Of a stretch of 64,000 bases of DNA, positions 1 to 64,000 are shown piece by piece; position 1 is the first letter of the stretch, and the number at the start of each line of letters is the position of its first letter. The notes under the pieces were generated by a model that saw nothing but the letters and a program-made list of their open reading frames with translations, made no database searches and was not told the DNA's origin. This DNA is from Streptococcus oralis subsp. tigurinus. Its GTDB lineage: Bacteria > Bacillota > Bacilli > Lactobacillales > Streptococcaceae. Location of the stretch: NCBI RefSeq assembly GCF_002356415.1, contig NZ_AP018338.1, forward strand, positions 248,001 through 312,000, written 5' to 3'. Made by a program: the position numbers and the translations under genes.

Positions 1-1
1 T

Positions 2-2989
2 GATATCTTTGGTGATAGTGAATTGGTTCGAAACACCGTTGAAAAAGACATCCACAAGAATCCAATGGACTCTCGTACAGACGAAGCCTTGAAAGAAATC
101 TACGAACGCCTTCGCCCAGGTGAGCCTAAGACGGCTGAAAGCTCACGTAGCTTACTTGTGGCTCGTTTCTTTGACCCACGTCGCTACGATTTGGCAGCAG
201 TTGGTCGTTACAAGATCAATAAAAAACTCAACGTTAAAACACGCTTGCTCAACCAAACCATCGCTGAGCCATTGGTAGATCCTGAAACTGGTGAAATCTT
301 GGTAGAAGCTGGTACCGTTATGACTCGTAGCGTGATTGAAAGTATCGAGAGTCACTTGGATGGAGACTTGAACAAGATCGTTTATATTCCAAACGATGCA
401 GCTGTTTTGACAGAACCAGTTGTGCTTCAAAAATTCAAGGTTGTTGCTCCAACGGATCCAGACCGTGTTGTAACCATCATCGGAAATGCCAATCCAGACG
501 ACAAGGTTCGTGTTGTAACTCCTGCGGATATCCTTGCAGAGATGAGCTACTTCCTTAACTTGGCAGAAGGTATCGGACGTGTGGATGATATCGACCACCT
601 TGGAAACCGTCGTATCCGTGCAGTTGGTGAATTGCTTGCCAACCAAGTACGTCTTGGACTTTCTCGTATGGAACGTAATGTCCGTGAACGCATGTCTGTT
701 CAGGACAATGAAGTTTTAACACCACAACAAATTATCAACATCCGTCCTGTAACAGCTGCAGTTAAAGAATTCTTTGGTTCATCACAGTTGTCACAGTTCA
801 TGGACCAACACAACCCGCTTTCTGAGTTGTCTCACAAACGTCGTTTGTCAGCCTTAGGACCTGGTGGTTTGACACGTGACCGTGCAGGATATGAAGTACG
901 TGACGTGCACTATACTCACTATGGTCGTATGTGTCCAATCGAGACACCTGAAGGACCTAACATCGGTTTGATCAATAACTTGTCATCTTACGGACACTTG
1001 AATAAGTATGGATTTGTTCAAACACCATACCGTAAGGTTGACCGTGAAACAGGTGTAGTCACAAACGAAATCGTTTGGTTGACAGCCGATGAAGAAGATG
1101 AATTTACTGTAGCGCAGGCTAATTCAAAATTGAACGAAGATGGTACTTTTGCTGAGAAAGTTGTCATGGGACGTCACCAAGGGGTCAACCAAGAGTATCC
1201 AGCAGAAGTGGTTGATTACATGGACGTGTCACCAAAACAGGTAGTTGCCGTTGCGACTGCATGTATTCCTTTCTTGGAAAACGATGACTCCAACCGTGCC
1301 CTCATGGGTGCCAACATGCAACGTCAGGCTGTGCCATTGATTGATCCAAAAGCACCTTACGTTGGTACTGGTATGGAATACCAAGCAGCTCACGACTCTG
1401 GAGCTGCGGTTATTGCTCAGCATGACGGTAAAGTTACCTACGCAGATGCGGACAAGGTAGAAGTTCGCCGTGAAGATGGTTCCCTAGATGTCTACCATGT
1501 TCAAAAATTCCGTCGTTCAAACTCAGGCACTGCCTACAACCAACGTACCCTTGTTAAAGTTGGGGACATCGTTGAAAAAGGCGACTTTATCGCTGACGGA
1601 CCTTCTATGGAAAAAGGGGAAATGGCGCTTGGACAAAACCCAATCGTTGCCTACATGACTTGGGAAGGTTACAACTTCGAGGATGCCGTTATCATGAGCG
1701 AACGCTTGGTGAAAGACGATGTCTACACATCTGTCCACCTCGAAGAATACGAATCAGAAACGCGTGATACAAAGCTTGGGCCTGAAGAAATTACTCGTGA
1801 AATTCCAAACGTTGGAGAAGATGCCCTTAAAAACCTTGACGAAATGGGAATTATCCGTATTGGTGCCGAGGTTAAAGAAGGGGACATCCTTGTAGGTAAA
1901 GTCACACCTAAGGGTGAAAAGGACCTTTCAGCTGAAGAACGTCTCTTGCACGCTATCTTTGGAGACAAGTCTCGTGAAGTGCGTGATACTTCTCTTCGTG
2001 TACCACACGGTGCCGATGGTGTCGTTCGTGATGTCAAGATCTTTACACGTGCAAATGGAGATGAGTTGCAATCAGGCGTTAACATGCTAGTTCGCGTCTA
2101 CATTGCTCAAAAACGTAAGATCAAGGTCGGAGATAAGATGGCCGGACGTCACGGAAACAAGGGGGTTGTCTCTCGTATCGTTCCTGTAGAAGACATGCCT
2201 TACCTTCCAGATGGAACTCCAGTCGATATCATGTTGAACCCACTTGGGGTGCCATCACGTATGAATATCGGTCAGGTTATGGAGCTCCACCTTGGTATGG
2301 CAGCACGTACTCTTGGTATCCACATCGCAACACCAGTCTTTGACGGAGCAAGTTCGGAAGACCTTTGGGACACTGTCAAAGAAGCAGGTATGGATAGCGA
2401 TGCCAAGACTATCCTTTATGATGGACGTACTGGTGAACCATTTGACAACCGTGTATCAGTTGGTGTCATGTACATGATCAAACTCCACCACATGGTTGAT
2501 GATAAATTGCATGCGCGTTCAGTCGGGCCTTACTCAACCGTTACTCAACAGCCACTTGGAGGTAAAGCTCAGTTTGGTGGACAACGTTTCGGTGAGATGG
2601 AGGTTTGGGCTCTTGAAGCCTACGGTGCGTCAAATGTTCTTCAAGAAATCTTGACTTACAAGTCTGACGATATTAACGGACGTTTGAGAGCTTATGAAGC
2701 TATCACAAAAGGAAAACCAATTCCAAAACCAGGTGTTCCAGAATCATTCCGAGTTCTTGTGAAAGAATTGCAATCTCTTGGTCTTGACATGCGTGTCCTT
2801 GACGAAGATGACCAAGAAGTGGAACTTCGCGACTTGGATGAAGGAATGGACGAAGATGTCATCCACGTAGATGACCTTGAAAAAGCCCGCGAAAAAGCAG
2901 CCCAAGAGGCTAAAGCAGCCTTTGAAGCTGAAGAAGCAGAGAAAGCAACAAAAGCGGAAGCAACAGAAGAAACTGCTGAACAAGAATAA
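2..2989 (+). CDS. rpoB: RNA polymerase beta subunit, 5' part cut by the window edge
   Basis: Catalytic beta subunit of RNA polymerase. The reading frame is open from base 2, so the first ATG-like start near base 23 (a TTG) is internal. About 995 C-terminal residues are visible, against roughly 1,200 in streptococcal RpoB. The rifampicin-pocket segment [17 protein letters not shown] followed by [14 protein letters not shown] carries the usual Asp, His and Ser residues, so no common resistance change is seen. The [15 protein letters not shown] segment and the C-terminal clamp region are intact. The extreme C terminus is rich in Glu, Ala and Lys. rpoC follows after 32 bp, as is normal for the rpoBC operon; the promoter lies outside the window. 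Confidence 0.98.
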
Positions 2990-3021
2990 GCAGTTCACTT
3001 AGAATAGAAAGGGAAGAAATA

Positions 3022-6000
3022 GTGGTTGATGTAAATCGTTTTAAAAGTATGCAAATCACCCTAGCTTCTCCAAGCAAAGTCCGTTCATGGTCTTATGGAG
3101 AAGTCAAAAAACCTGAAACAATTAATTACCGTACGTTGAAACCAGAACGTGAAGGACTCTTTGACGAAGTCATCTTTGGTCCTACAAAAGACTGGGAATG
3201 TGCTTGTGGTAAGTATAAACGCATTCGTTACAGAGGGATTGTTTGTGACCGTTGTGGGGTTGAAGTAACGCGTACAAAAGTTCGTCGTGAGCGTATGGGA
3301 CACATCGAGTTGAAAGCTCCTGTATCTCACATCTGGTATTTCAAGGGGATTCCAAGCCGTATGGGGTTGACCCTTGATATGAGCCCTCGTGCCCTCGAGG
3401 AAGTGATCTACTTTGCGGCTTATGTGGTGATTGATCCTAAGGATACACCACTTGAGCACAAGTCTATCATGACAGAGCGCGAATACCGTGAGCGCTTGCG
3501 TGAATATGGTTATGGATCATTCGTTGCCAAGATGGGTGCCGAAGCCATCCAAGACCTTTTGAAACAAGTAGATCTTGAAAAAGAAATTGCTGAACTCAAA
3601 GAAGAGTTGAAAACAGCTACTGGACAAAAACGTGTCAAAGCCATCCGTCGTTTGGATGTTTTGGATGCCTTTTACAAGTCTGGAAACAAACCTGAATGGA
3701 TGGTTCTCAACATCCTTCCAGTTATTCCACCAGATCTTCGTCCAATGTTGCAGTTGGATGGTGGCCGTTTTGCCTCATCTGACTTGAACGACCTTTACCG
3801 CCGTGTTATCAACCGTAACAACCGTTTGGCTCGTTTGCTTGAGTTGAATGCACCAGGTATCATCGTTCAGAATGAGAAGCGTATGCTTCAAGAAGCGGTT
3901 GATGCTTTGATTGACAATGGTCGTCGTGGTCGTCCGATCACAGGACCAGGTAGCCGTCCATTGAAATCATTGAGCCACATGCTTAAAGGGAAACAAGGAC
4001 GCTTCCGTCAAAACTTGCTCGGTAAACGTGTTGACTTCTCAGGACGTTCCGTTATCGCCGTTGGTCCAACTCTTAAGATGTACCAATGTGGTGTGCCACG
4101 TGAAATGGCTATTGAGCTCTTTAAACCATTCGTCATGCGTGAAATCGTCGCTCGTGATATCGTGCAAAACGTCAAAGCAGCTAAACGCTTGGTGGAACGC
4201 GGAGACGAACGTATCTGGGATATCCTTGAAGAAGTAATCAAAGAACACCCAGTGCTTTTGAACCGCGCACCGACCCTTCACCGTTTGGGTATCCAAGCTT
4301 TCGAGCCAGTCTTGATTGATGGTAAGGCCCTCCGCTTGCACCCACTTGTCTGTGAAGCCTACAATGCCGACTTTGACGGGGACCAAATGGCCATCCACGT
4401 ACCGCTTTCAGAAGAAGCTCAAGCAGAAGCTCGTATCTTGATGCTTGCTGCTGAGCACATCTTGAATCCGAAAGATGGTAAACCAGTTGTTACTCCATCT
4501 CAGGATATGGTTTTGGGGAACTACTACTTGACCATGGAAGAAGCTGGTCGTGAAGGTGAAGGAATGGTTTTCAAAGACCGTGATGAAGCTGTTATGGCTT
4601 ACCGTAATGGTTATGTTCACCTCCACTCACGTGTTGGTATCGCGACAGACAGCCTCAACAAACCATGGACAGAAGAGCAAAAACACAAGGTCTTGCTGAC
4701 AACAGTTGGTAAAATCCTCTTCAACGACATCATGCCAGAGGGTCTGCCTTACTTGCAAGAACCGAATAATGCGAACTTGACAGAAGGACTCCCAGCTAAG
4801 TACTTCTTGCCACTAGGTGGCGATATCAAGGAAGCAATTCGCAACCTTGAACTCAATCCTCCATTCAAGAAGAAAAACCTTGGAAATATCATCGCTGAGA
4901 TTTTCAAACGTTTCCGTACAACAGAAACCTCTGCATTCTTGGACCGATTGAAAAACTTAGGTTACCATCATTCAACACTTGCTGGATTGACAGTGGGGAT
5001 TGCTGATATCCCAGTGGTTGAAGACAAGGCTGAAATCATCGAAGAATCTCATAAGCGTGTAGAGCAAATCACAAAACAGTTCCGTCGTGGTTTGATCACT
5101 GATGATGAACGTTACAATGCCGTTACAGCTGAATGGCGTGCAGCTCGTGAGAAATTGGAAAAACGCTTGGTCGACAACCAAGATCCGAAGAATCCAATCG
5201 TTATGATGATGGACTCAGGAGCCCGTGGTAACATCTCGAACTTCTCACAACTTGCCGGTATGCGTGGTCTGATGGCCGCTCCGAACGGACGTATCATGGA
5301 ATTGCCAATCCTTTCAAACTTCCGCGAAGGTTTGTCAGTACTCGAAATGTTCTTCTCAACTCACGGTGCCCGTAAAGGTATGACCGATACGGCCCTTAAG
5401 ACAGCCGACTCAGGTTATCTTACTCGTCGTTTGGTCGACGTTGCCCAAGATGTTATCATCCGTGAGGACGACTGTGGAACAGACCGTGGTCTCTTAATCC
5501 GCTCTATCGCAGAAGGAAAAGAGATGATCGAGTCACTCGAAGAACGTCTCAACGGTCGTTACACGAAGAAAACTGTTAAACACCCAGAAACTGGCGAAGT
5601 TATCATTGGTCCAAATGAGTTAATCACAGAAGACAAGGCGCGCGAGATTGTCAATGCTGGTGTGGAAGAGGTGACTATCCGTTCCGTATTTACATGTAAC
5701 ACTCGTCATGGAGTCTGCCGTCACTGTTACGGTATCAACTTGGCGACTGGTGATGCGGTTGAAGTTGGGGAAGCAGTTGGTACAATCGCTGCCCAATCTA
5801 TCGGGGAACCTGGGACACAGCTTACCATGCGTACTTTCCACACGGGTGGGGTTGCCTCAAATACCGATATCACTCAAGGTCTTCCTCGTGTCCAAGAAAT
5901 CTTTGAAGCCCGCAATCCAAAAGGGGAAGCGGTTATTACAGAGGTCAAAGGACAAGTTACAGCCATCGAAGAAGACGCGTCAACTCGTACGAAGAAAGTC

Positions 6001-6687
6001 TTTGTTAAGGGTGAAACTGGCGAAGGAGAATATGTCGTTCCATTTACAGCACGTATGCGTGTTGAAGTTGGAGACCAAGTTTCTCGTGGTGCAGCATTGA
6101 CAGAGGGTTCTATCCAACCAAAACATCTCCTTGCTGTTCGTGATGTCTTGTCAGTTGAAACTTACCTTCTCGGTGAAGTCCAAAAAGTTTACCGTAGCCA
6201 AGGGGTAGAAATCGGTGACAAACACATCGAGGTTATGGTTCGTCAAATGATCCGTAAAGTCCGTGTCATGGATCCAGGTGATACAGATCTTCTCATGGGT
6301 ACCCTTTTAGACATCAACGATTTTACAGATGCGAACAAAGATGTCCTTATCGCCGGTGGAGTCCCAGCGACAGGTCGCCCAGTCCTTATGGGAATCACCA
6401 AAGCCTCGCTTGAGACAAACAGTTTCTTGTCAGCGGCTTCCTTCCAGGAAACAACTCGTGTCCTTACAGATGCAGCCATCCGTGGTAAGAAAGACCATCT
6501 CCTTGGACTTAAGGAAAATGTTATCATCGGTAAGATCATCCCAGCAGGTACTGGTATGGCTCGCTACCGTAACCTTGAACCACAGGCAATCAATGACGCA
6601 GAATATCTGGCTCCTGAACAAGAAGAGGCAGAACTTACTCCAGTAGATGAAACTGTGGAAATCCAATCTGAAGAAACTGTAGAATAA
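3022..6687 (+). CDS. rpoC: RNA polymerase beta' subunit
   Basis: Beta' subunit of RNA polymerase, 1,221 residues, full length for streptococci. The start is GTG at 3022, preceded by an AGGGAAG ribosome-binding site; the protein then begins VDVNRFKSM. Visible landmarks are the N-terminal zinc-binding cysteines (CACG...CDRCGVEV), the active-site Mg-binding motif [12 protein letters not shown] near residue 450, and the bridge/trigger region ([18 protein letters not shown]). It is co-transcribed with rpoB and ends at a strong hairpin terminator 10 bp downstream. Confidence 0.98.
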
Positions 6688-6695
6688 AAGCAAAT

Positions 6696-6723
6696 AAGAG
6701 AACCTCCGGGTTCTCTTTTCTTT
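6696..6723 (+). terminator. Terminator after rpoC
   Basis: Nine-base-pair stem (6696-6704 with 6709-6717), loop TCCG, followed by a T-rich run. It closes the rpoBC operon. Confidence 0.9.
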
Positions 6724-6757
6724 GTTTCAGAAAATTTTCCAATTTTTCCATAAAGTG

Positions 6758-6766
6758 TGGTAGAAT
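6758..6766 (+). promoter_or_regulatory. Extended -10 promoter of ndk
   Basis: TGG-TAGAAT at 6758-6766 forms an extended -10. No good -35 hexamer is seen at the right spacing. It lies 30 bp before the ndk start. Confidence 0.6.
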
Positions 6767-6795
6767 AGAAGAACTAAAATGACAAGGGGATTTAT

Positions 6796-7215
6796 ATGGA
6801 ACAAACATTCTTTATCATTAAGCCAGATGGTGTGAAGAGAGGTCTAGTTGGCGAGGTTTTGAAAAGAATTGAGCGACGTGGTTTCAAACTCAAAAAATTA
6901 GAGTTACGTTCAACAGTTTCAGAAGATTTGATTGACCAACACTATCGCGACTTAGTTGAAAAAAGTTTTTATCCTCCTATCCGTCAATTTATGACCTCAG
7001 GCCCAATAATTGTTGGAATCATTTCAGGTCCCAAGGTAATTGAAAGCTGGCGTGACATGATGGGGGCCACTCGTCCAGAAGAGGCACTACCAGGAACCAT
7101 CCGGGGAGATTTTGCTAAGGCGGCAGGAGAAAATCAAGCCATTCAAAACGTGGTACATGGATCAGATTCAGAAGAGTCAGCTAAACGAGAAATCGCTCTC
7201 TGGTTTAGGGATTAG
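6796..7215 (+). CDS. ndk: Nucleoside diphosphate kinase
   Basis: Transfers the terminal phosphate of ATP to nucleoside diphosphates in the cytoplasm. It has 139 residues, normal for the family. The active-site histidine is His121 in NVVHGSDS, and the N terminus ([16 protein letters not shown]) holds the expected Lys and phosphate-binding residues. An AAGGGG ribosome-binding site precedes the ATG. It is a single-gene unit with its own extended -10 promoter and a terminator just after the stop. Confidence 0.96.
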
Positions 7216-7225
7216 ATTAGAAGAG

Positions 7226-7256
7226 AACAGTTCTGTGAATGACGGAACTGTTTTTT
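7226..7256 (+). terminator. Terminator after ndk
   Basis: Stem AACAGTTC (7226-7233) with GAACTGTT (7245-7252), ending in a run of six T. Confidence 0.85.
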
Positions 7257-7351
7257 GTACCGTTCAGCGTCGGAATGTGACATTTTGGAAGTCATTTATC
7301 ATTTTCTAATCCTGTCAGAGTATAATTTCTTATACGGAGGAAGAAAAGGAA

Positions 7352-7975
7352 ATGATGAAATCAATTCGTGTTTTATTATTATTAGCTGTCGCTCAAATTT
7401 TATTTGGAAGTTGTTTATTGTGGAAGGAATCATTTTTATCTTTAAGAGAAGGAAATGTCTATTTTTTAATTCTCATAGTGGGAGTTTCAGGCTTTTGTGC
7501 CGGGATTAATTACTTCCATACCTTGGGTCAGAAAAGTCATAGTATTTTGCGTGTTCAAAAGAAAGTAAGCCTTGTTTATAGCCTTCTTTTAGTAGTCAAT
7601 CTTCTGGCAACCTGTCTGGTTCTCACAGAAAGCATCCAAACTACTAGCAAATTGCAGCAGGATCTGGTTGACCTCTTTTTGCCTTCATTCTTTTTCTTGC
7701 TGGGAGTAGATCTATGGATTTTCTTACCTTTTGATAAATATATTCGGGATATGGACAACCATCTGAACAAGAAGAGAACGGTTGTGATTTCCGTTTTAGG
7801 CACGATTATTTTCTTGAGAAATCCCGTAACAATCTCCTCCATTCTCCTTTATATCGGTCTCGGTTTTTTATGTGCGCGTTTCCTCTTTCCAAAATCCGTG
7901 CAAAGGGAAATTTCATTTTATGGACATGTGATTCGCGATGTTTTATTTGTTATTTGTATTTTTACCTTTTTCTAA
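7352..7975 (+). CDS. Multi-pass membrane protein, unknown function
   Basis: A 207-residue, very hydrophobic protein with about six predicted membrane segments (roughly residues 5-25, 30-52, 70-90, 108-125, 145-165 and 185-205) joined by short basic loops. No catalytic motif is recognised and no family is assigned. The start at 7352 is ATGATG behind a GGAGG-type site; the second ATG could also be used. A TATAAT at 7321-7326 is a likely -10. It lies alone between ndk and tsaE with AT-rich flanks. Confidence 0.7.
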   Translation: MMKSIRVLLLLAVAQILFGSCLLWKESFLSLREGNVYFLILIVGVSGFCAGINYFHTLGQKSHSILRVQKKVSLVYSLLLVVNLLATCLVLTESIQTTSKLQQDLVDLFLPSFFFLLGVDLWIFLPFDKYIRDMDNHLNKKRTVVISVLGTIIFLRNPVTISSILLYIGLGFLCARFLFPKSVQREISFYGHVIRDVLFVICIFTFF

Positions 7976-8024
7976 GAAAGGCAAGGAAAACTGTAAATTT
8001 AGCATAGTAAGTCTATAAAGAAAA

Positions 8025-8054
8025 TTCACACAAAAGGAAACTTTTTGGTATAAT
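8025..8054 (+). promoter_or_regulatory. Promoter of tsaE, predicting a leaderless mRNA
   Basis: TTCACA at 8025-8030, 18-bp spacer, TATAAT at 8049-8054, with the extended TGG just upstream of the -10. The ATG of tsaE begins only 7 bases after the -10, which places the transcription start at or next to the A of the start codon. Confidence 0.75.
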
Positions 8055-8060
8055 AGTAGC

Positions 8061-8504
8061 ATGTACACAAAAAATGAAAAAGAGCTTCTAGCTCTCGGAG
8101 AAAGATTAGGTCATTTGCTTCAAAAAGACGATGTTCTGATCTTGACGGGAGAGTTGGGTGCGGGTAAAACAACCTTTACAAAAGGCCTTGCTAAGGGTTT
8201 GGATATCCGTCAGATGATTAAAAGTCCAACTTATACTATCGTGAGAGAGTATGAAGGGCGTCTGCCACTTTACCATTTGGATGTCTACCGTATCGAAGGG
8301 GATGCTGATTCTATTGACTTGGATGAGTTTCTCTTTGGTGGCGGTGTGACTGTTATTGAGTGGGGGCATCTTTTGGGTGAGGATTTACCAGATTCCTATT
8401 TGGAATTGGAAATTTTGAAAGAAGCAGAGGGTCGTTGTCTTCATTTTACGGCTCATGGCCCTCGGGCTGAACAACTCATCAAGGAGCTTCATGATGGAGT
8501 ATGA
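8061..8504 (+). CDS. tsaE: tRNA threonylcarbamoyladenosine biosynthesis ATPase TsaE
   Basis: ATPase partner of TsaB/TsaD in making the t6A modification of ANN-decoding tRNAs. It has 147 residues with a Walker A motif GELGAGKTT at about residues 30-38, a switch-like SPTYTIVREYEG segment and the family LYHLDVYRIE motif. No ribosome-binding site stands between the -10 and the ATG. It overlaps the following GNAT gene by about 11 bp, so the two are co-transcribed; lytR follows as third gene. Confidence 0.94.
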   Translation: MYTKNEKELLALGERLGHLLQKDDVLILTGELGAGKTTFTKGLAKGLDIRQMIKSPTYTIVREYEGRLPLYHLDVYRIEGDADSIDLDEFLFGGGVTVIEWGHLLGEDLPDSYLELEILKEAEGRCLHFTAHGPRAEQLIKELHDGV

Positions 8505-9015
8505 GTTGTGCATTCGTGAGGCAGAGACTTCAGATGCTACAGCTTTGATTGCATTTTTAGATTGTGTCGGTCAAGAAACAGACCTCACTAGCCTAGATGA
8601 AAATGGTATCATGATGACAGCGTCTGAAATGGCTCTTTTTATCGAAAAACAAGTTGCATCGGAGAATCAAATTACTCTTCTCGCCTTACTGAATGATGAG
8701 ATTGCAGGTATCTTAAATATCACATCGGATCAACATTTAAGAGTTCGGCATATTGGAGATGTTTTTCTAGCAGTTCGCAAGAAATTTTGGAACCAAGGCT
8801 TGGCTACAATACTTCTAGAAGAAGGCATCGAGTGGGCTAAAGCCAGTGGTGTCTTGCGCCGCTTGCAACTCAGTGTACAAAAACGAAACGAGGCTGCTAT
8901 CCACCTCTATTCAAAAATGGGATTTATCACAGAAGGCTTGCAAGAAAGAGGAGCCTATTTAGCAGAAGGGATATTTTTAGATGTTTGTCTGATGGGCAAA
9001 TTGATAGATAAATAA
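8494..9015 (+). CDS. GNAT-family N-acetyltransferase
   Basis: A 173-residue acetyl-CoA-dependent acetyltransferase of unknown substrate. The acetyl-CoA loop is RKKFWNQGLATILLEEGIEWA, which fits the Q/R-x-x-G-x-G/A pattern, followed by the typical LQLSVQKRNEAAIHLYSKMGF helix. The frame is open from 8455, but ATG 8494 is preferred because AAGGAG at 8481-8486 sits 7 bases before it; ATG 8491 is an alternative. It overlaps the end of tsaE and is followed 4 bp later by lytR. It lacks the neighbours expected for RimI, so that name is not used. Confidence 0.85.
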   Translation: MEYELCIREAETSDATALIAFLDCVGQETDLTSLDENGIMMTASEMALFIEKQVASENQITLLALLNDEIAGILNITSDQHLRVRHIGDVFLAVRKKFWNQGLATILLEEGIEWAKASGVLRRLQLSVQKRNEAAIHLYSKMGFITEGLQERGAYLAEGIFLDVCLMGKLIDK

Positions 9016-9019
9016 CGAG

Positions 9020-10060
9020 ATGATCAAAAAATTAATTGGAATGGTGCTAGGTTTCCTGGCCGTAACAGTTGTAGGTGTAGGAATTTATGCCTACACAATC
9101 TATCAGCAGGGAACTGCAACCCTGAGTCAAAAAACTTACAAAAAAATCGGTGAAGAAACCAACGTTATCGAAGCAACTGAGCCTCTAACGATTCTCCTAA
9201 TGGGGGTAGATACGGGAAATTCGGAACGTACAGATCCGTGGGCAGGGAATAGTGATTCCATGATTCTCTTGACGGTTAATCCAAAAACAAAGAAAACCAC
9301 TATGATGAGTTTGGAACGGGATATTCTGACCAAGATCGAGAGTGGAAATGGCCAAGTTCAGGAAGCCAAACTCAATGCGGCCTATGCCAATGGCGGTGCG
9401 GAGCTTGCAATTTCTACTATTCAAAAGATGATGAATATCCACATTGACCGCTATGTAATGGTCAACATGCAAGGCCTTCAACAATTGGTGGATGCAGTTG
9501 GTGGAATCACCGTCAACAATACACTTGGTTTCCCAATTTCCATAACTGACCAAGAAGAGTTTAATAAGATCTCCATCGGTGTTGGAGAACAAACCTTGAA
9601 TGGTGAGGAAGCGTTGGTTTATTCACGGATGCGTTACCAAGACCCTGAAGGAGACTATGGTCGTCAAAAACGTCAACGTGAAGTCATTCAAAAAATCGTT
9701 GAGAAAGTTTTGAGCCTAAACAGTGTGAGCCACTATCAAGGCATCCTCAAAGCATTGAGCAACAATATGCAGACCAACGTAGATCTTTCAGCCAAGAGTA
9801 TTCCACAATTGCTCGGCTATCAAGATTCTTTCAAGAATATCGAAACGCATCAATTGCGTGGGGAAGATGCTGAGCTACAGGGAATTTCTTATCAGATTGT
9901 CACTTCAGAACATATGCTCGAGATGCAAAATCTCTTGCGTCGTTCACTAGGTAAAGAGCCAGTGACAGAATTGGAAACCAATGCGGTACTGTACGAAACA
10001 GCCTTTGGTCGGACAGCGCCTTCAACCAGTACTAACGCTTCAAACGAAGAAGCAGAATAA
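9020..10060 (+). CDS. lytR: LytR-CpsA-Psr (LCP) family cell-wall polymer ligase
   Basis: LCP proteins transfer undecaprenyl-linked teichoic acid or polysaccharide to peptidoglycan on the outer face of the membrane. This one has 346 residues: a short cytoplasmic tail, one membrane helix at about residues 5-27, then an extracellular LCP domain (ILLMGVDTG ... SDSMILLTVNP ... MMSLERDI ... RYQDPEGDYGRQKRQREVI). The last two blocks hold the Arg and Asp residues that contact pyrophosphate. The start lies 4 bp after the GNAT stop with a weak ribosome site, so translational coupling is likely. Gene order matches pneumococcal lytR. Confidence 0.93.
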   Translation: MIKKLIGMVLGFLAVTVVGVGIYAYTIYQQGTATLSQKTYKKIGEETNVIEATEPLTILLMGVDTGNSERTDPWAGNSDSMILLTVNPKTKKTTMMSLERDILTKIESGNGQVQEAKLNAAYANGGAELAISTIQKMMNIHIDRYVMVNMQGLQQLVDAVGGITVNNTLGFPISITDQEEFNKISIGVGEQTLNGEEALVYSRMRYQDPEGDYGRQKRQREVIQKIVEKVLSLNSVSHYQGILKALSNNMQTNVDLSAKSIPQLLGYQDSFKNIETHQLRGEDAELQGISYQIVTSEHMLEMQNLLRRSLGKEPVTELETNAVLYETAFGRTAPSTSTNASNEEAE

Positions 10061-10070
10061 GAAAAGAATC

Positions 10071-10099
10071 AAATCGTGGGAAATTTCCTGCGATTTTTT
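10071..10099 (+). terminator. Terminator after lytR
   Basis: Arms 10071-10082 and 10085-10096 pair over 12 positions (two G-U pairs), then a short T run. The T run also lies upstream of the cin-box, where SigX promoters commonly have a T-rich stretch. Confidence 0.75.
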
Positions 10100-10108
10100 C
10101 AAAAAGAA

Positions 10109-10116
10109 TTCGAATA
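10109..10116 (+). promoter_or_regulatory. Competence cin-box (SigX/ComX promoter) of cinA
   Basis: TTCGAATA at 10109-10116 matches the streptococcal cin-box TACGAATA in seven of eight positions and is preceded by a T-rich run. It lies 17 bp upstream of the cinA start. cinA-recA induction in competence is established in pneumococcus; its use here is inferred. Confidence 0.8.
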
Positions 10117-10133
10117 GATAAGTAGGAGGAAAT

Positions 10134-11390
10134 ATGAAAGCAGAAATTATTGCTGTTGGAACAGAAATTTTAACAGGGCAAATCGTCAATACCAATGCTC
10201 AGTTTTTATCAGAGAAGCTAGCCGAAATTGGGGTAGATGTCTACTTCCAAACAGCTGTCGGAGACAATGAAGCTCGTCTTTTGTCCTTGCTTGAGATTGC
10301 GAGCCAACGTAGTAATCTTGTGATTTTGACAGGGGGCTTGGGACCAACTGAGGATGATTTGACCAAACAAACTCTAGCTAAATTTTTAGGGAAAGAATTA
10401 GCCTTCGATCCTCAGTCGCAGGCAAAGTTGGATGTCTTTTTTGCTCAGAGACCAGACTATGCGAGAACACCAAATAATGAAAGACAAGCTCAACTTGTAG
10501 CAGGGTCGACTCCACTACCAAACGAAACAGGATTGGCTGTTGGAGGAATCTTAGAAGTGGATGGCGTAGCCTACGTGGTCCTTCCGGGACCGCCAAGTGA
10601 GTTGAAACCCATGGTCTTAAATCAACTTTTACCCAAGCTGATGACAGGCACCAAACTATATTCCCGAGTGCTTCGTTTCTTTGGAATTGGTGAGAGTCAG
10701 TTGGTGACCATTTTGGCGGACTTGATTGACCAGCAAACGGATCCGACCTTGGCTCCTTATGCCAAGACGGGAGAAGTGACTTTGCGCCTGTCTACAAAAG
10801 CAGTTAGTCAAGAAAAGGCTGATCAAGTACTGGATATCTTAGAAAATCAAATCTTGGATCGCCAGACTTTTGAGGGAATTTCTCTGCGCGACATCTGTTA
10901 TGGATATGGGGAAGAAACCAGCCTCGCAAGTGTCGTTGTAGAAGAGCTAAAGAAGAGACAGAAAAGCATTACTGCGGCAGAAAGCTTGACGGCAGGTCTC
11001 TTTCAGGCTACTTTAGCAGACTTTTCAGGTGTTTCAGCTATCTTTAATGGAGGGTTTGTCACCTACAGCCTAGAAGAAAAGTCCAAGATGTTGGATATTT
11101 CCGAGCAAGAGCTAAAAGAACACGGGGTCGTTTCTGAGTTTACGGCTCGAAAAATGGCAGAGCAGGCACGGCTCAAGACTCAGTCTGATTATGGAGTCAG
11201 TCTGACAGGTGTAGCTGGGCCAGATAGCCTAGAGGGGCATCCCGCCGGCACAGTTTTTATTGGACTGGCACATGCAAAAGGGACAGAGGTTATCAAGGCT
11301 AATATTGCAGGACGGAGTCGAGCAGATGTTCGACATATTGCGGTCATGCATGCCTTTAACCTAGTTCGCAAGGCTTTATTAAGTGACTAA
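10134..11390 (+). CDS. cinA: Competence/damage-inducible protein CinA
   Basis: A 418-residue protein with the usual two domains: an N-terminal MoaB-like molybdopterin-binding fold (residues 1-170, with [14 protein letters not shown]) and a C-terminal CinA/PncC-type domain (about 250-415, with [20 protein letters not shown] and SLTGVAGPD). In related bacteria the C domain deamidates NMN; in pneumococcus CinA also helps bring RecA to the membrane during transformation. AGGAGG precedes the ATG. It stands behind a cin-box and 54 bp before recA, so it is expected to be a late competence gene co-transcribed with recA. Confidence 0.95.
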
Positions 11391-11394
11391 ATTT

Positions 11395-11403
11395 TGGTAT
11401 AAT
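11395..11403 (+). promoter_or_regulatory. Extended -10 promoter of recA
   Basis: TGG-TATAAT at 11395-11403, right after the cinA stop and 41 bp before the recA ATG. It would give recA basal expression in addition to read-through from the cin-box. Confidence 0.65.
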
Positions 11404-11444
11404 GAAAGATAGGTCGAAGGACCAGTAGAATATAGGAGAACAAA

Positions 11445-12596
11445 ATGGCGAAAAAACCAACAAAAAAATTAGATGAAATTGGGAAAAAATTTGGAGCTGA
11501 CCGTGAAAAAGCCTTGAACGATGCTCTTAAATTGATTGAGAAAGACTTTGGTAAGGGATCAATCATGCGTTTGGGTGAGCGCGCGGAGCAAAAAGTGCAA
11601 GTCATGAGTTCAGGGTCCTTGGCTCTTGACATTGCTCTTGGTTCAGGTGGTTATCCTAAGGGACGCATCATCGAAATCTATGGACCAGAGTCTTCTGGTA
11701 AGACAACGGTTGCCCTTCATGCTGTCGCGCAAGCACAGAAAGAAGGTGGTATTGCAGCCTTTATCGATGCGGAACATGCTCTTGACCCAGCCTATGCTGC
11801 AGCCCTTGGTGTGAACATTGACGAATTGCTCTTGTCACAACCAGACTCAGGAGAGCAAGGTCTTGAAATTGCTGGAAAATTGATTGACTCAGGTGCAGTT
11901 GACCTTGTCGTTATCGACTCAGTTGCGGCCCTTGTACCTCGTGCAGAAATTGATGGGGATATTGGAGATAGCCACGTTGGTTTGCAGGCTCGTATGATGA
12001 GCCAGGCCATGCGTAAACTTGGTGCTTCTATCAATAAAACCAAAACAATTGCCATCTTTATCAACCAGTTGCGTGAAAAAGTTGGGGTTATGTTTGGAAA
12101 TCCAGAAACAACACCTGGTGGACGTGCTCTGAAATTCTACGCTTCAGTCCGTTTGGATGTTCGTGGAAGCACACAAATCAAAGGAACTGGTGACCAAAAA
12201 GATACCAATGTCGGTAAAGAAACCAAGATCAAGGTCGTGAAAAACAAGGTGGCTCCACCATTTAAGGAAGCCTTCGTTGAAATCATGTACGGAGAAGGGA
12301 TTTCTAAGACTGGTGAACTCTTGAAGATCGCAAGTGATCTCGATATCATCCAAAAAGCAGGAGCATGGTACTCTTACAAGGGTGAAAAAATCGGGCAAGG
12401 ATCGGAGAATGCTAAGAAATACTTGGCAGATCACCCAGAGATTTTTGATGAGATTGACCATCAGGTTCGTGTTCAATATGGTTTGATTGAAGATGAAGAG
12501 GGATCCACTCCTACTTCTGTCGCTGAAGATTTGGCACCTAACCAAGAAGTGACGCTTGACCTAGGTGATGGACTTGAAATCGAAATTGAAGATTAA
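11445..12596 (+). CDS. recA: Recombinase RecA
   Basis: DNA strand-exchange ATPase for recombination, repair and transformation. It has 383 residues, normal for streptococci. Walker A is GPESSGKTT at about residues 80-88. The Walker B region ([12 protein letters not shown]), the loop-2 region ([22 protein letters not shown]) and an acidic C-terminal tail are present. TAGGAGAA precedes the ATG. It ends at a long bidirectional hairpin shared with the oppositely oriented acetyltransferase gene. Confidence 0.98.
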
Positions 12597-12626
12597 AGAT
12601 AAAACTAGGGAAAGTTTTCAAAATCA

Positions 12627-12676
12627 TAAAAACGCATAATATCAGGTATTCAGAACCTTGGTATTATGCGTTTTTA
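12627..12676. terminator. Bidirectional terminator between recA and acetyltransferase gene
   Basis: Fifteen-base-pair perfect stem (12627-12641 with 12662-12676), A-rich on one side and T-rich on the other, so it can stop transcription from both directions. Confidence 0.9.
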
Positions 12677-12715
12677 TCGTGAGAAAACTCTCTAGATTTC
12701 TCTTCCTTGAAACAA

Positions 12716-13270
12716 CTAATGATCACTAAAGCGCCTGTATTTGATGTGAAAGTCAAAATAATGTTCATCTTGTAATTTTTGGAAGATGTCGCGATAGGCT
12801 TCCTCGTCGAAATGGTCACCGCGGTAGAGAATTTCAAAACTCAAGCCATCATACTCTAGAAAAGCGTTAGCTGTTTTGAAGCCATTTTGTTGATAGAAGC
12901 TCATACGAGCTTTTCTTTGTTCCAAGTTATCGCATTCTTCATCCAGTCGCTCTACTTCAAGCAACATGGTTCGCTGGTAAAAATCAGTTAGTTTGTCGAT
13001 AATTTCCTTCCCATACCCATGACTTCTTAAGTGAGGCATGATGGCAAAAAAGCTAATATAGAAGGCCTTTTGGTTGGAGATGGCAAAAGCAAAGCCAACA
13101 AATTCTTCTTCGTTATAAAAAGCAAAAAAGTGGGCGTCATCTCGGTCCTGATAGCGCAAAAACTCAGAAAGGGGGACCCGTTCTTCCTCGGGGAAAGCTT
13201 CGTTATTTAGCTTTTCAACTTTATCAAGATCTGGAAACACATCGGTTATTAATTGACTGGTCAAACTCAT
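12716..13270 (-). CDS. GNAT-family N-acetyltransferase
   Basis: A 184-residue acetyltransferase of unknown substrate. The acetyl-CoA loop is MPHLRSHGYGKEIIDKL, and the later RKARMSFYQQNGFKTAN matches the conserved helix. The frame continues upstream to 13318, but ATG at 13270 is chosen because GGAGGT lies 5 bases before it. It reads opposite to recA and dinF and separates them, whereas in pneumococcus dinF follows recA in one operon. It has its own strong promoter. Confidence 0.85.
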   Translation of the reverse strand: MSLTSQLITDVFPDLDKVEKLNNEAFPEEERVPLSEFLRYQDRDDAHFFAFYNEEEFVGFAFAISNQKAFYISFFAIMPHLRSHGYGKEIIDKLTDFYQRTMLLEVERLDEECDNLEQRKARMSFYQQNGFKTANAFLEYDGLSFEILYRGDHFDEEAYRDIFQKLQDEHYFDFHIKYRRFSDH

Positions 13271-13289
13271 AAATGACCTCCTTTTCTTG

Positions 13290-13318
13290 ATTATAGCAAA
13301 TTGTCTCTCTGTAAGCAA
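13290..13318 (-). promoter_or_regulatory. Promoter of the acetyltransferase gene
   Basis: On the minus strand: TTGCTT, 17-bp spacer, TATAAT with an upstream TGC (extended -10). It diverges from the dinF promoter. Confidence 0.8.
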
Positions 13319-13344
13319 TTGATTTCGGTATTCGTTAAAGAATC

Positions 13345-13373
13345 TTGTCGGTCCTCTGGAAAGCTGATATAAT
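13345..13373 (+). promoter_or_regulatory. Promoter of dinF, predicting a leaderless mRNA
   Basis: TTGTCG at 13345-13350, 17-bp spacer ending in TGA, TATAAT at 13368-13373. The dinF ATG begins 7 bases after the -10 with no ribosome-binding site between, so the transcript should begin at or within a base of the ATG. Confidence 0.75.
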
Positions 13374-13379
13374 ATCTTT

Positions 13380-14750
13380 ATGAATAAAAAACAAACAGTG
13401 GACCTGATTCATGGCCCCATTCTTCCCTCACTTTTGAGCTTTGCCCTTCCAATTCTGTTGTCCAATATCTTTCAACAACTATATAATACAGCTGACGTCT
13501 TGATTGTAGGGCGGTTCCTTGGACAAGAATCCTTAGCAGCAGTAGGAGCGACAACGGCCGTTTTTGACTTGATTATAGGCTTTACGCTTGGTGTTGGCAA
13601 TGGCATGGGGATTGTCATTGCTCGCTATTATGGGGCTCGTAATTTTGCTAAGATTAAAGAGGCTGTTGCGGCAACTTGGCTTCTGGGTGCCATCCTGAGT
13701 GCTCTTGTCATGCTGATGGGCTTCTTCGGCCTGTATCCACTCTTGCAATATTTAGAGACACCTGTAGAAATCCTTCCTCAATCCTACGAGTATATCTCCA
13801 TGATTGTTACCTGTGTAGGCGTCAGCTTCGCCTACAATCTTTTTGCAGGCTTACTGCGCTCGATTGGCGATAGCCTTGCGGCTCTTGCTTTTCTTATCTT
13901 TTCAGCTATCGTTAATGTGATCTTGGATTTGTATTTTATTACGCAACTGCATCTGGGAGTTCAGTCTGCGGGTCTTGCAACCATTATCTCGCAGGGTTTG
14001 TCAGCAATCCTCTGTTATTTTTATATTCGTAAGAGTGTTCCAGAGCTTCTTCCGGGTCTCAAACATTTTAAATGGAATAAGGCTCTCTATGTGGATCTCT
14101 TGGAGCAGGGACTAGCCATGGGTCTGATGGGGTCGATCGTCTCTATCGGGAGTGTCATTTTACAATCCTCTGTCAATAGTTTTGGTGCAGTCATTATCAG
14201 TGCTCAAACGGCAGCACGGCGAATCATGGCCTTTGCCTTGCTGCCAATGACAGCTATTTCAGCATCAATGACGACTTTTATCTCTCAAAACTTTGGTGCA
14301 AAACGTCCCGAACGTATTGTCCAAGGTCTTCGTTTAGGGAGCTATTTGAGTATGTCTTGGGCAGCCTTTGCCTGTATTTTCCTATTTTTTGCCAGTCCTA
14401 GCCTAGTCTCTTTCTTGGCGAGTTCGACAGACAGCTATTTGGTAGAAAACGGGACCTTGTACTTACGTATCAGTTCTGTATTTTATCCATTTTTAAGTCT
14501 TTTATTGATTTATAGAAATAGCTTGCAGGGACTAGGCCAAAAACTTTTGCCACTTATATCTAGCTTTATAGAATTGTTTGGGAAAATTATTTTCGTAGCT
14601 TGGATTATTCCTTGGACAGGCTATACAGGTGTTATTCTCTGTGAACCGCTACTCTGGGTTGTGATGACTGTCCAACTTTACTTCTCCCTTTCCCGACATC
14701 CTTGGATAAAAGAAGGCAAGAAAATCGTGGCAGTCGGAGGGAAAGCCTAG
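13380..14750 (+). CDS. dinF: MATE-family efflux protein DinF
   Basis: A 456-residue cation-coupled efflux protein with 12 membrane segments in two homologous halves. The N-terminal LPILLSNIFQQLYNTADVLIVGRFLG and the GIVIARYYGARN segment are typical of the family. Sequence and proximity to recA match pneumococcal DinF, where it is the third gene of the cinA-recA-dinF-lytA competence operon. Here an antisense acetyltransferase intervenes and dinF has its own promoter, so it is probably no longer a late competence gene. No lytA follows. Confidence 0.9.
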   Translation: MNKKQTVDLIHGPILPSLLSFALPILLSNIFQQLYNTADVLIVGRFLGQESLAAVGATTAVFDLIIGFTLGVGNGMGIVIARYYGARNFAKIKEAVAATWLLGAILSALVMLMGFFGLYPLLQYLETPVEILPQSYEYISMIVTCVGVSFAYNLFAGLLRSIGDSLAALAFLIFSAIVNVILDLYFITQLHLGVQSAGLATIISQGLSAILCYFYIRKSVPELLPGLKHFKWNKALYVDLLEQGLAMGLMGSIVSIGSVILQSSVNSFGAVIISAQTAARRIMAFALLPMTAISASMTTFISQNFGAKRPERIVQGLRLGSYLSMSWAAFACIFLFFASPSLVSFLASSTDSYLVENGTLYLRISSVFYPFLSLLLIYRNSLQGLGQKLLPLISSFIELFGKIIFVAWIIPWTGYTGVILCEPLLWVVMTVQLYFSLSRHPWIKEGKKIVAVGGKA

Positions 14751-14802
14751 CTTGCTTTGCAAAAGAAAATCCATTTCCTCTAGTGAAAATCGAAAAGACT
14801 TG

Positions 14803-14811
14803 TGTTATAAT
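14803..14811 (+). promoter_or_regulatory. Extended -10 promoter of the YebC-family gene
   Basis: TGT-TATAAT at 14803-14811, about 35 bp before the start codon. No clear -35 is seen. Confidence 0.65.
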
Positions 14812-14845
14812 AAGAAAGATTAAAATGTGAAAAAGGAGATTCCTA

Positions 14846-15562
14846 ATGGGACGTAAATGGGCCAATATCGTAGCCAAGAAAACGGCTAAAGATGGAGCTA
14901 ACTCTAAAGTATATGCAAAATTTGGTGTAGAAATCTATGTAGCAGCTAAAAAAGGGGAACCAGATCCAGAATCAAACACTGCTTTGAAATTCGTTATCGA
15001 TCGTGCCAAACAAGCGCAAGTGCCGAAACACGTTATTGATAAGGCTATCGATAAGGCAAAAGGAAACACAGACGAAACCTTTACAGAAGGACGTTACGAA
15101 GGATTTGGACCAAATGGTTCTATGCTGATTGTGGATACCTTGACTTCAAACGTCAACCGTACAGCTGCGAACGTTCGTGCTGCTTTTGGTAAAAATGGCG
15201 GAAACATGGGTGCTTCAGGTTCTGTTTCTTACCTCTTTGACAACAAGGGTGTTATCGTATTTGCTGGTGATGATGCGGATGCTATCTTTGAATTGTTGCT
15301 TGAAGCAGATATTGATGTGGATGATGTAGAAGCGGAAGAAGGAACAATCACTGTTTACACAGCTCCAACAGACCTTCATAAGGCTATCGTTGCCCTTCGT
15401 GAGTCTGGTATCGAAGAATTCCAAGTTACTGAACTGGAAATGATTCCTCAGTCAGAAGTTGAGTTGTCAGGTGAAGACCTTGAAACCTTTGAAAAACTTT
15501 ACAGCGTTCTTGAAGATGATGAGGACGTCCAAAAGATCTACACAAATGTCGATGGATTCTAA
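14846..15562 (+). CDS. YebC/PmpR-family (TACO1-like) protein
   Basis: A 238-residue cytoplasmic protein with the full family signature: [18 protein letters not shown] at the N terminus, [14 protein letters not shown] in the middle and the acidic C-terminal domain. Members have been described both as DNA-binding regulators and as factors that help ribosomes through difficult peptide stretches; which applies here cannot be told from sequence. AAGGAGA precedes the ATG, and a strong terminator follows. Confidence 0.92.
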
Positions 15563-15564
15563 TA

Positions 15565-15599
15565 AAAAAGCGAACAGACTTGCTAGCTGTTCGCTTTTT
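15565..15599. terminator. Bidirectional terminator
   Basis: Perfect 13-bp stem (15565-15577 with 15587-15599), A-rich 5' arm and T-rich 3' arm. It lies between convergent genes and serves both. Confidence 0.9.
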
Positions 15600-15609
15600 A
15601 TATTTGAGA

Positions 15610-16278
15610 TTAGACTCTGATTCCAGAATCTCTTTGCTGCTGTCTTTCTCCTAGGCCTACAGCTATTTTATGAACTAGTAAGAGTTGACCATCATCCTGT
15701 TTTACAAAGGTCAGAGTAACGGTCTTGATTTTATCATCAATGCCAATATAGGTAATTTTCTTGGTGTCGTAGCCCTCAATGATTGAATCAAACTCGGAAT
15801 CTGGTAGTCCATGCTTTTTGATAATATCCTTGTAGTTGGTACCACCTTTTCCTTTGTTGTCAAGGTCACCTTCGATTAAGGCGTCGAACTCTTTTTGGGT
15901 CCAAGTGAAGGAATCCTCTTCCTCCTCTTCAGGGAGTGAATCAATGGTATCATCTGTCAAGTCGCGTTCCATTGAGGAACTGGCTTCTCTATAGGAACGG
16001 TTAAACTCTCTGACAAACTCTTTGTAGACATTAGCATACAACATTTGGGTCGTAAGGAAGAGTATAATAGAAGCAATTGACAAGGATGTTCCGATAATGG
16101 CCATTGTTTTCCGTTTTTTGAGATTGGCAATAAGTCCGATAATACCTAATATCAAAGCGACAATAGCGATGAAAAACGATAGATAATTAATAAACGGGAT
16201 CCAAGATCCTAAAAGTGCGATGGATCCAAAAATGGTTGCTAAAATCCCTAAAACTTTTTGTTCTTCTGGTTTCATTTG
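15610..16278 (-). CDS. DUF4190-like membrane protein with a C-terminal BLIP-like domain
   Basis: A 222-residue protein (228 if ATG 16296 is used). The N-terminal part has three hydrophobic helices in the DUF4190 style (ILATIFGSIALLG, FFIAIVALILGIIG, IGTSLSIASIILFL). An acidic linker (LPEEEEEDS) follows, then a domain with FDALIEGDL, GGTNYKDIIKKHGLP and TYIGI that resembles the small BLIP-like/DUF3862 extracellular modules of streptococci. The function is unknown; an exported or envelope role is inferred. ATG 16278 is preferred because the frame's GGGAG site lies about 11 bases upstream. Confidence 0.7.
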   Translation of the reverse strand, partial: QMKPEEQKVLGILATIFGSIALLGSWIPFINYLSFFIAIVALILGIIGLIANLKKRKTMAIIGTSLSIASIILFLTTQMLYANVYKEFVREFNRSYREASSSMERDLTDDTIDSLPEEEEEDSFTWTQKEFDALIEGDLDNKGKGGTNYKDIIKKHGLPDSEFDSIIEGYDTKKITYIGIDDKIKTVTLTFVKQDDGQLLLVHKIAVGLGERQQQRDSGIRV

Positions 16279-16333
16279 AAAGTCTTCTCCCTTCATCGAG
16301 TGAATGGATTCCTATCCATGGTAGCTAGTGCTT

Positions 16334-16362
16334 ATTATAGAGAAAATATTCTCCAATGTCAA
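16334..16362 (-). promoter_or_regulatory. Strong promoter of the DUF4190-like gene
   Basis: On the minus strand: consensus TTGACA, 17-bp spacer, TATAAT. It ends 12 bp from the leftmost MarR-type operator (16375), so the MarR regulator could act on both directions. Confidence 0.85.
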
Positions 16363-16374
16363 TTTAGACTAGAA

Positions 16375-16463
16375 TAGTTCTCTAGGAAACTTTTTTCTTG
16401 ACATCTCCTCTGAAAGTGATAAAATAGTTCTCATGGAAACTTAATTAGTTCTCCTGAGAACTA
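16375..16463 (+). promoter_or_regulatory. MarR gene promoter with three operator-like inverted repeats
   Basis: TTGACA (16398-16403), 16-bp spacer, TAAAAT (16420-16425). Three related sites flank it: TAGTTCTCTAGGAAACT (16375-16391), TAGTTCTCATGGAAACTTA (from 16425) and the perfect 18-bp palindrome TAGTTCTCCTGAGAACTA (16446-16463). Sites one and two bracket the promoter and the third lies in the leader, which fits autorepression by the MarR protein. Confidence 0.8.
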
Positions 16464-16489
16464 TATTCAATCGTGAGAAAGGAGCAATC

Positions 16490-16951
16490 ATGGACAAGCC
16501 GATGTTGATTTTTAAACGCTTTGGGCACCAGGTTCACCTGATGGTACAGAAAGAAGCCAAGCGTTGCGGTATTGAATTTATGGGGGGACCGCAAGGACAG
16601 GTCCTGCAGTTTTTAGATCGTCGTGAGCATGATCAGGAATTAACGCTTATCAAGGATATTGAGACAGAACTCAATATCACCAAGTCAGTTGCAAGCAACT
16701 TGGTCAAGCGTATGGTACAAAATGATTTAGTCGAGTTAGAGGCCAGTCCAAGTGATAAACGAGCAAAACTTGTTCGTTTGACCGATAAATCACGATCTCA
16801 GATGCAAGAAGTTAAGGCGCTTTTTGATCGGATTGCCAGTGGTCTACTGGAAGGAATTTCAAAGGAAAAGCTAGCCGTTTTTGAAGAAGTTCTCGGACAA
16901 CCACAGGCTAATGTAGAAAGAATAGGAGGAGAGAATGAAGAAACTTGCTAA
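16490..16951 (+). CDS. MarR-family regulator, left copy
   Basis: A 153-residue winged-helix repressor. The DNA-binding part is LTLIKDIETELNITKSVASNLVKRMVQNDLVE with the wing SPSDKRAKLVRLT; the flanking helices make the dimer interface. It differs from the right copy at only six residues (four within the first 20). GAAAGGAGC precedes the ATG. The downstream ABC gene overlaps it by 17 bp but is broken here, so this copy regulates, if anything, its own promoter, the right-hand copy and possibly the divergent DUF4190-like gene. Confidence 0.9.
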   Translation: MDKPMLIFKRFGHQVHLMVQKEAKRCGIEFMGGPQGQVLQFLDRREHDQELTLIKDIETELNITKSVASNLVKRMVQNDLVELEASPSDKRAKLVRLTDKSRSQMQEVKALFDRIASGLLEGISKEKLAVFEEVLGQPQANVERIGGENEETC

Positions 16952-17306
16952 ACGTATTACAGGAAAAGAGTGGGGGATGATCCTACTAGCCATTCTCTTC
17001 ACCTGCTTTTCGGTTTATCTGGAGTTGGAAGTACCGACCTATATCTCGAAAATCACAAATTTGTTGGGAATTAAAGAAACTAATTTAGATGAGTTATGGC
17101 AACCAGTAGGTATGATGGTGGGAATGTCTTTTCTGGCCTTCTTGTCCGCAGTTGCAGTTGGATTTTTTACGTCCAGAGTGGCTGCTTCTTATACTAGTAG
17201 GCTAAGAAGTGATATTTTTAACCGAGTTTTAGACTACTCGCAGACAGAGATTAAGAAATTCTCTATTCCCAGTCTTAACTCGTACCACCAATCTCAGAGC
17301 GGTTAG
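16935..17306 (+). pseudogene. Truncated ABC exporter gene (5' fragment)
   Basis: The first 115 or so codons match the N-terminal membrane domain of the intact exporter at 26016. After ...KKFSIPSL a 2-base deletion shifts the frame, and exporter homology stops at about 17292; the frame closes at 17306. Nucleotide-binding domain and most of the membrane domain are missing, so no transporter can be made. The sequence runs directly into an ssbB remnant. About one base in five differs from the intact copy, far more than in the adjacent marR core. Confidence 0.88.
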
Positions 17307-17570
17307 CGTGAAGCGGATTTTGTAAATGTGGTTGTCTGGGACGCCTAGCTGAGACTTTAGCCAGCTATGCAAGTAAGGGCAGCTTGATTTCCCTGAATGG
17401 TGAGTTGCGGACTCGTCGCTACGAGAAGGAGGGGCGACTCATTATGTGACAGAGGTGCTCTGTCATAGCTTCCATCTCCTGGAAGTCGCGCCCAGCGTGC
17501 TCTGCGTGAAAATGACAGCGGAGGTGATTTGGCAGATTTAGTGTTGGAAGAAGAGGAACTTCCCTTTTAA
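17287..17570 (+). pseudogene. ssbB: Decayed 3' fragment of a competence-type single-strand binding protein gene (ssbB)
   Basis: Across three frames the translation reads SG-EREADFVNVVVW, then RLAETLASYASKGSLISLNG plus ELRTRRYEKEG, then THYVTEVL...FHLLE, then RAQRALRENDSGGDLADLVL plus EEEELPF and a stop at 17568-17570. This is the C-terminal two thirds of a streptococcal SsbB, including the acidic tail. There is an in-frame TAG before the first segment and frameshifts near 17340, 17430 and 17482. The 5' third and any cin-box are missing. It must be non-functional. Confidence 0.85.
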
Positions 17571-17706
17571 GCAAGAAGCAAAGAGTGGGAAATGACCTAG
17601 CTCTAAAAAATCAGCATTCAGTTTTGTAAGATGCAAGATCTGTTTGACTGAATTCTATTTCTCTCAAGCTTTTAAAAGTTTAATTATGATTGCCGAGGTG
17701 GGATCA

Positions 17707-17757
17707 AGAATCAAAAATCAATGAATTTTTAGATTCTGTCTCGCTTTTTTTATGATA
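17707..17757 (+). terminator. Terminator-like hairpin downstream of the ssbB remnant
   Basis: AGAATC-AAAAAT (17707-17718) pairs with ATTTTT-A-GATTCT (17725-17737, one bulge). A T run follows at 17745-17751. The rest of 17571-17810 shows no gene. Confidence 0.6.
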
Positions 17758-17774
17758 GTCATTTTGGAAAGATT

Positions 17775-17802
17775 TTGCTTTTTGGCGGTTTTGTAATATA
17801 AT
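17775..17802 (+). promoter_or_regulatory. Promoter of the sensor operon
   Basis: TTGCTT (17775-17780), 16-bp spacer, TATAAT (17797-17802). The first ATG of the downstream gene is 9 bases after the -10; a second ATG lies at 17848. Confidence 0.65.
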
Positions 17803-17810
17803 AATCCTAT

Positions 17811-18833
17811 ATGTTTCATAAAGGCGCTTACGGCATAGGGGGGGAAATGGTAGCAGCTAATGTCAAAAAACGGGTTCAGCATTATCAGAAGAAGGCTCTC
17901 TGGCCGCTTTTCATTCTGCTTATTTTTGCTTTGTTTTTTGTTTATTTCAAGGGCGTTATGCCAGGTGAGAAGCAGGTCAAGATTGGGGCAACCTACATGA
18001 CCATGAATAATGATTTTTATAAGACATTAAATGCGGAGCTGGAGAAGAAAACCAACCAGCAGGGCAGCCGGCTTTACGTGCGGGATCCTGAGTTGGATGA
18101 GGGCAAGCAGAGCCAGCAGATTGACTTTTTTGTCCGAGAAAAGGTTGATGTCATTGTTATCAATCCGGTAAAAAGCAATAGTCCAAGCATTATTTCCTCT
18201 CTTCAAAAGGCCAAGAAATCTGGGATTAAAATCATCGTAGTGGATGCGCCTATCAGTCAGGATGTAAAAGTGGATACGACTATTGTGTCGGATAACTACC
18301 AAGCAGGCGTCCTGATTGCCCAGGACATGATGAAGCGCTTGCCTTCTGCTAATATTCTCCTTCTAGAGCACCGCAATGCCGTCTCTGCCATGGACCGGAT
18401 TCAGGGATTTATTGATACGATTGAAAAACAGCCTAGCTACAAGATTATTTCCCAGAAAGAAACATTGGGTCAGACAGAGGAAAGCATGCCGCAAGTAAAA
18501 AGTGCCTTAGACGAAGGTTTGGACTTTAATGTAGTCATGGCGCTCAATGATCGGGCAGCTATCGGCGCCTTAGCAGCTATTAAAAATCAAGGTCTTGATA
18601 AGAAAATCTCCATCTACGGCGTGGATGGATCGCCTGATATCAAAAACTTTTTGGCTACGACTAGTGATATAGAGGGAACCGTGGCTCAATCGCCCATTCA
18701 GATGGGACGCAAGGTGGCGCAAGTAATTGAGCTGATGCAGGAGGGGAAATCCTACGACAGCCAATACCTGATTCCTGTTCATCTGGTTAATAGAGATAAT
18801 ATCAGTCAATACACAGTTACAGGGTGGCAATAA
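17811..18833 (+). CDS. Membrane-anchored sugar-binding protein of the RbsB/LacI-fold type
   Basis: A 340-residue periplasmic-binding-protein-like protein. One membrane helix (about residues 30-46, no lipobox Cys) tethers the extracellular binding domain: KIGATYMTMNNDFYKTLNAEL, VDVIVINPVKSNS, GIKIIVVDAP, DNYQAGVLIAQDM and SIYGVDGSPDIKNFL. No ABC permease or ATPase lies nearby. The kinase gene that follows overlaps it by one base (TAATG) and has no sensor domain of its own. A role as ligand-binding partner of that kinase is therefore more likely than transport (inference). The start may be 17811 (near-leaderless) or 17848 (after a G-rich stretch). Confidence 0.8.
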   Translation: MFHKGAYGIGGEMVAANVKKRVQHYQKKALWPLFILLIFALFFVYFKGVMPGEKQVKIGATYMTMNNDFYKTLNAELEKKTNQQGSRLYVRDPELDEGKQSQQIDFFVREKVDVIVINPVKSNSPSIISSLQKAKKSGIKIIVVDAPISQDVKVDTTIVSDNYQAGVLIAQDMMKRLPSANILLLEHRNAVSAMDRIQGFIDTIEKQPSYKIISQKETLGQTEESMPQVKSALDEGLDFNVVMALNDRAAIGALAAIKNQGLDKKISIYGVDGSPDIKNFLATTSDIEGTVAQSPIQMGRKVAQVIELMQEGKSYDSQYLIPVHLVNRDNISQYTVTGWQ

Positions 18834-20149
18834 TGAGACCTCAAAAAAGTATCTTTTACAGCAAAATAGCCCTAATGGTCATCAATCTGCTTGCCATTGT
18901 CTATAATGCATCCATCTATCTCTTTGCGACCAACTATGTAGCGGCTAAGGGCTTCAGTCACTCGCTTTTGGAGCGTTTGGATGCCATTCCGGGCTCTCCT
19001 AGCCTAATCTTCTGGGTATCTATTAGTCTGTATGCCTGTCTGCTTTTAGTCATGTACTATCGGGAGCGTCACCCCAATCAGCTGTCCGTCTATGACAAGG
19101 TGACCATTATTGAAATCCTGCTCATGCTGGTCATCTTTTCCGTCTTGCACTCGTCCTACAATGGCTTGATTCTCTTGGTGTTTGCGGATATTTTCTATGG
19201 CTCTAAGGAGTTCAATGCTTCCAAGGACAAAAAGTACTGGTTTTCTTTCATTATTTTGAGCTTTGGCATGCTGCTCTTGTCCAACTATAACCTCATGTCG
19301 CTCTTTATCAATCTGCCGTCTTTGGATACCTATATTCGTTTTTATCCTGAGTCTGTACGCTTTCTGCTCTTATTTGGCAAGAACTTTCTCTACTCGCTTA
19401 ATATTGTCGTTTTTATGATTTCCTTGCTATTCTATATCTTGTCGGCTATTACGGAGCGCCATCGTATTGAGGAAGAGCTTCGCATGGCTTTTCAAGCCAA
19501 TCGCGAGCTGAACTCTTACCTGGCTTTGTCTGAGAAAATAGCAGAAGATCGAGAGCGGAAGCGGATTGCCAGAGAGATTCACGATACATTGGGCCATGCC
19601 CTGACAGGAATTTCAGCGGGTATTGATGCGGTCAAGGTATTGGTTGATATTGATACCAATCGGGCTAAGGAGCAGCTTAATAATGTCTCAGTCGTCGTTC
19701 GAGATGGTATCCGTGACGTCCGAGGCTCGCTCAATAAGATGCGCCCGGGAGCTCTGGAAAATAACACTTTGAAGGAAGCTCTGATTAAGATTACCCGTGA
19801 GTATGAAGCCATCTCCAACTTGGAGATTCATCTCCTCTACAAATGGGATAATATTGACTTGGATATTGCCAAGGAAGACATTGTCTTCCGAGTGATCCAG
19901 GAGTCGATTACCAACTCTGTCCGCCATGGGCATGCCAAGACTATCTGGATTGAGCTACTAGAGGAAGAAGAAGCTTATGTAATGACCATTCAGGATGATG
20001 GTGTTGGCTTTGATGAACTCCACTATGGCTATGGCCTCAAGCAGATGCAGGAGCGCCTAATGATTATTGGCGGAAGCGTCCGCTTTGAAAATCAGGACGG
20101 TTTCTACACGCATATCGAAATTCCAAAAATAGGAGGAAGACATGATTAA
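18833..20149 (+). CDS. Sensor histidine kinase, NarL/HisKA_3 type
   Basis: A 438-residue kinase. The N-terminal half has five or six membrane helices (between residues 10 and 205) with very short outside loops. A HisKA_3 dimerisation domain follows, with His250 in KRIAREIHDTLGH, then a HATPase domain with the N box (ESITNSVRHGHAKT) and G box (DDGVGFDELHYGYGLKQM). Start ATG 18833 is used because it overlaps the upstream stop; a GTG three codons earlier is possible. It lacks an extracellular sensor domain, so it probably reads the state of one or both adjacent binding proteins. The response regulator overlaps its end by 8 bp. Confidence 0.9.
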   Translation: MRPQKSIFYSKIALMVINLLAIVYNASIYLFATNYVAAKGFSHSLLERLDAIPGSPSLIFWVSISLYACLLLVMYYRERHPNQLSVYDKVTIIEILLMLVIFSVLHSSYNGLILLVFADIFYGSKEFNASKDKKYWFSFIILSFGMLLLSNYNLMSLFINLPSLDTYIRFYPESVRFLLLFGKNFLYSLNIVVFMISLLFYILSAITERHRIEEELRMAFQANRELNSYLALSEKIAEDRERKRIAREIHDTLGHALTGISAGIDAVKVLVDIDTNRAKEQLNNVSVVVRDGIRDVRGSLNKMRPGALENNTLKEALIKITREYEAISNLEIHLLYKWDNIDLDIAKEDIVFRVIQESITNSVRHGHAKTIWIELLEEEEAYVMTIQDDGVGFDELHYGYGLKQMQERLMIIGGSVRFENQDGFYTHIEIPKIGGRHD

Positions 20150-20825
20150 GGTTTTAATAGCAGACGATCAGGCCTTGATTCGCGAGTCTCTGCAAATCAT
20201 TCTGTCTGCCCACGCAGATATTGAGGTAGTCGGGACGGTCGGAGACGGCAAGGAAGTGATGGAAAAGCTTCATCGGGTGCGCCCAGATGTGATTTTGATG
20301 GATATTCGCATGCCAGTCATGGACGGTGTTCTCTGTACCAAGGCTGTCAAGGAGCAGTATCCAGATGTCAAGATTATCATCCTAACGACCTTTGACGATG
20401 ATGAATTTATCTTCTCAGCTCTCAAATACGGTGCTTCTGGTTATATTCTTAAAGGGGTTTCGACAGAAGAGCTTCATGAAGCTATTCAAACAGTCTATCG
20501 AGGCGGAGCTATGATCAATCCCAATATTGCCACCAAGGTCTTCAAAATCTTTTCACAGATGGCCCAGTCCAACTTTGCCATCACAGTGACAGAGGAAAAT
20601 GTGGAGGACATGAACCGGACGGAGTGGAAGATTATCCAGCAGATTGGCTTTGGGATTTCGAATAAGGAAATTGCAGCCAAACTCTTTCTATCAGAAGGGA
20701 CAGTCCGTAATTATCTGTCGGGTATCCTAGCCAAGCTCAACCTGCGTGACCGGACCCAACTGGCTATCTGGGCCGTACAGACTGGAGTCACCCAGAGAGA
20801 TTTTAGTAAGGAAAGCGACAAATGA
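20142..20825 (+). CDS. Response regulator, NarL/FixJ family
   Basis: A 227-residue regulator: receiver domain with Asp54 as phosphorylation site (VILMDIRMPVMDG), then a LuxR-type helix-turn-helix with recognition segment SEGTVRNYLSGILAKL. AGGAGG precedes the ATG. It is co-transcribed with the kinase and the two binding proteins. The likely target is the dyad array before the PTS operon. Its recognition helix is nearly the same as that of the second NarL-type regulator of this window (at 37094), and the same palindrome stands before both target operons. Confidence 0.92.
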   Translation: MIKVLIADDQALIRESLQIILSAHADIEVVGTVGDGKEVMEKLHRVRPDVILMDIRMPVMDGVLCTKAVKEQYPDVKIIILTTFDDDEFIFSALKYGASGYILKGVSTEELHEAIQTVYRGGAMINPNIATKVFKIFSQMAQSNFAITVTEENVEDMNRTEWKIIQQIGFGISNKEIAAKLFLSEGTVRNYLSGILAKLNLRDRTQLAIWAVQTGVTQRDFSKESDK

Positions 20826-22105
20826 AGTGGAGATTGAGAAATTTGTCCCTGCTGGTTGTCTTGATTATATCTGTTGCTCTGGCTTTTGTATTTTGGGATT
20901 CAGCTCAGGAAAAAGTCCTGCGTATCGGGATCTATGCTGGCTCTAGCTGGGATGTGCCTAACAGCCGCGAAAACAAGGTCTTGGACAGCCTGATTAAAAA
21001 ATTTGAAAAGACGCATCCTCATGTCAAGGTCGTCTACGAAAGCGGTATTCCCAAGGATGATTATGCTGACTGGCTGGCAGAGGAAGTCTTGAAAGGCAAG
21101 CAGCCAGATCTCTTTATGGTACCAGAAAACGACTTTAGTATGTTGGCTTCGACTGGCGCGCTTAAATCCTTGGATACCCTCCTAACGGATGATGAGCGAA
21201 AGGCTTTTTATCCAGTGGCTTATGAGGCTGGGCAATATCAGGGAGTCAGCTATGCCCTTCCAGTTGAGAGCAATCCTATTATGATGTGTGTCAATAAAGA
21301 CCTGCTTGAAAAAGAAGGAATTAGCATTCCTGAGTCGGGCTGGACCCTGGTGGATTTCTATGAGATTTGCAAGAAAGTAACCAAGGATACCAATGGCGAT
21401 GGTGTGGTGGATCAGTACGGTATAACAGATTACACTTGGCAGCAGGCTCTGGTAGCTTACGGCGGCCATCTTATCGATAAATCCGGTATCAATGTAGACA
21501 GCGCAGAGATGCACCAAGCCTTGACCTTTATGAGCAAGCTAGATATGCTCAGCCAACACTATAAGGTGACTTCTAATGACTTTGATGAGGGACGGGTGGC
21601 CTTCTATCCTATGAGTCTGGCCCAGTATCGGACCTACAAGCCTTACCCTTACCATGTTGCCAAATATTCCAGCTTTTCTTGGACCTGTATCCCGATGCCG
21701 ACAGCCAATAGTCAGGTGATGGGAACACAGGTCAAGACCTCGCTTTTTGCCATGTCTTCCAATACCAAGCAAGAGAAGCTGGCTTGGGAATTTATGCTCT
21801 TGCTGTCACAGGATAAAGAAAGCCAGCAGGCTTTGTTTGAAAAATCGCAGGGGACCTCAGTCTTACCATCTGTGGTGAAAAGTCAACAGGCCAGAGAAAT
21901 CTTACAGGCAGATGATTTTGGCCTGGATTCCTTGACTTCTGAGAGGTTAGACCACATGATGAATCGCTCCATCATTGACATCAGTCTTGAAGTAGACCGT
22001 CATACCATGGACAGGATGGACTATCTGATTCAAAATGCTATACAGAATCAAGAGATTGACAGTGCCTTGCCGAGCATTCAAAGAGAAATAGAAAGCGGAA
22101 AATAA
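20822..22105 (+). CDS. Membrane-anchored extracellular solute-binding protein (family 1)
   Basis: A 427-residue protein with one N-terminal membrane helix (about 9-26, no lipobox Cys) and an extracellular carbohydrate-binding fold of the maltose-binding type (VLRIGIYAG, LIKKFEKTHPHVKVVYE, PDLFMVPEND, YALPVESNPIMMCVNKDLL, GITDYTWQQALVAYGG). There is no permease gene nearby, so it is unlikely to serve an ABC importer encoded here. Together with the RbsB-like protein it frames the kinase/regulator pair and may present ligand to the kinase. It overlaps the regulator gene by 4 bp. Substrate unknown. Confidence 0.82.
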   Translation: MKWRLRNLSLLVVLIISVALAFVFWDSAQEKVLRIGIYAGSSWDVPNSRENKVLDSLIKKFEKTHPHVKVVYESGIPKDDYADWLAEEVLKGKQPDLFMVPENDFSMLASTGALKSLDTLLTDDERKAFYPVAYEAGQYQGVSYALPVESNPIMMCVNKDLLEKEGISIPESGWTLVDFYEICKKVTKDTNGDGVVDQYGITDYTWQQALVAYGGHLIDKSGINVDSAEMHQALTFMSKLDMLSQHYKVTSNDFDEGRVAFYPMSLAQYRTYKPYPYHVAKYSSFSWTCIPMPTANSQVMGTQVKTSLFAMSSNTKQEKLAWEFMLLLSQDKESQQALFEKSQGTSVLPSVVKSQQAREILQADDFGLDSLTSERLDHMMNRSIIDISLEVDRHTMDRMDYLIQNAIQNQEIDSALPSIQREIESGK

Positions 22106-22120
22106 TCTGCTTTCTTTTTT
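22091..22120 (+). terminator. Terminator at the end of the sensor operon
   Basis: GAAAGC (22091-22096) pairs with GCTTTC (22109-22114), followed by six T. The 5' arm lies inside the last codons of the binding-protein gene. Confidence 0.75.
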
Positions 22121-22161
22121 ATTTCTAATTAAGTCAGAAAAAAGCACAGCTGCCTAGACCA

Positions 22162-22216
22162 ATATGACAAATGTCATATTTTTCCTAACAAATGTCATCT
22201 GGGCAAAATGACATTT
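22162..22216 (+). promoter_or_regulatory. Operator array upstream of the PTS operon
   Basis: First element: 18-bp perfect palindrome ATATGACAAATGTCATAT (22162-22179). Second element: AAATGTCAT (22190-22198) facing ATGACATTT (22208-22216). All share the half-site TGTCAT/ATGACA. The arrangement fits binding by the NarL-type regulator encoded just upstream. The same 16-bp core recurs at 33907-33922. Confidence 0.7.
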
Positions 22217-22222
22217 GACAAT

Positions 22223-22238
22223 ATGAAATCGGTTTCAA
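22223..22238 (+). promoter_or_regulatory. cre site (CcpA) before the PTS operon
   Basis: ATGAAATCGGTTTCAA fits the catabolite-responsive consensus WTGNAANCGNWNNCWW at every position. It lies between the operator array and a TAAAAT (22245-22250) that may be the -10, so CcpA would repress the PTS genes when preferred sugars are present. Confidence 0.75.
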
Positions 22239-22325
22239 AATTTGTAAAATAAAATCATCAATAAATCCTTCATCATTTAAAGCCTTACTTGGCTAAGAGC
22301 TAGAAGGAAAAAGGAGGCAGGAAAG

Positions 22326-22763
22326 ATGAAATACCTTGTACTGGTCAGCCATGGGGGACTGGCTGCAGGCGTGCAGAGTTCCTTAAAGATGTTTGCCGGA
22401 GACAAGACGGATCAGGTCATTGCGGTTGGTCTTCAGGAAGGCGAGTCAGTTGATGATTTTGCAGTTAATTTTACTCAGGCCTTGGCTGGCTTAAGCGCTG
22501 ATGACAGTGTCTTAGTTCTGGCTGATATTGTAGGAGGCAGTCCTCTGACGACAGCAGCTAGTGTCTTAGCTGACATGGGTAAGCTCGACTCAGCAGTTAT
22601 CTTGGGTGGTTTGAACCTGACCATGGGATTGACTGGTTTGGTTATGAAAGACATATTAGACGGAAAAGAGCTAGCTCAGGCTATCCTTTCTGAGGCTACA
22701 GCTGCTTTGCAGGAATTTGAAGTCGTAAGTGATGCAGCTGACGAAGATGAAGACGACATTTAG
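22326..22763 (+). CDS. PTS system, mannose-family EIIA component
   Basis: A 145-residue cytoplasmic phosphocarrier. The phosphorylated histidine is His9 in VLVSHGGLA. The VLADIVGGSPLTTAA segment is typical of the ManX-IIA fold. The C terminus is very acidic (DAADEDEDDI). GGAGG precedes the ATG. It is the first gene of a four-component PTS operon. Sugar specificity cannot be read from sequence, and no glycosidase or catabolic gene accompanies it. Confidence 0.92.
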   Translation: MKYLVLVSHGGLAAGVQSSLKMFAGDKTDQVIAVGLQEGESVDDFAVNFTQALAGLSADDSVLVLADIVGGSPLTTAASVLADMGKLDSAVILGGLNLTMGLTGLVMKDILDGKELAQAILSEATAALQEFEVVSDAADEDEDDI

Positions 22764-22806
22764 TACTTCCGCCATACATTCTAAAAGATAAAAGGAGATT
22801 TTAAAG

Positions 22807-23301
22807 ATGACAGTATCATTTGTACGGATTGACGACCGCATGATCCACGGTCAAACAGTCACTCGCTGGGCCAAGGAATACCCTTGTGATGGCTTGATTG
22901 CAGTAAATAATGCTGCAGCAGGAAACAAGGTTTTGATTCAGGCCTACAAGGGAGCTTCTGACAAGAAGACTTTTGTTTGGACCAAGGAAGCTTTCAAGGA
23001 AAAATCAGGCAAGGTCACAGAGTCAGACAGCCGCTATTTCCTCATTACGAAAAATCCTGTGGACATGAAAGAAATCCTAGTGGACCAAGGCTTTGTACCT
23101 GGTGATGTTAAGGAAATCATCATTGGCCCTGCTAATGACCGTCCTGGAGCTATTAAGCTGGGGAATAACCAGTCCATTACCCAGGAAGAGGCAGAAGCGA
23201 TTGAGGCGATCGAAAAAGCAGGCTACAAAGTCAAATTCCAGCTTCTACCAGATGTTTCCATAGGTTATTGGAGCGATTTCAAGTCTAAATTTGGTTTTTA
23301 A
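22807..23301 (+). CDS. PTS system, mannose-family EIIB component
   Basis: A 164-residue phosphocarrier that takes phosphate from EIIA and passes it to the sugar. The active-site histidine is His14 in RIDDRMIHGQTVTRW. AAAGGAG precedes the ATG, 43 bp after the EIIA stop. Confidence 0.93.
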   Translation: MTVSFVRIDDRMIHGQTVTRWAKEYPCDGLIAVNNAAAGNKVLIQAYKGASDKKTFVWTKEAFKEKSGKVTESDSRYFLITKNPVDMKEILVDQGFVPGDVKEIIIGPANDRPGAIKLGNNQSITQEEAEAIEAIEKAGYKVKFQLLPDVSIGYWSDFKSKFGF

Positions 23302-23328
23302 TTATAATAATAAAAAGGAGAGTCTATT

Positions 23329-24174
23329 ATGACAATTTCTTGGCTGCAAGCCGCTTTACTGGGTCTTTTCGCTAGTTTAGCTTCTATGCCTGGTATGGGT
23401 GGTTCTAGTATTGGTAACTACACTTTGGGACGTCCTCTGGTCGGGGGCTTGATTAGCGGGCTGATTCTCGGAGACTTACAAACAGGGATTATGGTTGGGG
23501 TAGCCCTTCAGGTTCTCTACATCGCTCTAGTAACACCAGGTGGTACAGTTTCTGCTGATGTGCGGGCGATTTCTTACATTGGGATTCCTCTCGCAATCTT
23601 ATTTGTTCATTCTAAAGGAATCACGTCTGAATCTGCTATCGCTGCAGCAGCTGCACCAATCGGAGCAGCAGTTGGTACTATCGGTACAGTTCTCTTCTAT
23701 GGAACAGCCACTACAAACCTGATATGGCAGCACATTGGTTGGAAAGCCGTTGAAAAAGGCGAATTTAAAAAGCTTTACGCTGTTGACTGGGTTTATCCTT
23801 GGATTTCCCACTTTGTCTTCTCTTTCCTTCCAACAATGCTTATCACTAAGTTTGGCCCCGATATGGTTGAGCTGATGAAGACTCACCTGCCAATGGATGG
23901 CTTCATCATGAAATCCCTCTTTACAGTCGGAGCTCTTCTCCCATGTGTAGGTATTGCCATTCTCTTGAAACAAATCGTTACCAAGGCTGCTGACTTTATC
24001 CCATTCTTTGTGGGCTTCACCTTGGCTAAGTCACTTGGTCTTAATTTGGTTGCCAGTGCAGTTGTTTCATTGATTTTTGCAGTAATTTACTATGAATTGG
24101 AAGTAATCAAATCAGCTCGTGTGACCGCGCCGGCTGGTGGGGCTGACTTTGATGACGATGAGGAGGATATCTAA
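23329..24174 (+). CDS. PTS system, mannose-family EIIC component
   Basis: A 281-residue membrane component forming the sugar channel with EIID. The N-terminal SMPGMGGSSIGNYTLGRPLVGGL and GLILGDLQTGIMVGVALQVLYIA match the EIIC-sorbose/mannose fold. About eight hydrophobic segments are visible, with an acidic C-terminal tail (DFDDDEEDI). AAAGGAG precedes the ATG. The EIID start lies one base after its stop. Confidence 0.92.
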   Translation: MTISWLQAALLGLFASLASMPGMGGSSIGNYTLGRPLVGGLISGLILGDLQTGIMVGVALQVLYIALVTPGGTVSADVRAISYIGIPLAILFVHSKGITSESAIAAAAAPIGAAVGTIGTVLFYGTATTNLIWQHIGWKAVEKGEFKKLYAVDWVYPWISHFVFSFLPTMLITKFGPDMVELMKTHLPMDGFIMKSLFTVGALLPCVGIAILLKQIVTKAADFIPFFVGFTLAKSLGLNLVASAVVSLIFAVIYYELEVIKSARVTAPAGGADFDDDEEDI

Positions 24175-24175
24175 G

Positions 24176-25012
24176 ATGGCTGAAAGAAAGAAAATAACTA
24201 AAAAGACTTTAGCGAAATCATTCCACCATTGGTACTATGGTCATTTGACTTGCTTCTCCCAAGAGCACATGCAGACTTTTGGTTACTTGACCTCTATGCT
24301 ACCAATTGTGGAAGAACTCTACAAAGACAAAGCAGAGCAGAAAGAAGCTATGCAGACCTATACAGCTTTCTTCAACACAGAACCTCAGCTCGGAGCTTTA
24401 GTAGTGGGGATTACAGCTGGTTTGGAAGAAGCGCGTGCCAATGGTGATGCAGTTGATGGAGAAACTATTAATGGTATGCGTGCTGGTCTCATGGGGCCTA
24501 TCGCAGGTATCGGTGACTCTTTGGTTGTCGGAACTTTAATTCCAGTTCTGCTGGGGATTGCCCTTGGCCTCTCGAAAGGTGGAAATCCTATCGGGGCTCT
24601 CTTCTATATCCTTGTTTGGAATGTTCTCATCTATGGCGGGATGCGCTTTGCCTACTTCAAAGGCTATGAATTAGGGGACAAGGCGGTAGAATTCCTTGTA
24701 GGACCTAAAGGACAGGCCCTTCGTAAGGCAATCAGTGTCATTGGTGGTATGGTTATCGGGGCAGTTGCTGCAACTTGGGTATCTGTAACGACTTCATTTG
24801 AGCTGAAAAATGCGGATGGCGAAGCCTTCTTGAAGCTACAAGAAAAGATTGACGGTGTTTATCCAGGTCTCTTAACAGCTGGCTTTATCACCCTTTGCTG
24901 GTGGCTGATGGCCAAGAAAAAAGTATCACCAAACCTTGTTATGCTCCTCTTGGTTGTCATTGCTTTGATTGGTGTAGCACTGGGCATCTTTGATCCTCAA
25001 CTGAAATACTAA
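24176..25012 (+). CDS. PTS system, mannose-family EIID component
   Basis: A 278-residue membrane component specific to the mannose PTS family. The N-terminal cytoplasmic part has FHHWYYGHLTCFSQEHMQTFGY, followed by NTEPQLGALVVGITAGLEEARA and RAGLMGPIAGIGDSLVVGTLIP, and by C-terminal membrane helices. The frame is open from 24137, but ATG 24176 with AGGAGG 10 bases upstream gives the expected N terminus. Confidence 0.93.
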   Translation: MAERKKITKKTLAKSFHHWYYGHLTCFSQEHMQTFGYLTSMLPIVEELYKDKAEQKEAMQTYTAFFNTEPQLGALVVGITAGLEEARANGDAVDGETINGMRAGLMGPIAGIGDSLVVGTLIPVLLGIALGLSKGGNPIGALFYILVWNVLIYGGMRFAYFKGYELGDKAVEFLVGPKGQALRKAISVIGGMVIGAVAATWVSVTTSFELKNADGEAFLKLQEKIDGVYPGLLTAGFITLCWWLMAKKKVSPNLVMLLLVVIALIGVALGIFDPQLKY

Positions 25013-25028
25013 TTCCTACTCAAGTTTC

Positions 25029-25061
25029 AGACTGGCAGTAAGTCCGATATGCTGCTAGTCT
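25029..25061 (+). other. Hairpin between EIID and the small membrane gene
   Basis: AGACTGGCAG (25029-25038) pairs with CTGCTAGTCT (25052-25061) except for one mismatch. No T run follows, so it may be an RNA-processing or partial attenuation signal rather than a terminator. Confidence 0.4.
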
Positions 25062-25102
25062 AGTATCAATTTGTTTGACTAAAATAAAGAATGGAGAAAA
25101 TC

Positions 25103-25393
25103 ATGACAGAACAAGAATTGATTCAAGGTTATGAAACAGAAATTCACTACCAGAAGCATATGATTGAAAATCTAGGACGCTGGTTTAGTCTCTTCTTTGT
25201 CATTGCCAGTATCGGTCTTGTTCTAATTTACTTCTTTCATGAGACTAATCTATTAGCACTGATTGCAGGAATTGTCCTAGCCCTTCTGGGTGTCTTAGCC
25301 ATGCTCTTGTTTGGTTATGGCATCTACAGAGGCAGGCTCAATCTGCAAAAGGTGATCAATGATTTTGAAGCAAAACTAAAACTTGCAAGATAG
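25103..25393 (+). CDS. Small membrane protein, unknown function
   Basis: A 96-residue protein with a charged N-terminal helix (TEQELIQGYETEIHYQKHMIENLG), two membrane helices (about 27-45 and 50-72) and a basic/acidic C-terminal helix. No family is recognised. ATG 25103 is chosen because GGAG lies 6 bases upstream; ATG 25091 would place that site inside the gene. It is the last gene before the right MarR copy, probably read with the PTS genes, and is followed by a strong terminator. A link to PTS function is only positional. Confidence 0.7.
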   Translation: MTEQELIQGYETEIHYQKHMIENLGRWFSLFFVIASIGLVLIYFFHETNLLALIAGIVLALLGVLAMLLFGYGIYRGRLNLQKVINDFEAKLKLAR

Positions 25394-25413
25394 ACATTTA
25401 ATCTAGAAAACAT

Positions 25414-25447
25414 AATCCTAAGTGAGAAGCTCACTTGGGATTTTTTA
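25414..25447 (+). terminator. Terminator at the right end of the PTS unit
   Basis: Thirteen-base stem (25414-25426 with 25430-25442, one G-U pair), loop AAG, followed by T. It lies 8 bp before the right direct repeat. Confidence 0.85.
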
Positions 25448-25455
25448 TCAAAAAA

Positions 25456-25544
25456 TAGTTCTCTAGGAAACTTTTTTCTTGACATCTCCTCCGAAAGTGA
25501 TAAAATAGTTCTCATGAAAACTAAATTAGTTCTCCAGAAAACTA
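25456..25544 (+). promoter_or_regulatory. MarR gene promoter with three operator-like sites, right copy
   Basis: TTGACA (25479-25484), 16-bp spacer, TAAAAT (25501-25506). The sites correspond to those of the left copy. The third (25527-25544) has one mismatch (TAGTTCTCCAGAAAACTA), so the repressor may bind it less tightly than the perfect palindrome of the left copy. Confidence 0.78.
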
Positions 25545-25570
25545 TATAAAATCATGAGAAGGGAGCAATC

Positions 25571-26032
25571 ATGGACAAATCGTTGTTGATTTTTAAACGT
25601 TTTGGGTACCAGATCCACCTGATGTTGCAGAAAGAAGCCAAACGTTGCGGTATTGAATTTATGGGGGGACCGCAAGGACAGGTCCTGCAGTTTTTAGATC
25701 GTCGTGAGCATGATCAGGAATTAACGCTTATCAAGGATATTGAGACAGAACTCAATATCACCAAGTCAGTTGCAAGCAACTTGGTCAAGCGTATGGTACA
25801 AAATGATTTAGTCGAGTTAGAGGCCAGTCCAAGTGATAAACGAGCAAAACTTGTTCGTTTGACCGATAAATCACGATCTCAGATGCAAGAAGTTAAGGCG
25901 CTTTTTGATCGGATTGCCAGTGGTCTACTGGAAGGAATTTCAAAGGAAAAGCTAGCCGTTTTTGAAGAAGTTCTCGGACAACTACAGGCTAATGTAGAAA
26001 GAATAGGAGGAGAGAATGAAGAAACTTGCTAA
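25571..26032 (+). CDS. MarR-family regulator, right copy
   Basis: A 153-residue winged-helix repressor, 147 of 153 residues identical to the left copy; most changes fall in the first 20 residues (PM/SL, H/Y, V/I and V/L), plus P/L near residue 140. It overlaps the ABC exporter gene by 17 bp, so repressor and exporter are translated from one mRNA. The usual logic is autorepression relieved by a drug or metabolite that the exporter removes; the ligand is unknown. Confidence 0.93.
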   Translation: MDKSLLIFKRFGYQIHLMLQKEAKRCGIEFMGGPQGQVLQFLDRREHDQELTLIKDIETELNITKSVASNLVKRMVQNDLVELEASPSDKRAKLVRLTDKSRSQMQEVKALFDRIASGLLEGISKEKLAVFEEVLGQLQANVERIGGENEETC

Positions 26033-27785
26033 ACGTATTACAGGAAAAGAGTGGGGGATGATCCTACTCACTGTTCTTTTCACTTGTTTCTCGGTCTATC
26101 TCGAGTTAGAAGTGCCGACCTATATTTCAGAAATAACAGAATTGATTGGAACACCGGGTACGGAGTTAGGACAACTATGGTCTCCTGCTGCTAAGATGAT
26201 GGGCTTATCTCTCCTAGCCTTTCTGTCTTCTGTAACAGTTGGATTTTTTGCTTCTCGTGTTGCAGCGTCTTACACGACTCACTTGCGAAGAGATATTTTT
26301 AATCGTGTTCTAGATTTTTCGCAAACGGAAATCAAACGTTTTTCAATCCCCAGTCTTTTGACTCGAACGACCAATGATATTACGCAGGTTCAGATGCTCT
26401 TTACTATGGGCTTACAGGTAGTGACTCGTGGGCCTATCATGGCCATCTGGGCCATTGGAAAAATCCTTGGGAAGTCGGAATACTGGCTCTGGGCAGTAGT
26501 GGTGGCCGTCATTGTCAATGTCTTGATGACCACTGTTCTCATTACTCTAGCTTTTCCAAAACAATCTGTCATTCAAAAATTGACAGATAAACTCAATAGC
26601 ATCACTCGCGAAAGTTTGACTGGGATTCGGGTTGTTCGTGCTTATAATGCCGAGGATTACCAAGATAAGAAATTTGAAGAAGCCAATGATGAGGTGACTC
26701 GTCTCAATCTCTTTGTCAATCGATTGATGGCGATTATGAACCCTATTATGATGGCGATTTCCAGCGGTTTGACCTTAGCCATTTACTGGATTGGTGCCTA
26801 TATCATCAACGATGCAAGTTTGGCAGAACGTCTGCCACTCTTTAGTGATATGGTGGTCTTCATGTCCTATGCTATGCAGGTCGTGATGGGCTTCCTTCTC
26901 ATGGGAGCACTCTTTATCGTTCTTCCTCGTACCTTGGTTTCTGCAGGACGTATCAATCAAGTATTGGATTTGCATTCTTCTATTGAAAATCCTAGTCATG
27001 CACAGACAGCGGACCCTTCAGTTCAAGGACAAGTGGAATTTCGTGATGTGACTTTCCGCTACTCTAAAAACTCTGAAGCAGTCGTGGAACATGTCACTTT
27101 CAAAGCAGAAGCGGGTCAAACTGTGGCCTTTATCGGTTCAACTGGTTCTGGTAAATCTACTCTGGTCAACCTACTACCTCGTTTTTACGATGTATCCGCG
27201 GGAGAAATTCTAGTAGATGGTGTTAATGTGCAAGATTACGACTTGGTAGACTTGCGCAATAAGGTTGGCTATATTCCGCAGAAAGCAGTCCTCTTCTCAG
27301 GAGATGTTAAGGACAATCTAGATTTTGGTAAGAGCAAAGAAACTCCTCTAGGCGAAGCTGCTATGTGGCAAGCTCTGGAATTAGCCCAGTCTAAAAACTT
27401 TATCGAGGATAAGGAAGCAGGTCTGGCCTCTGAAGTAGCCCAAGGCGGAACCAACTTCTCAGGAGGTCAAAGACAGCGTTTGGCCATTGCGCGTGCCTTG
27501 GCTCGTAAGCCAGAGATTCTTATCTTTGATGACTCTTTCTCAGCCTTGGACTACAAGACAGACCGGATCTTGCGCCAAGAGCTAGCAGAGAAAACAAAAT
27601 CTATGACCAAGCTCATCGTAGCACAGCGGATTTCTACCATCATGGATGCCGACCTGATCTTAGTATTGGATCAAGGTAAAGTCGTGGGGCAAGGCACCCA
27701 CAAGGAACTTCTAGCTACCAATGAAGTCTACCAAGAAATTGCCTACTCACAACTATCGAAGGAGGAATTGGAACATGGAAAATAA
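26016..27785 (+). CDS. Heterodimeric ABC multidrug exporter, subunit 1 (degenerate ATP site)
   Basis: A 589-residue half-transporter: six membrane helices (residues 1-330), then a nucleotide-binding domain with Walker A GSTGSGKST from residue 374, signature FSGGQRQ near 481 and Walker B ILIFDDSFSALD. Residue 506, normally the catalytic Glu after Walker B, is Asp. The partner subunit has an altered signature. That pairing of one degenerate and one canonical ATP site is known from heterodimeric exporters such as LmrCD and BmrCD. It overlaps MarR upstream and the second subunit downstream (11 bp). Confidence 0.92.
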   Translation: MKKLAKRITGKEWGMILLTVLFTCFSVYLELEVPTYISEITELIGTPGTELGQLWSPAAKMMGLSLLAFLSSVTVGFFASRVAASYTTHLRRDIFNRVLDFSQTEIKRFSIPSLLTRTTNDITQVQMLFTMGLQVVTRGPIMAIWAIGKILGKSEYWLWAVVVAVIVNVLMTTVLITLAFPKQSVIQKLTDKLNSITRESLTGIRVVRAYNAEDYQDKKFEEANDEVTRLNLFVNRLMAIMNPIMMAISSGLTLAIYWIGAYIINDASLAERLPLFSDMVVFMSYAMQVVMGFLLMGALFIVLPRTLVSAGRINQVLDLHSSIENPSHAQTADPSVQGQVEFRDVTFRYSKNSEAVVEHVTFKAEAGQTVAFIGSTGSGKSTLVNLLPRFYDVSAGEILVDGVNVQDYDLVDLRNKVGYIPQKAVLFSGDVKDNLDFGKSKETPLGEAAMWQALELAQSKNFIEDKEAGLASEVAQGGTNFSGGQRQRLAIARALARKPEILIFDDSFSALDYKTDRILRQELAEKTKSMTKLIVAQRISTIMDADLILVLDQGKVVGQGTHKELLATNEVYQEIAYSQLSKEELEHGK

Positions 27786-29535
27786 GAAAATGTCTTTTTG
27801 GAAACACTCTAAACCTTTTCTAGCAGGTCTCCAACTTCCCCTACTAGTAGCGGTTGTAGCAGCTGTATGTTCAAGCATCATCACGGTTTATGGACCGACT
27901 AAGATAAAAGAAATCACCAACTTAATCTCAGATGGTTTGATGACGGGAATTGACCTAGAGGCTGTTTCAAGTATTGCTAGCTTTTTAGTGATTCTCTATG
28001 TACTTGGTGCTATCCTTAACTATACACAGGCCTATATCTTTTCAACAAGTATCCAACATTTTTCAAAACGCTTGCGGACGGCAATTGCTGAAAAAATCAA
28101 TCGTTTGCCCCTTGGCTATTTTGATCGTCATTCTCAAGGAGATACCCTTTCGCGCGTGACCAATGACGTTGATACGGCCGCTCAATCTCTCAATCAAAGT
28201 TTGGGAACAGTACTCTCAGCTAGCTTCTTGTTGATTGCTGTTTTGGTGACCATGTTTAGCATGAACTGGATTTTAGCTCTGGTAACGGTTGTTTCTACGC
28301 TTGTTGGTTTTGCGGCAGTTTCCGTAATTATGGCTAAGTCACAAGGGTACTTTAGAGCTCAGCAAAACAACTTGGCGGCTGTCAATGGTTATGTAGAAGA
28401 AATGTATTCGGGACACAATGTTGTAACGAGCTACAACGCAGTAGACACCTCTAAAGCGAAATTTGCAGGTTTGAATCAGAACTTGCACGACAGCATCTGG
28501 AAATCTCAGTTTATCTCTGGTATCATGATGCCAGCCATGTTCTTTGTTGGGAATTTTAGCTATGTTTTGGTCATCATTGTTGGGGCCGCGCTTGCTCTAG
28601 AAGGGCATATCACTATAGGGATTATTGTAGCCTTTATGGTTTACGTACGGACCTTCTCCCAACCCCTGTCACAGATTGCCCAAGGGATTACGAGCTTACA
28701 ACAAGCGAGTGCAGCCATGGGACGTGTCTTTGAATTTCTAGGTGAAGCTGAGATGCAGGATGAATCCCATAAGGAAAGACAATTGACTGGCATGAGAGGA
28801 GAAGTGGTCTTTGATCGCGTATCCTTTGGTTATACACCAGAACGCACCATCATCCATGACTTTTCTGCGACAGCTCATGCAGGCCAGAAGGTCGCTATCG
28901 TTGGGCCTACTGGAGCTGGTAAGACAACCATTGTCAATCTTTTGATGAAGTTCTATGAGATTGATAAGGGAAGTATCCGTATCGATGGAGTCGATACCAA
29001 GAATATGAAGCGCTCAGAAGTACATGATGCCTTTTCAATGGTCTTACAAGATACTTGGCTCTTTGAAGGAACCATTCGGGAAAATCTCATCTACAATCAG
29101 ACAGGTATCAGCGATGAGCGGATGATGGAAGCCAGCAAGGCTGTGGGAATTCACCACTTTATCATGACTTTGCCAGATGGCTACGATACTGTTTTGGATG
29201 ACACTGTGACCTTGTCTGTTGGACAGAAACAGCTTTTGACTATCGCTCGTGCTTTGTTGAAAGATGCACCGCTCTTGATTTTGGATGAAGCGACATCCTC
29301 AGTTGACACACGTACAGAGGAATTGATTCAGAAAGCCATGGACCGTTTGATGGAAGGCAGAACTTCCTTTGTCATCGCCCATCGCTTGTCAACTATTCGT
29401 AATGCTGATTTGATTCTTGTTATGAAAGATGGTAATATTATTGAGCAAGGCAATCACGAGGAGCTGATGGCGCAAGGTGGCTTCTATGCGGATCTCTACA
29501 ATAGTCAATTTACAGAAGACGAAGCAGAAGAATAA
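27775..29535 (+). CDS. Heterodimeric ABC multidrug exporter, subunit 2 (canonical Walker B)
   Basis: A 586-residue half-transporter: six membrane helices, then a nucleotide-binding domain with Walker A GPTGAGKTT from residue 377, signature LSVGQKQ at 480-486 (Val in place of the usual second-position Gly) and Walker B LLILDEATSSVD with the catalytic Glu505. The frame is open from 27721, but ATG 27775 with AAGGAGG 9 bases upstream is the likely start. It should pair with subunit 1. Substrate unknown; drug or peptide export is inferred from family and MarR control. Confidence 0.92.
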   Translation: MENKKMSFWKHSKPFLAGLQLPLLVAVVAAVCSSIITVYGPTKIKEITNLISDGLMTGIDLEAVSSIASFLVILYVLGAILNYTQAYIFSTSIQHFSKRLRTAIAEKINRLPLGYFDRHSQGDTLSRVTNDVDTAAQSLNQSLGTVLSASFLLIAVLVTMFSMNWILALVTVVSTLVGFAAVSVIMAKSQGYFRAQQNNLAAVNGYVEEMYSGHNVVTSYNAVDTSKAKFAGLNQNLHDSIWKSQFISGIMMPAMFFVGNFSYVLVIIVGAALALEGHITIGIIVAFMVYVRTFSQPLSQIAQGITSLQQASAAMGRVFEFLGEAEMQDESHKERQLTGMRGEVVFDRVSFGYTPERTIIHDFSATAHAGQKVAIVGPTGAGKTTIVNLLMKFYEIDKGSIRIDGVDTKNMKRSEVHDAFSMVLQDTWLFEGTIRENLIYNQTGISDERMMEASKAVGIHHFIMTLPDGYDTVLDDTVTLSVGQKQLLTIARALLKDAPLLILDEATSSVDTRTEELIQKAMDRLMEGRTSFVIAHRLSTIRNADLILVMKDGNIIEQGNHEELMAQGGFYADLYNSQFTEDEAEE

Positions 29536-29540
29536 ATCTA

Positions 29541-29566
29541 AAGAAGGCTTGACGGCCTTCTTTTTC
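29541..29566 (+). terminator. Terminator after the ABC exporter
   Basis: AAGAAGGC (29541-29548) with GCCTTCTT (29555-29562), followed by T. Confidence 0.85.
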
Positions 29567-29632
29567 TGCACTATACTAGAAGACAAACGTCTCACCTGTA
29601 GACGAAAACAAGGTAATGAATGAGAAGTATAA

Positions 29633-30136
29633 ATGAAAAATTATCAAGAATGGTATAGAAATATCAGCTCCAGACTCACTAGTTATCCAACCCTTTTATT
29701 TCTGTTACGGAGTTTCAATCGTTTGATGACAGTCGCCATGCCCCTGGTCTATCTGATCTTGCTAGTCACCACTTGCCTGAAACTAGAACTTGGTCAGCAA
29801 GTTGGGGTTTATGTGCTTATTCCTGCATCAGGATTTGTGGTCTTGTCCCTGTTTCGTAAGAAAATCAATCACCCGCGACCTTATGAAACTTGGGATATCA
29901 GTCCCCTGCTTGAAAAAGATAGTTCGGGAAAGTCTATGCCTAGTCGCCATGTCTTTTCGGCAACCATCATCTCCATGGCCTGTCTGCATGCTAGTCTACC
30001 TGTTGGCTTAGCATGCTTGCTCTTCTCAGCTTTGCTGGGCTTGGTGAGGGTTTTAGGTGGTGTTCATTATCCCAAGGATGTCTTGGTTGGCTATGCTTGT
30101 GGTCTCATGTGGGGGCTCCTTTTCTTCCTATTCTGA
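29633..30136 (+). CDS. PAP2-family membrane phosphatase
   Basis: A 167-residue membrane protein with the three phosphatase motifs in order: KKINHPRP (K-x6-RP), MPSRHVF (PSGH-like; Ser where Gly is usual) and RVLGGVHYPKDVLVG (S/G-R-x5-H-x3-D), with four to six membrane helices. Family members hydrolyse lipid phosphates such as undecaprenyl pyrophosphate or phosphatidylglycerol phosphate at the outer face of the membrane; the substrate here is unknown. A GAGAAG site precedes the ATG, and a weak TATACT (29572-29577) may be the -10. No terminator is seen after it. Confidence 0.88.
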   Translation: MKNYQEWYRNISSRLTSYPTLLFLLRSFNRLMTVAMPLVYLILLVTTCLKLELGQQVGVYVLIPASGFVVLSLFRKKINHPRPYETWDISPLLEKDSSGKSMPSRHVFSATIISMACLHASLPVGLACLLFSALLGLVRVLGGVHYPKDVLVGYACGLMWGLLFFLF

Positions 30137-30160
30137 TATGTAAGTTAATCTAGTCCTACA

Positions 30161-30190
30161 ACCACTTACTGCTTCAAAATGACCACTTGC
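30161..30190 (+). promoter_or_regulatory. LytTR-type direct repeat operator
   Basis: ACCACTTAC (30161-30169) and ACCACTTGC (30182-30190): two 9-bp repeats separated by exactly 12 bp, a period of 21 bp. This spacing is typical for LytTR-domain regulators (ComE, BlpR, HdrR/BrsR). They lie just upstream of the promoter of a LytTR gene, so autoregulation is likely. Confidence 0.7.
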
Positions 30191-30200
30191 TTTTTTGCCC

Positions 30201-30229
30201 TTGTTTTCCTCATTTAGCTTTGATATAGT
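30201..30229 (+). promoter_or_regulatory. Promoter of the LytTR gene
   Basis: TTGTTT (30201-30206), 17-bp spacer ending in TGA, TATAGT (30224-30229). The -35 starts 10 bp after the direct repeat. Confidence 0.7.
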
Positions 30230-30249
30230 AGAGTCAGAAAGGAGATGTG

Positions 30250-30696
30250 ATGAAGTTACGAATTGAGATTGACGGCAATTTAGAGGAGACTGAAATTGTC
30301 ATCAAGACCCCCACTTTGACAGATGAAATTGCAGATTTGCAACGGCTCTTGCAAGAGTCAAAGGCTCCGAGGTTGACTTTTTACAAGGGGACAGGTGAAT
30401 ATTATCTAGACCTTTCAGAAATTCTCTTCTTTGAAACAGAAGGGAGCAAGATCTACGCTCATAACCAGAAGGAAGCCTATGAAGTACGTCTCAAACTCTA
30501 TGAGTTGGAGTCCATCTTGCCTCGCTATTTTAGTCGAGTATCCAAGTCAACTATTGCAAACATCCGTCAGATTTACTCAGTGGACAAGTCCTTTTCAGGA
30601 ACGGGCACCATTTCCTTTTATCAGACGCACAAGGAGGTTCATGTGTCACGACATTACCAGTCCCTCCTAAAAGAAAATCTAAGAAACATGAGGTAA
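30250..30696 (+). CDS. LytTR-domain DNA-binding regulator
   Basis: A 148-residue regulator with no receiver domain. Residues 45-148 form the LytTR domain (YLDLSEILFFETEGSKIYAHNQ, LKLYELESIL, YFSRVSKSTIANI). The start is ATG 30250 behind AAAGGAG; a GTG one codon earlier is possible. The next gene, 5 bp on, encodes a membrane protein. A stand-alone LytTR protein followed by a membrane partner is the layout of the LytTR regulatory systems HdrRM and BrsRM of S. mutans, in which the membrane protein restrains the regulator. Target genes are unknown apart from its own promoter. Confidence 0.9.
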   Translation: MKLRIEIDGNLEETEIVIKTPTLTDEIADLQRLLQESKAPRLTFYKGTGEYYLDLSEILFFETEGSKIYAHNQKEAYEVRLKLYELESILPRYFSRVSKSTIANIRQIYSVDKSFSGTGTISFYQTHKEVHVSRHYQSLLKENLRNMR

Positions 30697-30701
30697 AAGA
30701 C

Positions 30702-31376
30702 ATGAAAAAGAAAGCATTTGGTATTATTTTATTGGTTTTAGCAGCCTGGATCTTGCTGCAAGGAAATTTTGGCATTCCTTCTTTGGATGGTAAGATATGG
30801 CCTTTGCTAGGAATTGTTTTTTTTGCTTATAAGTCCATTGAGTCCATCCTTAGACGCCATCTAACTTCGGCAGTTTTTACAGGTTTACTGGCGCTCATCA
30901 TTGCAAATTACGCTTATGAGTTGTTGCCAGTTACAAATCATTCTCTCATCTGGGCTAGCATCTTAGTAGTACTCGGTGTTGGTTATCTGACACATTCAAG
31001 TAAGTTCTGGCATGAGAAAAAATGGTGGTACAACGGTGAACGAACAGTCATCACAGATAAGGAAGTCACTTTTGGCAGTGGAACCTTCTATAAACAAGAT
31101 CAAGATATTGTAGACGACCAAGTGGAAGTCGCTTTTGGGGACGCTAAAATCTACTATGACAATGCAGAGATGTTAGGTGATTTTGCGACTTTAAATATTG
31201 AAGTGGCCTTCGGAAATGCAACAGTCTATGTCCCACAACACTGGCGAGTCGATCTGAAAGTAGAAACATCCTTTGGTGCAGCTAAGGCAGATGCTCCTGT
31301 AGCACCAACAAACAAAACCTTGATTATTCGTGGGGAAGTTGCTTTTGGTAAACTTGGAGTTGTTTACGTTAAATAA
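30702..31376 (+). CDS. Membrane protein with LiaF-like C-terminal domain
   Basis: A 224-residue protein: four short membrane helices in residues 1-100, then a soluble beta-rich domain with repeated Phe-Gly motifs (VTFGSGTFYKQD, VEVAFGDAKIYYDNA, NIEVAFGNATVYVP, VETSFGAAKADAP, GEVAFGKLGVVYV). This matches the C-terminal domain of LiaF/VraT-type inhibitors of cell-envelope stress signalling. Translation starts 5 bp after the LytTR gene. By position and domain it is probably the negative partner of the LytTR regulator (inference). Confidence 0.85.
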   Translation: MKKKAFGIILLVLAAWILLQGNFGIPSLDGKIWPLLGIVFFAYKSIESILRRHLTSAVFTGLLALIIANYAYELLPVTNHSLIWASILVVLGVGYLTHSSKFWHEKKWWYNGERTVITDKEVTFGSGTFYKQDQDIVDDQVEVAFGDAKIYYDNAEMLGDFATLNIEVAFGNATVYVPQHWRVDLKVETSFGAAKADAPVAPTNKTLIIRGEVAFGKLGVVYVK

Positions 31377-31395
31377 AAAAAGTCTTCGAATTTCC

Positions 31396-31424
31396 TTGCC
31401 AAAATAGAGAAAGTGTGATAACAT
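31396..31424 (+). promoter_or_regulatory. Promoter of rpmB
   Basis: TTGCCA (31396-31401), 17-bp spacer ending in TGA, TAACAT (31419-31424). A leader of about 50 nt follows with the palindrome GTGCTAGCAC. Confidence 0.65.
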
Positions 31425-31482
31425 AGTACGGTATGTGGTGCTAGCACATCCGCTATATTAGATCTAATAGGAGGAAAACACA

Positions 31483-31671
31483 ATGGCTAAAGTATGTTAC
31501 TTTACAGGTCGTAAGACTGTATCTGGAAACAACCGTTCACACGCGATGAACCAAACAAAACGTGCCGTAAAACCAAACCTTCAAAAAGTTACTGTTCTTA
31601 TCGATGGTAAACCTAAAAAAGTTTGGGCTTCAGCTCGTGCTTTGAAATCAGGTAAAGTTGAACGCGTTTAA
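31483..31671 (+). CDS. rpmB: Ribosomal protein L28
   Basis: A 62-residue basic protein of the large ribosomal subunit. [23 protein letters not shown] and the VKPNLQKV segment are diagnostic. AGGAGG precedes the ATG. It is a single-gene unit with its own promoter and terminator. Confidence 0.97.
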
Positions 31672-31679
31672 TAAAAATG

Positions 31680-31701
31680 AAAAGACCGCTTAGGTCTTTT
31701 T
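31680..31701 (+). terminator. Terminator after rpmB
   Basis: AAAAGACC (31680-31687) with GGTCTTTT (31693-31700), followed by T. Confidence 0.85.
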
Positions 31702-31766
31702 CTTTTGCTCTAGAGATAAAACCATTTGAAAAATAGAGTAAATATCCGCCGATACAGCATTCTGCT

Positions 31767-31795
31767 TTTACACTTGGGCTGAAATATGATAAAAT
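31767..31795 (+). promoter_or_regulatory. Promoter of the Asp23/FakA-like operon
   Basis: TTTACA (31767-31772), 17-bp spacer ending in TGA, TAAAAT (31790-31795). Confidence 0.75.
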
Positions 31796-31823
31796 AGAGT
31801 ATCAACTAGTTGAGGTAAAAAAA

Positions 31824-32189
31824 ATGACTGTAAAAATTAATACAAAAGATGGTCAAATCGAACTGACAGATGAAGTGATTGCAACCGTAGTAGGTGGTGC
31901 CGCAACTGAGATTTTTGGTGTGGTCGGTATGGCTAGTAAAAATGCCCTCAAAGACAATTTCCAAGCCCTCCTTGGTAAGGAAAATTATTCTAAGGGTGTT
32001 GTCGTGAAGGCAGCCGAAGATGGTAGCATCGCAGTTGATGTTTATACCGTGTTGAGCTACGGAATAAAGATAAGCGAAGTGTCAAAAAACATTCAAGAGC
32101 GTGTTCGTTTTAGTCTAGAAAATCAACTAGGAATTACTGCTCAGACTGTGAATGTCTACATTCAAAATATCAAAGTTGTAGGAGAATAA
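31824..32189 (+). CDS. Asp23/Gls24-family envelope stress protein (YloU-like)
   Basis: A 121-residue protein with the Asp23 signature (GQIELTDEVIATVVGGAATEIFGVVGM ... VVVKAAEDGSIAVDVYTVLSYG). Family members sit at the inner face of the membrane or are linked to envelope stress; the exact role of this YloU type is not known. It directly precedes the FakA-like gene (2 bp gap), an order conserved in Firmicutes. Confidence 0.9.
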   Translation: MTVKINTKDGQIELTDEVIATVVGGAATEIFGVVGMASKNALKDNFQALLGKENYSKGVVVKAAEDGSIAVDVYTVLSYGIKISEVSKNIQERVRFSLENQLGITAQTVNVYIQNIKVVGE

Positions 32190-32191
32190 TC

Positions 32192-33859
32192 GTGTCAAAA
32201 ATTACTACCAGTTTATTCCAAGAGATGGTGCAAGCTGCATCAACTCGTTTGAATAAGCAAGCAGAATATGTCAATTCATTGAATGTCTTTCCGGTTCCAG
32301 ATGGAGATACTGGGACAAATATGGGAATGACCATTGAAAATGGTGCGAAAGAAGTAGCAGACAAGCCTGCTTCTACAGTTGGAGAAGTAGCGAGCATTCT
32401 TGCCAAAGGGCTCTTGATGGGTGCGCGTGGGAACTCAGGGGTTATCACTTCTCAGCTCTTCCGTGGCTTCTCCCAAGCTATCAAGGAAAAGGATGAGTTA
32501 ACAGGTCAAGACTTGGCTCTTGCCTTCCAATCTGGTGTCGAAGTAGCTTATAAAGCGGTTATGAAACCAGTTGAAGGAACCATTTTGACTGTTTCTCGTG
32601 GAGCGGCTATTGGGGCTAAGAAAAAAGCCGAGGAGACAGATGATGCTGTTGAGGTCATGCGTGCAGCCTTGGAAGGTGCAAAAGCAGCTTTGGCTAAGAC
32701 ACCAGAAATGCTTCCAGTCCTTAAGGAAGTTGGTGTGGTAGACTCAGGTGGTCAAGGTTTGGTCTTCATCTACGAAGGATTCCTTTCAGCTCTTACTGGT
32801 GAATACAGTGCTTCTGAAGACTTTGTAGCGACTCCTGCAAACATGAGTGAAATGATCAATGCAGAGCACCACAAGTCTGTGGCAGGGCATGTGGCAACTG
32901 AGGATATTACCTTCGGTTACTGTACGGAAATCATGGTAGCCCTCAAACAAGGTCCAACTTATTCTAAGGACTTTGACTACGATGAATTCCGTAACTACTT
33001 GAATGAACTCGGAGACTCTCTACTTGTTGTCAACGATGATGAGATCGTCAAAGTTCACGTCCATACAGAAGATCCAGGTCTTGTCATGCAAGAAGGTCTT
33101 AAATATGGTAGCTTGATCAAGGTCAAAGTGGACAACATGCGTAATCAACACGAGGCGCAAGTTGAAAAAGAAGCGACTCAAGGAAATAAGCCCGCTGAAA
33201 CAAAAGAGTACGCCCTTATCGCAGTAGTAGCAGGTCAAGGCTTGGCAGATATCTTCCGTGCCCAAGGTGTGGATTATGTCATCGAAGGTGGTCAGACGAT
33301 GAATCCTTCAACAGAAGACTTTATCAAGGCTGTTGAACAGGTCAATGCTCGCAACATCATCTTCTTGCCGAACAACAAAAATATCTTTATGGCAGCTCAG
33401 TCTGCGGCTGAAGTGCTTGAACAACCTGCTGTTGTGGTAGAAGCACGTACAATTCCTCAAGGATTGACGAGTCTTCTTGCATTTGACCCAAGTAAATCAA
33501 TCGAAGAAAATAAAGAACGCATGACTGCAGCCCTTGGCGATGTCGTAAGCGGAAGTGTAACAACAGCCGTTCGTGATACAACTATCGATGGATTAGCAAT
33601 TCATGAAAATGACAATCTTGGTATGGTCGATGGAAAAATCCTTGTGTCAAATCCTGACATGCATCAAACCTTGACTGAAACCTTGAAGCACATGATAGAC
33701 GAAGATAGTGAAATCGTAACTTTCTATGTCGGTGAAGATGGAAGTGAAGAATTAGCCAACCAAATCGCCCAAGAAATTGCAGAAGAATTCGAAGACGTTG
33801 AAGTCGAAATCCACCAAGGTCAACAACCTGTATACCCATATCTTTTCAGTGTGGAATAA
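32192..33859 (+). CDS. fakA: Fatty acid kinase FakA-like (DAK2-domain, YloV family)
   Basis: A 555-residue cytoplasmic protein. The N-terminal DAK2/DhaL domain (residues 1-200) holds the nucleotide/Mg motif NVFPVPDGDTGTNM and GARGNSGVI; a middle domain and a DegV-like C-terminal region follow. FakA phosphorylates exogenous fatty acids delivered by FakB proteins (known in Staphylococcus and Streptococcus). The start is GTG 32192 with TAGGAGA 8 bases upstream. A strong terminator follows. Confidence 0.9.
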   Translation: MSKITTSLFQEMVQAASTRLNKQAEYVNSLNVFPVPDGDTGTNMGMTIENGAKEVADKPASTVGEVASILAKGLLMGARGNSGVITSQLFRGFSQAIKEKDELTGQDLALAFQSGVEVAYKAVMKPVEGTILTVSRGAAIGAKKKAEETDDAVEVMRAALEGAKAALAKTPEMLPVLKEVGVVDSGGQGLVFIYEGFLSALTGEYSASEDFVATPANMSEMINAEHHKSVAGHVATEDITFGYCTEIMVALKQGPTYSKDFDYDEFRNYLNELGDSLLVVNDDEIVKVHVHTEDPGLVMQEGLKYGSLIKVKVDNMRNQHEAQVEKEATQGNKPAETKEYALIAVVAGQGLADIFRAQGVDYVIEGGQTMNPSTEDFIKAVEQVNARNIIFLPNNKNIFMAAQSAAEVLEQPAVVVEARTIPQGLTSLLAFDPSKSIEENKERMTAALGDVVSGSVTTAVRDTTIDGLAIHENDNLGMVDGKILVSNPDMHQTLTETLKHMIDEDSEIVTFYVGEDGSEELANQIAQEIAEEFEDVEVEIHQGQQPVYPYLFSVE

Positions 33860-33873
33860 AAATTTAATCGATT

Positions 33874-33907
33874 AAAAAGAAAGTTGATTTTGCAACTTTC
33901 TTTTTTT
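33874..33907 (+). terminator. Terminator after fakA
   Basis: Thirteen-base-pair perfect stem (33874-33886 with 33893-33905) ending in T. Its T run abuts the palindrome at 33907-33922. Confidence 0.9.
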
Positions 33908-33972
33908 ATGACATTTGTCATATTTCCTAGTGACAGAAGCATCTAGCTCCGCCAACTTCAAAAGTCTATAAT
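33907..33972 (+). promoter_or_regulatory. Palindromic operator and promoter of the TCS11-like operon
   Basis: TATGACATTTGTCATA (33907-33922) is a perfect 16-bp palindrome, followed by a half-site TGACA at 33931. The -10 is TATAAT (33967-33972), and no -35 is visible, which fits an activator-dependent promoter. The palindrome centre is about 64 bp before the expected start of transcription, a class I activator position. The same sequence (read from the other strand) occurs at 22163-22178. Confidence 0.75.
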
Positions 33973-33998
33973 TGAAGTATGAAATGGAGGAAGAAGAA

Positions 33999-34190
33999 AT
34001 GAAAAATAAAATGATTGTCGCAGTGAGTTTAGTAGCAGCAGGAGTTATGACCTATCTCATGTTTTCAGGATTGGACGAGGGTTTCTACCATTTTCCTTGG
34101 GAGCTCTTTGCTGGCTTTGGAATGATGTCTTGGCTTGTCAGAGAAGGTTTGAAATTGGTCAGAGATGTGAAAAAGGAGTTTGAGGAATGA
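33999..34190 (+). CDS. Small membrane protein 1 of the TCS11-like operon
   Basis: A 63-residue protein with two hydrophobic segments (VAVSLVAAGVMTYLMFSG, then FPWELFAGFGMMSWLV) and a charged C-terminal tail. ATG 33999 with GGAGG 9 bases upstream is the likely start; the open frame from 33972 overlaps the -10. It overlaps the next gene by 4 bp. Function unknown; position suggests a role with the ABC exporter and two-component system. Confidence 0.75.
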   Translation: MKNKMIVAVSLVAAGVMTYLMFSGLDEGFYHFPWELFAGFGMMSWLVREGLKLVRDVKKEFEE

Positions 34191-34381
34191 AAAAAGCAAT
34201 CATCTATTTCTTTATCGGCCTGTCACTCTTGGTATGGTTAGTGGAAATGTTTACTGGTTGGTTTGACCAAACCTTGTTTCGCCAATTTATTCGTGGTGCC
34301 TGGGGTTTTGGATTTATGATTTTCGTCGTTTTCCCTATGGGAATGAAGTGGTTGAAAGGAGAATCTCATGACTGTGATTAA
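34187..34381 (+). CDS. Small membrane protein 2 of the TCS11-like operon
   Basis: A 64-residue protein with two hydrophobic segments (IIYFFIGLSLLVWLVEMFTG and FGFMIFVVFPMGMKWL) and a short polar tail. It starts within the end of the preceding gene (ATGA overlap) and its own end overlaps the ABC ATPase gene by 14 bp, so translation is tightly coupled. No family is recognised. Confidence 0.75.
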   Translation: MKKAIIYFFIGLSLLVWLVEMFTGWFDQTLFRQFIRGAWGFGFMIFVVFPMGMKWLKGESHDCD

Positions 34382-35243
34382 AGTTGAGAAATTAAGTAAG
34401 AAGATAAAAGACAAGGAGATCTTGCGGAACATCTCCTTTGAAATCAACGATGGTGAATGTGTCGCCTTGATCGGGCCTAACGGAGCAGGAAAAACAACCT
34501 TGATTGATTGTCTCTTGGGCGACAAGTTCATGAGCTCAGGTCAGGTCGCCATTCAAGGATTTGCGCCAACAGATCCTCGATTAAAGCAGCTTATTTCTGT
34601 CTTGCCTCAAGAAAATACGGTGGTTCAAGACTTGAAAGTGAAAGAACTCTTATCCTTCTTTCAATCAATCTATCCAAACAGTCTTTCAGACAAAGAAATT
34701 GATGACTTGCTAAGATTCTCAGACAAGCAGAAAAATCAGTTAGCGGGCAAGCTGTCTGGTGGGCAAAAACGTTTGTTCTCTTTTGTGTTGTCTTTAATAG
34801 GTCGTCCAAAAATTCTATTTTTAGATGAGCCGACTGCTGCAATGGATACCTCTACACGTCAGCATTTTTGGGAAATTGTCAATCAGTTAAAGCAAAATGG
34901 TGTCACCATTGTCTATTCTTCTCACTATATCGAAGAGGTAGAGCATACGGCTGACCGCATTTTGGTCCTTCACAAGGGTGAATTGATTCGCGATACGACG
35001 CCTTATGCTATGCGTGGTGAAGAACAAGAAAAACACTTTACGGTACCACTAACTTATCAGGAAGTTATCAGCACTTTGGACCAGATTCAAGAGCTTGAAA
35101 TCAAGCAAAATGCTCTTTCCTTCACAACCAAAGAAGCCAGCCAGGTATGGAAAGTCTTGCAAGAACAGGGCTGCATGATCGAAGAAATTGAAGTTCGCAA
35201 TCGAACTCTCTTAGACAGTATCTTCGAAACGACTCAAGACTAA
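34368..35243 (+). CDS. ABC transporter ATP-binding protein
   Basis: A 291-residue ATPase subunit: Walker A GPNGAGKTT near residue 36, Q-loop PQENTVVQD, signature LSGGQKR and Walker B LFLDEPTAAMD. The C-terminal 80 residues form an extra domain common in drug/antibiotic ABC-2 exporters. AAAGGAGA precedes ATG 34368. It pairs with the permease that follows 12 bp downstream. Resembles the ABC unit linked to pneumococcal TCS11; substrate unknown. Confidence 0.92.
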   Translation: MTVIKVEKLSKKIKDKEILRNISFEINDGECVALIGPNGAGKTTLIDCLLGDKFMSSGQVAIQGFAPTDPRLKQLISVLPQENTVVQDLKVKELLSFFQSIYPNSLSDKEIDDLLRFSDKQKNQLAGKLSGGQKRLFSFVLSLIGRPKILFLDEPTAAMDTSTRQHFWEIVNQLKQNGVTIVYSSHYIEEVEHTADRILVLHKGELIRDTTPYAMRGEEQEKHFTVPLTYQEVISTLDQIQELEIKQNALSFTTKEASQVWKVLQEQGCMIEEIEVRNRTLLDSIFETTQD

Positions 35244-35255
35244 AGGAGATTGACG

Positions 35256-35990
35256 ATGAAAAATATGACAAGTCTCATGAAAGTGGAAATCATTCTGATG
35301 AAACGGCAAGCAGTCTACTACTTGCTATCCATCGGACTTCCAAGTGTGTTTTACCTTATCTTTTCTGGTATGATGTTAGGGTCAGATATTCCAGAAATTG
35401 CTCTTCAAGCCTATCTTTTTGCCATGACGCTCTTTAGTATCATGTCAAGTGCTTTTTTCAGTATCCCAAGCACACTCGAGTCTGATAAGACGAACAACTG
35501 GCAAAAATTGATTCAACATTCTCCTGTTTCTATGGTAGAATATTATGTATCAAAACTGTTCAGCACTCTGCTAACTTTCTTGTTATCAATTATAGTTGTC
35601 TTTTCAGTAGGTCATTTTGTCCGCGGGGTTACTCTACCTTGGCTTGACTGGTTGGTGATTGGAGTTATGTTGCTGGTCGGAAGCGTGGTCTTTATCAGCA
35701 TGGGGGTCTTGGTGAGCTTGCTTCCTAGTGCTCAATTGATGACGGTTATTGGAAATATTGCCTATATTGCTTTGGCTGTCCTAGGTGGACTCTGGTTCCC
35801 TTTGAGTTCCTTCCCAGAATGGCTCCAATCCATTGGAAAACTGACCCCAACCTATCAACTGATGCAGGTTGTCTCTACTTATTTGGAGCACCACGAATTT
35901 AATATTCTTGCTGCCTTGGTTGTACTAGGTTATACAGTTTTCTTTGGTGTACTGGTAATCCAGCTGAAAAAACGGATTGAGGTAAAATAA
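35256..35990 (+). CDS. ABC-2 type permease
   Basis: A 244-residue membrane protein with six hydrophobic segments and the ABC-2 layout (N-terminal MKVEIILMKRQAVYYLLSIGLPSVFYLIF; C-terminal AVLGGLWFPLSSFPEWLQSIGKLTPTYQ). ATG 35256 is chosen, with AAAGGAG 7 bases upstream; the TTG at 35250 is unlikely. It forms the exporter with the preceding ATPase. The kinase gene starts 4 bp after its stop. Confidence 0.9.
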   Translation: MKNMTSLMKVEIILMKRQAVYYLLSIGLPSVFYLIFSGMMLGSDIPEIALQAYLFAMTLFSIMSSAFFSIPSTLESDKTNNWQKLIQHSPVSMVEYYVSKLFSTLLTFLLSIIVVFSVGHFVRGVTLPWLDWLVIGVMLLVGSVVFISMGVLVSLLPSAQLMTVIGNIAYIALAVLGGLWFPLSSFPEWLQSIGKLTPTYQLMQVVSTYLEHHEFNILAALVVLGYTVFFGVLVIQLKKRIEVK

Positions 35991-35994
35991 ATCT

Positions 35995-37092
35995 ATGTTG
36001 GAAAAATTTAAAAACATTCATTATATGTTTCATATTTCAATTGTGTTTATCATCTTTCCTATAGCGGGTGTTATCGTTGGAGATTACCCGCTTTTAACCT
36101 TGCTATGGACCCTACTATTTGTACTTGCCTTCTATTCGGTTTTAGCCAGTCAGAGTCGCACTGTGCTGTGGATGGCTTGGTGGATCATGCTTGCCTACAT
36201 TTTTTATACATCGGTTTGGCTGAGTTCGGGTTTCACCTGGTTTATCTTCTATTTATCCAATCTCCTTATTTATGAGCTGGATGAGATTTCTTTTCACTCT
36301 TGGCGTTTTGTCAGTTTTGTTGTCTTGCAACCGTTCATTCTGACCGGAATCTATATGGTCAGTCATGTTAGTCCCTGGGACCTCCTCTTTTTCTTGGTGA
36401 CCTTTATCTTTTCCGATGCACTGACCTTTGGTCTTTATCGAATTCGAGTGTCGGAGGAAATAAAAGAAGAAAAGATGAAACAAAATGCTAAGCTTAATCT
36501 TTTCTTGGCTGAAAATGAACGCAATCGTATCGGTCAGGATCTCCATGATAGTCTAGGTCATACCTTTGCTATGTTGAGTGTGAAGACGGACCTTGCCCTC
36601 CAACTTCTTCAGATGCAGGCTTATCCACAGGTGGAAAAGGAATTAAGAGAAATACAGCAAATTAGCAAAGAATCAATGCGTGAAGTTCGAACCATTGTGG
36701 AAAATCTTAAGTCTAGAACTTTGACATCAGAACTAGAGACTGTGAAAAAGATGTTAGAAATTGCTGGAATTGGGGTGGAAATAGCTAATCAACTAGATAC
36801 AGCTAGCTTAACTCAGGAATTGGAGTCAATGGCTTCCATGATTTTACTTGAGTTAGTGACCAATGTCATCAAACATGCTAAAGCGTCTAAAGTCTACTTA
36901 AAATTAGAACGGACAGAGAAAGAACTCATTCTAACAGTGAGAGATGATGGCTGTGGCTTTCCTTCTATAAAGGGGGATGAGCTCCATACAGTTCGAGATC
37001 GTGTTCTTCCATTTTTGGGAGATGTAAAGGTGATCAGTCAGAAGTGTCCAACAGAAGTGCAAGTACGACTACCTTATAAGGAGAGAAACTAA
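35995..37092 (+). CDS. Sensor histidine kinase, DesK/NarL type (TCS11-like)
   Basis: A 365-residue kinase: six membrane helices within residues 10-148 with short loops, HisKA_3 domain with His184 in [13 protein letters not shown], and HATPase domain ([24 protein letters not shown]). Kinases of this shape usually sense the membrane or their associated exporter. Length and operon content match pneumococcal HK11. The ribosome site is weak (GAGG about 14 bases upstream), so translation may depend on coupling to the permease gene. The regulator starts 1 bp after the stop. Confidence 0.9.
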
Positions 37093-37093
37093 G

Positions 37094-37693
37094 ATGAAAC
37101 TACTTGTTGCAGAAGACCAAAGTATGTTGCGAGATGCCATGTGCCAGTTGCTTGCCTTTCAAGCGGATGTGGAGTCTGTCTTACAAGCCAAGGATGGGCA
37201 AGAAGCAATCCAACTCCTAGAAAAGGAGTCTGTCGATATCGCCATCCTTGACGTAGAAATGCCTGCTAAGACTGGCCTCGAAGTCTTGGAGTGGATACGA
37301 GCAGAAAAGTTAGAAACAAAGGTGGTTGTGGTGACAACCTTCAAGCGCCCTGGCTATTTTGAACGCGCGATTAAGGTTGGAGTGGATGCCTATGTCTTGA
37401 AAGAAAGAAGCATTGCAGACCTCATGCAAACCTTGCACACTGTCCTCGAAGGGCGCAAGGAGTATTCGCCTGAATTGATGGAAGTGGTGATGACGCATCC
37501 CAATCCGTTGACAGAACAAGAGGTTGCTGTCTTAAAGGGAATCGCTCAGGGTTTATCCAACCAAGAAATTGCAGACCAACTCTATCTATCAAACGGAACC
37601 GTCCGAAACTATGTCACTAATATTCTTTCGAAACTAGATGCAGGCAATCGTACAGAGGCAGCCAACATCGCAAACGAATCAGGTTGGCTTTGA
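37094..37693 (+). CDS. Response regulator, DesR/NarL type (TCS11-like)
   Basis: A 199-residue regulator: receiver domain with Asp53 ([13 protein letters not shown]), then a LuxR-type helix-turn-helix with recognition segment [22 protein letters not shown] precedes the ATG. Length and context match pneumococcal RR11. It most likely binds the palindrome at 33907 and activates its own operon. The recognition helix is very close to that of the regulator at 20142. Confidence 0.92.
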
Positions 37694-37747
37694 TAAGAAT
37701 GCTAAAAACATCTCAAACGAATGTTTAATTGAAGGAAAACCATACTA

Positions 37748-37777
37748 GAAAGGAGGAGGCCAATTGCCTCCTTTTCT
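37748..37777 (+). terminator. Terminator after the TCS11-like operon
   Basis: GGAGGC (37755-37760) with GCCTCC (37766-37771), stem extended by weaker pairs, followed by TTTTCT. Confidence 0.7.
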
Positions 37778-37843
37778 GGTTTAGAAAAGGGGTGAAAGCT
37801 AGTGTCAAAGAGTGAAAAGATCAGAATAAAAATGAAAAATATC

Positions 37844-37873
37844 TTGACAATGAAGGAAAAATTGTGTTACAAT
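37844..37873 (+). promoter_or_regulatory. Promoter of rpsL-rpsG
   Basis: Consensus TTGACA (37844-37849), 18-bp spacer ending in TGT, TACAAT (37868-37873). Confidence 0.85.
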
Positions 37874-37879
37874 AATAGA

Positions 37880-38009
37880 CGGTACTTTTTACTTTTGGTC
37901 TCTCAAAAGTGTACAGGGACGTGCTGACAAATGTTGCAAAAGTACACACAGATGGTAGCTGTCACCAAGTGTATCATCACCAAAAATAAAAAAACACAGG
38001 AGAATGTAG
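37880..38009 (+). promoter_or_regulatory. Structured 5' leader of rpsL-rpsG
   Basis: About 130 untranslated bases. ACTTTTG (37891-37897) pairs with CAAAAGT (37904-37910), enclosed by GTACTTTT (37882-37889) with AAAAGTAC (37938-37945); further short helices are possible at 37950-37980. This may be a ribosomal-protein autoregulatory leader (inference). Nothing else is seen between 37778 and 38009. Confidence 0.5.
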
Positions 38010-38423
38010 ATGCCTACAATTAACCAATTGGTTCGCAAACCGCGTAAATCAAAAGTAGAAAAATCTAAATCACCAGCTTTGAACGTTGGTTACAACAGTC
38101 ATAAAAAAGTTCAAACAAACGTTTCTTCACCACAAAAACGTGGTGTTGCAACTCGTGTGGGAACAATGACACCTAAAAAACCTAACTCTGCCCTTCGTAA
38201 ATTTGCTCGTGTACGTTTGAGCAACCTTATCGAAGTTACTGCCTACATCCCAGGTATCGGACACAACTTGCAAGAGCACAGCGTGGTGCTTCTTCGTGGT
38301 GGACGTGTAAAAGACCTTCCAGGGGTACGTTACCATATCGTCCGTGGTGCACTTGATACTGCAGGTGTTAACGATCGTAAACAAGGCCGTTCTAAATACG
38401 GTACGAAACGTCCAAAAGCATAA
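38010..38423 (+). CDS. rpsL: Ribosomal protein S12
   Basis: A 137-residue protein of the decoding centre. It begins [13 protein letters not shown]; the segment [13 protein letters not shown] keeps the Lys whose change gives streptomycin resistance, and [26 protein letters not shown] is also wild type. ACAGGAGA precedes the ATG. It is the first gene of the str operon, 19 bp before rpsG. Confidence 0.98.
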
Positions 38424-38442
38424 GGAAAGGGGATAAAGAGAA

Positions 38443-38913
38443 ATGAGTCGTAAAAATAGAGCTCCAAAACGTGATGTATTGCCAGATCCGCTTTACAATT
38501 CACAACTAGTTACTCGTCTTATCAACCGCGTTATGCTTGACGGTAAACGTGGTACAGCTGCTTCAATCGTTTACGGTGCTTTTGAGCAAATCAAAGAAGC
38601 TACTGGTAACGATGCACTTGAAGTATTTGAAACAGCTATGGAAAACATCATGCCTGTACTTGAAGTACGTGCACGTCGTGTTGGTGGATCTAACTACCAA
38701 GTCCCAGTTGAAGTTCGTCCAGAACGTCGTACAACACTTGGACTTCGTTGGTTGGTAACCATCGCTCGCCTTCGTGGTGAACACACAATGCAAGACCGTC
38801 TTGCAAAAGAAATCTTGGATGCTGCGAACAACACAGGTGCAGCAGTTAAGAAACGTGAAGACACTCACCGTATGGCTGAAGCTAACCGTGCCTTCGCACA
38901 CTTCCGTTGGTAA
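38443..38913 (+). CDS. rpsG: Ribosomal protein S7
   Basis: A 156-residue 16S rRNA-binding assembly protein of the small subunit head ([38 protein letters not shown]). GGAAAGGGG precedes the ATG. It is co-transcribed with rpsL and followed by a terminator, so fusA is a separate unit here. Confidence 0.98.
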
Positions 38914-38956
38914 TAAAATGATACCAAGAGCGGTAAAGGCCCAAGGCAAAAATAGG

Positions 38957-39001
38957 AAACTGATGCAGTGTTCCGTGAACACAAAGCAGTTTATCTTTTT
39001 T
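38957..39001 (+). terminator. Terminator after rpsG
   Basis: Two stacked helices, AAACTG/CAGTTT (38957-38962 with 38987-38992) and GTGTTC/GAACAC (38968-38973 with 38977-38982), then a T run. Confidence 0.7.
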
Positions 39002-39111
39002 GCACCGGGCCTCGCTCGGGTTCAAATCAGCTAACTTGAGCTTTTAGCCCTAGTTCAACTCAACTTCCCATCTCACAAGTTGAAACCAACAAAAACAAGA
39101 TAAACATTGAG

Positions 39112-39140
39112 AACGGGTAGGTCCTGCCTATCCGTTTTTA
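39112..39140 (+). terminator. Second hairpin terminator between rpsG and fusA
   Basis: AACGGGTAGG (39112-39121) with CCTATCCGTT (39127-39136, one G-U pair), followed by T. It lies just before the fusA promoter. Confidence 0.75.
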
Positions 39141-39149
39141 TTAAAATCG

Positions 39150-39158
39150 TGTTATAAT
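39150..39158 (+). promoter_or_regulatory. Extended -10 promoter of fusA
   Basis: TGT-TATAAT at 39150-39158, 38 bp before the fusA ATG. A good -35 is not evident. Confidence 0.65.
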
Positions 39159-39196
39159 AGAATAGAAATCAAAAATAAATAGGAGAAACAAACCTC

Positions 39197-41278
39197 ATGG
39201 CACGCGAATTTTCACTTGAAAAAACTCGTAATATCGGTATCATGGCTCACGTCGATGCCGGTAAAACAACAACTACTGAGCGTATTCTTTACTACACTGG
39301 TAAAATCCACAAAATCGGTGAAACTCACGAAGGTGCGTCACAAATGGACTGGATGGAGCAAGAGCAAGAACGTGGTATCACTATCACATCTGCTGCGACA
39401 ACAGCTCAATGGAACAACCACCGCGTAAACATCATCGACACACCAGGGCACGTGGACTTCACAATTGAAGTACAACGTTCTCTTCGTGTATTGGACGGTG
39501 CGGTTACTGTTCTTGACTCACAATCAGGTGTTGAGCCTCAAACTGAAACAGTTTGGCGTCAAGCAACTGAGTACGGAGTTCCACGTATCGTATTTGCCAA
39601 CAAAATGGACAAAATCGGTGCTGACTTCCTTTACTCTGTAAGCACACTTCACGATCGTCTTCAAGCAAATGCACACCCAATTCAATTGCCAATCGGTGCT
39701 GAAGATGACTTCCGTGGTATCATCGACTTGATCAAGATGAAAGCTGAAATCTATACAAACGACCTTGGTACAGATATCCTTGAAGAGGATATTCCAGCTG
39801 AATATCTTGAACAAGCACAAGAATACCGTGAAAAATTGATCGAAGCAGTTGCTGAAACTGACGAAGAATTGATGATGAAATATCTCGAAGGTGAAGAAAT
39901 CACTAACGAAGAATTGAAAGCGGGTATCCGTAAAGCGACTATCAACGTTGAATTCTTCCCAGTATTGTGTGGTTCTGCCTTCAAGAACAAAGGTGTTCAA
40001 TTGATGCTTGATGCGGTTATCGACTACCTTCCAAGCCCACTTGATATCCCAGCGATCAAAGGTATTAATCCAGATACAGACGAAGAAGAAACTCGTCCAG
40101 CATCTGACGAAGAGCCATTCGCAGCTCTTGCCTTCAAGATCATGACAGACCCATTCGTAGGTCGTTTGACCTTCTTCCGTGTATACTCAGGTGTTCTTCA
40201 ATCAGGTTCATACGTGTTAAACACATCTAAAGGTAAACGTGAACGTATCGGACGTATCCTTCAAATGCACGCTAACAGCCGTAAAGAAATCGACACTGTT
40301 TACTCAGGTGATATCGCTGCTGCCGTTGGTTTGAAAGATACGACAACTGGTGACTCATTGACTGATGAAAAAGCTAAAATCATCCTTGAATCAATCGACG
40401 TTCCAGAACCAGTTATCCAATTGATGGTTGAGCCAAAATCTAAAGCAGACCAAGACAAGATGGGTATCGCTCTTCAAAAATTGGCTGAAGAAGATCCAAC
40501 ATTCCGCGTTGAAACAAACGTTGAAACTGGTGAAACAGTTATCTCTGGTATGGGTGAGCTTCACCTTGACGTCCTTGTTGACCGTATGCGTCGTGAGTTT
40601 AAAGTTGAAGCGAACGTAGGTGCTCCTCAAGTATCTTACCGTGAAACATTCCGCGCTTCTACTCAAGCACGTGGATTCTTCAAACGTCAGTCTGGTGGTA
40701 AAGGTCAATTCGGTGATGTATGGATTGAATTTACTCCAAACGAAGAAGGTAAAGGATTCGAATTTGAAAACGCAATCGTCGGTGGTGTGGTTCCTCGTGA
40801 ATTTATCCCAGCGGTTGAAAAAGGTCTTGTAGAAGCAATGGCTAACGGTGTTCTTGCAGGTTACCCAATTGTTGACGTTAAAGCTAAACTTTACGATGGT
40901 TCATACCACGATGTCGACTCATCTGAAACTGCCTTCAAGATTGCTGCATCTCTTGCACTTAAAGAAGCTGCTAAGACTGCACAACCAGCTATCCTTGAAC
41001 CAATGATGCTTGTAACAATCACTGTTCCAGAAGAAAACCTTGGTGATGTTATGGGTCACGTAACTGCTCGTCGTGGACGTGTAGATGGTATGGAAGCACA
41101 CGGTAACAGCCAAATCGTTCGTGCTTACGTTCCACTTGCTGAAATGTTCGGTTACGCAACAGTTCTTCGTTCTGCATCTCAAGGACGTGGTACATTCATG
41201 ATGGTATTTGACCACTATGAAGATGTACCTAAGTCAGTACAAGAAGAAATCATTAAGAAAAACAAAGGTGAAGAATAA
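39197..41278 (+). CDS. fusA: Elongation factor G
   Basis: A 693-residue translational GTPase that moves tRNA and mRNA through the ribosome. GTPase motifs: [10 protein letters not shown] (G1), DTPGH (G3) and NKMD (G4), with switch [12 protein letters not shown]. Domains II-V follow in normal order ([17 protein letters not shown] and the C-terminal [15 protein letters not shown]). TAGGAGAA precedes the ATG. It is a single-gene unit with promoter and terminator. Confidence 0.98.
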
Positions 41279-41294
41279 TCTGTCTTCGCAATAG

Positions 41295-41324
41295 AAGGAA
41301 GTCACATAGTGGTTTCCTTTTTTA
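41295..41324 (+). terminator. Terminator after fusA
   Basis: Eleven-base stem (41295-41305 with 41309-41319, two G-U pairs), then a T run. Confidence 0.85.
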
Positions 41325-41515
41325 TTACCTTTATTTCACACAGATTTGCTGAATATATTATGGAAATTTAGGAATTAAATGAAAATCTTGCCAACTTCCA
41401 TCCCATGTACGAAGAAATTAGACTGATTTAATAAATGAAAGTAAGGAAAAGTTCCTTATTTTGATGATATGTTAATAAAAATGATAAAAAAGTTCATAAA
41501 TACACTTTTAGATAG
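41325..41515. other. Non-coding AT-rich stretch before ilvB
   Basis: No gene was found. One small hairpin TAAGGAA/TTCCTTA (41442-41448 with 41452-41458) is present. There is no T-box or other leader motif for amino-acid control; regulation seems to rest on the CodY-like box that follows. Confidence 0.6.
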
Positions 41516-41530
41516 AAAATTCAGAAAATT
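41516..41530 (+). promoter_or_regulatory. CodY-like box upstream of ilvB
   Basis: AAAATTCAGAAAATT matches the CodY consensus AATTTTCWGAAAATT in 13 of 15 positions. It ends 12 bp before the -35. CodY repression of ilv genes is established in streptococci. Confidence 0.75.
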
Positions 41531-41542
41531 GCTTCTTTTGTC

Positions 41543-41570
41543 TTGAAAATTTTTGAAAAAATGGTATGAT
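41543..41570 (+). promoter_or_regulatory. Promoter of the ilv operon
   Basis: TTGAAA (41543-41548), 16-bp spacer ending in TGG, TATGAT (41565-41570). The spacer contains a second weak CodY-like sequence (AATTTTTGAAAAAAT). Confidence 0.75.
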
Positions 41571-41608
41571 AGTAACAAGCTATTTTTAAGAGAAGAGAAA
41601 GGGGAACA

Positions 41609-43309
41609 ATGGAGAAAATCAGTTTAGAATCTCCTAAGACGGGGTCGGATCTAGTTTTGGAAACACTTCGTGATTTAGGAATTGATACCATATTTGGCTA
41701 TCCTGGTGGTGCAGTCTTGCCTTTGTATGATGCGATATATAATTTTAAAGGCATTCGCCACATTTTAGGACGCCATGAGCAAGGTTGTTTGCACGAAGCT
41801 GAAGGATATGCCAAATCAACTGGAAAGTTGGGTGTTGCCGTCGTCACGAGCGGACCGGGAGCGACAAATGCCATTACAGGGATTGCAGATGCCATGAGCG
41901 ATAGCGTTCCCCTTTTGGTCTTTACGGGTCAGGTGGCGCGAGCAGGGATTGGAAAGGATGCCTTTCAGGAGGCGGATATCGTGGGAATTACCATGCCAAT
42001 CACTAAGTACAATTACCAAGTTCGTGAGACGGCAGATATTCCTCGCATCATTACGGAAGCTGTTCATATCGCAACGACAGGTCGTCCAGGGCCTGTCGTG
42101 ATTGACCTACCAAAAGACGTATCTGCCTTAGAGACAGATTTCATCTATTCACCCGAAGTGAATTTACCAAGCTATCAGCCGACTCTGGAGCCAAATGACA
42201 TGCAAATCAAGAAGATCTTGAAGCAATTGTCAAAAGCCAAGAAACCTGTTTTATTAGCAGGTGGTGGAGTTAGTTATGCAGAAGCAGCTACAGAACTCAA
42301 TGAGTTTGCTGAACGCTACCAAATCCCAGTAGTAACCAGTCTTTTAGGGCAAGGTACGATTGCAACGAATCATCCGCTCTTTCTTGGAATGGGAGGCATG
42401 CACGGGTCTTTCGCGGCTAATATTGCCATGACGGAAGCCGACTTTATGATTAGTATTGGTTGTCGTTTCGATGATCGCTTGACCGGAAATCCTAAGACCT
42501 TTGCTAAAAATGCCAAGGTTGCTCATATCGACATTGATCCAGCCGAGATTGGTAAGATTATCAGAGAAGATATTCCTGTGGTGGGCGATGCTAAGAAAGC
42601 CTTGCAGATGCTGTTGGCAGAACCAACTGTTCATAACAATACTGAGAAATGGATTGAAAAAGTCACCAAGGACAAGAATCGAGTTCGTTCTTATGATAAG
42701 AAAGAACGTGTGGTTCAACCTCAGGCTGTTATTGAATGCATCGGTGAGTTGACGAATGGAGATGCCATTGTTGTAACTGACGTTGGTCAACACCAAATGT
42801 GGACGGCTCAGTATTATCCTTACCAAAATGAGCGCCAGTTAGTCACTTCAGGTGGTTTAGGTACCATGGGATTTGGAGTTCCTGCAGCTATCGGAGCTAA
42901 GATTGCCAATCCGGAAAAAGAAGTCATCCTTTTTGTCGGTGATGGTGGCTTCCAGATGACCAATCAGGAACTAGCTATTTTGAACATTTACAAGGTACCG
43001 ATTAAGGTTGTCATGTTGAATAACCACTCCCTAGGAATGGTTCGTCAGTGGCAGGAATCCTTCTATGAGGGTAGAACTTCCGAGTCAGTCTTTGATACAC
43101 TTCCTGATTTCCAGTTGATGGCACAGGCTTACGGCATCAAAAACTATAAATTTGATAATCCGGAGACGCTAGAGAAGGATCTAGAAGTCATTCTGGAGGA
43201 TGTGCCGATGTTTATCGAGGTGGATATTTCTCGTAAGGAACAGGTTTTACCGATGGTACCAGCTGGTAAGAGCAATCATGAGATGTTGGGGGTGAAGTTC
43301 CATGCGTAG
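41609..43309 (+). CDS. ilvB: Acetolactate synthase large subunit
   Basis: Catalyses the first common step of branched-chain amino-acid synthesis (two pyruvate to acetolactate). It has 566 residues with three domains: N-terminal ThDP-binding (FGYPGGAVLPLYDAI and the Glu in RHEQG), central FAD/DHS-like, and C-terminal ThDP domain with GDGGFQM...NN. AAAGGGG precedes the ATG. It overlaps ilvN by 8 bp, so catalytic and regulatory subunits are made together. Confidence 0.96.
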   Translation: MEKISLESPKTGSDLVLETLRDLGIDTIFGYPGGAVLPLYDAIYNFKGIRHILGRHEQGCLHEAEGYAKSTGKLGVAVVTSGPGATNAITGIADAMSDSVPLLVFTGQVARAGIGKDAFQEADIVGITMPITKYNYQVRETADIPRIITEAVHIATTGRPGPVVIDLPKDVSALETDFIYSPEVNLPSYQPTLEPNDMQIKKILKQLSKAKKPVLLAGGGVSYAEAATELNEFAERYQIPVVTSLLGQGTIATNHPLFLGMGGMHGSFAANIAMTEADFMISIGCRFDDRLTGNPKTFAKNAKVAHIDIDPAEIGKIIREDIPVVGDAKKALQMLLAEPTVHNNTEKWIEKVTKDKNRVRSYDKKERVVQPQAVIECIGELTNGDAIVVTDVGQHQMWTAQYYPYQNERQLVTSGGLGTMGFGVPAAIGAKIANPEKEVILFVGDGGFQMTNQELAILNIYKVPIKVVMLNNHSLGMVRQWQESFYEGRTSESVFDTLPDFQLMAQAYGIKNYKFDNPETLEKDLEVILEDVPMFIEVDISRKEQVLPMVPAGKSNHEMLGVKFHA

Positions 43310-43777
43310 AATGTTAACAGCAAAACTACAAAATCGTTCAGGAGTCCTCAATCGTTTTACAGGTGTCCTTTCACGTCGTCAAGTCAATATTGAGAGTATC
43401 TCAGTTGGTGCGACAGAGAATCCTGATGTATCACGGATTACCATCATTATCGATGTAGCTTCACACGATGAAGTAGAGCAAATCATTAAACAACTGAATC
43501 GTCAGATTGATGTGATTCGCATTCGAGATATCACAGATAAACCACACTTGGAAAGAGAAGTTATCTTGGTGAAGGTATCTGCTCCTGCTGAAAAACGTGC
43601 AGAAATCTTGGCCATTATCCAACCTTTCCGTGCAACGGTAGTAGATGTGGCTCCAAGCTCCATCACTATCCAGATGACTGGAAATGCTGAAAAGAGTGAA
43701 GCTTTATTGCGAGTGATTCGACCATATGGTATTAAAAATATCGCTCGTACGGGTGCAACTGGATTTACCCGCGACTA

Positions 43778-43778
<1 letters not shown>
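43302..43778 (+). CDS. ilvN: Acetolactate synthase small (regulatory) subunit
   Basis: A 158-residue protein with an N-terminal ACT domain (LTAKLQNRSGVLNRFTGVLSRRQVNIESISVG) that binds valine for feedback inhibition, and a C-terminal domain that binds IlvB. A GGGGGTGAAG site lies inside the end of ilvB. Confidence 0.95.
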
Positions 43779-44891
<1,113 letters not shown>

Positions 44892-44913
44892 TTCTTGTGA
44901 AGAAAAACAGAAG

Positions 44914-44943
44914 GCGAGTTGGGGGTGCCTAACTCGCTTTTTA
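44914..44943 (+). terminator. Terminator or attenuator between ilvC and ilvA
   Basis: GCGAGTT (44914-44920) with AACTCGC (44931-44937), followed by T. No separate ilvA promoter is obvious, so ilvA may depend on partial read-through. Confidence 0.75.
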
Positions 44944-44970
44944 TCTTAAACAGTATTTGAGGAGGGGGCA

Positions 44971-46221
44971 ATGTTAAGTGCAAAAGACGTGGTGAAAGCC
45001 CACAAAGTTTTAAGTGATGTAGTAGTGAATACACCACTAGAATATGATCATTATTTATCAGAAAAGTATGGAGCTAAGATCTATCTGAAAAAGGAAAATG
45101 CGCAACGCGTTCGCTCTTTTAAAATTCGTGGAGCTTATTATGCCATCTCGCAATTGACAAAAGAAGAACGTGAGCGTGGTGTAGTCTGTGCATCAGCGGG
45201 GAATCACGCTCAAGGTGTCGCTTATACTTGTAACGAGATGAAAATTCCTGCGACAATTTTTATGCCTATCACAACGCCTCAACAAAAGATTGGGCAAGTT
45301 CGTTTCTTTGGAGGAGACTATGTAACGATCAAATTGGTCGGAGATACTTTCGACGCTTCGGCTAAGGCAGCCCAAGAATTCACTGTTTCAGAAAATAGAA
45401 CCTTTATCGATCCTTTTGATGATGTCCATGTTCAGGCAGGGCAAGGGACGGTTGCCTATGAAATTTTGGAAGAAGCTCGGAAAGAGTCAATCGACTTTGA
45501 CACGGTTCTCGTTCCTGTTGGTGGTGGAGGTCTGATTGCGGGAGTTTCTACCTATATCAAGGAAATGAATCCGAAAATTGAAGTCATTGGTGTTGAAGCC
45601 AATGGTGCCCGTTCGATGAAGGCGGCATTTGAAGCTGGAGAGCCAGTTAAACTAAAAGAAATCGACAAGTTTGCTGATGGTATAGCTGTGCAGAAAGTTG
45701 GCCAGTTGACCTATGAAGCGACACGTCAGAATGTTGAAACTCTTATAGGAGTGGATGAAGGCTTGATTTCAGAGACCTTGATTGATCTTTATTCCAAGCA
45801 AGGGATTGTCGCCGAACCGGCTGGAGCTGCCAGTGTTGCAGCCTTGGAAGTTCTATCGGACTATATCAAAGGCAAAACAATCTGCTGCATCATTTCTGGA
45901 GGAAATAACGATATTAACCGTATGCCTGAAATGGAAGAGCGTGCCTTGATTTACGATGGCATCAAGCATTACTTTGTAGTGAATTTCCCACAACGTCCAG
46001 GAGCTCTCCGAGAGTTTGTAAATGACATTTTGGGGCCAAATGATGACATCACTCGTTTTGAGTATATCAAACGGGCCAGCAAGGGGACAGGACCTGTATT
46101 GATTGGGATTGCTCTTGCCAATAAGCATGATTATGCTGGATTGATTCATCGTATGGAAAAGTTTGACCCGTCTTATATTAATTTGAATGGAAACGAAACA
46201 TTGTATAACATGTTAGTTTAA
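44971..46221 (+). CDS. ilvA: Threonine dehydratase (biosynthetic)
   Basis: PLP enzyme that makes 2-oxobutanoate from threonine, the entry to isoleucine. It has 416 residues. The PLP lysine is in RSFKIRGAYY, the phosphate-binding loop is SAGNHAQGVAYT, and the glycine loop is VPVGGGGLIAGV. A single C-terminal ACT-like domain (KHYFVVNFPQRPGALREFVNDIL) marks the shorter regulated type. GGAGGGGG precedes the ATG. Confidence 0.95.
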   Translation: MLSAKDVVKAHKVLSDVVVNTPLEYDHYLSEKYGAKIYLKKENAQRVRSFKIRGAYYAISQLTKEERERGVVCASAGNHAQGVAYTCNEMKIPATIFMPITTPQQKIGQVRFFGGDYVTIKLVGDTFDASAKAAQEFTVSENRTFIDPFDDVHVQAGQGTVAYEILEEARKESIDFDTVLVPVGGGGLIAGVSTYIKEMNPKIEVIGVEANGARSMKAAFEAGEPVKLKEIDKFADGIAVQKVGQLTYEATRQNVETLIGVDEGLISETLIDLYSKQGIVAEPAGAASVAALEVLSDYIKGKTICCIISGGNNDINRMPEMEERALIYDGIKHYFVVNFPQRPGALREFVNDILGPNDDITRFEYIKRASKGTGPVLIGIALANKHDYAGLIHRMEKFDPSYINLNGNETLYNMLV

Positions 46222-46236
46222 ACTAAAATAAAATTA

Positions 46237-46277
46237 TTATCATATTATTTGCGTAATGATAACGATGGTGTTATAAT
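46237..46277 (+). promoter_or_regulatory. Promoter of the SPFH gene with an overlapping inverted repeat
   Basis: TTGCGT (46249-46254), 17-bp spacer, TATAAT (46272-46277) with extended TGT. TTATCAT (46237-46243) and ATGATAA (46256-46262) form an inverted repeat around the -35, a possible repressor site; the protein is unknown. Confidence 0.65.
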
Positions 46278-46303
46278 GAGGGTGATGAAAGGGGGAGATT
46301 CCC

Positions 46304-47200
46304 ATGGTTTTACAAATTTTACTTGTTTTATTGTTTTTAGTGGTGATTGCATCAGTGATTACGATTAGTTCTGTATATGTGGTTCGACAACAATCTGTCG
46401 CTATCATAGAACGCTTTGGTAAATACCAAAAGTTGAGCAATAGTGGTATTCATTTGCGGGCTCCCTTTGGGATTGATAGGATTGCGGCAAGAGTTCAACT
46501 ACGCTTGTTGCAAAGTGAGATTGTTGTAGAGACAAAGACGCAAGATAATGTATTTGTAACGATGAATGTAGCAACTCAGTATCGAGTAAATGAAAACAAC
46601 GTCACAGATGCCTATTATAAATTGATGCGTCCAGAAGCCCAAATTAAATCCTATATTGAAGATGCTTTGCGTTCATCTGTACCAAAGCTAACCCTAGATG
46701 AGTTGTTTGAGAAGAAGGATGAAATCGCCTTAGAAGTTCAAAAACAAGTGGCTGAAGAAATGTCTACGTATGGGTATATCATTGTCAAAACGCTGATTAC
46801 TAAGGTTGAACCTGATGCTGAAGTAAAACAATCCATGAATGAAATTAACGCAGCTCAACGTAAGAGAGTTGCAGCGCAAGAACTTGCTGAAGCAGATAAG
46901 ATTAAAATCGTGACCGCAGCAGAAGCAGAAGCAGAAAAAGATCGCCTACATGGTGTAGGGATTGCAGAGCAGCGTAAAGCAATTGTTGACGGACTAGCTG
47001 ATTCTATCAAAGAGTTAAAGGGAGCTAATGTTGAGCTGACTGAAGAACAAATCATGTCTATCCTATTAACGAACCAGTATTTAGACACATTGAATAATTT
47101 TGCAGAAAAAGAAGGAAATAATACAATCTTCCTACCAGCAAATCCTAATGGAGTTGAAGATATAAGAACTCATATATTATCGGCTTTAAAAGCCAAATAA
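46304..47200 (+). CDS. SPFH-domain membrane protein (stomatin/QmcA type)
   Basis: A 298-residue protein with one N-terminal membrane helix (residues 2-25), an SPFH/Band-7 domain (VRQQSVAIIERFGKYQKL, NVFVTMNVATQYRV, EIALEVQKQVAEEMSTYGYIIVKTLITKVEPDAEV) and a helical, Ala/Glu-rich coiled-coil tail (AQRKRVAAQELAEADKI). Such proteins organise membrane microdomains or protect proteases. No NfeD partner is next to it. GGGGGAGA precedes the ATG. Confidence 0.9.
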   Translation: MVLQILLVLLFLVVIASVITISSVYVVRQQSVAIIERFGKYQKLSNSGIHLRAPFGIDRIAARVQLRLLQSEIVVETKTQDNVFVTMNVATQYRVNENNVTDAYYKLMRPEAQIKSYIEDALRSSVPKLTLDELFEKKDEIALEVQKQVAEEMSTYGYIIVKTLITKVEPDAEVKQSMNEINAAQRKRVAAQELAEADKIKIVTAAEAEAEKDRLHGVGIAEQRKAIVDGLADSIKELKGANVELTEEQIMSILLTNQYLDTLNNFAEKEGNNTIFLPANPNGVEDIRTHILSALKAK

Positions 47201-47244
47201 AAATATGCAGAATAATATAGTTGTGACGAATATATGTTTTTTTA

Positions 47245-47273
47245 TTGACAGATAAAATAAAAACGTATACAAT
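47245..47273 (+). promoter_or_regulatory. Promoter of the small HTH-like gene
   Basis: Consensus TTGACA (47245-47250), 17-bp spacer, TACAAT (47268-47273). Confidence 0.8.
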
Positions 47274-47306
47274 TAGGAATTGTAAAGAATAATTCAGGAG
47301 AAGAAC

Positions 47307-47522
47307 ATGGTTAAGTCAAACTTTGAAAAGGTAGAAGCAGTTGTTGGCTGGGTCCGTGATAAGAAGATCACAGGTTACCGTATCTCTAAAGAAACGAATG
47401 CGCGTGAAATGTCTATAATTGCCCTAGCGCAAGGACGCGCAAAAGTTAAAAATATTTCATTTGAAACAGCTCTTAGTTTAATCGATTTCTATGAAAAAAA
47501 TCATGAAAAATTTGAAGATTGA
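47307..47522 (+). CDS. Small HTH-like protein, unknown function
   Basis: A 71-residue charged protein. The segment ITGYRISKETNAREMSIIAL followed by NISFETALSLIDFYEKN has the shape of a short Cro/XRE-like helix-turn-helix, but the match is weak. CAGGAGAA precedes the ATG. It has a near-consensus promoter and its own terminator, so it is likely an expressed single gene. Confidence 0.7.
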   Translation: MVKSNFEKVEAVVGWVRDKKITGYRISKETNAREMSIIALAQGRAKVKNISFETALSLIDFYEKNHEKFED

Positions 47523-47533
47523 ACTGTGGTTAC

Positions 47534-47566
47534 AGGCAGATTCCTGAATCGAGTCTGCCTTTTATT
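47534..47566 (+). terminator. Terminator after the small HTH-like gene
   Basis: AGGCAGA (47534-47540) with TCTGCCT (47554-47560), followed by TTTATTT. Confidence 0.75.
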
Positions 47567-47582
47567 TACAATTACAAACTAA

Positions 47583-47609
47583 AAAGACTGCATTCTGTAT
47601 GCAGTCTTT
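47583..47609. terminator. Terminator of the glutamine-type ABC operon
   Basis: Perfect 11-bp stem AAAGACTGCAT (47583-47593) with ATGCAGTCTTT (47599-47609). It lies just past the stop of the minus-strand ATPase gene. Confidence 0.85.
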
Positions 47610-47614
47610 ATTTA

Positions 47615-48355
47615 TTAATTGAGATAACGCTGAAGGAATTCTTTGGTCCGTTCTTCTTTAGGGTTTGTGAAGAGTTCTTCAGGTTTACCTTCTTCTGCAA
47701 TGATTCCCTTGTCCATGAAGATGACACGATGGGAAACATCGCGAGCAAATTCCATTTCGTGGGTTACAACAATCATGGTCAAGCCTTCTTGAGCTAGGTC
47801 CTGCATAATTTTGAGGACTTCTCCGACCATTTCGGGGTCAAGGGCAGATGTAGGTTCGTCAAAGAGAATGGCGTCAGGATTCATGGAGAGTGCACGAGCG
47901 ATAGCTACACGTTGCTTTTGTCCACCTGAAAGTTGTTTAGGCTTGGCTTGCCAGTAACGTTCTCCCATACCAACTTTTTCGAGATTCTCTTTGGCAATTT
48001 TTTCAGCTTCAGAGTGGTCGCGTTTGAGTACAGTCGTTTGGGCAACGATAGTATTTTCAAGGACATTCAGATTTTCAAAGAGATTGAAAGATTGGAAAAC
48101 CATACCGAGCTTTTCACGATAATGGGTGAGGTTATAGCCTTTTTCTAGGACATTTTCTCCGCGATAGAGAATCTCTCCTCCTGTAGGTGTTTCGAGTAAA
48201 TTGATTGAACGAAGGAAGGTTGATTTTCCGCTTCCCGAGCTTCCGATGATGGAAATAACCTCTCCTTTATGGATGGTGAGAGAAATGTCTTTTAGCACTT
48301 CGTTTTGCCCATAGGATTTTTTTAGGTGTTTGATTTCAAGGATTGGTTGTGTCAT
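47615..48355 (-). CDS. glnQ: Polar amino acid ABC transporter ATP-binding protein
   Basis: A 246-residue ATPase with Walker [11 protein letters not shown]-loop FQSFNLF, signature LSGGQKQR, Walker [13 protein letters not shown] and H-loop VTHEM. It is of the glutamine/glutamate type (GlnQ). Its start overlaps the stop of the fused binding protein/permease gene by 4 bp, so the two form one importer. Confidence 0.92.
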
Positions 48356-49920
48356 TTTTTCAAATCCCCCGTTTGCATTTGGTTAGCACCTGTAGTGTAA
48401 GTATCCATGTCCATATAGCGTTCGATAAAACGTAGGATACGGGTCACAGTGAAGGTGAGGACAAAGTAAATCACTGCAATGATGGTAAAGGTCTGGAAGT
48501 ATTGATAGGTTTGCGTCGCTACAGTATTTCCTGAGAAATAAAGCTCGACAACTGAAATAACGTTCAATACAGAGGTATCTTTGATATTGATGACAAACTC
48601 ATTACCAGTAGCAGGTAGAATATTACGGACAACCTGAGGAAGGACAATTTTACGCATGGTTTGATTGTGGGTCATACCAAGAGCGGTTGCAGCTTCGAAC
48701 TGTCCCTTGTCAACTGCTAGAATACCACCACGAACGATTTCTGTCATGTAGGCGCCTGTGTTGATTGAGACGATAAAGATAGCAGCCAGTGTCCGATCGA
48801 GATTGATACCGAAAGCTTGAGCAGTTCCATAGTAGATAACCATGGATTGAACAATCATCGGTGTACCACGGAAGATTTCAATATAGACATTGAGAATCCA
48901 ACCGACTAGTTTTTGTAGGCTGTAAATGGCTTTGTTTTCCGAGAGAGGAGCCGTACGGAAGACACCAATGGCAAGACCGATAATGAGACCTACGATAGTT
49001 CCGATGATTGAGATTAAAAGAGTGACACCTGCGCCGCGCACGAGCTGTTGCCAGTTTTCAGAAAGAATTTTAGCAACTTGGCTGAAGAAATTACTGCTAC
49101 TTTCTTCAGTTGTTGTGGCTTCGGCAGGTTGCTCCTGAATCATACGATCCATCAGAGCAACTTGTTCATCTTTGGAGATGGTTTCAATACTCGCATTGAT
49201 TTGGCTGATGCGGCTGTCATCTTTACGAAGTCCAATGGCAATAGCTGTATCTTCTTCGCCAGTTTTGAAACCGGGTTCTACTTGGACCATCTTGAACTTA
49301 GAGTTAGCGGCTTCAGCAGTCAGTGCTTCAGGGCGTTCCGAAACATAGGCATCAATAACACCGGCTTCCAGAGCTTGACGCATTTGAGCGAAGTCGCCCA
49401 TAGCTGTTTCTTTTTTGGCACCTGGAATTTGAGAAATCAAATCATAAAGGTAAACACCTTGTTGAGAAGTGATTTTTGCTCCGCTAAAATCTTCCAAAGA
49501 TTTGGCATTTGCATAGGCAGAGTCCTTTTTAACCAATAGAACTGGCTCGCTAGTATAGTAACTGCTTGAAAAGGCAATTTCTTGTTTACGTTCAGCGGTT
49601 GGGCTCATACCGGCAATGATCATATCGATTTTGCCAGAAGTAAGGGCTGGAACAAGTCCTTCCCACTTGGTTTTCACGACCAAAGGTTCCTTACCTAGAT
49701 CTTTGGCAATCTTTTTAGCGATTTGAACATCATAGCCGTTGGCATATTGGTTGGTACCGTCGATTTTGACAGCACCATTACTATCGTCGTCTTGGGTCCA
49801 GTTGAAGGGAGCGTAAGCTGCCTCCATTCCGATGCGTAAATATTCGTCGGCTTGGACTTGGCTAACCAGTCCTAATGTAAGGGCTAGGCTAGCAAGGATA
49901 GATAAGCATAATTTTTTCAT
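48352..49920 (-). CDS. Fused amino acid-binding protein and permease (GlnP type)
   Basis: A 522-residue fusion. A signal sequence (residues 1-24, ending VSQVQA) is followed by one periplasmic-binding domain of the glutamine type (about 25-265; [45 protein letters not shown]). A linker then leads to a permease domain with five membrane helices (about 290-510; EAA-like loop [20 protein letters not shown]). Fused binding protein-permeases of this kind are known as GlnPQ in lactic acid bacteria; here only one binding domain is present. Substrate is probably glutamine, glutamate or a related amino acid. Confidence 0.9.
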
Positions 49921-49958
49921 GTTTTCTCCTATTTCTAGTCTAAAAATGACTTCTCTCT

Positions 49959-49987
49959 ATTGTATCTAAAAATGGTGAGATTTTCAA
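49959..49987 (-). promoter_or_regulatory. Promoter of the glutamine-type ABC operon
   Basis: On the minus strand: TTGAAA, 17-bp spacer, TACAAT. It lies about 40 bp upstream of the start codon, which has TAGGAGAA before it. Confidence 0.75.
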
Positions 49988-50014
49988 TACAAGTAAGCCT
50001 TTACTTATAAAAAA

Positions 50015-50023
50015 TGATATAAT
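50015..50023 (+). promoter_or_regulatory. Extended -10 promoter of the DUF2207 gene
   Basis: TGA-TATAAT at 50015-50023, about 28 bp before the start codon and divergent from the ABC operon promoter. Confidence 0.6.
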
Positions 50024-50050
50024 GGTGAAAAGATTGAAAGGGAATCAATT

Positions 50051-51943
50051 ATGAAAAAAAGATGGCTGGTGACTTTGGTATTTGCTTGTTTATTATTTAT
50101 ACCGAGCTTAGTTTTTGCAGTAGACTTTGATATCTTATCCTATCAGGGTGATTTGAATATTCATGCAGATAATACTGCAATTTTTAAGGAAACAATCACC
50201 TACCGTTTTGGAGATGATTATAATGGCCAGCTAGTTGGACTAGGAAAAGCTGGGAAAATGCCAGAAGGATTTGATATTGATCCCGACCCGACCGTTCAAG
50301 TGTCTAAAAATGGGCAAATTATTCAAAATGTTTCCTTTTATACTATGGAGGAAGAGGACGGCTACAAGGTAAAAATTTATAATGCTGGATATGCCGGAGA
50401 TACTGTTCGGGTGACGGTTACCTGGCAACTATCAAATCTTCTCTTCTTATACAAGGATATAGCGGAGTTAAATTGGCAACCCTTGACGGATAGTTCAGAA
50501 CCTATCGAAAATTTTGAGTTTCGGGTAACGGGCTTTAATGGAGCTGAAAAACTTTTCTTTCATACAGGGAAACTCTTTACAGAGGGCAAGGTAGAGAAGA
50601 CAGGTGGTGATTATCGTGTTCATTTGAAGAACCTACCTCGTCAGCGTGGGGTTGAATTGCATGCCTATTGGCTTAGAAAAGATTTTGAAACAGCTTTGGA
50701 TCAGGGATTGAAGGGCAATCGTTTAGCAGAATTTGAAAAAATAGAGGAGTCCATTACTGCTGAAAAAGCTCAGAGCAAAGCTCTGGTTACGTGGATCATC
50801 CCTTTCCTACTCTCGCTTTTTTTAGTCTTTAGTGTTATTTTCTACTGCATTTACAGAAGAAAAACCTCCCCATCGAAGAAATATGCCAAAAATCACCGTC
50901 TCTATGAACCGCCAATGGACTTAGAACCGATGGTTTTATCGGAAGCTGTTTACTCCACTTCTTTAGAGGAAGTCAGTCCCTTGACCAAAGGAGGAGGGAA
51001 GTTCACCTTTGACCAACTCGTTCAGGCAACTTTATTGGATGTGATCGACCGTGGAAATGTTTCAATCATCTCAAATGGAGATGAAGTTCGTTTAAAAGTC
51101 GTAAAAGAAAAGGGATTGGCAAGTTTTGAAAAGGATTGCCTTAATTTGGCCTTTTCAGGAAGAGAAGAAGTGCTTGTTTCAGATTTGTTTGCAGATTACC
51201 AAGTGTCAACTAGTCTTTACCAAGGTGCAAAAGCAGCTGATGAAAAACGAATTCAGAAAACAGGACGTAAACTTAAGTCGTCTTTTGAGCAAGCTCTGAA
51301 GCAGATGCAGGATGGAGTGAGAAAGCGGGTTTCTTCTTTGCAACTTCCAGATTATTATCGTTCACTGAGTAATGGAGAAAAAATCCTGCGATTGACGATA
51401 GGTGTCTTTACGATTTTACCTGCTTTCGTTGGTTTTGGCTGGTTCTTGTATAGTTTGGATGCTCACGGGTATCTTTCTCTGCCACTTCCTATCCTTGGGT
51501 TTGTGGGCTTGATGTTAGCTGCCGTCTATTATTGGACGACCCGATTTGATACTCGTGATGGTGTTTTAAATGAAGATGGACTAGAAGCATACTATCTCTG
51601 GACTAGTTTTGAAAACATGCTTCGCGATATCGCCCATCTAGACAAGGCAGTATTAGAAAGTATTGTTGTTTGGAATCGTCTCCTTGTTTATGCTACTTTA
51701 TTTGGTTATGCGGACAAGGTGAGCCATTTGATGAGATCTTATCAGATTCAGGTCGAGAACCCAGATATCAATCTTTATGTAGCTTATGGCTGGCACAGTA
51801 TGTTTTACCATTCAACTGCTCAAATGAGCCACTATGCTAGTATTGCAAATACAGCAAGCAATTACTCCGTATCTTCTGGAAGTGGTTCTTCGGGTGGAGG
51901 ATTCTCCGGAGGCGGAGGCGGTGGTAGCATCGGCGCCTTCTAG
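50051..51943 (+). CDS. DUF2207 membrane protein with Gly-rich tail
   Basis: A 630-residue protein: signal sequence (1-23, ending LVFA), an extracellular DUF2207 beta domain (about 24-230), a membrane helix near 250-270 (WIIPFLLSLFLVFSVIFYCIY), a cytoplasmic region, a pair of membrane helices near 455-500, and a C-terminal domain ending in a Ser/Gly tail (SSGGGFSGGGGGGSIGAF). That tail is a hallmark of this family. Function is unknown. Confidence 0.88.
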   Translation: MKKRWLVTLVFACLLFIPSLVFAVDFDILSYQGDLNIHADNTAIFKETITYRFGDDYNGQLVGLGKAGKMPEGFDIDPDPTVQVSKNGQIIQNVSFYTMEEEDGYKVKIYNAGYAGDTVRVTVTWQLSNLLFLYKDIAELNWQPLTDSSEPIENFEFRVTGFNGAEKLFFHTGKLFTEGKVEKTGGDYRVHLKNLPRQRGVELHAYWLRKDFETALDQGLKGNRLAEFEKIEESITAEKAQSKALVTWIIPFLLSLFLVFSVIFYCIYRRKTSPSKKYAKNHRLYEPPMDLEPMVLSEAVYSTSLEEVSPLTKGGGKFTFDQLVQATLLDVIDRGNVSIISNGDEVRLKVVKEKGLASFEKDCLNLAFSGREEVLVSDLFADYQVSTSLYQGAKAADEKRIQKTGRKLKSSFEQALKQMQDGVRKRVSSLQLPDYYRSLSNGEKILRLTIGVFTILPAFVGFGWFLYSLDAHGYLSLPLPILGFVGLMLAAVYYWTTRFDTRDGVLNEDGLEAYYLWTSFENMLRDIAHLDKAVLESIVVWNRLLVYATLFGYADKVSHLMRSYQIQVENPDINLYVAYGWHSMFYHSTAQMSHYASIANTASNYSVSSGSGSSGGGFSGGGGGGSIGAF

Positions 51944-51971
51944 AAAAAATCTATCGCAACATCCGAAATTA

Positions 51972-51980
51972 TGCTATAAT
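51972..51980 (+). promoter_or_regulatory. Extended -10 promoter of uppP
   Basis: TGC-TATAAT at 51972-51980, 24 bp before the start codon; AAAGGAG lies between. Confidence 0.65.
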
Positions 51981-52004
51981 AGAGGACAGAAAAAGGAGTA
52001 ATAC

Positions 52005-52850
52005 ATGTATCTTATTGAAATTTTGAAGTCAATCTTTTTTGGGATTGTTGAAGGAATTACAGAATGGTTGCCCATTTCAAGTACTGGTCACTTGATCTTG
52101 GTTGAAGAATTTGTACAATACAAGGACCAAAATGAAGCCTTCATGTCCATGTTTAATGTTGTTATTCAGCTCGGTGCTATCTTAGCGGTTATGGTGATTT
52201 ACTTTAACAAGCTCAATCCCTTCAAACCTGGTAAAAATAAGGCAGAAGTCCGTCGAACTTGGCAATTGTGGTCAAAAGTCCTCGTTGCGACCTTGCCTTT
52301 ATTGCTAGTTTTTAAGCTGGATGATTGGTTTGATACTCATTTTCACAATATGGTATCAGTTGCGATCATGTTGATTATTTATGGGGTTGCCTTTATCTAT
52401 CTTGAAAAACGGAACAAGGCACAAGCTATTGAACCAACAGTTACAGAACTTGAAAAGCTTCCCTACAAGACAGCTCTCTATATCGGACTTTTCCAAGTCC
52501 TCGCCCTCTTCCCAGGAACGAGCCGTTCAGGTGCGACGATTGTCGGTGGTTTGTTAAATGGAACGAGTCGCTCAGTCGTAACAGAGTTTACCTTCTACCT
52601 CGGAATTCCTGTTATGTTTGGGGCTAGTGCTTTAAAAATTTTCAAATTTATAAAAGCAGGTCAACTTTTGAGTTTTGGACAACTATTCCTGCTTTTGGTT
52701 GCTATGGGTGTTGCCTTCGCGGTCAGCATGGTTGCTATTCGCTTCTTGACTGGCTATGTGAAGAAGCACGACTTTACCCTCTTTGGTAAATACCGTATCG
52801 TACTCGGTAGTGTCTTGTTGCTCTATAGTTTTGTGCGTTTATTTGTATAA
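52005..52850 (+). CDS. uppP: Undecaprenyl-diphosphatase
   Basis: A 281-residue membrane enzyme that recycles the undecaprenyl carrier of cell-wall synthesis and gives bacitracin tolerance. The two catalytic motifs are present: [16 protein letters not shown] (residues about 17-32) and [10 protein letters not shown]. Eight hydrophobic segments are visible. Length is normal. Confidence 0.97.
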
Positions 52851-52851
52851 G

Positions 52852-52885
52852 AAAAAGCTTGAGGGAATCTTCCTTCAAGCTTTTT
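52852..52885. terminator. Bidirectional terminator between uppP and dinB
   Basis: Sixteen-base stem (52852-52867 with 52870-52885, one G-U pair) with A-rich and T-rich arms. The last base pairs overlap the dinB stop. Confidence 0.9.
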
Positions 52886-53945
52886 AAAATCCTGTTACTG
52901 TGACTCCTAGTAAACGGATGCCTTTTTCTTTTTCAGCTAGTTCTTCGTAGAGTTGAAGGGCAGTTTGAGAAATCTGACTAGCGTCCTGTGTCGCTTGTGG
53001 GAGACTTTTTCGTCTAGTTAGAGTAGAGAAGTCAGCATATCGTATTTTGAGGATAATGATTTTTCCAGCTTTGCCTTGTTGACTGAGATTGTGAGCTACC
53101 TTTTCTGAGAGAAGAGTCAGCTCTTTTTTGATGTCTTCTTCTACTTGCAGGATTTTTCCGTAGGTTTTTTCCTTGCCAATGGACTTACGAATACGATTGG
53201 CCTTGACCGGTGAGTTATGAATGCCCCTTGCCTTTCGATAAAGGTCAAAACCGAGTCTGCCGAACCGATCGATTAAAGTGACTTCTGAGACGTCCAATAA
53301 GTCTTCACCAGTATAAATGCCCATTTCATGAAGCCGTTCAACTGTTTTTTTGCCCACACCGTGAAATTTAGCAATGTCCATTTGTTTGAGAAAATCCTCA
53401 GCCTGATCTGGGAGGATGACTGTAAAACCATGTGGCTTTTGATAGTCACTAGCCATTTTAGCTAAAAATTTGTTATAAGAGACGCCTGCAGAAGCAGTCA
53501 GATGTAGCTCCTGCCAGATATCTTGTTGGATGAGACGGGCTATTTTGACAGCTGACTTGATACCGAGTTTATTTTCCGTTACATCCAAGTATGCCTCGTC
53601 AATACTCATAGGTTCAATCAAATCAGTGTAGCGTTTAAAAATAGCACGAATCTCAAGTCCCACAGTCTTATACTTTTCATAATTTCCTGAGATAAAGATA
53701 GCTTGGGGACAGCGCTCATAAGCTTCTTTAGAGCTCATGGCTGAATGAACACCAAAAGCTCGCGCCTCATAGCTACAGGTAGAAACGACACCACGTCCAC
53801 CTGTTTGTCTGGGGTCACTCCCGATGATGACAGGTTTGCCCTTTAACTTAGGATTATCTCTGATTTCCACCGCAGCAAAAAAGGCATCCATGTCGATATG
53901 GATGATTTTTCTAGACAAATCATTAATCAATGGAAATATGAGCAT
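52884..53945 (-). CDS. dinB: DNA polymerase IV
   Basis: Y-family translesion polymerase, 353 residues. Catalytic motifs: [14 protein letters not shown] near the N terminus and [11 protein letters not shown]. The helix-hairpin-helix region ([16 protein letters not shown]) and the little-finger domain follow. AAGGAAG precedes the ATG. It is divergent from pflB, the same arrangement as in pneumococcus. Confidence 0.95.
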
Positions 53946-54098
53946 TTAGCTTCCTTTCTAGCCGTATTTTCTTTCTCATTATACCGTTTTTTCTGAAAAA
54001 ATGGAAAAGAGTAGTCTAACTTTCAAAAATATAATACAGATAATATCAAAAAAACAGCCTGTATTATAAAAGAAAGCGCTAAAAAGGCTGTTTTCTCC

Positions 54099-54128
54099 TT
54101 GTTGAAATCGGTTACTGTGTGGTATACT
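54099..54128 (+). promoter_or_regulatory. Promoter of pflB
   Basis: TTGTTG (54099-54104) with 18-bp spacer, or TTGAAA (54102-54107) with 15 bp, then TGG-TATACT (-10 at 54123-54128). A cre-like sequence (AGAAAGCGCTAAAA, 54071-54084) lies upstream but fits the consensus poorly. Confidence 0.6.
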
Positions 54129-54183
54129 TGACTTATGAATGTAACAGATAGTTGTTACTAGAAAGAAAAATGAGGACATTAAC

Positions 54184-56499
54184 ATGGTTGTTAAGACAGT
54201 TGTTGAAGCGCAAGATATTTTTGACAAAGCTTGGGAAGGCTTCAAAGGCGTAGATTGGAAAGAAAAAGCAAGTATTTCTCGCTTCGTTCAAGCTAACTAC
54301 ACACCTTACGATGGAGATGAAAGTTTCCTTGCTGGCCCAACAGAACGTTCGCTTCACATCAAAAAAATCGTAGAAGAAACAAAAGCACACTACGAAGAAA
54401 CTCGTTTCCCAATGGACACTCGTCCAACATCTATTGCTGATATTCCTGCTGGATTTATCGACAAAGAAAACGAATTGATTTTTGGTATCCAAAACGATGA
54501 ACTCTTCAAATTGAACTTCATGCCAAAAGGTGGTATCCGTATGGCTGAAACTACTTTGAAAGAAAATGGATACGAACCAGATCCAGCTGTTCACGAAATC
54601 TTCACAAAATACGTAACAACAGTTAACGACGGTATCTTCCGTGCTTACACTTCAAACATCCGTCGTGCTCGTCACGCTCACACTGTAACTGGTCTTCCAG
54701 ATGCCTACTCACGTGGACGTATCATTGGTGTTTACGCACGTCTTGCTCTTTACGGTGCAGATTATTTGATGCAAGAAAAAGTAAACGACTGGAATGCAAT
54801 TAAAGAGATTGATGAAGAAACAATCCGTCTTCGTGAAGAAGTAAACCTTCAATACCAAGCATTGCAACAAGTTGTTCGCTTGGGTGACCTTTACGGTGTT
54901 GACGTTCGCAAACCAGCGATGAACGTCAAAGAAGCTATCCAATGGGTGAACATCGCCTTCATGGCTGTCTGCCGTGTTATCAATGGTGCTGCAACATCTC
55001 TAGGACGTGTGCCAATCGTATTGGACATCTTTGCAGAACGTGATCTTGCTCGTGGTACATTTACTGAATCAGAAATCCAAGAATTCGTTGATGATTTCGT
55101 TATGAAACTTCGTACAGTTAAATTTGCTCGTACAAAAGCTTATGACCAATTGTACTCAGGTGACCCAACCTTCATCACAACTTCTATGGCTGGTATGGGT
55201 AACGACGGTCGTCACCGTGTTACTAAGATGGACTACCGTTTCTTGAACACTCTTGACAATATCGGTAACTCTCCAGAACCAAACTTGACAGTTCTTTGGA
55301 CTGACAAATTACCTTATAGCTTCCGTCGTTACTGTATGCACATGAGCCACAAACACTCTTCAATCCAATATGAAGGTGTTACAACAATGGCTAAAGACGG
55401 ATACGGTGAAATGAGCTGTATCTCATGTTGTGTGTCACCACTTGACCCAGAAAATGAAGAACAACGCCACAACATCCAGTACTTCGGTGCTCGTGTAAAC
55501 GTATTGAAAGCCCTTCTTACTGGTTTGAACGGTGGTTACGACGATGTTCACAAAGACTACAAGGTATTTGACATCGATCCTATCCGTGACGAAGTTCTTG
55601 AATTCGAATCAGTTAAAGCGAACTTTGAAAAATCTCTTGACTGGTTGACTGACACTTACGTAGATGCTTTGAACATCATCCACTACATGACTGATAAGTA
55701 CAACTACGAAGCGGTTCAAATGGCCTTCTTGCCAACTAAACAGCGTGCAAACATGGGATTCGGTATCTGTGGATTTGCCAACACTGTTGATACATTGTCA
55801 GCAATCAAATACGCTACCGTTAAACCAATCCGTGACGAAAATGGCTACATCTACGATTACGAAACAATCGGTGAATACCCACGTTGGGGTGAAGATGATC
55901 CACGCTCAAACGAATTGGCAGAATGGTTGATTGAAGCTTACACAACTCGCCTACGTAGCCACAAACTCTACAAGAACGCAGAAGCCACAGTATCACTTTT
56001 GACCATCACATCTAACGTTGCTTACTCTAAACAAACTGGTAACTCACCAGTCCACAAAGGTGTATACCTCAACGAAGATGGTTCTGTGAACTTGTCTAAA
56101 CTTGAATTCTTCTCACCAGGTGCTAACCCATCTAACAAAGCTAAAGGTGGATGGTTGCAAAACTTGAACTCACTTGCTAGCCTTGACTTTGGTTACGCAG
56201 CTGATGGTATCTCATTGACAACTCAAGTTTCACCTCGTGCTCTTGGTAAAACTCGTGACGAACAAGTGGACAACTTGGTAACAATCCTTGATGGTTACTT
56301 CGAAAACGGTGGACAACACTGTAACTTGAACGTAATGGACTTGAAAGATGTTTATGACAAGATTATGAATGGCGAAGATGTCATCGTTCGTATCTCAGGA
56401 TACTGTGTAAACACTAAATACCTCACTCCAGAACAAAAAACTGAATTGACACAACGTGTCTTCCACGAAGTTCTTTCAATGGATGACGCATTGAGCTAA
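54184..56499 (+). CDS. pflB: Pyruvate formate-lyase
   Basis: Glycyl-radical enzyme that splits pyruvate with CoA to acetyl-CoA and formate in anaerobic fermentation. It has 771 residues. The catalytic cysteine pair is Cys415-Cys416 in [10 protein letters not shown], and the radical glycine is Gly739 in VRISGYCV. It needs an activating enzyme (PflA), which is not in this window. It has its own promoter and terminator. Codon use is strongly biased, as expected for a highly expressed gene. Confidence 0.97.
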
Positions 56500-56516
56500 G
56501 ATTCAATTAGAATGGA

Positions 56517-56547
56517 AAAAAAGCTAGTCTATAGGACTGGCTTTTTT
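56517..56547 (+). terminator. Terminator after pflB
   Basis: Stem 56517-56529 with 56535-56547 (one G-U pair), 3' arm ending in six T. Confidence 0.85.
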
Positions 56548-56684
56548 CTATATCTAAAAGATAAATTTTCGACATATCATATGAAAAATACTAAGAGATT
56601 TTGTTAATTCTGGTGACAATGTGTTGAAATTCGAGAGAATAATATAATAAAATCTTATAAAAATATATTTTCTAGTTATTAAAC
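56548..56684. other. AT-rich non-coding stretch upstream of the surface protein gene
   Basis: Very A/T-rich, with no convincing ORF or RNA gene. A minus-strand frame crossing 56748-57074 is a shadow of the surface protein gene and its leader. Confidence 0.5.
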
Positions 56685-56713
56685 TTGAATAGATTGTATT
56701 GAGATGTTATAAT
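56685..56713 (+). promoter_or_regulatory. Promoter of the surface protein gene
   Basis: TTGAAT (56685-56690), 17-bp spacer ending in TGT, TATAAT (56708-56713). It predicts a leader of about 97 nt. Confidence 0.7.
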
Positions 56714-56817
56714 ATAATGGATAAACTCTAGTTAGTGATAGGGGTTGTCAAAATGGTATGATGTAATCTCTTAGGGAGATTAGAAATAAAAATTTCATAT
56801 AGAAAAGAGGAGAAGAG

Positions 56818-59800
56818 ATGTCGAAAAGCAAAGCGTTAAACATGCTTTCTAAATTTTCTGCGTTAGCTTTTGCTATTTTAGGTCTAGCATCTGTTTTGAT
56901 AGGCATTGTTAAAGCAGATAATCCTGTTTCAAAAGAATTGACACAAGTAATTACAGGTATTGATCTGTTAGATGCTTCAGATACTAAGCAAAATGTGAGT
57001 TCAGAAGGAGATTTCTCGCTTCGTACGAATTTAGCATATAAGCTTCGCGTGACGTTCGATCTCAAGCAGTACAATGAGAACTTGAATAACGGGGATTATT
57101 TTACTTTTGATATTCCGGCTCCCATGACGGTTTATAATGGTAATCAGGAGTTGATTGATCCGGTTACTCAAGTAGCTATAGGAGAGGCAGTGGTCACATC
57201 AAATGGTAATGACCAAGGTGGCAAGGCAAAGATAACCTTGAAGAACCTGGATAAATACTTGGCTAAAACTGGAGGAGACAAAGTAAAGGATGTATCTGGT
57301 AACTTTTCTGCATCATTTAGATTCTTAAAGGATCAAAATAAAACTCCAATTAATTTTAATTCTTCTTCAATGAAGCAAGAAATTAAACATGTTTATAGTT
57401 CGAAAACGATTTCAGGTCCTAAAGTTGGGACTGAGAACTATGCAAAGGCAGGGGGGCAGGCATCACGTGACAATTGGACTTCTGAAAAATTAGCAGCTAT
57501 TGGATCAGTTAGCAAAGGAGATGCTGTTTCAAACTGGCGTGTACGTGTGAATACGGAAAAACAAGATTTTGGACAGAACATTGTTCTACACGATACGATT
57601 CCAAACGATGATACATCCTATACTCCTGCTCAATACATACCAGAAACTTTGAGAGTTTACAGGGCGGATATTACTGGTGGAACGTCCGCTGTTCCTGATG
57701 ATGCTGTATTATTATCTGAGGGAAAAGAATATACGGTTGATTGGAATGAAAACTATACTTCATTCGATATAACCTTTAAAGATGGAACGACATCTTACTT
57801 TGTTACTTACAGTACTACCACTCCAAATGATGGTACTAAAGTAGCAAATATCGCAGCCTTGTCTCTGGCAGACGGAACAAAACTGGCTCAAAATACAAGT
57901 CGTCCAGGAGCTCTTAGCATGAAAGCAGAAGCGACTTCCTTGATTTCAGGGACTATCGTAGCTTCTACAGCTTACCAAATTAAGATTAATAAGACAGATG
58001 CCTTCACTCTTGCACCTGTTCCAGGAGCAGTTTATACTGTAACTGCAACAGATGATGCAAGTGAAACAACAGAAGTGACTACAAATGAAAAAGGAGTAGC
58101 ACTGACTAAAACTTATGATCAGAAATGGGAAGGTAAAACTTTCAAGATTAAAGAGAAGACAGCTCCAGCTGGTTATAAGCTAGATGAGAAAGAGTATACA
58201 GTTAAACTCGGAGCAGCAGGTTCTACTATTAATCTTAAAGATGAACCAGTTCCAGCTGTATTCAATGTGACTGCTAAGAAAGTGGTAGAAGGTCGTACAG
58301 ATAAACTTCCTAAAGCAGATGAGTTTACTTTCAACCTATACACAGCAGAGAACTTGAAGACTCCAGTAGCCACAGCGAAATCAAAAGCTGATGGAACGAT
58401 TACCTTTGAGAATATTGAATTGAAAGGTGCAGGAACTTATCATTACATCATCAAAGAAGATACTTCAAAAGCAATCGATGGTATTACATTTGATGAAGAA
58501 GGTAAGGAAGTTACTGTAACAGCAGCATTCCAAGGTGGAGTATTAACAGCTTCTGTCACTTCAGCAGAACCAACTTTCACTAACACTTATAAAGCCGCTT
58601 CAACAAGCGCGACAATCAAGGCTAAGAAAGTCTTGAATGGTAAAGACCTTGTGGCTGATGCTTATACTTTCGAATTGAAAGAAAAAGATGCAGTTGTAGC
58701 AGAAGCTAAGAACGCTGCTTCAGGCGAAGTTGTCTTCAACGTCAACTACACAGAAGCAGGCGAGCACACTTACACCATTACTGAAAAAGCAGGAACAGAA
58801 GCAGGTGTGACTTACTCAACTGAATCCTACACAGTTAAAGTGAACGTGGTGGATAACGGCCAAGGTCAATTGGTTGCGACTGTAGAAAATGCGGAAGCAG
58901 AACGTGTCTTCACTAACACTTATAAAGCCGCTTCAACAAGCGCGACAATCAAAGCTAAGAAAGTCTTGAATGGTAAAGACCTTGTGGCTGATGCTTATAC
59001 TTTCGAATTGAAAGAAAAAGATGCAGTTGTAGCTACAGCTAAGAACACTGCTTCAGGCGAAGTTGCCTTTAAGGTTACCTACACAGAGGCAGGAGAGCAC
59101 ACTTACACTATTACTGAAAAAGCAGGAACAGAAGCAGGTGTGACCTACTCAACAGAATCTTACACAGTTAAAGTGAATGTAGTAGATAACGGTCAAGGTC
59201 AATTGGTTGCGACTGTAGAAAATGCGGAAGCAGAACGTGTCTTCACCAACACTTATAAAGCCGCTTCAACAAGCGCGACAATCAAAGCTAAGAAAGTCTT
59301 GAATGGTAAAGACCTTGTGGCTGATGCTTATACTTTCGAATTGAAAGAAAAAGATGCAGTTGTAGCTACAGCTAAGAACACTGCTTCAGGCGAAGTTGCC
59401 TTTAAGGTTACCTACACAGAAGCAGGAGAGCACACTTACACTATTACTGAAAAAGCAGGAACAGAAGCAGGTGTGACCTACTCAACAGAATCTTACACAG
59501 TTAAAGTGAATGTAGTAGATAACGGTCAAGGTCAATTGGTTGCGACTGTAGAAAATGCGGATGCAGAACGTGTCTTCACTAACACTTATAAAGCCGCTTC
59601 AACAAGCGCGACAATCAAAGCTAAGAAAGTCTTGAATGGTAAAGACCTTGTGGCTGATGCTTATACTTTCGAATTGAAAGAAAAAGATGCAGTTGTAGCT
59701 ACAGCTAAGAACGCTGCTTCAGGCGAAGTTGTCTTCAAGGTCGACTACACAGAAGCAGGAGAGCACACTTACACTATCACTGAAAAAGAAGGTAGCGAAA

Positions 59801-60888
59801 AAGGTGTGACCTACTCAACAGAATCTTACACAGTTAAAGTGAATGTAGTAGATAACGGTCAAGGTCAATTGGTTGCGACTGTAGAAAATGCGGACGCGGA
59901 ACGTGTCTTCACTAATATCTATACAGCACCAGTACCAACAGCTACATCAGCAACACTTGAGTTTACGAAAGAATTGACTGGTCGTGCTTTGGTTGATGGT
60001 GAATTCCAATTTGAATTGTATGAAGGTACAAAACTAGTTGATACAAAAACAAACCAAGCTGGAAAAGTAACATTTAAAGCAATCAACTATGATGCAGAAG
60101 GTGTTCATACTTATACTGTAAAAGAAGTGAATGCCGGAGCAACTGGTATTACTTACGACACAGAAAAGACTGCAGTGGTAACAGTAACCAAAGATGCAGC
60201 AACAAATGCCTTGAAGGCAACTGTTGAATACCCAGCAGGTAGTGTCTTCACGAATAGCTTTAAAGCACCAGCAGTAGAAGCTACGATTGAAGCAACTAAG
60301 AAACTTGAAGGTAAAGAACTTGCGGCTGATGCTTATACTTTCGAATTGAAAGAAAATGGTGCAGTTGTAGCGGAAACTAAGAACACTGCCGAAGGTAAAG
60401 TAGCCTTTGTTCGTTCATTCGAAGAAGCAGGTACTCACACTTATACCTTGGTTGAAAAAGTTGGTACTGAAGAGGGTGTTGAATACGATAAGACTGAGCA
60501 TACTGTAACAGTCACTGTAGTTGCGGATGGTCAAGGTCTCTTGACTGCGACTGTCTCATATGCAGATGGTAAAGCAGTTGTATTTACAAATAAATACACT
60601 GTTCCAAATCCAACACCAAATCCAAATCCAACACCGGATCCAAACCCAACACCGGATCCAAACCCAACACCGGATCCAGATCCAACACCGGATCCAGATC
60701 CAACACCGGATCCAGATCCAAATAAACCAGGAGGAAAAGAGGAACCAAAACCAATACCTCCAGCTACGGAGACTAAAGGTAAAGCTGAACTTCCAAAAAC
60801 AGGTGAAGCAATATCTATCTTCTCAGCAATTGGATTTGTAGTCTTGGCATTGAGTGGACTGGTATTCTTCGTAAAACGTAAAGCTTAA
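56818..60888 (+). CDS. LPXTG-anchored surface protein with CnaB and pilin-type isopeptide domains
   Basis: A 1,356-residue wall protein. Signal sequence (about 1-33, ending GIVKA); N-terminal adhesin-like region (34-385); a CnaB/SpaA domain (about 386-475: KINKTDAFTLAPVPGAVYTV, ending KEKTAPAGYKLDEKEYTV); then seven pilin-type (FctA/Spy0128-like) domains. Four of these are nearly identical 111-residue units (residues 592-1035). Each has a Lys near IKAKKVLNG, a Glu in the AGEHTYTITEK strand and an Asn in FTNTY, the residues that form intramolecular isopeptide bonds in this fold. A Pro-rich wall spacer and LPKTG (1325-1329), a hydrophobic helix and KRKA complete it. No class C sortase is nearby, so it is probably anchored singly by sortase A. 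GAGGAGA precedes the ATG. Confidence 0.92.
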   Translation: MSKSKALNMLSKFSALAFAILGLASVLIGIVKADNPVSKELTQVITGIDLLDASDTKQNVSSEGDFSLRTNLAYKLRVTFDLKQYNENLNNGDYFTFDIPAPMTVYNGNQELIDPVTQVAIGEAVVTSNGNDQGGKAKITLKNLDKYLAKTGGDKVKDVSGNFSASFRFLKDQNKTPINFNSSSMKQEIKHVYSSKTISGPKVGTENYAKAGGQASRDNWTSEKLAAIGSVSKGDAVSNWRVRVNTEKQDFGQNIVLHDTIPNDDTSYTPAQYIPETLRVYRADITGGTSAVPDDAVLLSEGKEYTVDWNENYTSFDITFKDGTTSYFVTYSTTTPNDGTKVANIAALSLADGTKLAQNTSRPGALSMKAEATSLISGTIVASTAYQIKINKTDAFTLAPVPGAVYTVTATDDASETTEVTTNEKGVALTKTYDQKWEGKTFKIKEKTAPAGYKLDEKEYTVKLGAAGSTINLKDEPVPAVFNVTAKKVVEGRTDKLPKADEFTFNLYTAENLKTPVATAKSKADGTITFENIELKGAGTYHYIIKEDTSKAIDGITFDEEGKEVTVTAAFQGGVLTASVTSAEPTFTNTYKAASTSATIKAKKVLNGKDLVADAYTFELKEKDAVVAEAKNAASGEVVFNVNYTEAGEHTYTITEKAGTEAGVTYSTESYTVKVNVVDNGQGQLVATVENAEAERVFTNTYKAASTSATIKAKKVLNGKDLVADAYTFELKEKDAVVATAKNTASGEVAFKVTYTEAGEHTYTITEKAGTEAGVTYSTESYTVKVNVVDNGQGQLVATVENAEAERVFTNTYKAASTSATIKAKKVLNGKDLVADAYTFELKEKDAVVATAKNTASGEVAFKVTYTEAGEHTYTITEKAGTEAGVTYSTESYTVKVNVVDNGQGQLVATVENADAERVFTNTYKAASTSATIKAKKVLNGKDLVADAYTFELKEKDAVVATAKNAASGEVVFKVDYTEAGEHTYTITEKEGSEKGVTYSTESYTVKVNVVDNGQGQLVATVENADAERVFTNIYTAPVPTATSATLEFTKELTGRALVDGEFQFELYEGTKLVDTKTNQAGKVTFKAINYDAEGVHTYTVKEVNAGATGITYDTEKTAVVTVTKDAATNALKATVEYPAGSVFTNSFKAPAVEATIEATKKLEGKELAADAYTFELKENGAVVAETKNTAEGKVAFVRSFEEAGTHTYTLVEKVGTEEGVEYDKTEHTVTVTVVADGQGLLTATVSYADGKAVVFTNKYTVPNPTPNPNPTPDPNPTPDPNPTPDPDPTPDPDPTPDPDPNKPGGKEEPKPIPPATETKGKAELPKTGEAISIFSAIGFVVLALSGLVFFVKRKA
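58591..59922 (+). repeat. Four tandem 333-bp repeats inside the surface protein gene
   Basis: Units begin at 58591, 58924, 59257 and 59590, each exactly 333 bp (111 codons). Units 2 and 3 differ by only a few bases; units 1 and 4 differ more. The reading frame is kept, so copy number can change by recombination without breaking the protein. Confidence 0.95.
60610..60717 (+). repeat. Six 18-bp repeats coding for the Pro-rich wall spacer
   Basis: Units of the type CCAACACCGGATCCAAAC, encoding Pro-Thr-Pro-Asp/Asn-Pro-Asn/Asp. Copies at 60610, 60628, 60646, 60664, 60682 and 60700; some are identical. Confidence 0.92.
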
Positions 60889-60954
60889 GCTTTCGTAGAA
60901 GAAACATGAAACTTGGTAAGTGAGAATTCTACTTCTCTCTTAAATCTGATAGAG

Positions 60955-60991
60955 AAAGTCTCTAGAAAATTCGTTTTCTAGGGGCTTTTTT
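60955..60991 (+). terminator. Terminator after the surface protein gene
   Basis: CTAGAAAA (60962-60969) with TTTTCTAG (60974-60981), loop TTCG, extended outward by weaker pairs, then a T run. Confidence 0.85.
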
Positions 60992-61017
60992 GTATTTCAA
61001 AATAATTTTTTAAAAAT

Positions 61018-61056
61018 AGTCAAATTTGGTCAAAAAGTTATTGACTTTTACTGACC
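61018..61056 (+). promoter_or_regulatory. CtsR operators of clpL
   Basis: AGTCAAATTTGGTCAAA (61018-61034) is a perfect CtsR heptad pair with a 3-bp gap. A second site on the minus strand (61040-61056: GGTCAGT-AAA-AGTCAAT) overlaps the -35. CtsR repression of clp genes is established in streptococci. Confidence 0.88.
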
Positions 61057-61069
61057 AAAGTGGTATAGT
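61041..61069 (+). promoter_or_regulatory. Promoter of the clpL transcript
   Basis: TTGACT (61041-61046), 17-bp spacer ending in TGG, TATAGT (61064-61069). Transcription should start near 61076. Confidence 0.8.
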
Positions 61070-61166
61070 AGAAACATAAGGAAAATGACTTCCTTAGAAA
61101 AACTCATTTTCAATGATTCTATTTCTTGAAAATGTATAATAGATACCCTAGAAAGGGGTGAGGCCT

Positions 61167-61256
61167 ATGTTAAATCTAACAGACTTTGAAAAGAAAATGA
61201 TAAAAGGCTTATTTAAAAAAGAAAAACCAGAAGTTATTCTTAGGGTAGCAAGTTAG
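61167..61256 (+). CDS. Leader ORF of 29 codons upstream of clpL
   Basis: ATG 61167 to TAG 61254-61256, encoding MLNLTDFEKKMIKGLFKKEK and nine further residues (ending VAS). A good ribosome-binding stretch AAAGGGGTGAGG lies at about 61152-61163. The peptide is a lysine-rich amphipathic helix; no homologue is recognised. It could be a regulatory leader ORF for clpL, a small stress protein or chance. Synonymous conservation in related strains would decide. Confidence 0.5.
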   Translation: MLNLTDFEKKMIKGLFKKEKPEVILRVAS

Positions 61257-61280
61257 CTAGTCTAAAATTTTTAAAACAAA

Positions 61281-61297
61281 GGTCAAAGATAGTCAAT
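61281..61297 (+). promoter_or_regulatory. Third CtsR-like box, inside the clpL leader
   Basis: GGTCAAAGATAGTCAAT matches the CtsR consensus RGTCAAANANRGTCAAA in 16 of 17 positions, 42 bp before the clpL ATG and about 220 bp after the main promoter. No clear promoter is seen beside it. Confidence 0.65.
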
Positions 61298-61339
61298 ATC
61301 AGAGATCGCATCTAATTAAGAATAAACGAGGTAAAGAAT

Positions 61340-63445
61340 ATGAACAACAACTTTAATAACTTTAACAACATGGATGATTTATTTAACCAATTGATGGGTG
61401 GTATGCGAGGATACAGTTCTGAAAACCGTCGCTACTTGATTAATGGACGTGAAGTGACACCTGAGGAATTTGCTCACTATCGTGCAACTGGTCAATTGCC
61501 AGGAAATGCAGAATCTGATGTGCAAATGCAACAACACGCTTCAGGTATGAAACAAGACGGTGTCCTTGCTAAACTAGGTCGTAACTTGACCGCAGAAGCT
61601 CGTGAGGGCAAGTTGGATCCTGTTATCGGACGAAACAAGGAAATTCAAGAAACATCTGAAATCCTCTCACGTCGTACGAAAAATAATCCTGTTCTGGTCG
61701 GAGATGCAGGTGTTGGTAAGACAGCCGTTGTAGAAGGTCTAGCACAAGCGATTGTGAATGGAGATGTTCCGGCTGCCATCAAGAACAAGGAAATTATTTC
61801 CATTGACATCTCAGGTCTTGAGGCTGGTACTCAATACCGTGGTAGCTTTGAAGAAAACGTTCAAAATCTAATCAATGAAGTAAAAGAAGCAGGGAATATT
61901 ATCCTCTTCTTTGATGAAATTCACCAAATCCTTGGCGCTGGCTCAATCGGAGGAGACAGTGGTTCTAAAGGGCTTGCGGACATTCTCAAGCCAGCTCTCT
62001 CTCGTGGTGAATTGACCGTTATTGGAGCGACAACTCAAGACGAATACCGTAACACCATCTTGAAAAATGCAGCTCTTGCTCGTCGTTTCAACGAAGTGAA
62101 GGTCAATGCTCCTTCAGCAGAGGATACCTTTAAAATCCTTCAAGGGATTCGTGACCTCTATCAACAACACCACAATGTTATCTTGCCAGATGAAGTCTTG
62201 AAAGCAGCAGTGGATTATTCTATCCAATACATTCCACAACGCAGCTTGCCAGATAAGGCTATTGACCTTGTAGACGTAACGGCTGCTCACTTGGCAGCTC
62301 AACATCCTGTAACAGATGTGCATGCTGTTGAACGGGAAATTGAGGCAGAAAAAGACAAGCAAGAAAAAGCAGTTGAGGCAGAAGATTTTGAAGCAGCTCT
62401 CAATGCCAAAACACGTATTGCAGAATTAGAGAAAAAAGTCGAAAACCACACAGAAGACATGAAAGTGACTGCAAACATCAACGATGTGGCTGAATCTGTG
62501 GAACGAATGACTGGTATTCCAGTTTCACAAATGGGAGCATCAGATATCGAACGTTTGAAAGATATGGCTCATCGCTTGGAACACAAGGTTATCGGCCAAG
62601 ACAAGGCGGTTGAAGCTGTAGCTCGTGCTATCCGTCGTAACCGTGCTGGTTTTGATGAAGGCAATCGCCCAATCGGTAGCTTCCTCTTTGTAGGTCCAAC
62701 TGGGGTTGGTAAGACAGAACTTGCTAAGCAATTAGCGCTCGATATGTTTGGTACTAAAGATGCGATCATCCGCTTGGATATGTCTGAATACAGTGACCGC
62801 ACAGCCGTATCTAAATTAATCGGTACAACAGCAGGTTATGTTGGGTATGATGACAATAGCAATACCTTGACAGAACGTGTTCGTCGCAATCCTTATTCTA
62901 TCATTCTCTTGGACGAAATTGAAAAGGCTGATCCTCAAGTAATCACCCTTCTCCTCCAAGTATTGGATGACGGTCGTTTGACTGATGGTCAAGGAAATAC
63001 AGTGAACTTCAAGAACACGGTCATTATCGCGACATCAAATGCTGGATTTGGTTATGAAGCCAACTTGACAGAAGATGCGGACAAACCAGAGTTGATGGAT
63101 CGTTTGAAACCATTCTTCCGTCCAGAATTCCTCAACCGCTTTAACGCAGTTATCGAGTTTTCACACTTGAACAAGGAAGATCTTTCTAAGATTGTGGACT
63201 TGATGTTGGCTGAAGTCAACCAAACTTTGGCTAAGAAAGACATTGATTTGGAAGTCAGCCAAGCAGCTAAGGACTTTATCACAGAAGAAGGCTATGACGA
63301 AGTTATGGGGGTTCGTCCTCTCCGTCGCGTGGTTGAACAACAAATTCGTGATAAAGTAACAGACTTCCACTTGGATCATCTAGATGCCAAACATTTGGAA
63401 GCAGACATGGAAGATGGCGTTTTGGTCATTCGTGAAAAAGCCTAA
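61340..63445 (+). CDS. clpL: ATP-dependent Clp-family chaperone ClpL
   Basis: A 701-residue Hsp100 chaperone with two AAA+ modules: Walker A GDAGVGKT (first) and GPTGVGKT (second), with Walker B segments [10 protein letters not shown] and [14 protein letters not shown] short coiled-coil middle region ([30 protein letters not shown]) separates them. The N terminus is the short Asn/Phe/Gly-rich form ([21 protein letters not shown]) typical of ClpL; it lacks the zinc motif of ClpE and the N domain of ClpC. It gives heat tolerance and does not need ClpP. CtsR-controlled. Confidence 0.96.
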
Positions 63446-63469
63446 CTCAAGATTTTGAGAATAAAAAAG

Positions 63470-63501
63470 AAGGAACTAGCTAAAAGCTAGTTCCTTTTTG
63501 T
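63470..63501. terminator. Bidirectional terminator between clpL and luxS
   Basis: Perfect 12-bp stem (63470-63481 with 63485-63496), loop AAA, A-rich upstream and T-rich downstream. It serves both convergent genes. Confidence 0.9.
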
Positions 63502-63503
63502 GT

Positions 63504-63986
63504 TTAGATAACATGACGCTCAAAGGCATCATCTGAGATTCCTTGTTCCAGGATGAGTTTCGCCCATTCTTTAGCTGAAAAGAGGCTGTGGTCCTTGTAG
63601 TTTCCGCAAGATTCGATGGTTGTTCCAGGGACATCTTCCCAAGTAGTGGTTTCAGCAATTTCCTTGAGCGAATCCTTGATAACGGCCGCAATTTCAGCGC
63701 TAGTATGGCGTCCCCACATAATCATGTGGAAGCCTGTGCGGCAACCAAATGGTGAGCAGTCAATCATGCCGTCAATGCGGGTACGGATGAGTTTTGCCAA
63801 GAGGTGTTCGATAGTGTGAAGGCCAGCGGTAGGGATAGAGTCCTCATTTGGCTGTACCAAGCGAATATCAAAGTTGGAGATGACATCTCCCTTTGGCCCT
63901 GTTTCTTCCCCAATCAAGCGAACATAGGGTGCTTTAACAATAGTGTGGTCAAGTTCAAAACTTTCAACAATAACTTCTTTTGACAT
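63504..63986 (-). CDS. luxS: S-ribosylhomocysteine lyase (autoinducer-2 synthase)
   Basis: A 160-residue metalloenzyme that converts S-ribosylhomocysteine to homocysteine and the AI-2 precursor. Metal ligands are His57 and His61 (LHTIEHLLA) and Cys127 (ESCGNY); Glu60 and Cys82 (FGCRTGF) are the catalytic residues. GAAAGGAA precedes the ATG. The gene ends at the shared terminator, and its promoter lies beyond the window edge. clpL-luxS adjacency matches pneumococcus. Confidence 0.97.
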
Positions 63987-64000
63987 GGTAGTTCCTTTCA

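Follow-up and report, generated by a model that had tools for sequence, protein, structure and literature searches.

The window, a stretch of 64,000 nucleotides from Streptococcus oralis subsp. tigurinus, contains two operons, each with its own NarL-type response regulator. The first is a sugar operon of the LevQRST/levDEFG type with the regulator LevR. According to domain matches, its kinase and regulator genes are flanked by two sugar-binding proteins, and a four-subunit Man-family PTS lies immediately downstream of the LevQRST-like genes. Its features are:

17290..25398, + strand: probably acquired lev cluster (93.8% identity with S. sanguinis strain 2908)
17811..18833, + strand: LevQ-like sugar-binding protein (Pfam Peripla_BP_4, 3e-41), named by analogy with LevQRST
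18824..20149, + strand: LevS-like histidine kinase (HisKA_3 and HATPase_c)
20142..20825, + strand: LevR-like NarL-type response regulator with recognition helix SEGTVRNYLSGILAKL (assigned by domains, helix and orthologs)
20822..22105, + strand: LevT-like extracellular solute-binding protein (SBP_bac_8, 2.8e-31)
22163..22178, no strand: palindrome TATGACAAATGTCATA, proposed LevR operator 1
22184..22199, no strand: proposed operator 2 with intact right half (ACAAATGTCAT), 21 bp beyond operator 1
22207..22222, no strand: proposed operator 3 with intact left half (ATGACATTTG), 44 bp from operator 1
22224..22237, no strand: cre-like site TGAAATCGGTTTCA (resembling the CcpA consensus)
22245..22250, + strand: candidate -10 hexamer TAAAAT, with another TAAAAT from 22250
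22326..22763, + strand: PTS EIIA, levD-like (EIIA-man)
22807..23301, + strand: PTS EIIB, levE-like (PTSIIB_sorb)
23329..24174, + strand: PTS EIIC, levF-like (EII-Sor)
24137..25012, + strand: PTS EIID, levG-like (EIID-AGA)

Elements similar to this cre-like site were seen by eye, without counting, in other lev promoters.

The second operon is the TCS11 operon with the regulator RR11 and a membrane exporter. Gene order and domains place the ABC ATPase, the permease, the histidine kinase and the response regulator together:

33907..33922, no strand: palindrome TATGACATTTGTCATA, proposed RR11 operator, matching the motif of PMC11034029
33929..33935, + strand: AGTGACA half-site, N7 past the 14-bp core, as in PMC11034029
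33967..33972, + strand: TATAAT as candidate -10 hexamer, at a distance of 59 bp from the core start
33972..34190, + strand: first small ORF (true start probably a later ATG)
34187..34381, + strand: second small ORF
34368..35243, + strand: ABC transporter ATPase
35250..35990, + strand: ABC-2 permease
35995..37092, + strand: HK11-like histidine kinase (HisKA_3)
37094..37693, + strand: RR11-like response regulator with a recognition helix of 16 residues (assigned by domains, helix and orthologs)

A terminator-like hairpin with a T run was noticed by eye directly before the TCS11 palindrome. The half-sites at 22184 and 22207, the cre-like site at 22224-22237 and AGTGACA at 33929-33935 were absent from the initial annotation of this DNA.

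Identity and rarity of the two palindromes

TATGACAAATGTCATA (22163-22178) is the exact reverse complement of TATGACATTTGTCATA (33907-33922); both are the same duplex read from opposite strands, as first noticed in the initial annotation. With up to three mismatches the window contained four matches, compared with 1.25 expected; four were reached in three of 100 shuffles, and the perfect ones among them were the two palindromes at 22163 and 33907. A scan of the whole genome (1,889,005 bp) returned two perfect sites, none more at one mismatch and two more at two mismatches, while the pattern read backwards, used as control, gave one match at either cut-off. For a perfect TATGACAWWTGTCATA the zero-order expectation genome-wide is 0.005. 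The palindrome is not common in this genome, and the scan suggested in the initial annotation leaves its reading standing. Further targets within one mismatch were not found in the 1.89 Mb. Of the two sites with two mismatches, one (L004) lies inside an ORF that appears rhodanese-like by eye.

The probability that the palindromes are accidental, or are part of a terminator or the site of some unrelated repressor, is practically negligible. The hairpin and T run before the TCS11 palindrome would suit a terminator, but two perfect sites were found instead of 0.005, and their conservation far exceeded that of 119 permuted palindromes.

TTTCCTA-like sequence after both sites, the other common element named at the outset, is present here; relatives do not conserve TTTCCTA. 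It was therefore ruled out as a common element and is regarded as incidental.

Regulators

The two helices described in the initial annotation were located in the regulators at 20142-20825 (SEGTVRNYLSGILAKL) and 37094-37693. Only three GerE-domain matches were obtained genome-wide: LevR, RR11 and a LiaR/VraR-like regulator with the helix SLKTVKTHVSNILAKL. LevR and RR11 have the recognition-helix core GTVRNY in common, and DesR carries SGTVRNY. Orthologs (E<=1e-45) of LevR were detected in 116 and of RR11 in 259 of 284 genomes of the genus; the LevR helix reads SEGT[VI]RNY[LI]S in all 116 streptococcal orthologs.

The kinship of both regulators was judged by pairwise identities and by bit scores against PDB chains. 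LevR scored higher with VraR (156) than with DesR (95), and RR11 of this strain reached about 388 bits with chains 4zmr/4hye. LevR and RR11 are 29% identical in the receiver and 39% in the DNA-binding domain; around the phosphorylated histidine LevS and HK11 share 23%.

Conservation of the proposed operators

The gap between levT and the PTS genes could be scored for 111 of the 116 LevR loci (in five levT was not found by the script). The core was present within one mismatch in 102 of these phylogenetically redundant loci and perfect in 34. Among distinct gaps, 83 of 92 carried it, compared with 12 gaps for the most frequent among 119 permuted palindromes. Nine of the 111 gaps had no site within one mismatch. 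G277 belongs to these nine and was rejected as a site-less counterexample, for its site adjoins EIIA beyond an insertion. In 70 distinct lev promoters the right half of operator 2 was found at +21 in 50, and the left half of operator 3 at +44 in 54 and at +45 in eight. Outside Streptococcus, 29 of 61 LevR loci had a site within one mismatch in 600 bp around the expected gap and 32 had none; the best of 119 control palindromes reached five. Thus ATGACA-N2-TGTCAT, the same sequence as for RR11, is the likely LevR operator. This assignment is new here; among the listed matches of a search of open-licence PMC literature for LevR with DesR or DesK, none joins LevR to the motif.

The RR11 half of the observation has already been published: ATGACATTTGTCAT-N7-AGTGACA is the predicted RR11 motif, and positive autoregulation by RR11 was reported for D39V (PMC11034029). 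An exact match precedes the TCS11 operon in the window. A literature search with the exact motif returned that study and an E. coli PhoB paper. In TCS11 promoters the core occurred within one mismatch in 73 of 87 and within two in 86 of 87, and 53 of 56 distinct promoters had TGACA at +22.

Each regulator alone keeps the same operator in genomes without a match to the other. In the eight genomes that have LevR but lack an RR11 match at E<=1e-45, the lev core was perfect in seven and had one mismatch in G279. Conversely, the TCS11 site was within one mismatch in 25 of 26 examined genomes with RR11 in which LevR was not found (hand count). Hence, both regulators very likely read the site independently. 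These two counts also bear on a single reader of the sequence which captures the other operon, for example RR11 running the acquired PTS. The cores are identical in one cell and the RR11 motif fits both, but with either site retained beside its own regulator only, and the published LevR dyad at the matching fruA position, such a capture is very improbable.

Comparison with fruA promoters

A dyad is required for fruA expression and is likely a LevR target (PMC9241797). Nine of 16 candidate fruA promoters, with G105 and G035 having identical ones, contained a site within one mismatch of the core. Seven contained none, among them G043 with two mismatches and the same layout. A hexamer within one mismatch of TATAAT was present 59-60 bp from the core start in all nine site carriers (sought at 54-67 bp), and TGACA at +22/+23 in eight of the nine. 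In G204, called S. mutans-like only from a 522-aa GH32 gene after the fruA candidate (a pair also found in G127 and G171), ATGACATCTGTCAT lies at about -72 to -59 of an estimated transcription start. By this estimate it would agree with the published dyad (PMC9241797) in position and length. No fruA candidate was found as second LevR target in the present genome, whose sole GH32 protein has 491 aa. This narrows the regulon and leaves the LevQRST architecture unaffected.

Taken together, site retention, helix conservation and the position of the fruA dyad give good support to the proposal of the initial annotation that LevR and RR11 would recognise the same DNA.

Origin of the lev block

The designation of the sugar system as acquired is supported by an S. 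sanguinis record that matches 8.1 kb at 93.8% identity. RR11 was only about 70% identical in eight listed genomes of that LevR group. The lev block, together with its promoter, resembles S. sanguinis DNA and was probably acquired from another species. Since the lev promoter apparently arrived as part of the block and relatives lacking LevR also have the TCS11 site, the identity of both sites would be imported and not shaped for cross-talk here.

Transfer might also have cross-wired LevR and RR11, so that sugar sensed through LevR turns on the TCS11 exporter operon and RR11 leaks into lev, with long-cohabiting lineages relieving this by operator drift. Perfect lev cores were found in six of seven clusters without RR11 found and in 12 of 35 with it (p 0.03, post hoc and without a tree). 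Likewise, a perfect TCS11 core occurred less often beside LevR (22 of 61) than where LevR was not found (17 of 26; again without a tree). Among 58 genomes examined at both promoters, nine had perfect lev cores and 20 perfect TCS11 cores. Both were perfect in two, this one and G054, where 3.1 were expected under independence (calculated by hand), and in the commonest site pair (16 of 58 genomes) position 1 is G in either site. We consider such cross-wiring decidedly unlikely. Operator divergence as a means of insulation was rejected, as the 58 genomes gave no sign of avoidance.

Discussion

We regard it as likely that two different NarL-type activators use one operator type in separate regulons, with sites alike by independent retention. 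The sites, their conservation and the likely acquisition can be read from the DNA; for both circuits we infer binding, activation and insulation. The sugar sensors LevQ and LevT together with LevS would switch LevR to phospho-LevR, which would bind the three-site array and activate the Man-family PTS operon that follows. CcpA may counteract this activation from the cre-like site of that promoter. By binding the palindrome and half-site before its own operon, phospho-RR11 would activate the exporter and itself. The likeness of the sites would stem from each regulator keeping the same operator independently, not from membership of the operons in one regulon, and horizontal transfer of the lev block would have brought two perfect copies into one cell. 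With one operator type for both, we expect cross-binding in vitro and when a regulator is overexpressed. The separate kinases would keep the lev and TCS11 outputs mostly apart at natural levels.

Cross-talk at natural levels would mean that phospho-LevR also turns on the TCS11 exporter operon, or that phospho-RR11 raises the lev PTS operon, coupling exporter status and sugar uptake in this strain. The same core operator occurs twice in one cell, and eight of the 16 candidate fruA promoters deviate from the TCS11 layout by no more than 1 bp (half-site at +22/+23, -10 at +59/+60). Overexpression of YvfU allows it to activate the target promoter of DesR (PMC7726353), and in a pneumococcal rr11 mutant a decrease was seen for two sugar PTS loci (PMC7105139). 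However, the same arrangement in B. subtilis gives no cross-talk at natural levels (PMC7726353). In the lev promoter the distance from the palindrome to the candidate -10 is 22 bp longer than in TCS11. The divergence of receivers (29%) and kinase histidine stretches (23%) makes cross-phosphorylation unlikely. D39V is not known to carry a lev cluster. The result of RR11 overexpression in that strain, with its own operon as the only specific target (PMC11034029), speaks against cross-talk but therefore says little on lev. Physiological cross-talk between LevR and RR11, as suggested in the initial annotation, is poorly supported in comparison with shared recognition, and we consider it unlikely, though conceivable.

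The LevR system gains a concrete candidate operator. This sequence turns up in several Firmicutes groups, and it is identical to the operator already predicted in the case of RR11 and to that reported in the case of DesR. Streptococcal ATGACA-N2-TGTCAT sites cannot be assigned to one regulator from sequence alone. Streptococci with both systems offer a natural test of circuit separation despite the same DNA targets; kinase specificity, half-site layout and operator drift are possible separators.

The lev cluster resembles LevQRST/levDEFG of S. mutans (PMC3043104, PMC3353171) in its two carbohydrate-binding proteins, HisKA_3 kinase and NarL-type regulator followed by a Man-family PTS, in the cre-like site and, as estimated from the G204 promoter, possibly in an operator whose position and length correspond to those of the fruA dyad. 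It differs in that a large fruA-type GH32 is missing here (one of 491 aa is present) and in its match to S. sanguinis DNA. The second operon agrees with pneumococcal TCS11 of the DesKR/YvfTU family (PMC11034029, PMC7726353) in two small ORFs, ABC ATPase, permease, kinase, regulator and the exact motif; no difference was noticed. The closest parallel for the pair is DesR and YvfU of B. subtilis, NarL-type regulators that coexist in a cell and can both use a single operator type (PMC7726353). DesR and YvfU are 58% identical (PMC7726353), whereas LevR and RR11 share the 29% and 39% given above for receiver and DNA-binding domain.

Palindromes and regulators

The palindromes at 22163-22178, before the sugar PTS operon, and at 33907-33922, before the TCS11 operon, are exact and form a single duplex read from opposite strands, as the initial annotation had described. 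Given the base composition of the window, 0.005 perfect copies of TATGACAWWTGTCATA would be expected in 1,889,005 bp; two were found. The genome-wide scan yielded these two perfect sites, no others with one mismatch and two with two mismatches, one of them (L004) within an ORF. The backwards-read pattern, used as scan control, gave one match at either cut-off. A terminator-like hairpin with a T run, seen by eye at about 33877-33907, 3' of a 555-aa gene, abuts the TCS11 palindrome.

Three GerE-domain matches were obtained genome-wide: LevR (20142-20825), RR11 (37094-37693) and one LiaR/VraR-like regulator. The annotated likeness of the recognition helices was also confirmed. LevR and RR11 both carry TVRNY, and the LiaR/VraR-like regulator has TVKTH at the same place.

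Features of the lev and TCS11 regions
17811-22105: Peripla_BP_4 protein, HisKA_3 kinase, NarL-type regulator (LevR), solute-binding protein
22184: second candidate site, right half intact, +21 from the palindrome at 22163
22207: third candidate site, left half intact, +44 from the palindrome at 22163
22224-22237: TGAAATCGGTTTCA, cre-like
22245 and 22250: TAAAAT hexamers
22326-25012: Man-family PTS EIIA, B, C, D
TCS11 operon: two small ORFs, ABC ATPase, ABC-2 permease, histidine kinase, response regulator (RR11)

Origin of the lev block

The lev names were assigned by architecture, which is the same as in LevQRST/levDEFG of S. mutans. There, LevR is reported to activate levD and fruA, both under catabolite repression (PMC3043104, PMC3353171). 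Positions 17290-25398 are 93.8% identical to S. sanguinis strain 2908 over 8121 aligned positions; outside them no match was detected between window positions 14001-36000 and the 12.7 kb compared. LevR of the window recurs with 97-99% identity in 16 other genomes, and in 8 of these, among the matches listed, RR11 is 70% identical to that of the window. Genomes with RR11 at 92-95%, among the matches listed, have no LevR match or one of only 77-78% identity. Because the LevR and RR11 identities disagree across genomes and the block resembles that of S. sanguinis, the lev block was probably acquired, in support of the earlier designation. A 100-aa ORF (25091-25393) without Pfam or NCBIfam match ends the block. 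Directly 3' lie a MarR-type regulator and two MsbA-like ABC exporters (25571-29535); a LytTR-domain protein and a LiaF-like membrane protein are found at 30247-31376.

Conservation of the proposed operators

LevR loci were found in 116 of 284 genomes of the genus; 111 were scored and five dropped, since levT was not located by the script. The 14-bp core ATGACA-N2-TGTCAT in the gap between levT and the PTS genes was perfect in 34, had one mismatch in 68 and more in 9 of the 111. With at most one mismatch it occurred in 83 of 92 distinct gaps, against 12 for the best of 119 permuted palindromes. Among relatives, 70 distinct lev promoters were compared: 50 keep the right half at +21, and the left half is found at +44 in 54 of them and one base further on, at +45, in 8. 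A single in-frame stop interrupts each of three LevR orthologs (G078, G057, G178); ahead of their PTS genes the core is perfect in G078 and G057 and carries one mismatch in G178.

Among 79 loci from named genomes, 65 were non-Streptococcus, 61 of which cover the stretch 1200-1800 bp 3' of LevR. The core with at most one mismatch was detected there in 29 (15 perfect) and was absent from this stretch in 32; the maximum for 119 control palindromes was 5. Nine non-Streptococcus loci (L294-L302, L351) have a further such core roughly 3-4 kb ahead of the end of LevR, which suggests autoregulation of the sensor genes. Before levQ of the window no 16-bp site within three mismatches was found. In L374 (G037) a perfect core at 3978-3991, with a one-mismatch copy 181 bp off, sits by eye between deoC-like and methyltransferase-like genes; no adjoining NarL-type gene was noticed.

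RR11 is described as positively autoregulated, with the TCS11 operon as sole specific target (PMC11034029). This study gives a candidate motif, ATGACATTTGTCAT-N7-AGTGACA, similar to DesR's ATGACA-N2-TGTCAT, and calls biochemical assays still necessary; its main text does not name LevR. The motif is present letter for letter in the window, with TATAAT at 33967. We examined 87 TCS11 promoters, the window and 86 relatives out of 258 other RR11-bearing genomes. The core had at most one mismatch in 73 and at most two in 86; TGACA at +22 was found in 53 of 56 distinct promoters. An equation of the LevR operator with the RR11 motif was not found in the open-licence PMC literature, among the matches listed. 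The RR11 side of the operator is already published; the LevR side, a likely operator, is what is added here.

Probable recognition by each regulator

A regulator was scored as not found if no match was obtained (E<=1e-45 for RR11). Of the 116 genomes with LevR, 8 gave no RR11 match; the lev core is perfect in seven of these and has one mismatch in G279. One of the seven is G277, where, in the region at about 3184-9929 of L375, an insertion with an ORF DNA methyltransferase-like by eye divides levT from the PTS genes; the perfect ATGACATTTGTCAT at 3725 still adjoins EIIA. Conversely, in 26 examined RR11 genomes without LevR match, the TCS11 core had at most one mismatch in 25 (exception G090, by hand count). 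Since each site is kept where the other regulator was not found, LevR and RR11 very likely each read the common core independently. The shared recognition of one DNA sequence, proposed by the initial annotation, is thus well supported by these comparisons.

All 116 streptococcal LevRs contain SEGT[VI]RNY[LI]S, and SGTVRNY also occurs in DesR. LevR and RR11 are 29% identical in their receivers and 39% in their DNA-binding domains, each of the latter being 44% identical to the LiaR-like one. The best PDB match of LevR was VraR (156 bits; DesR 95), and the best named match of RR11 was DesR (173 bits; VraR 92), below chains titled only 'Response regulator'. By these comparisons the closest kin of RR11 overall is not LevR.

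Candidate fruA promoters

From 25 LevR-bearing genomes searched, 16 regions 5' of large GH32 genes (ORFs >1000 aa) were taken. The core is present with at most one mismatch in nine of them. In each of these nine a TATAAT-like hexamer (at most one mismatch; search range 54-67 bp) begins 59-60 bp from the core start, and in eight TGACA stands at +22 or +23. The G043 candidate shows the same layout with two mismatches. In the six others, with two or three mismatches, the scan did not detect this layout; G277, G072 and other candidates do show looser repeats. A 522-aa GH32 gene follows the candidate in G204 and G127 (523 aa in G171), by which G204 appears S. mutans-like. In G204 the core ATGACATCTGTCAT begins 60 bp upstream of TATACT, at about -72 to -59 if the estimated start lies 12 bp past the first base of TATACT. 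The S. mutans fruA dyad, needed for expression and a likely LevR target, is placed at -72 to -59 (PMC9241797); the likeness is one of estimated position and length.

Perfect-core frequencies

Perfect lev cores were commoner where RR11 was not found, in 6 of 8 genomes versus 28 of 103 others (p 0.01, before correction of G277). After correction, the values were 6/7 versus 12/35 for 98%-identity clusters (p 0.03), 6/7 versus 11/29 at 95% (p 0.04) and 5/6 versus 6/22 at 90% (p 0.02). TCS11 cores were perfect in 22 of 61 genomes with LevR and 17 of 26 without. Both promoters were examined in 58 genomes; 2 of these, that of the window and G054, had two perfect cores versus 3.1 expected from the margins, which amounts to no appreciable avoidance; the commonest pairing was the identical position-1 change in both sites. 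Because the definition was post hoc, the statistics are treeless and these joint counts and the position-1 change speak against it, the hint of INTERFERENCE is a lead and not a result.

Possible cross-talk between the systems

The initial annotation also considered cross-talk between the lev and TCS11 systems, which is unproven. It is favoured by the same core within one cell and by eight candidate fruA promoters whose layout differs from that of TCS11 by no more than 1 bp. The sugar PTS loci bgaC and ugl were lowered in an rr11 mutant of the pneumococcus (PMC7105139), unlike with RR11 overexpression, where the TCS11 operon was the only specific target (PMC11034029); neither bears directly on lev. 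The nearest precedent is DesR/YvfU, whose regulators are 58% identical and whose kinases cross-phosphorylate in vitro; YvfU activates the DesR target promoter only with YvfTU overexpressed, and at natural levels the two systems show no cross-talk (PMC7726353). In contrast to this pair, the receivers of LevR and RR11 are only 29% identical, and the kinase stretches around the histidine 23%. Therefore, cross-phosphorylation is less likely here than for DesR/YvfU, and, judged by this precedent, any cross-talk is more likely latent than active.
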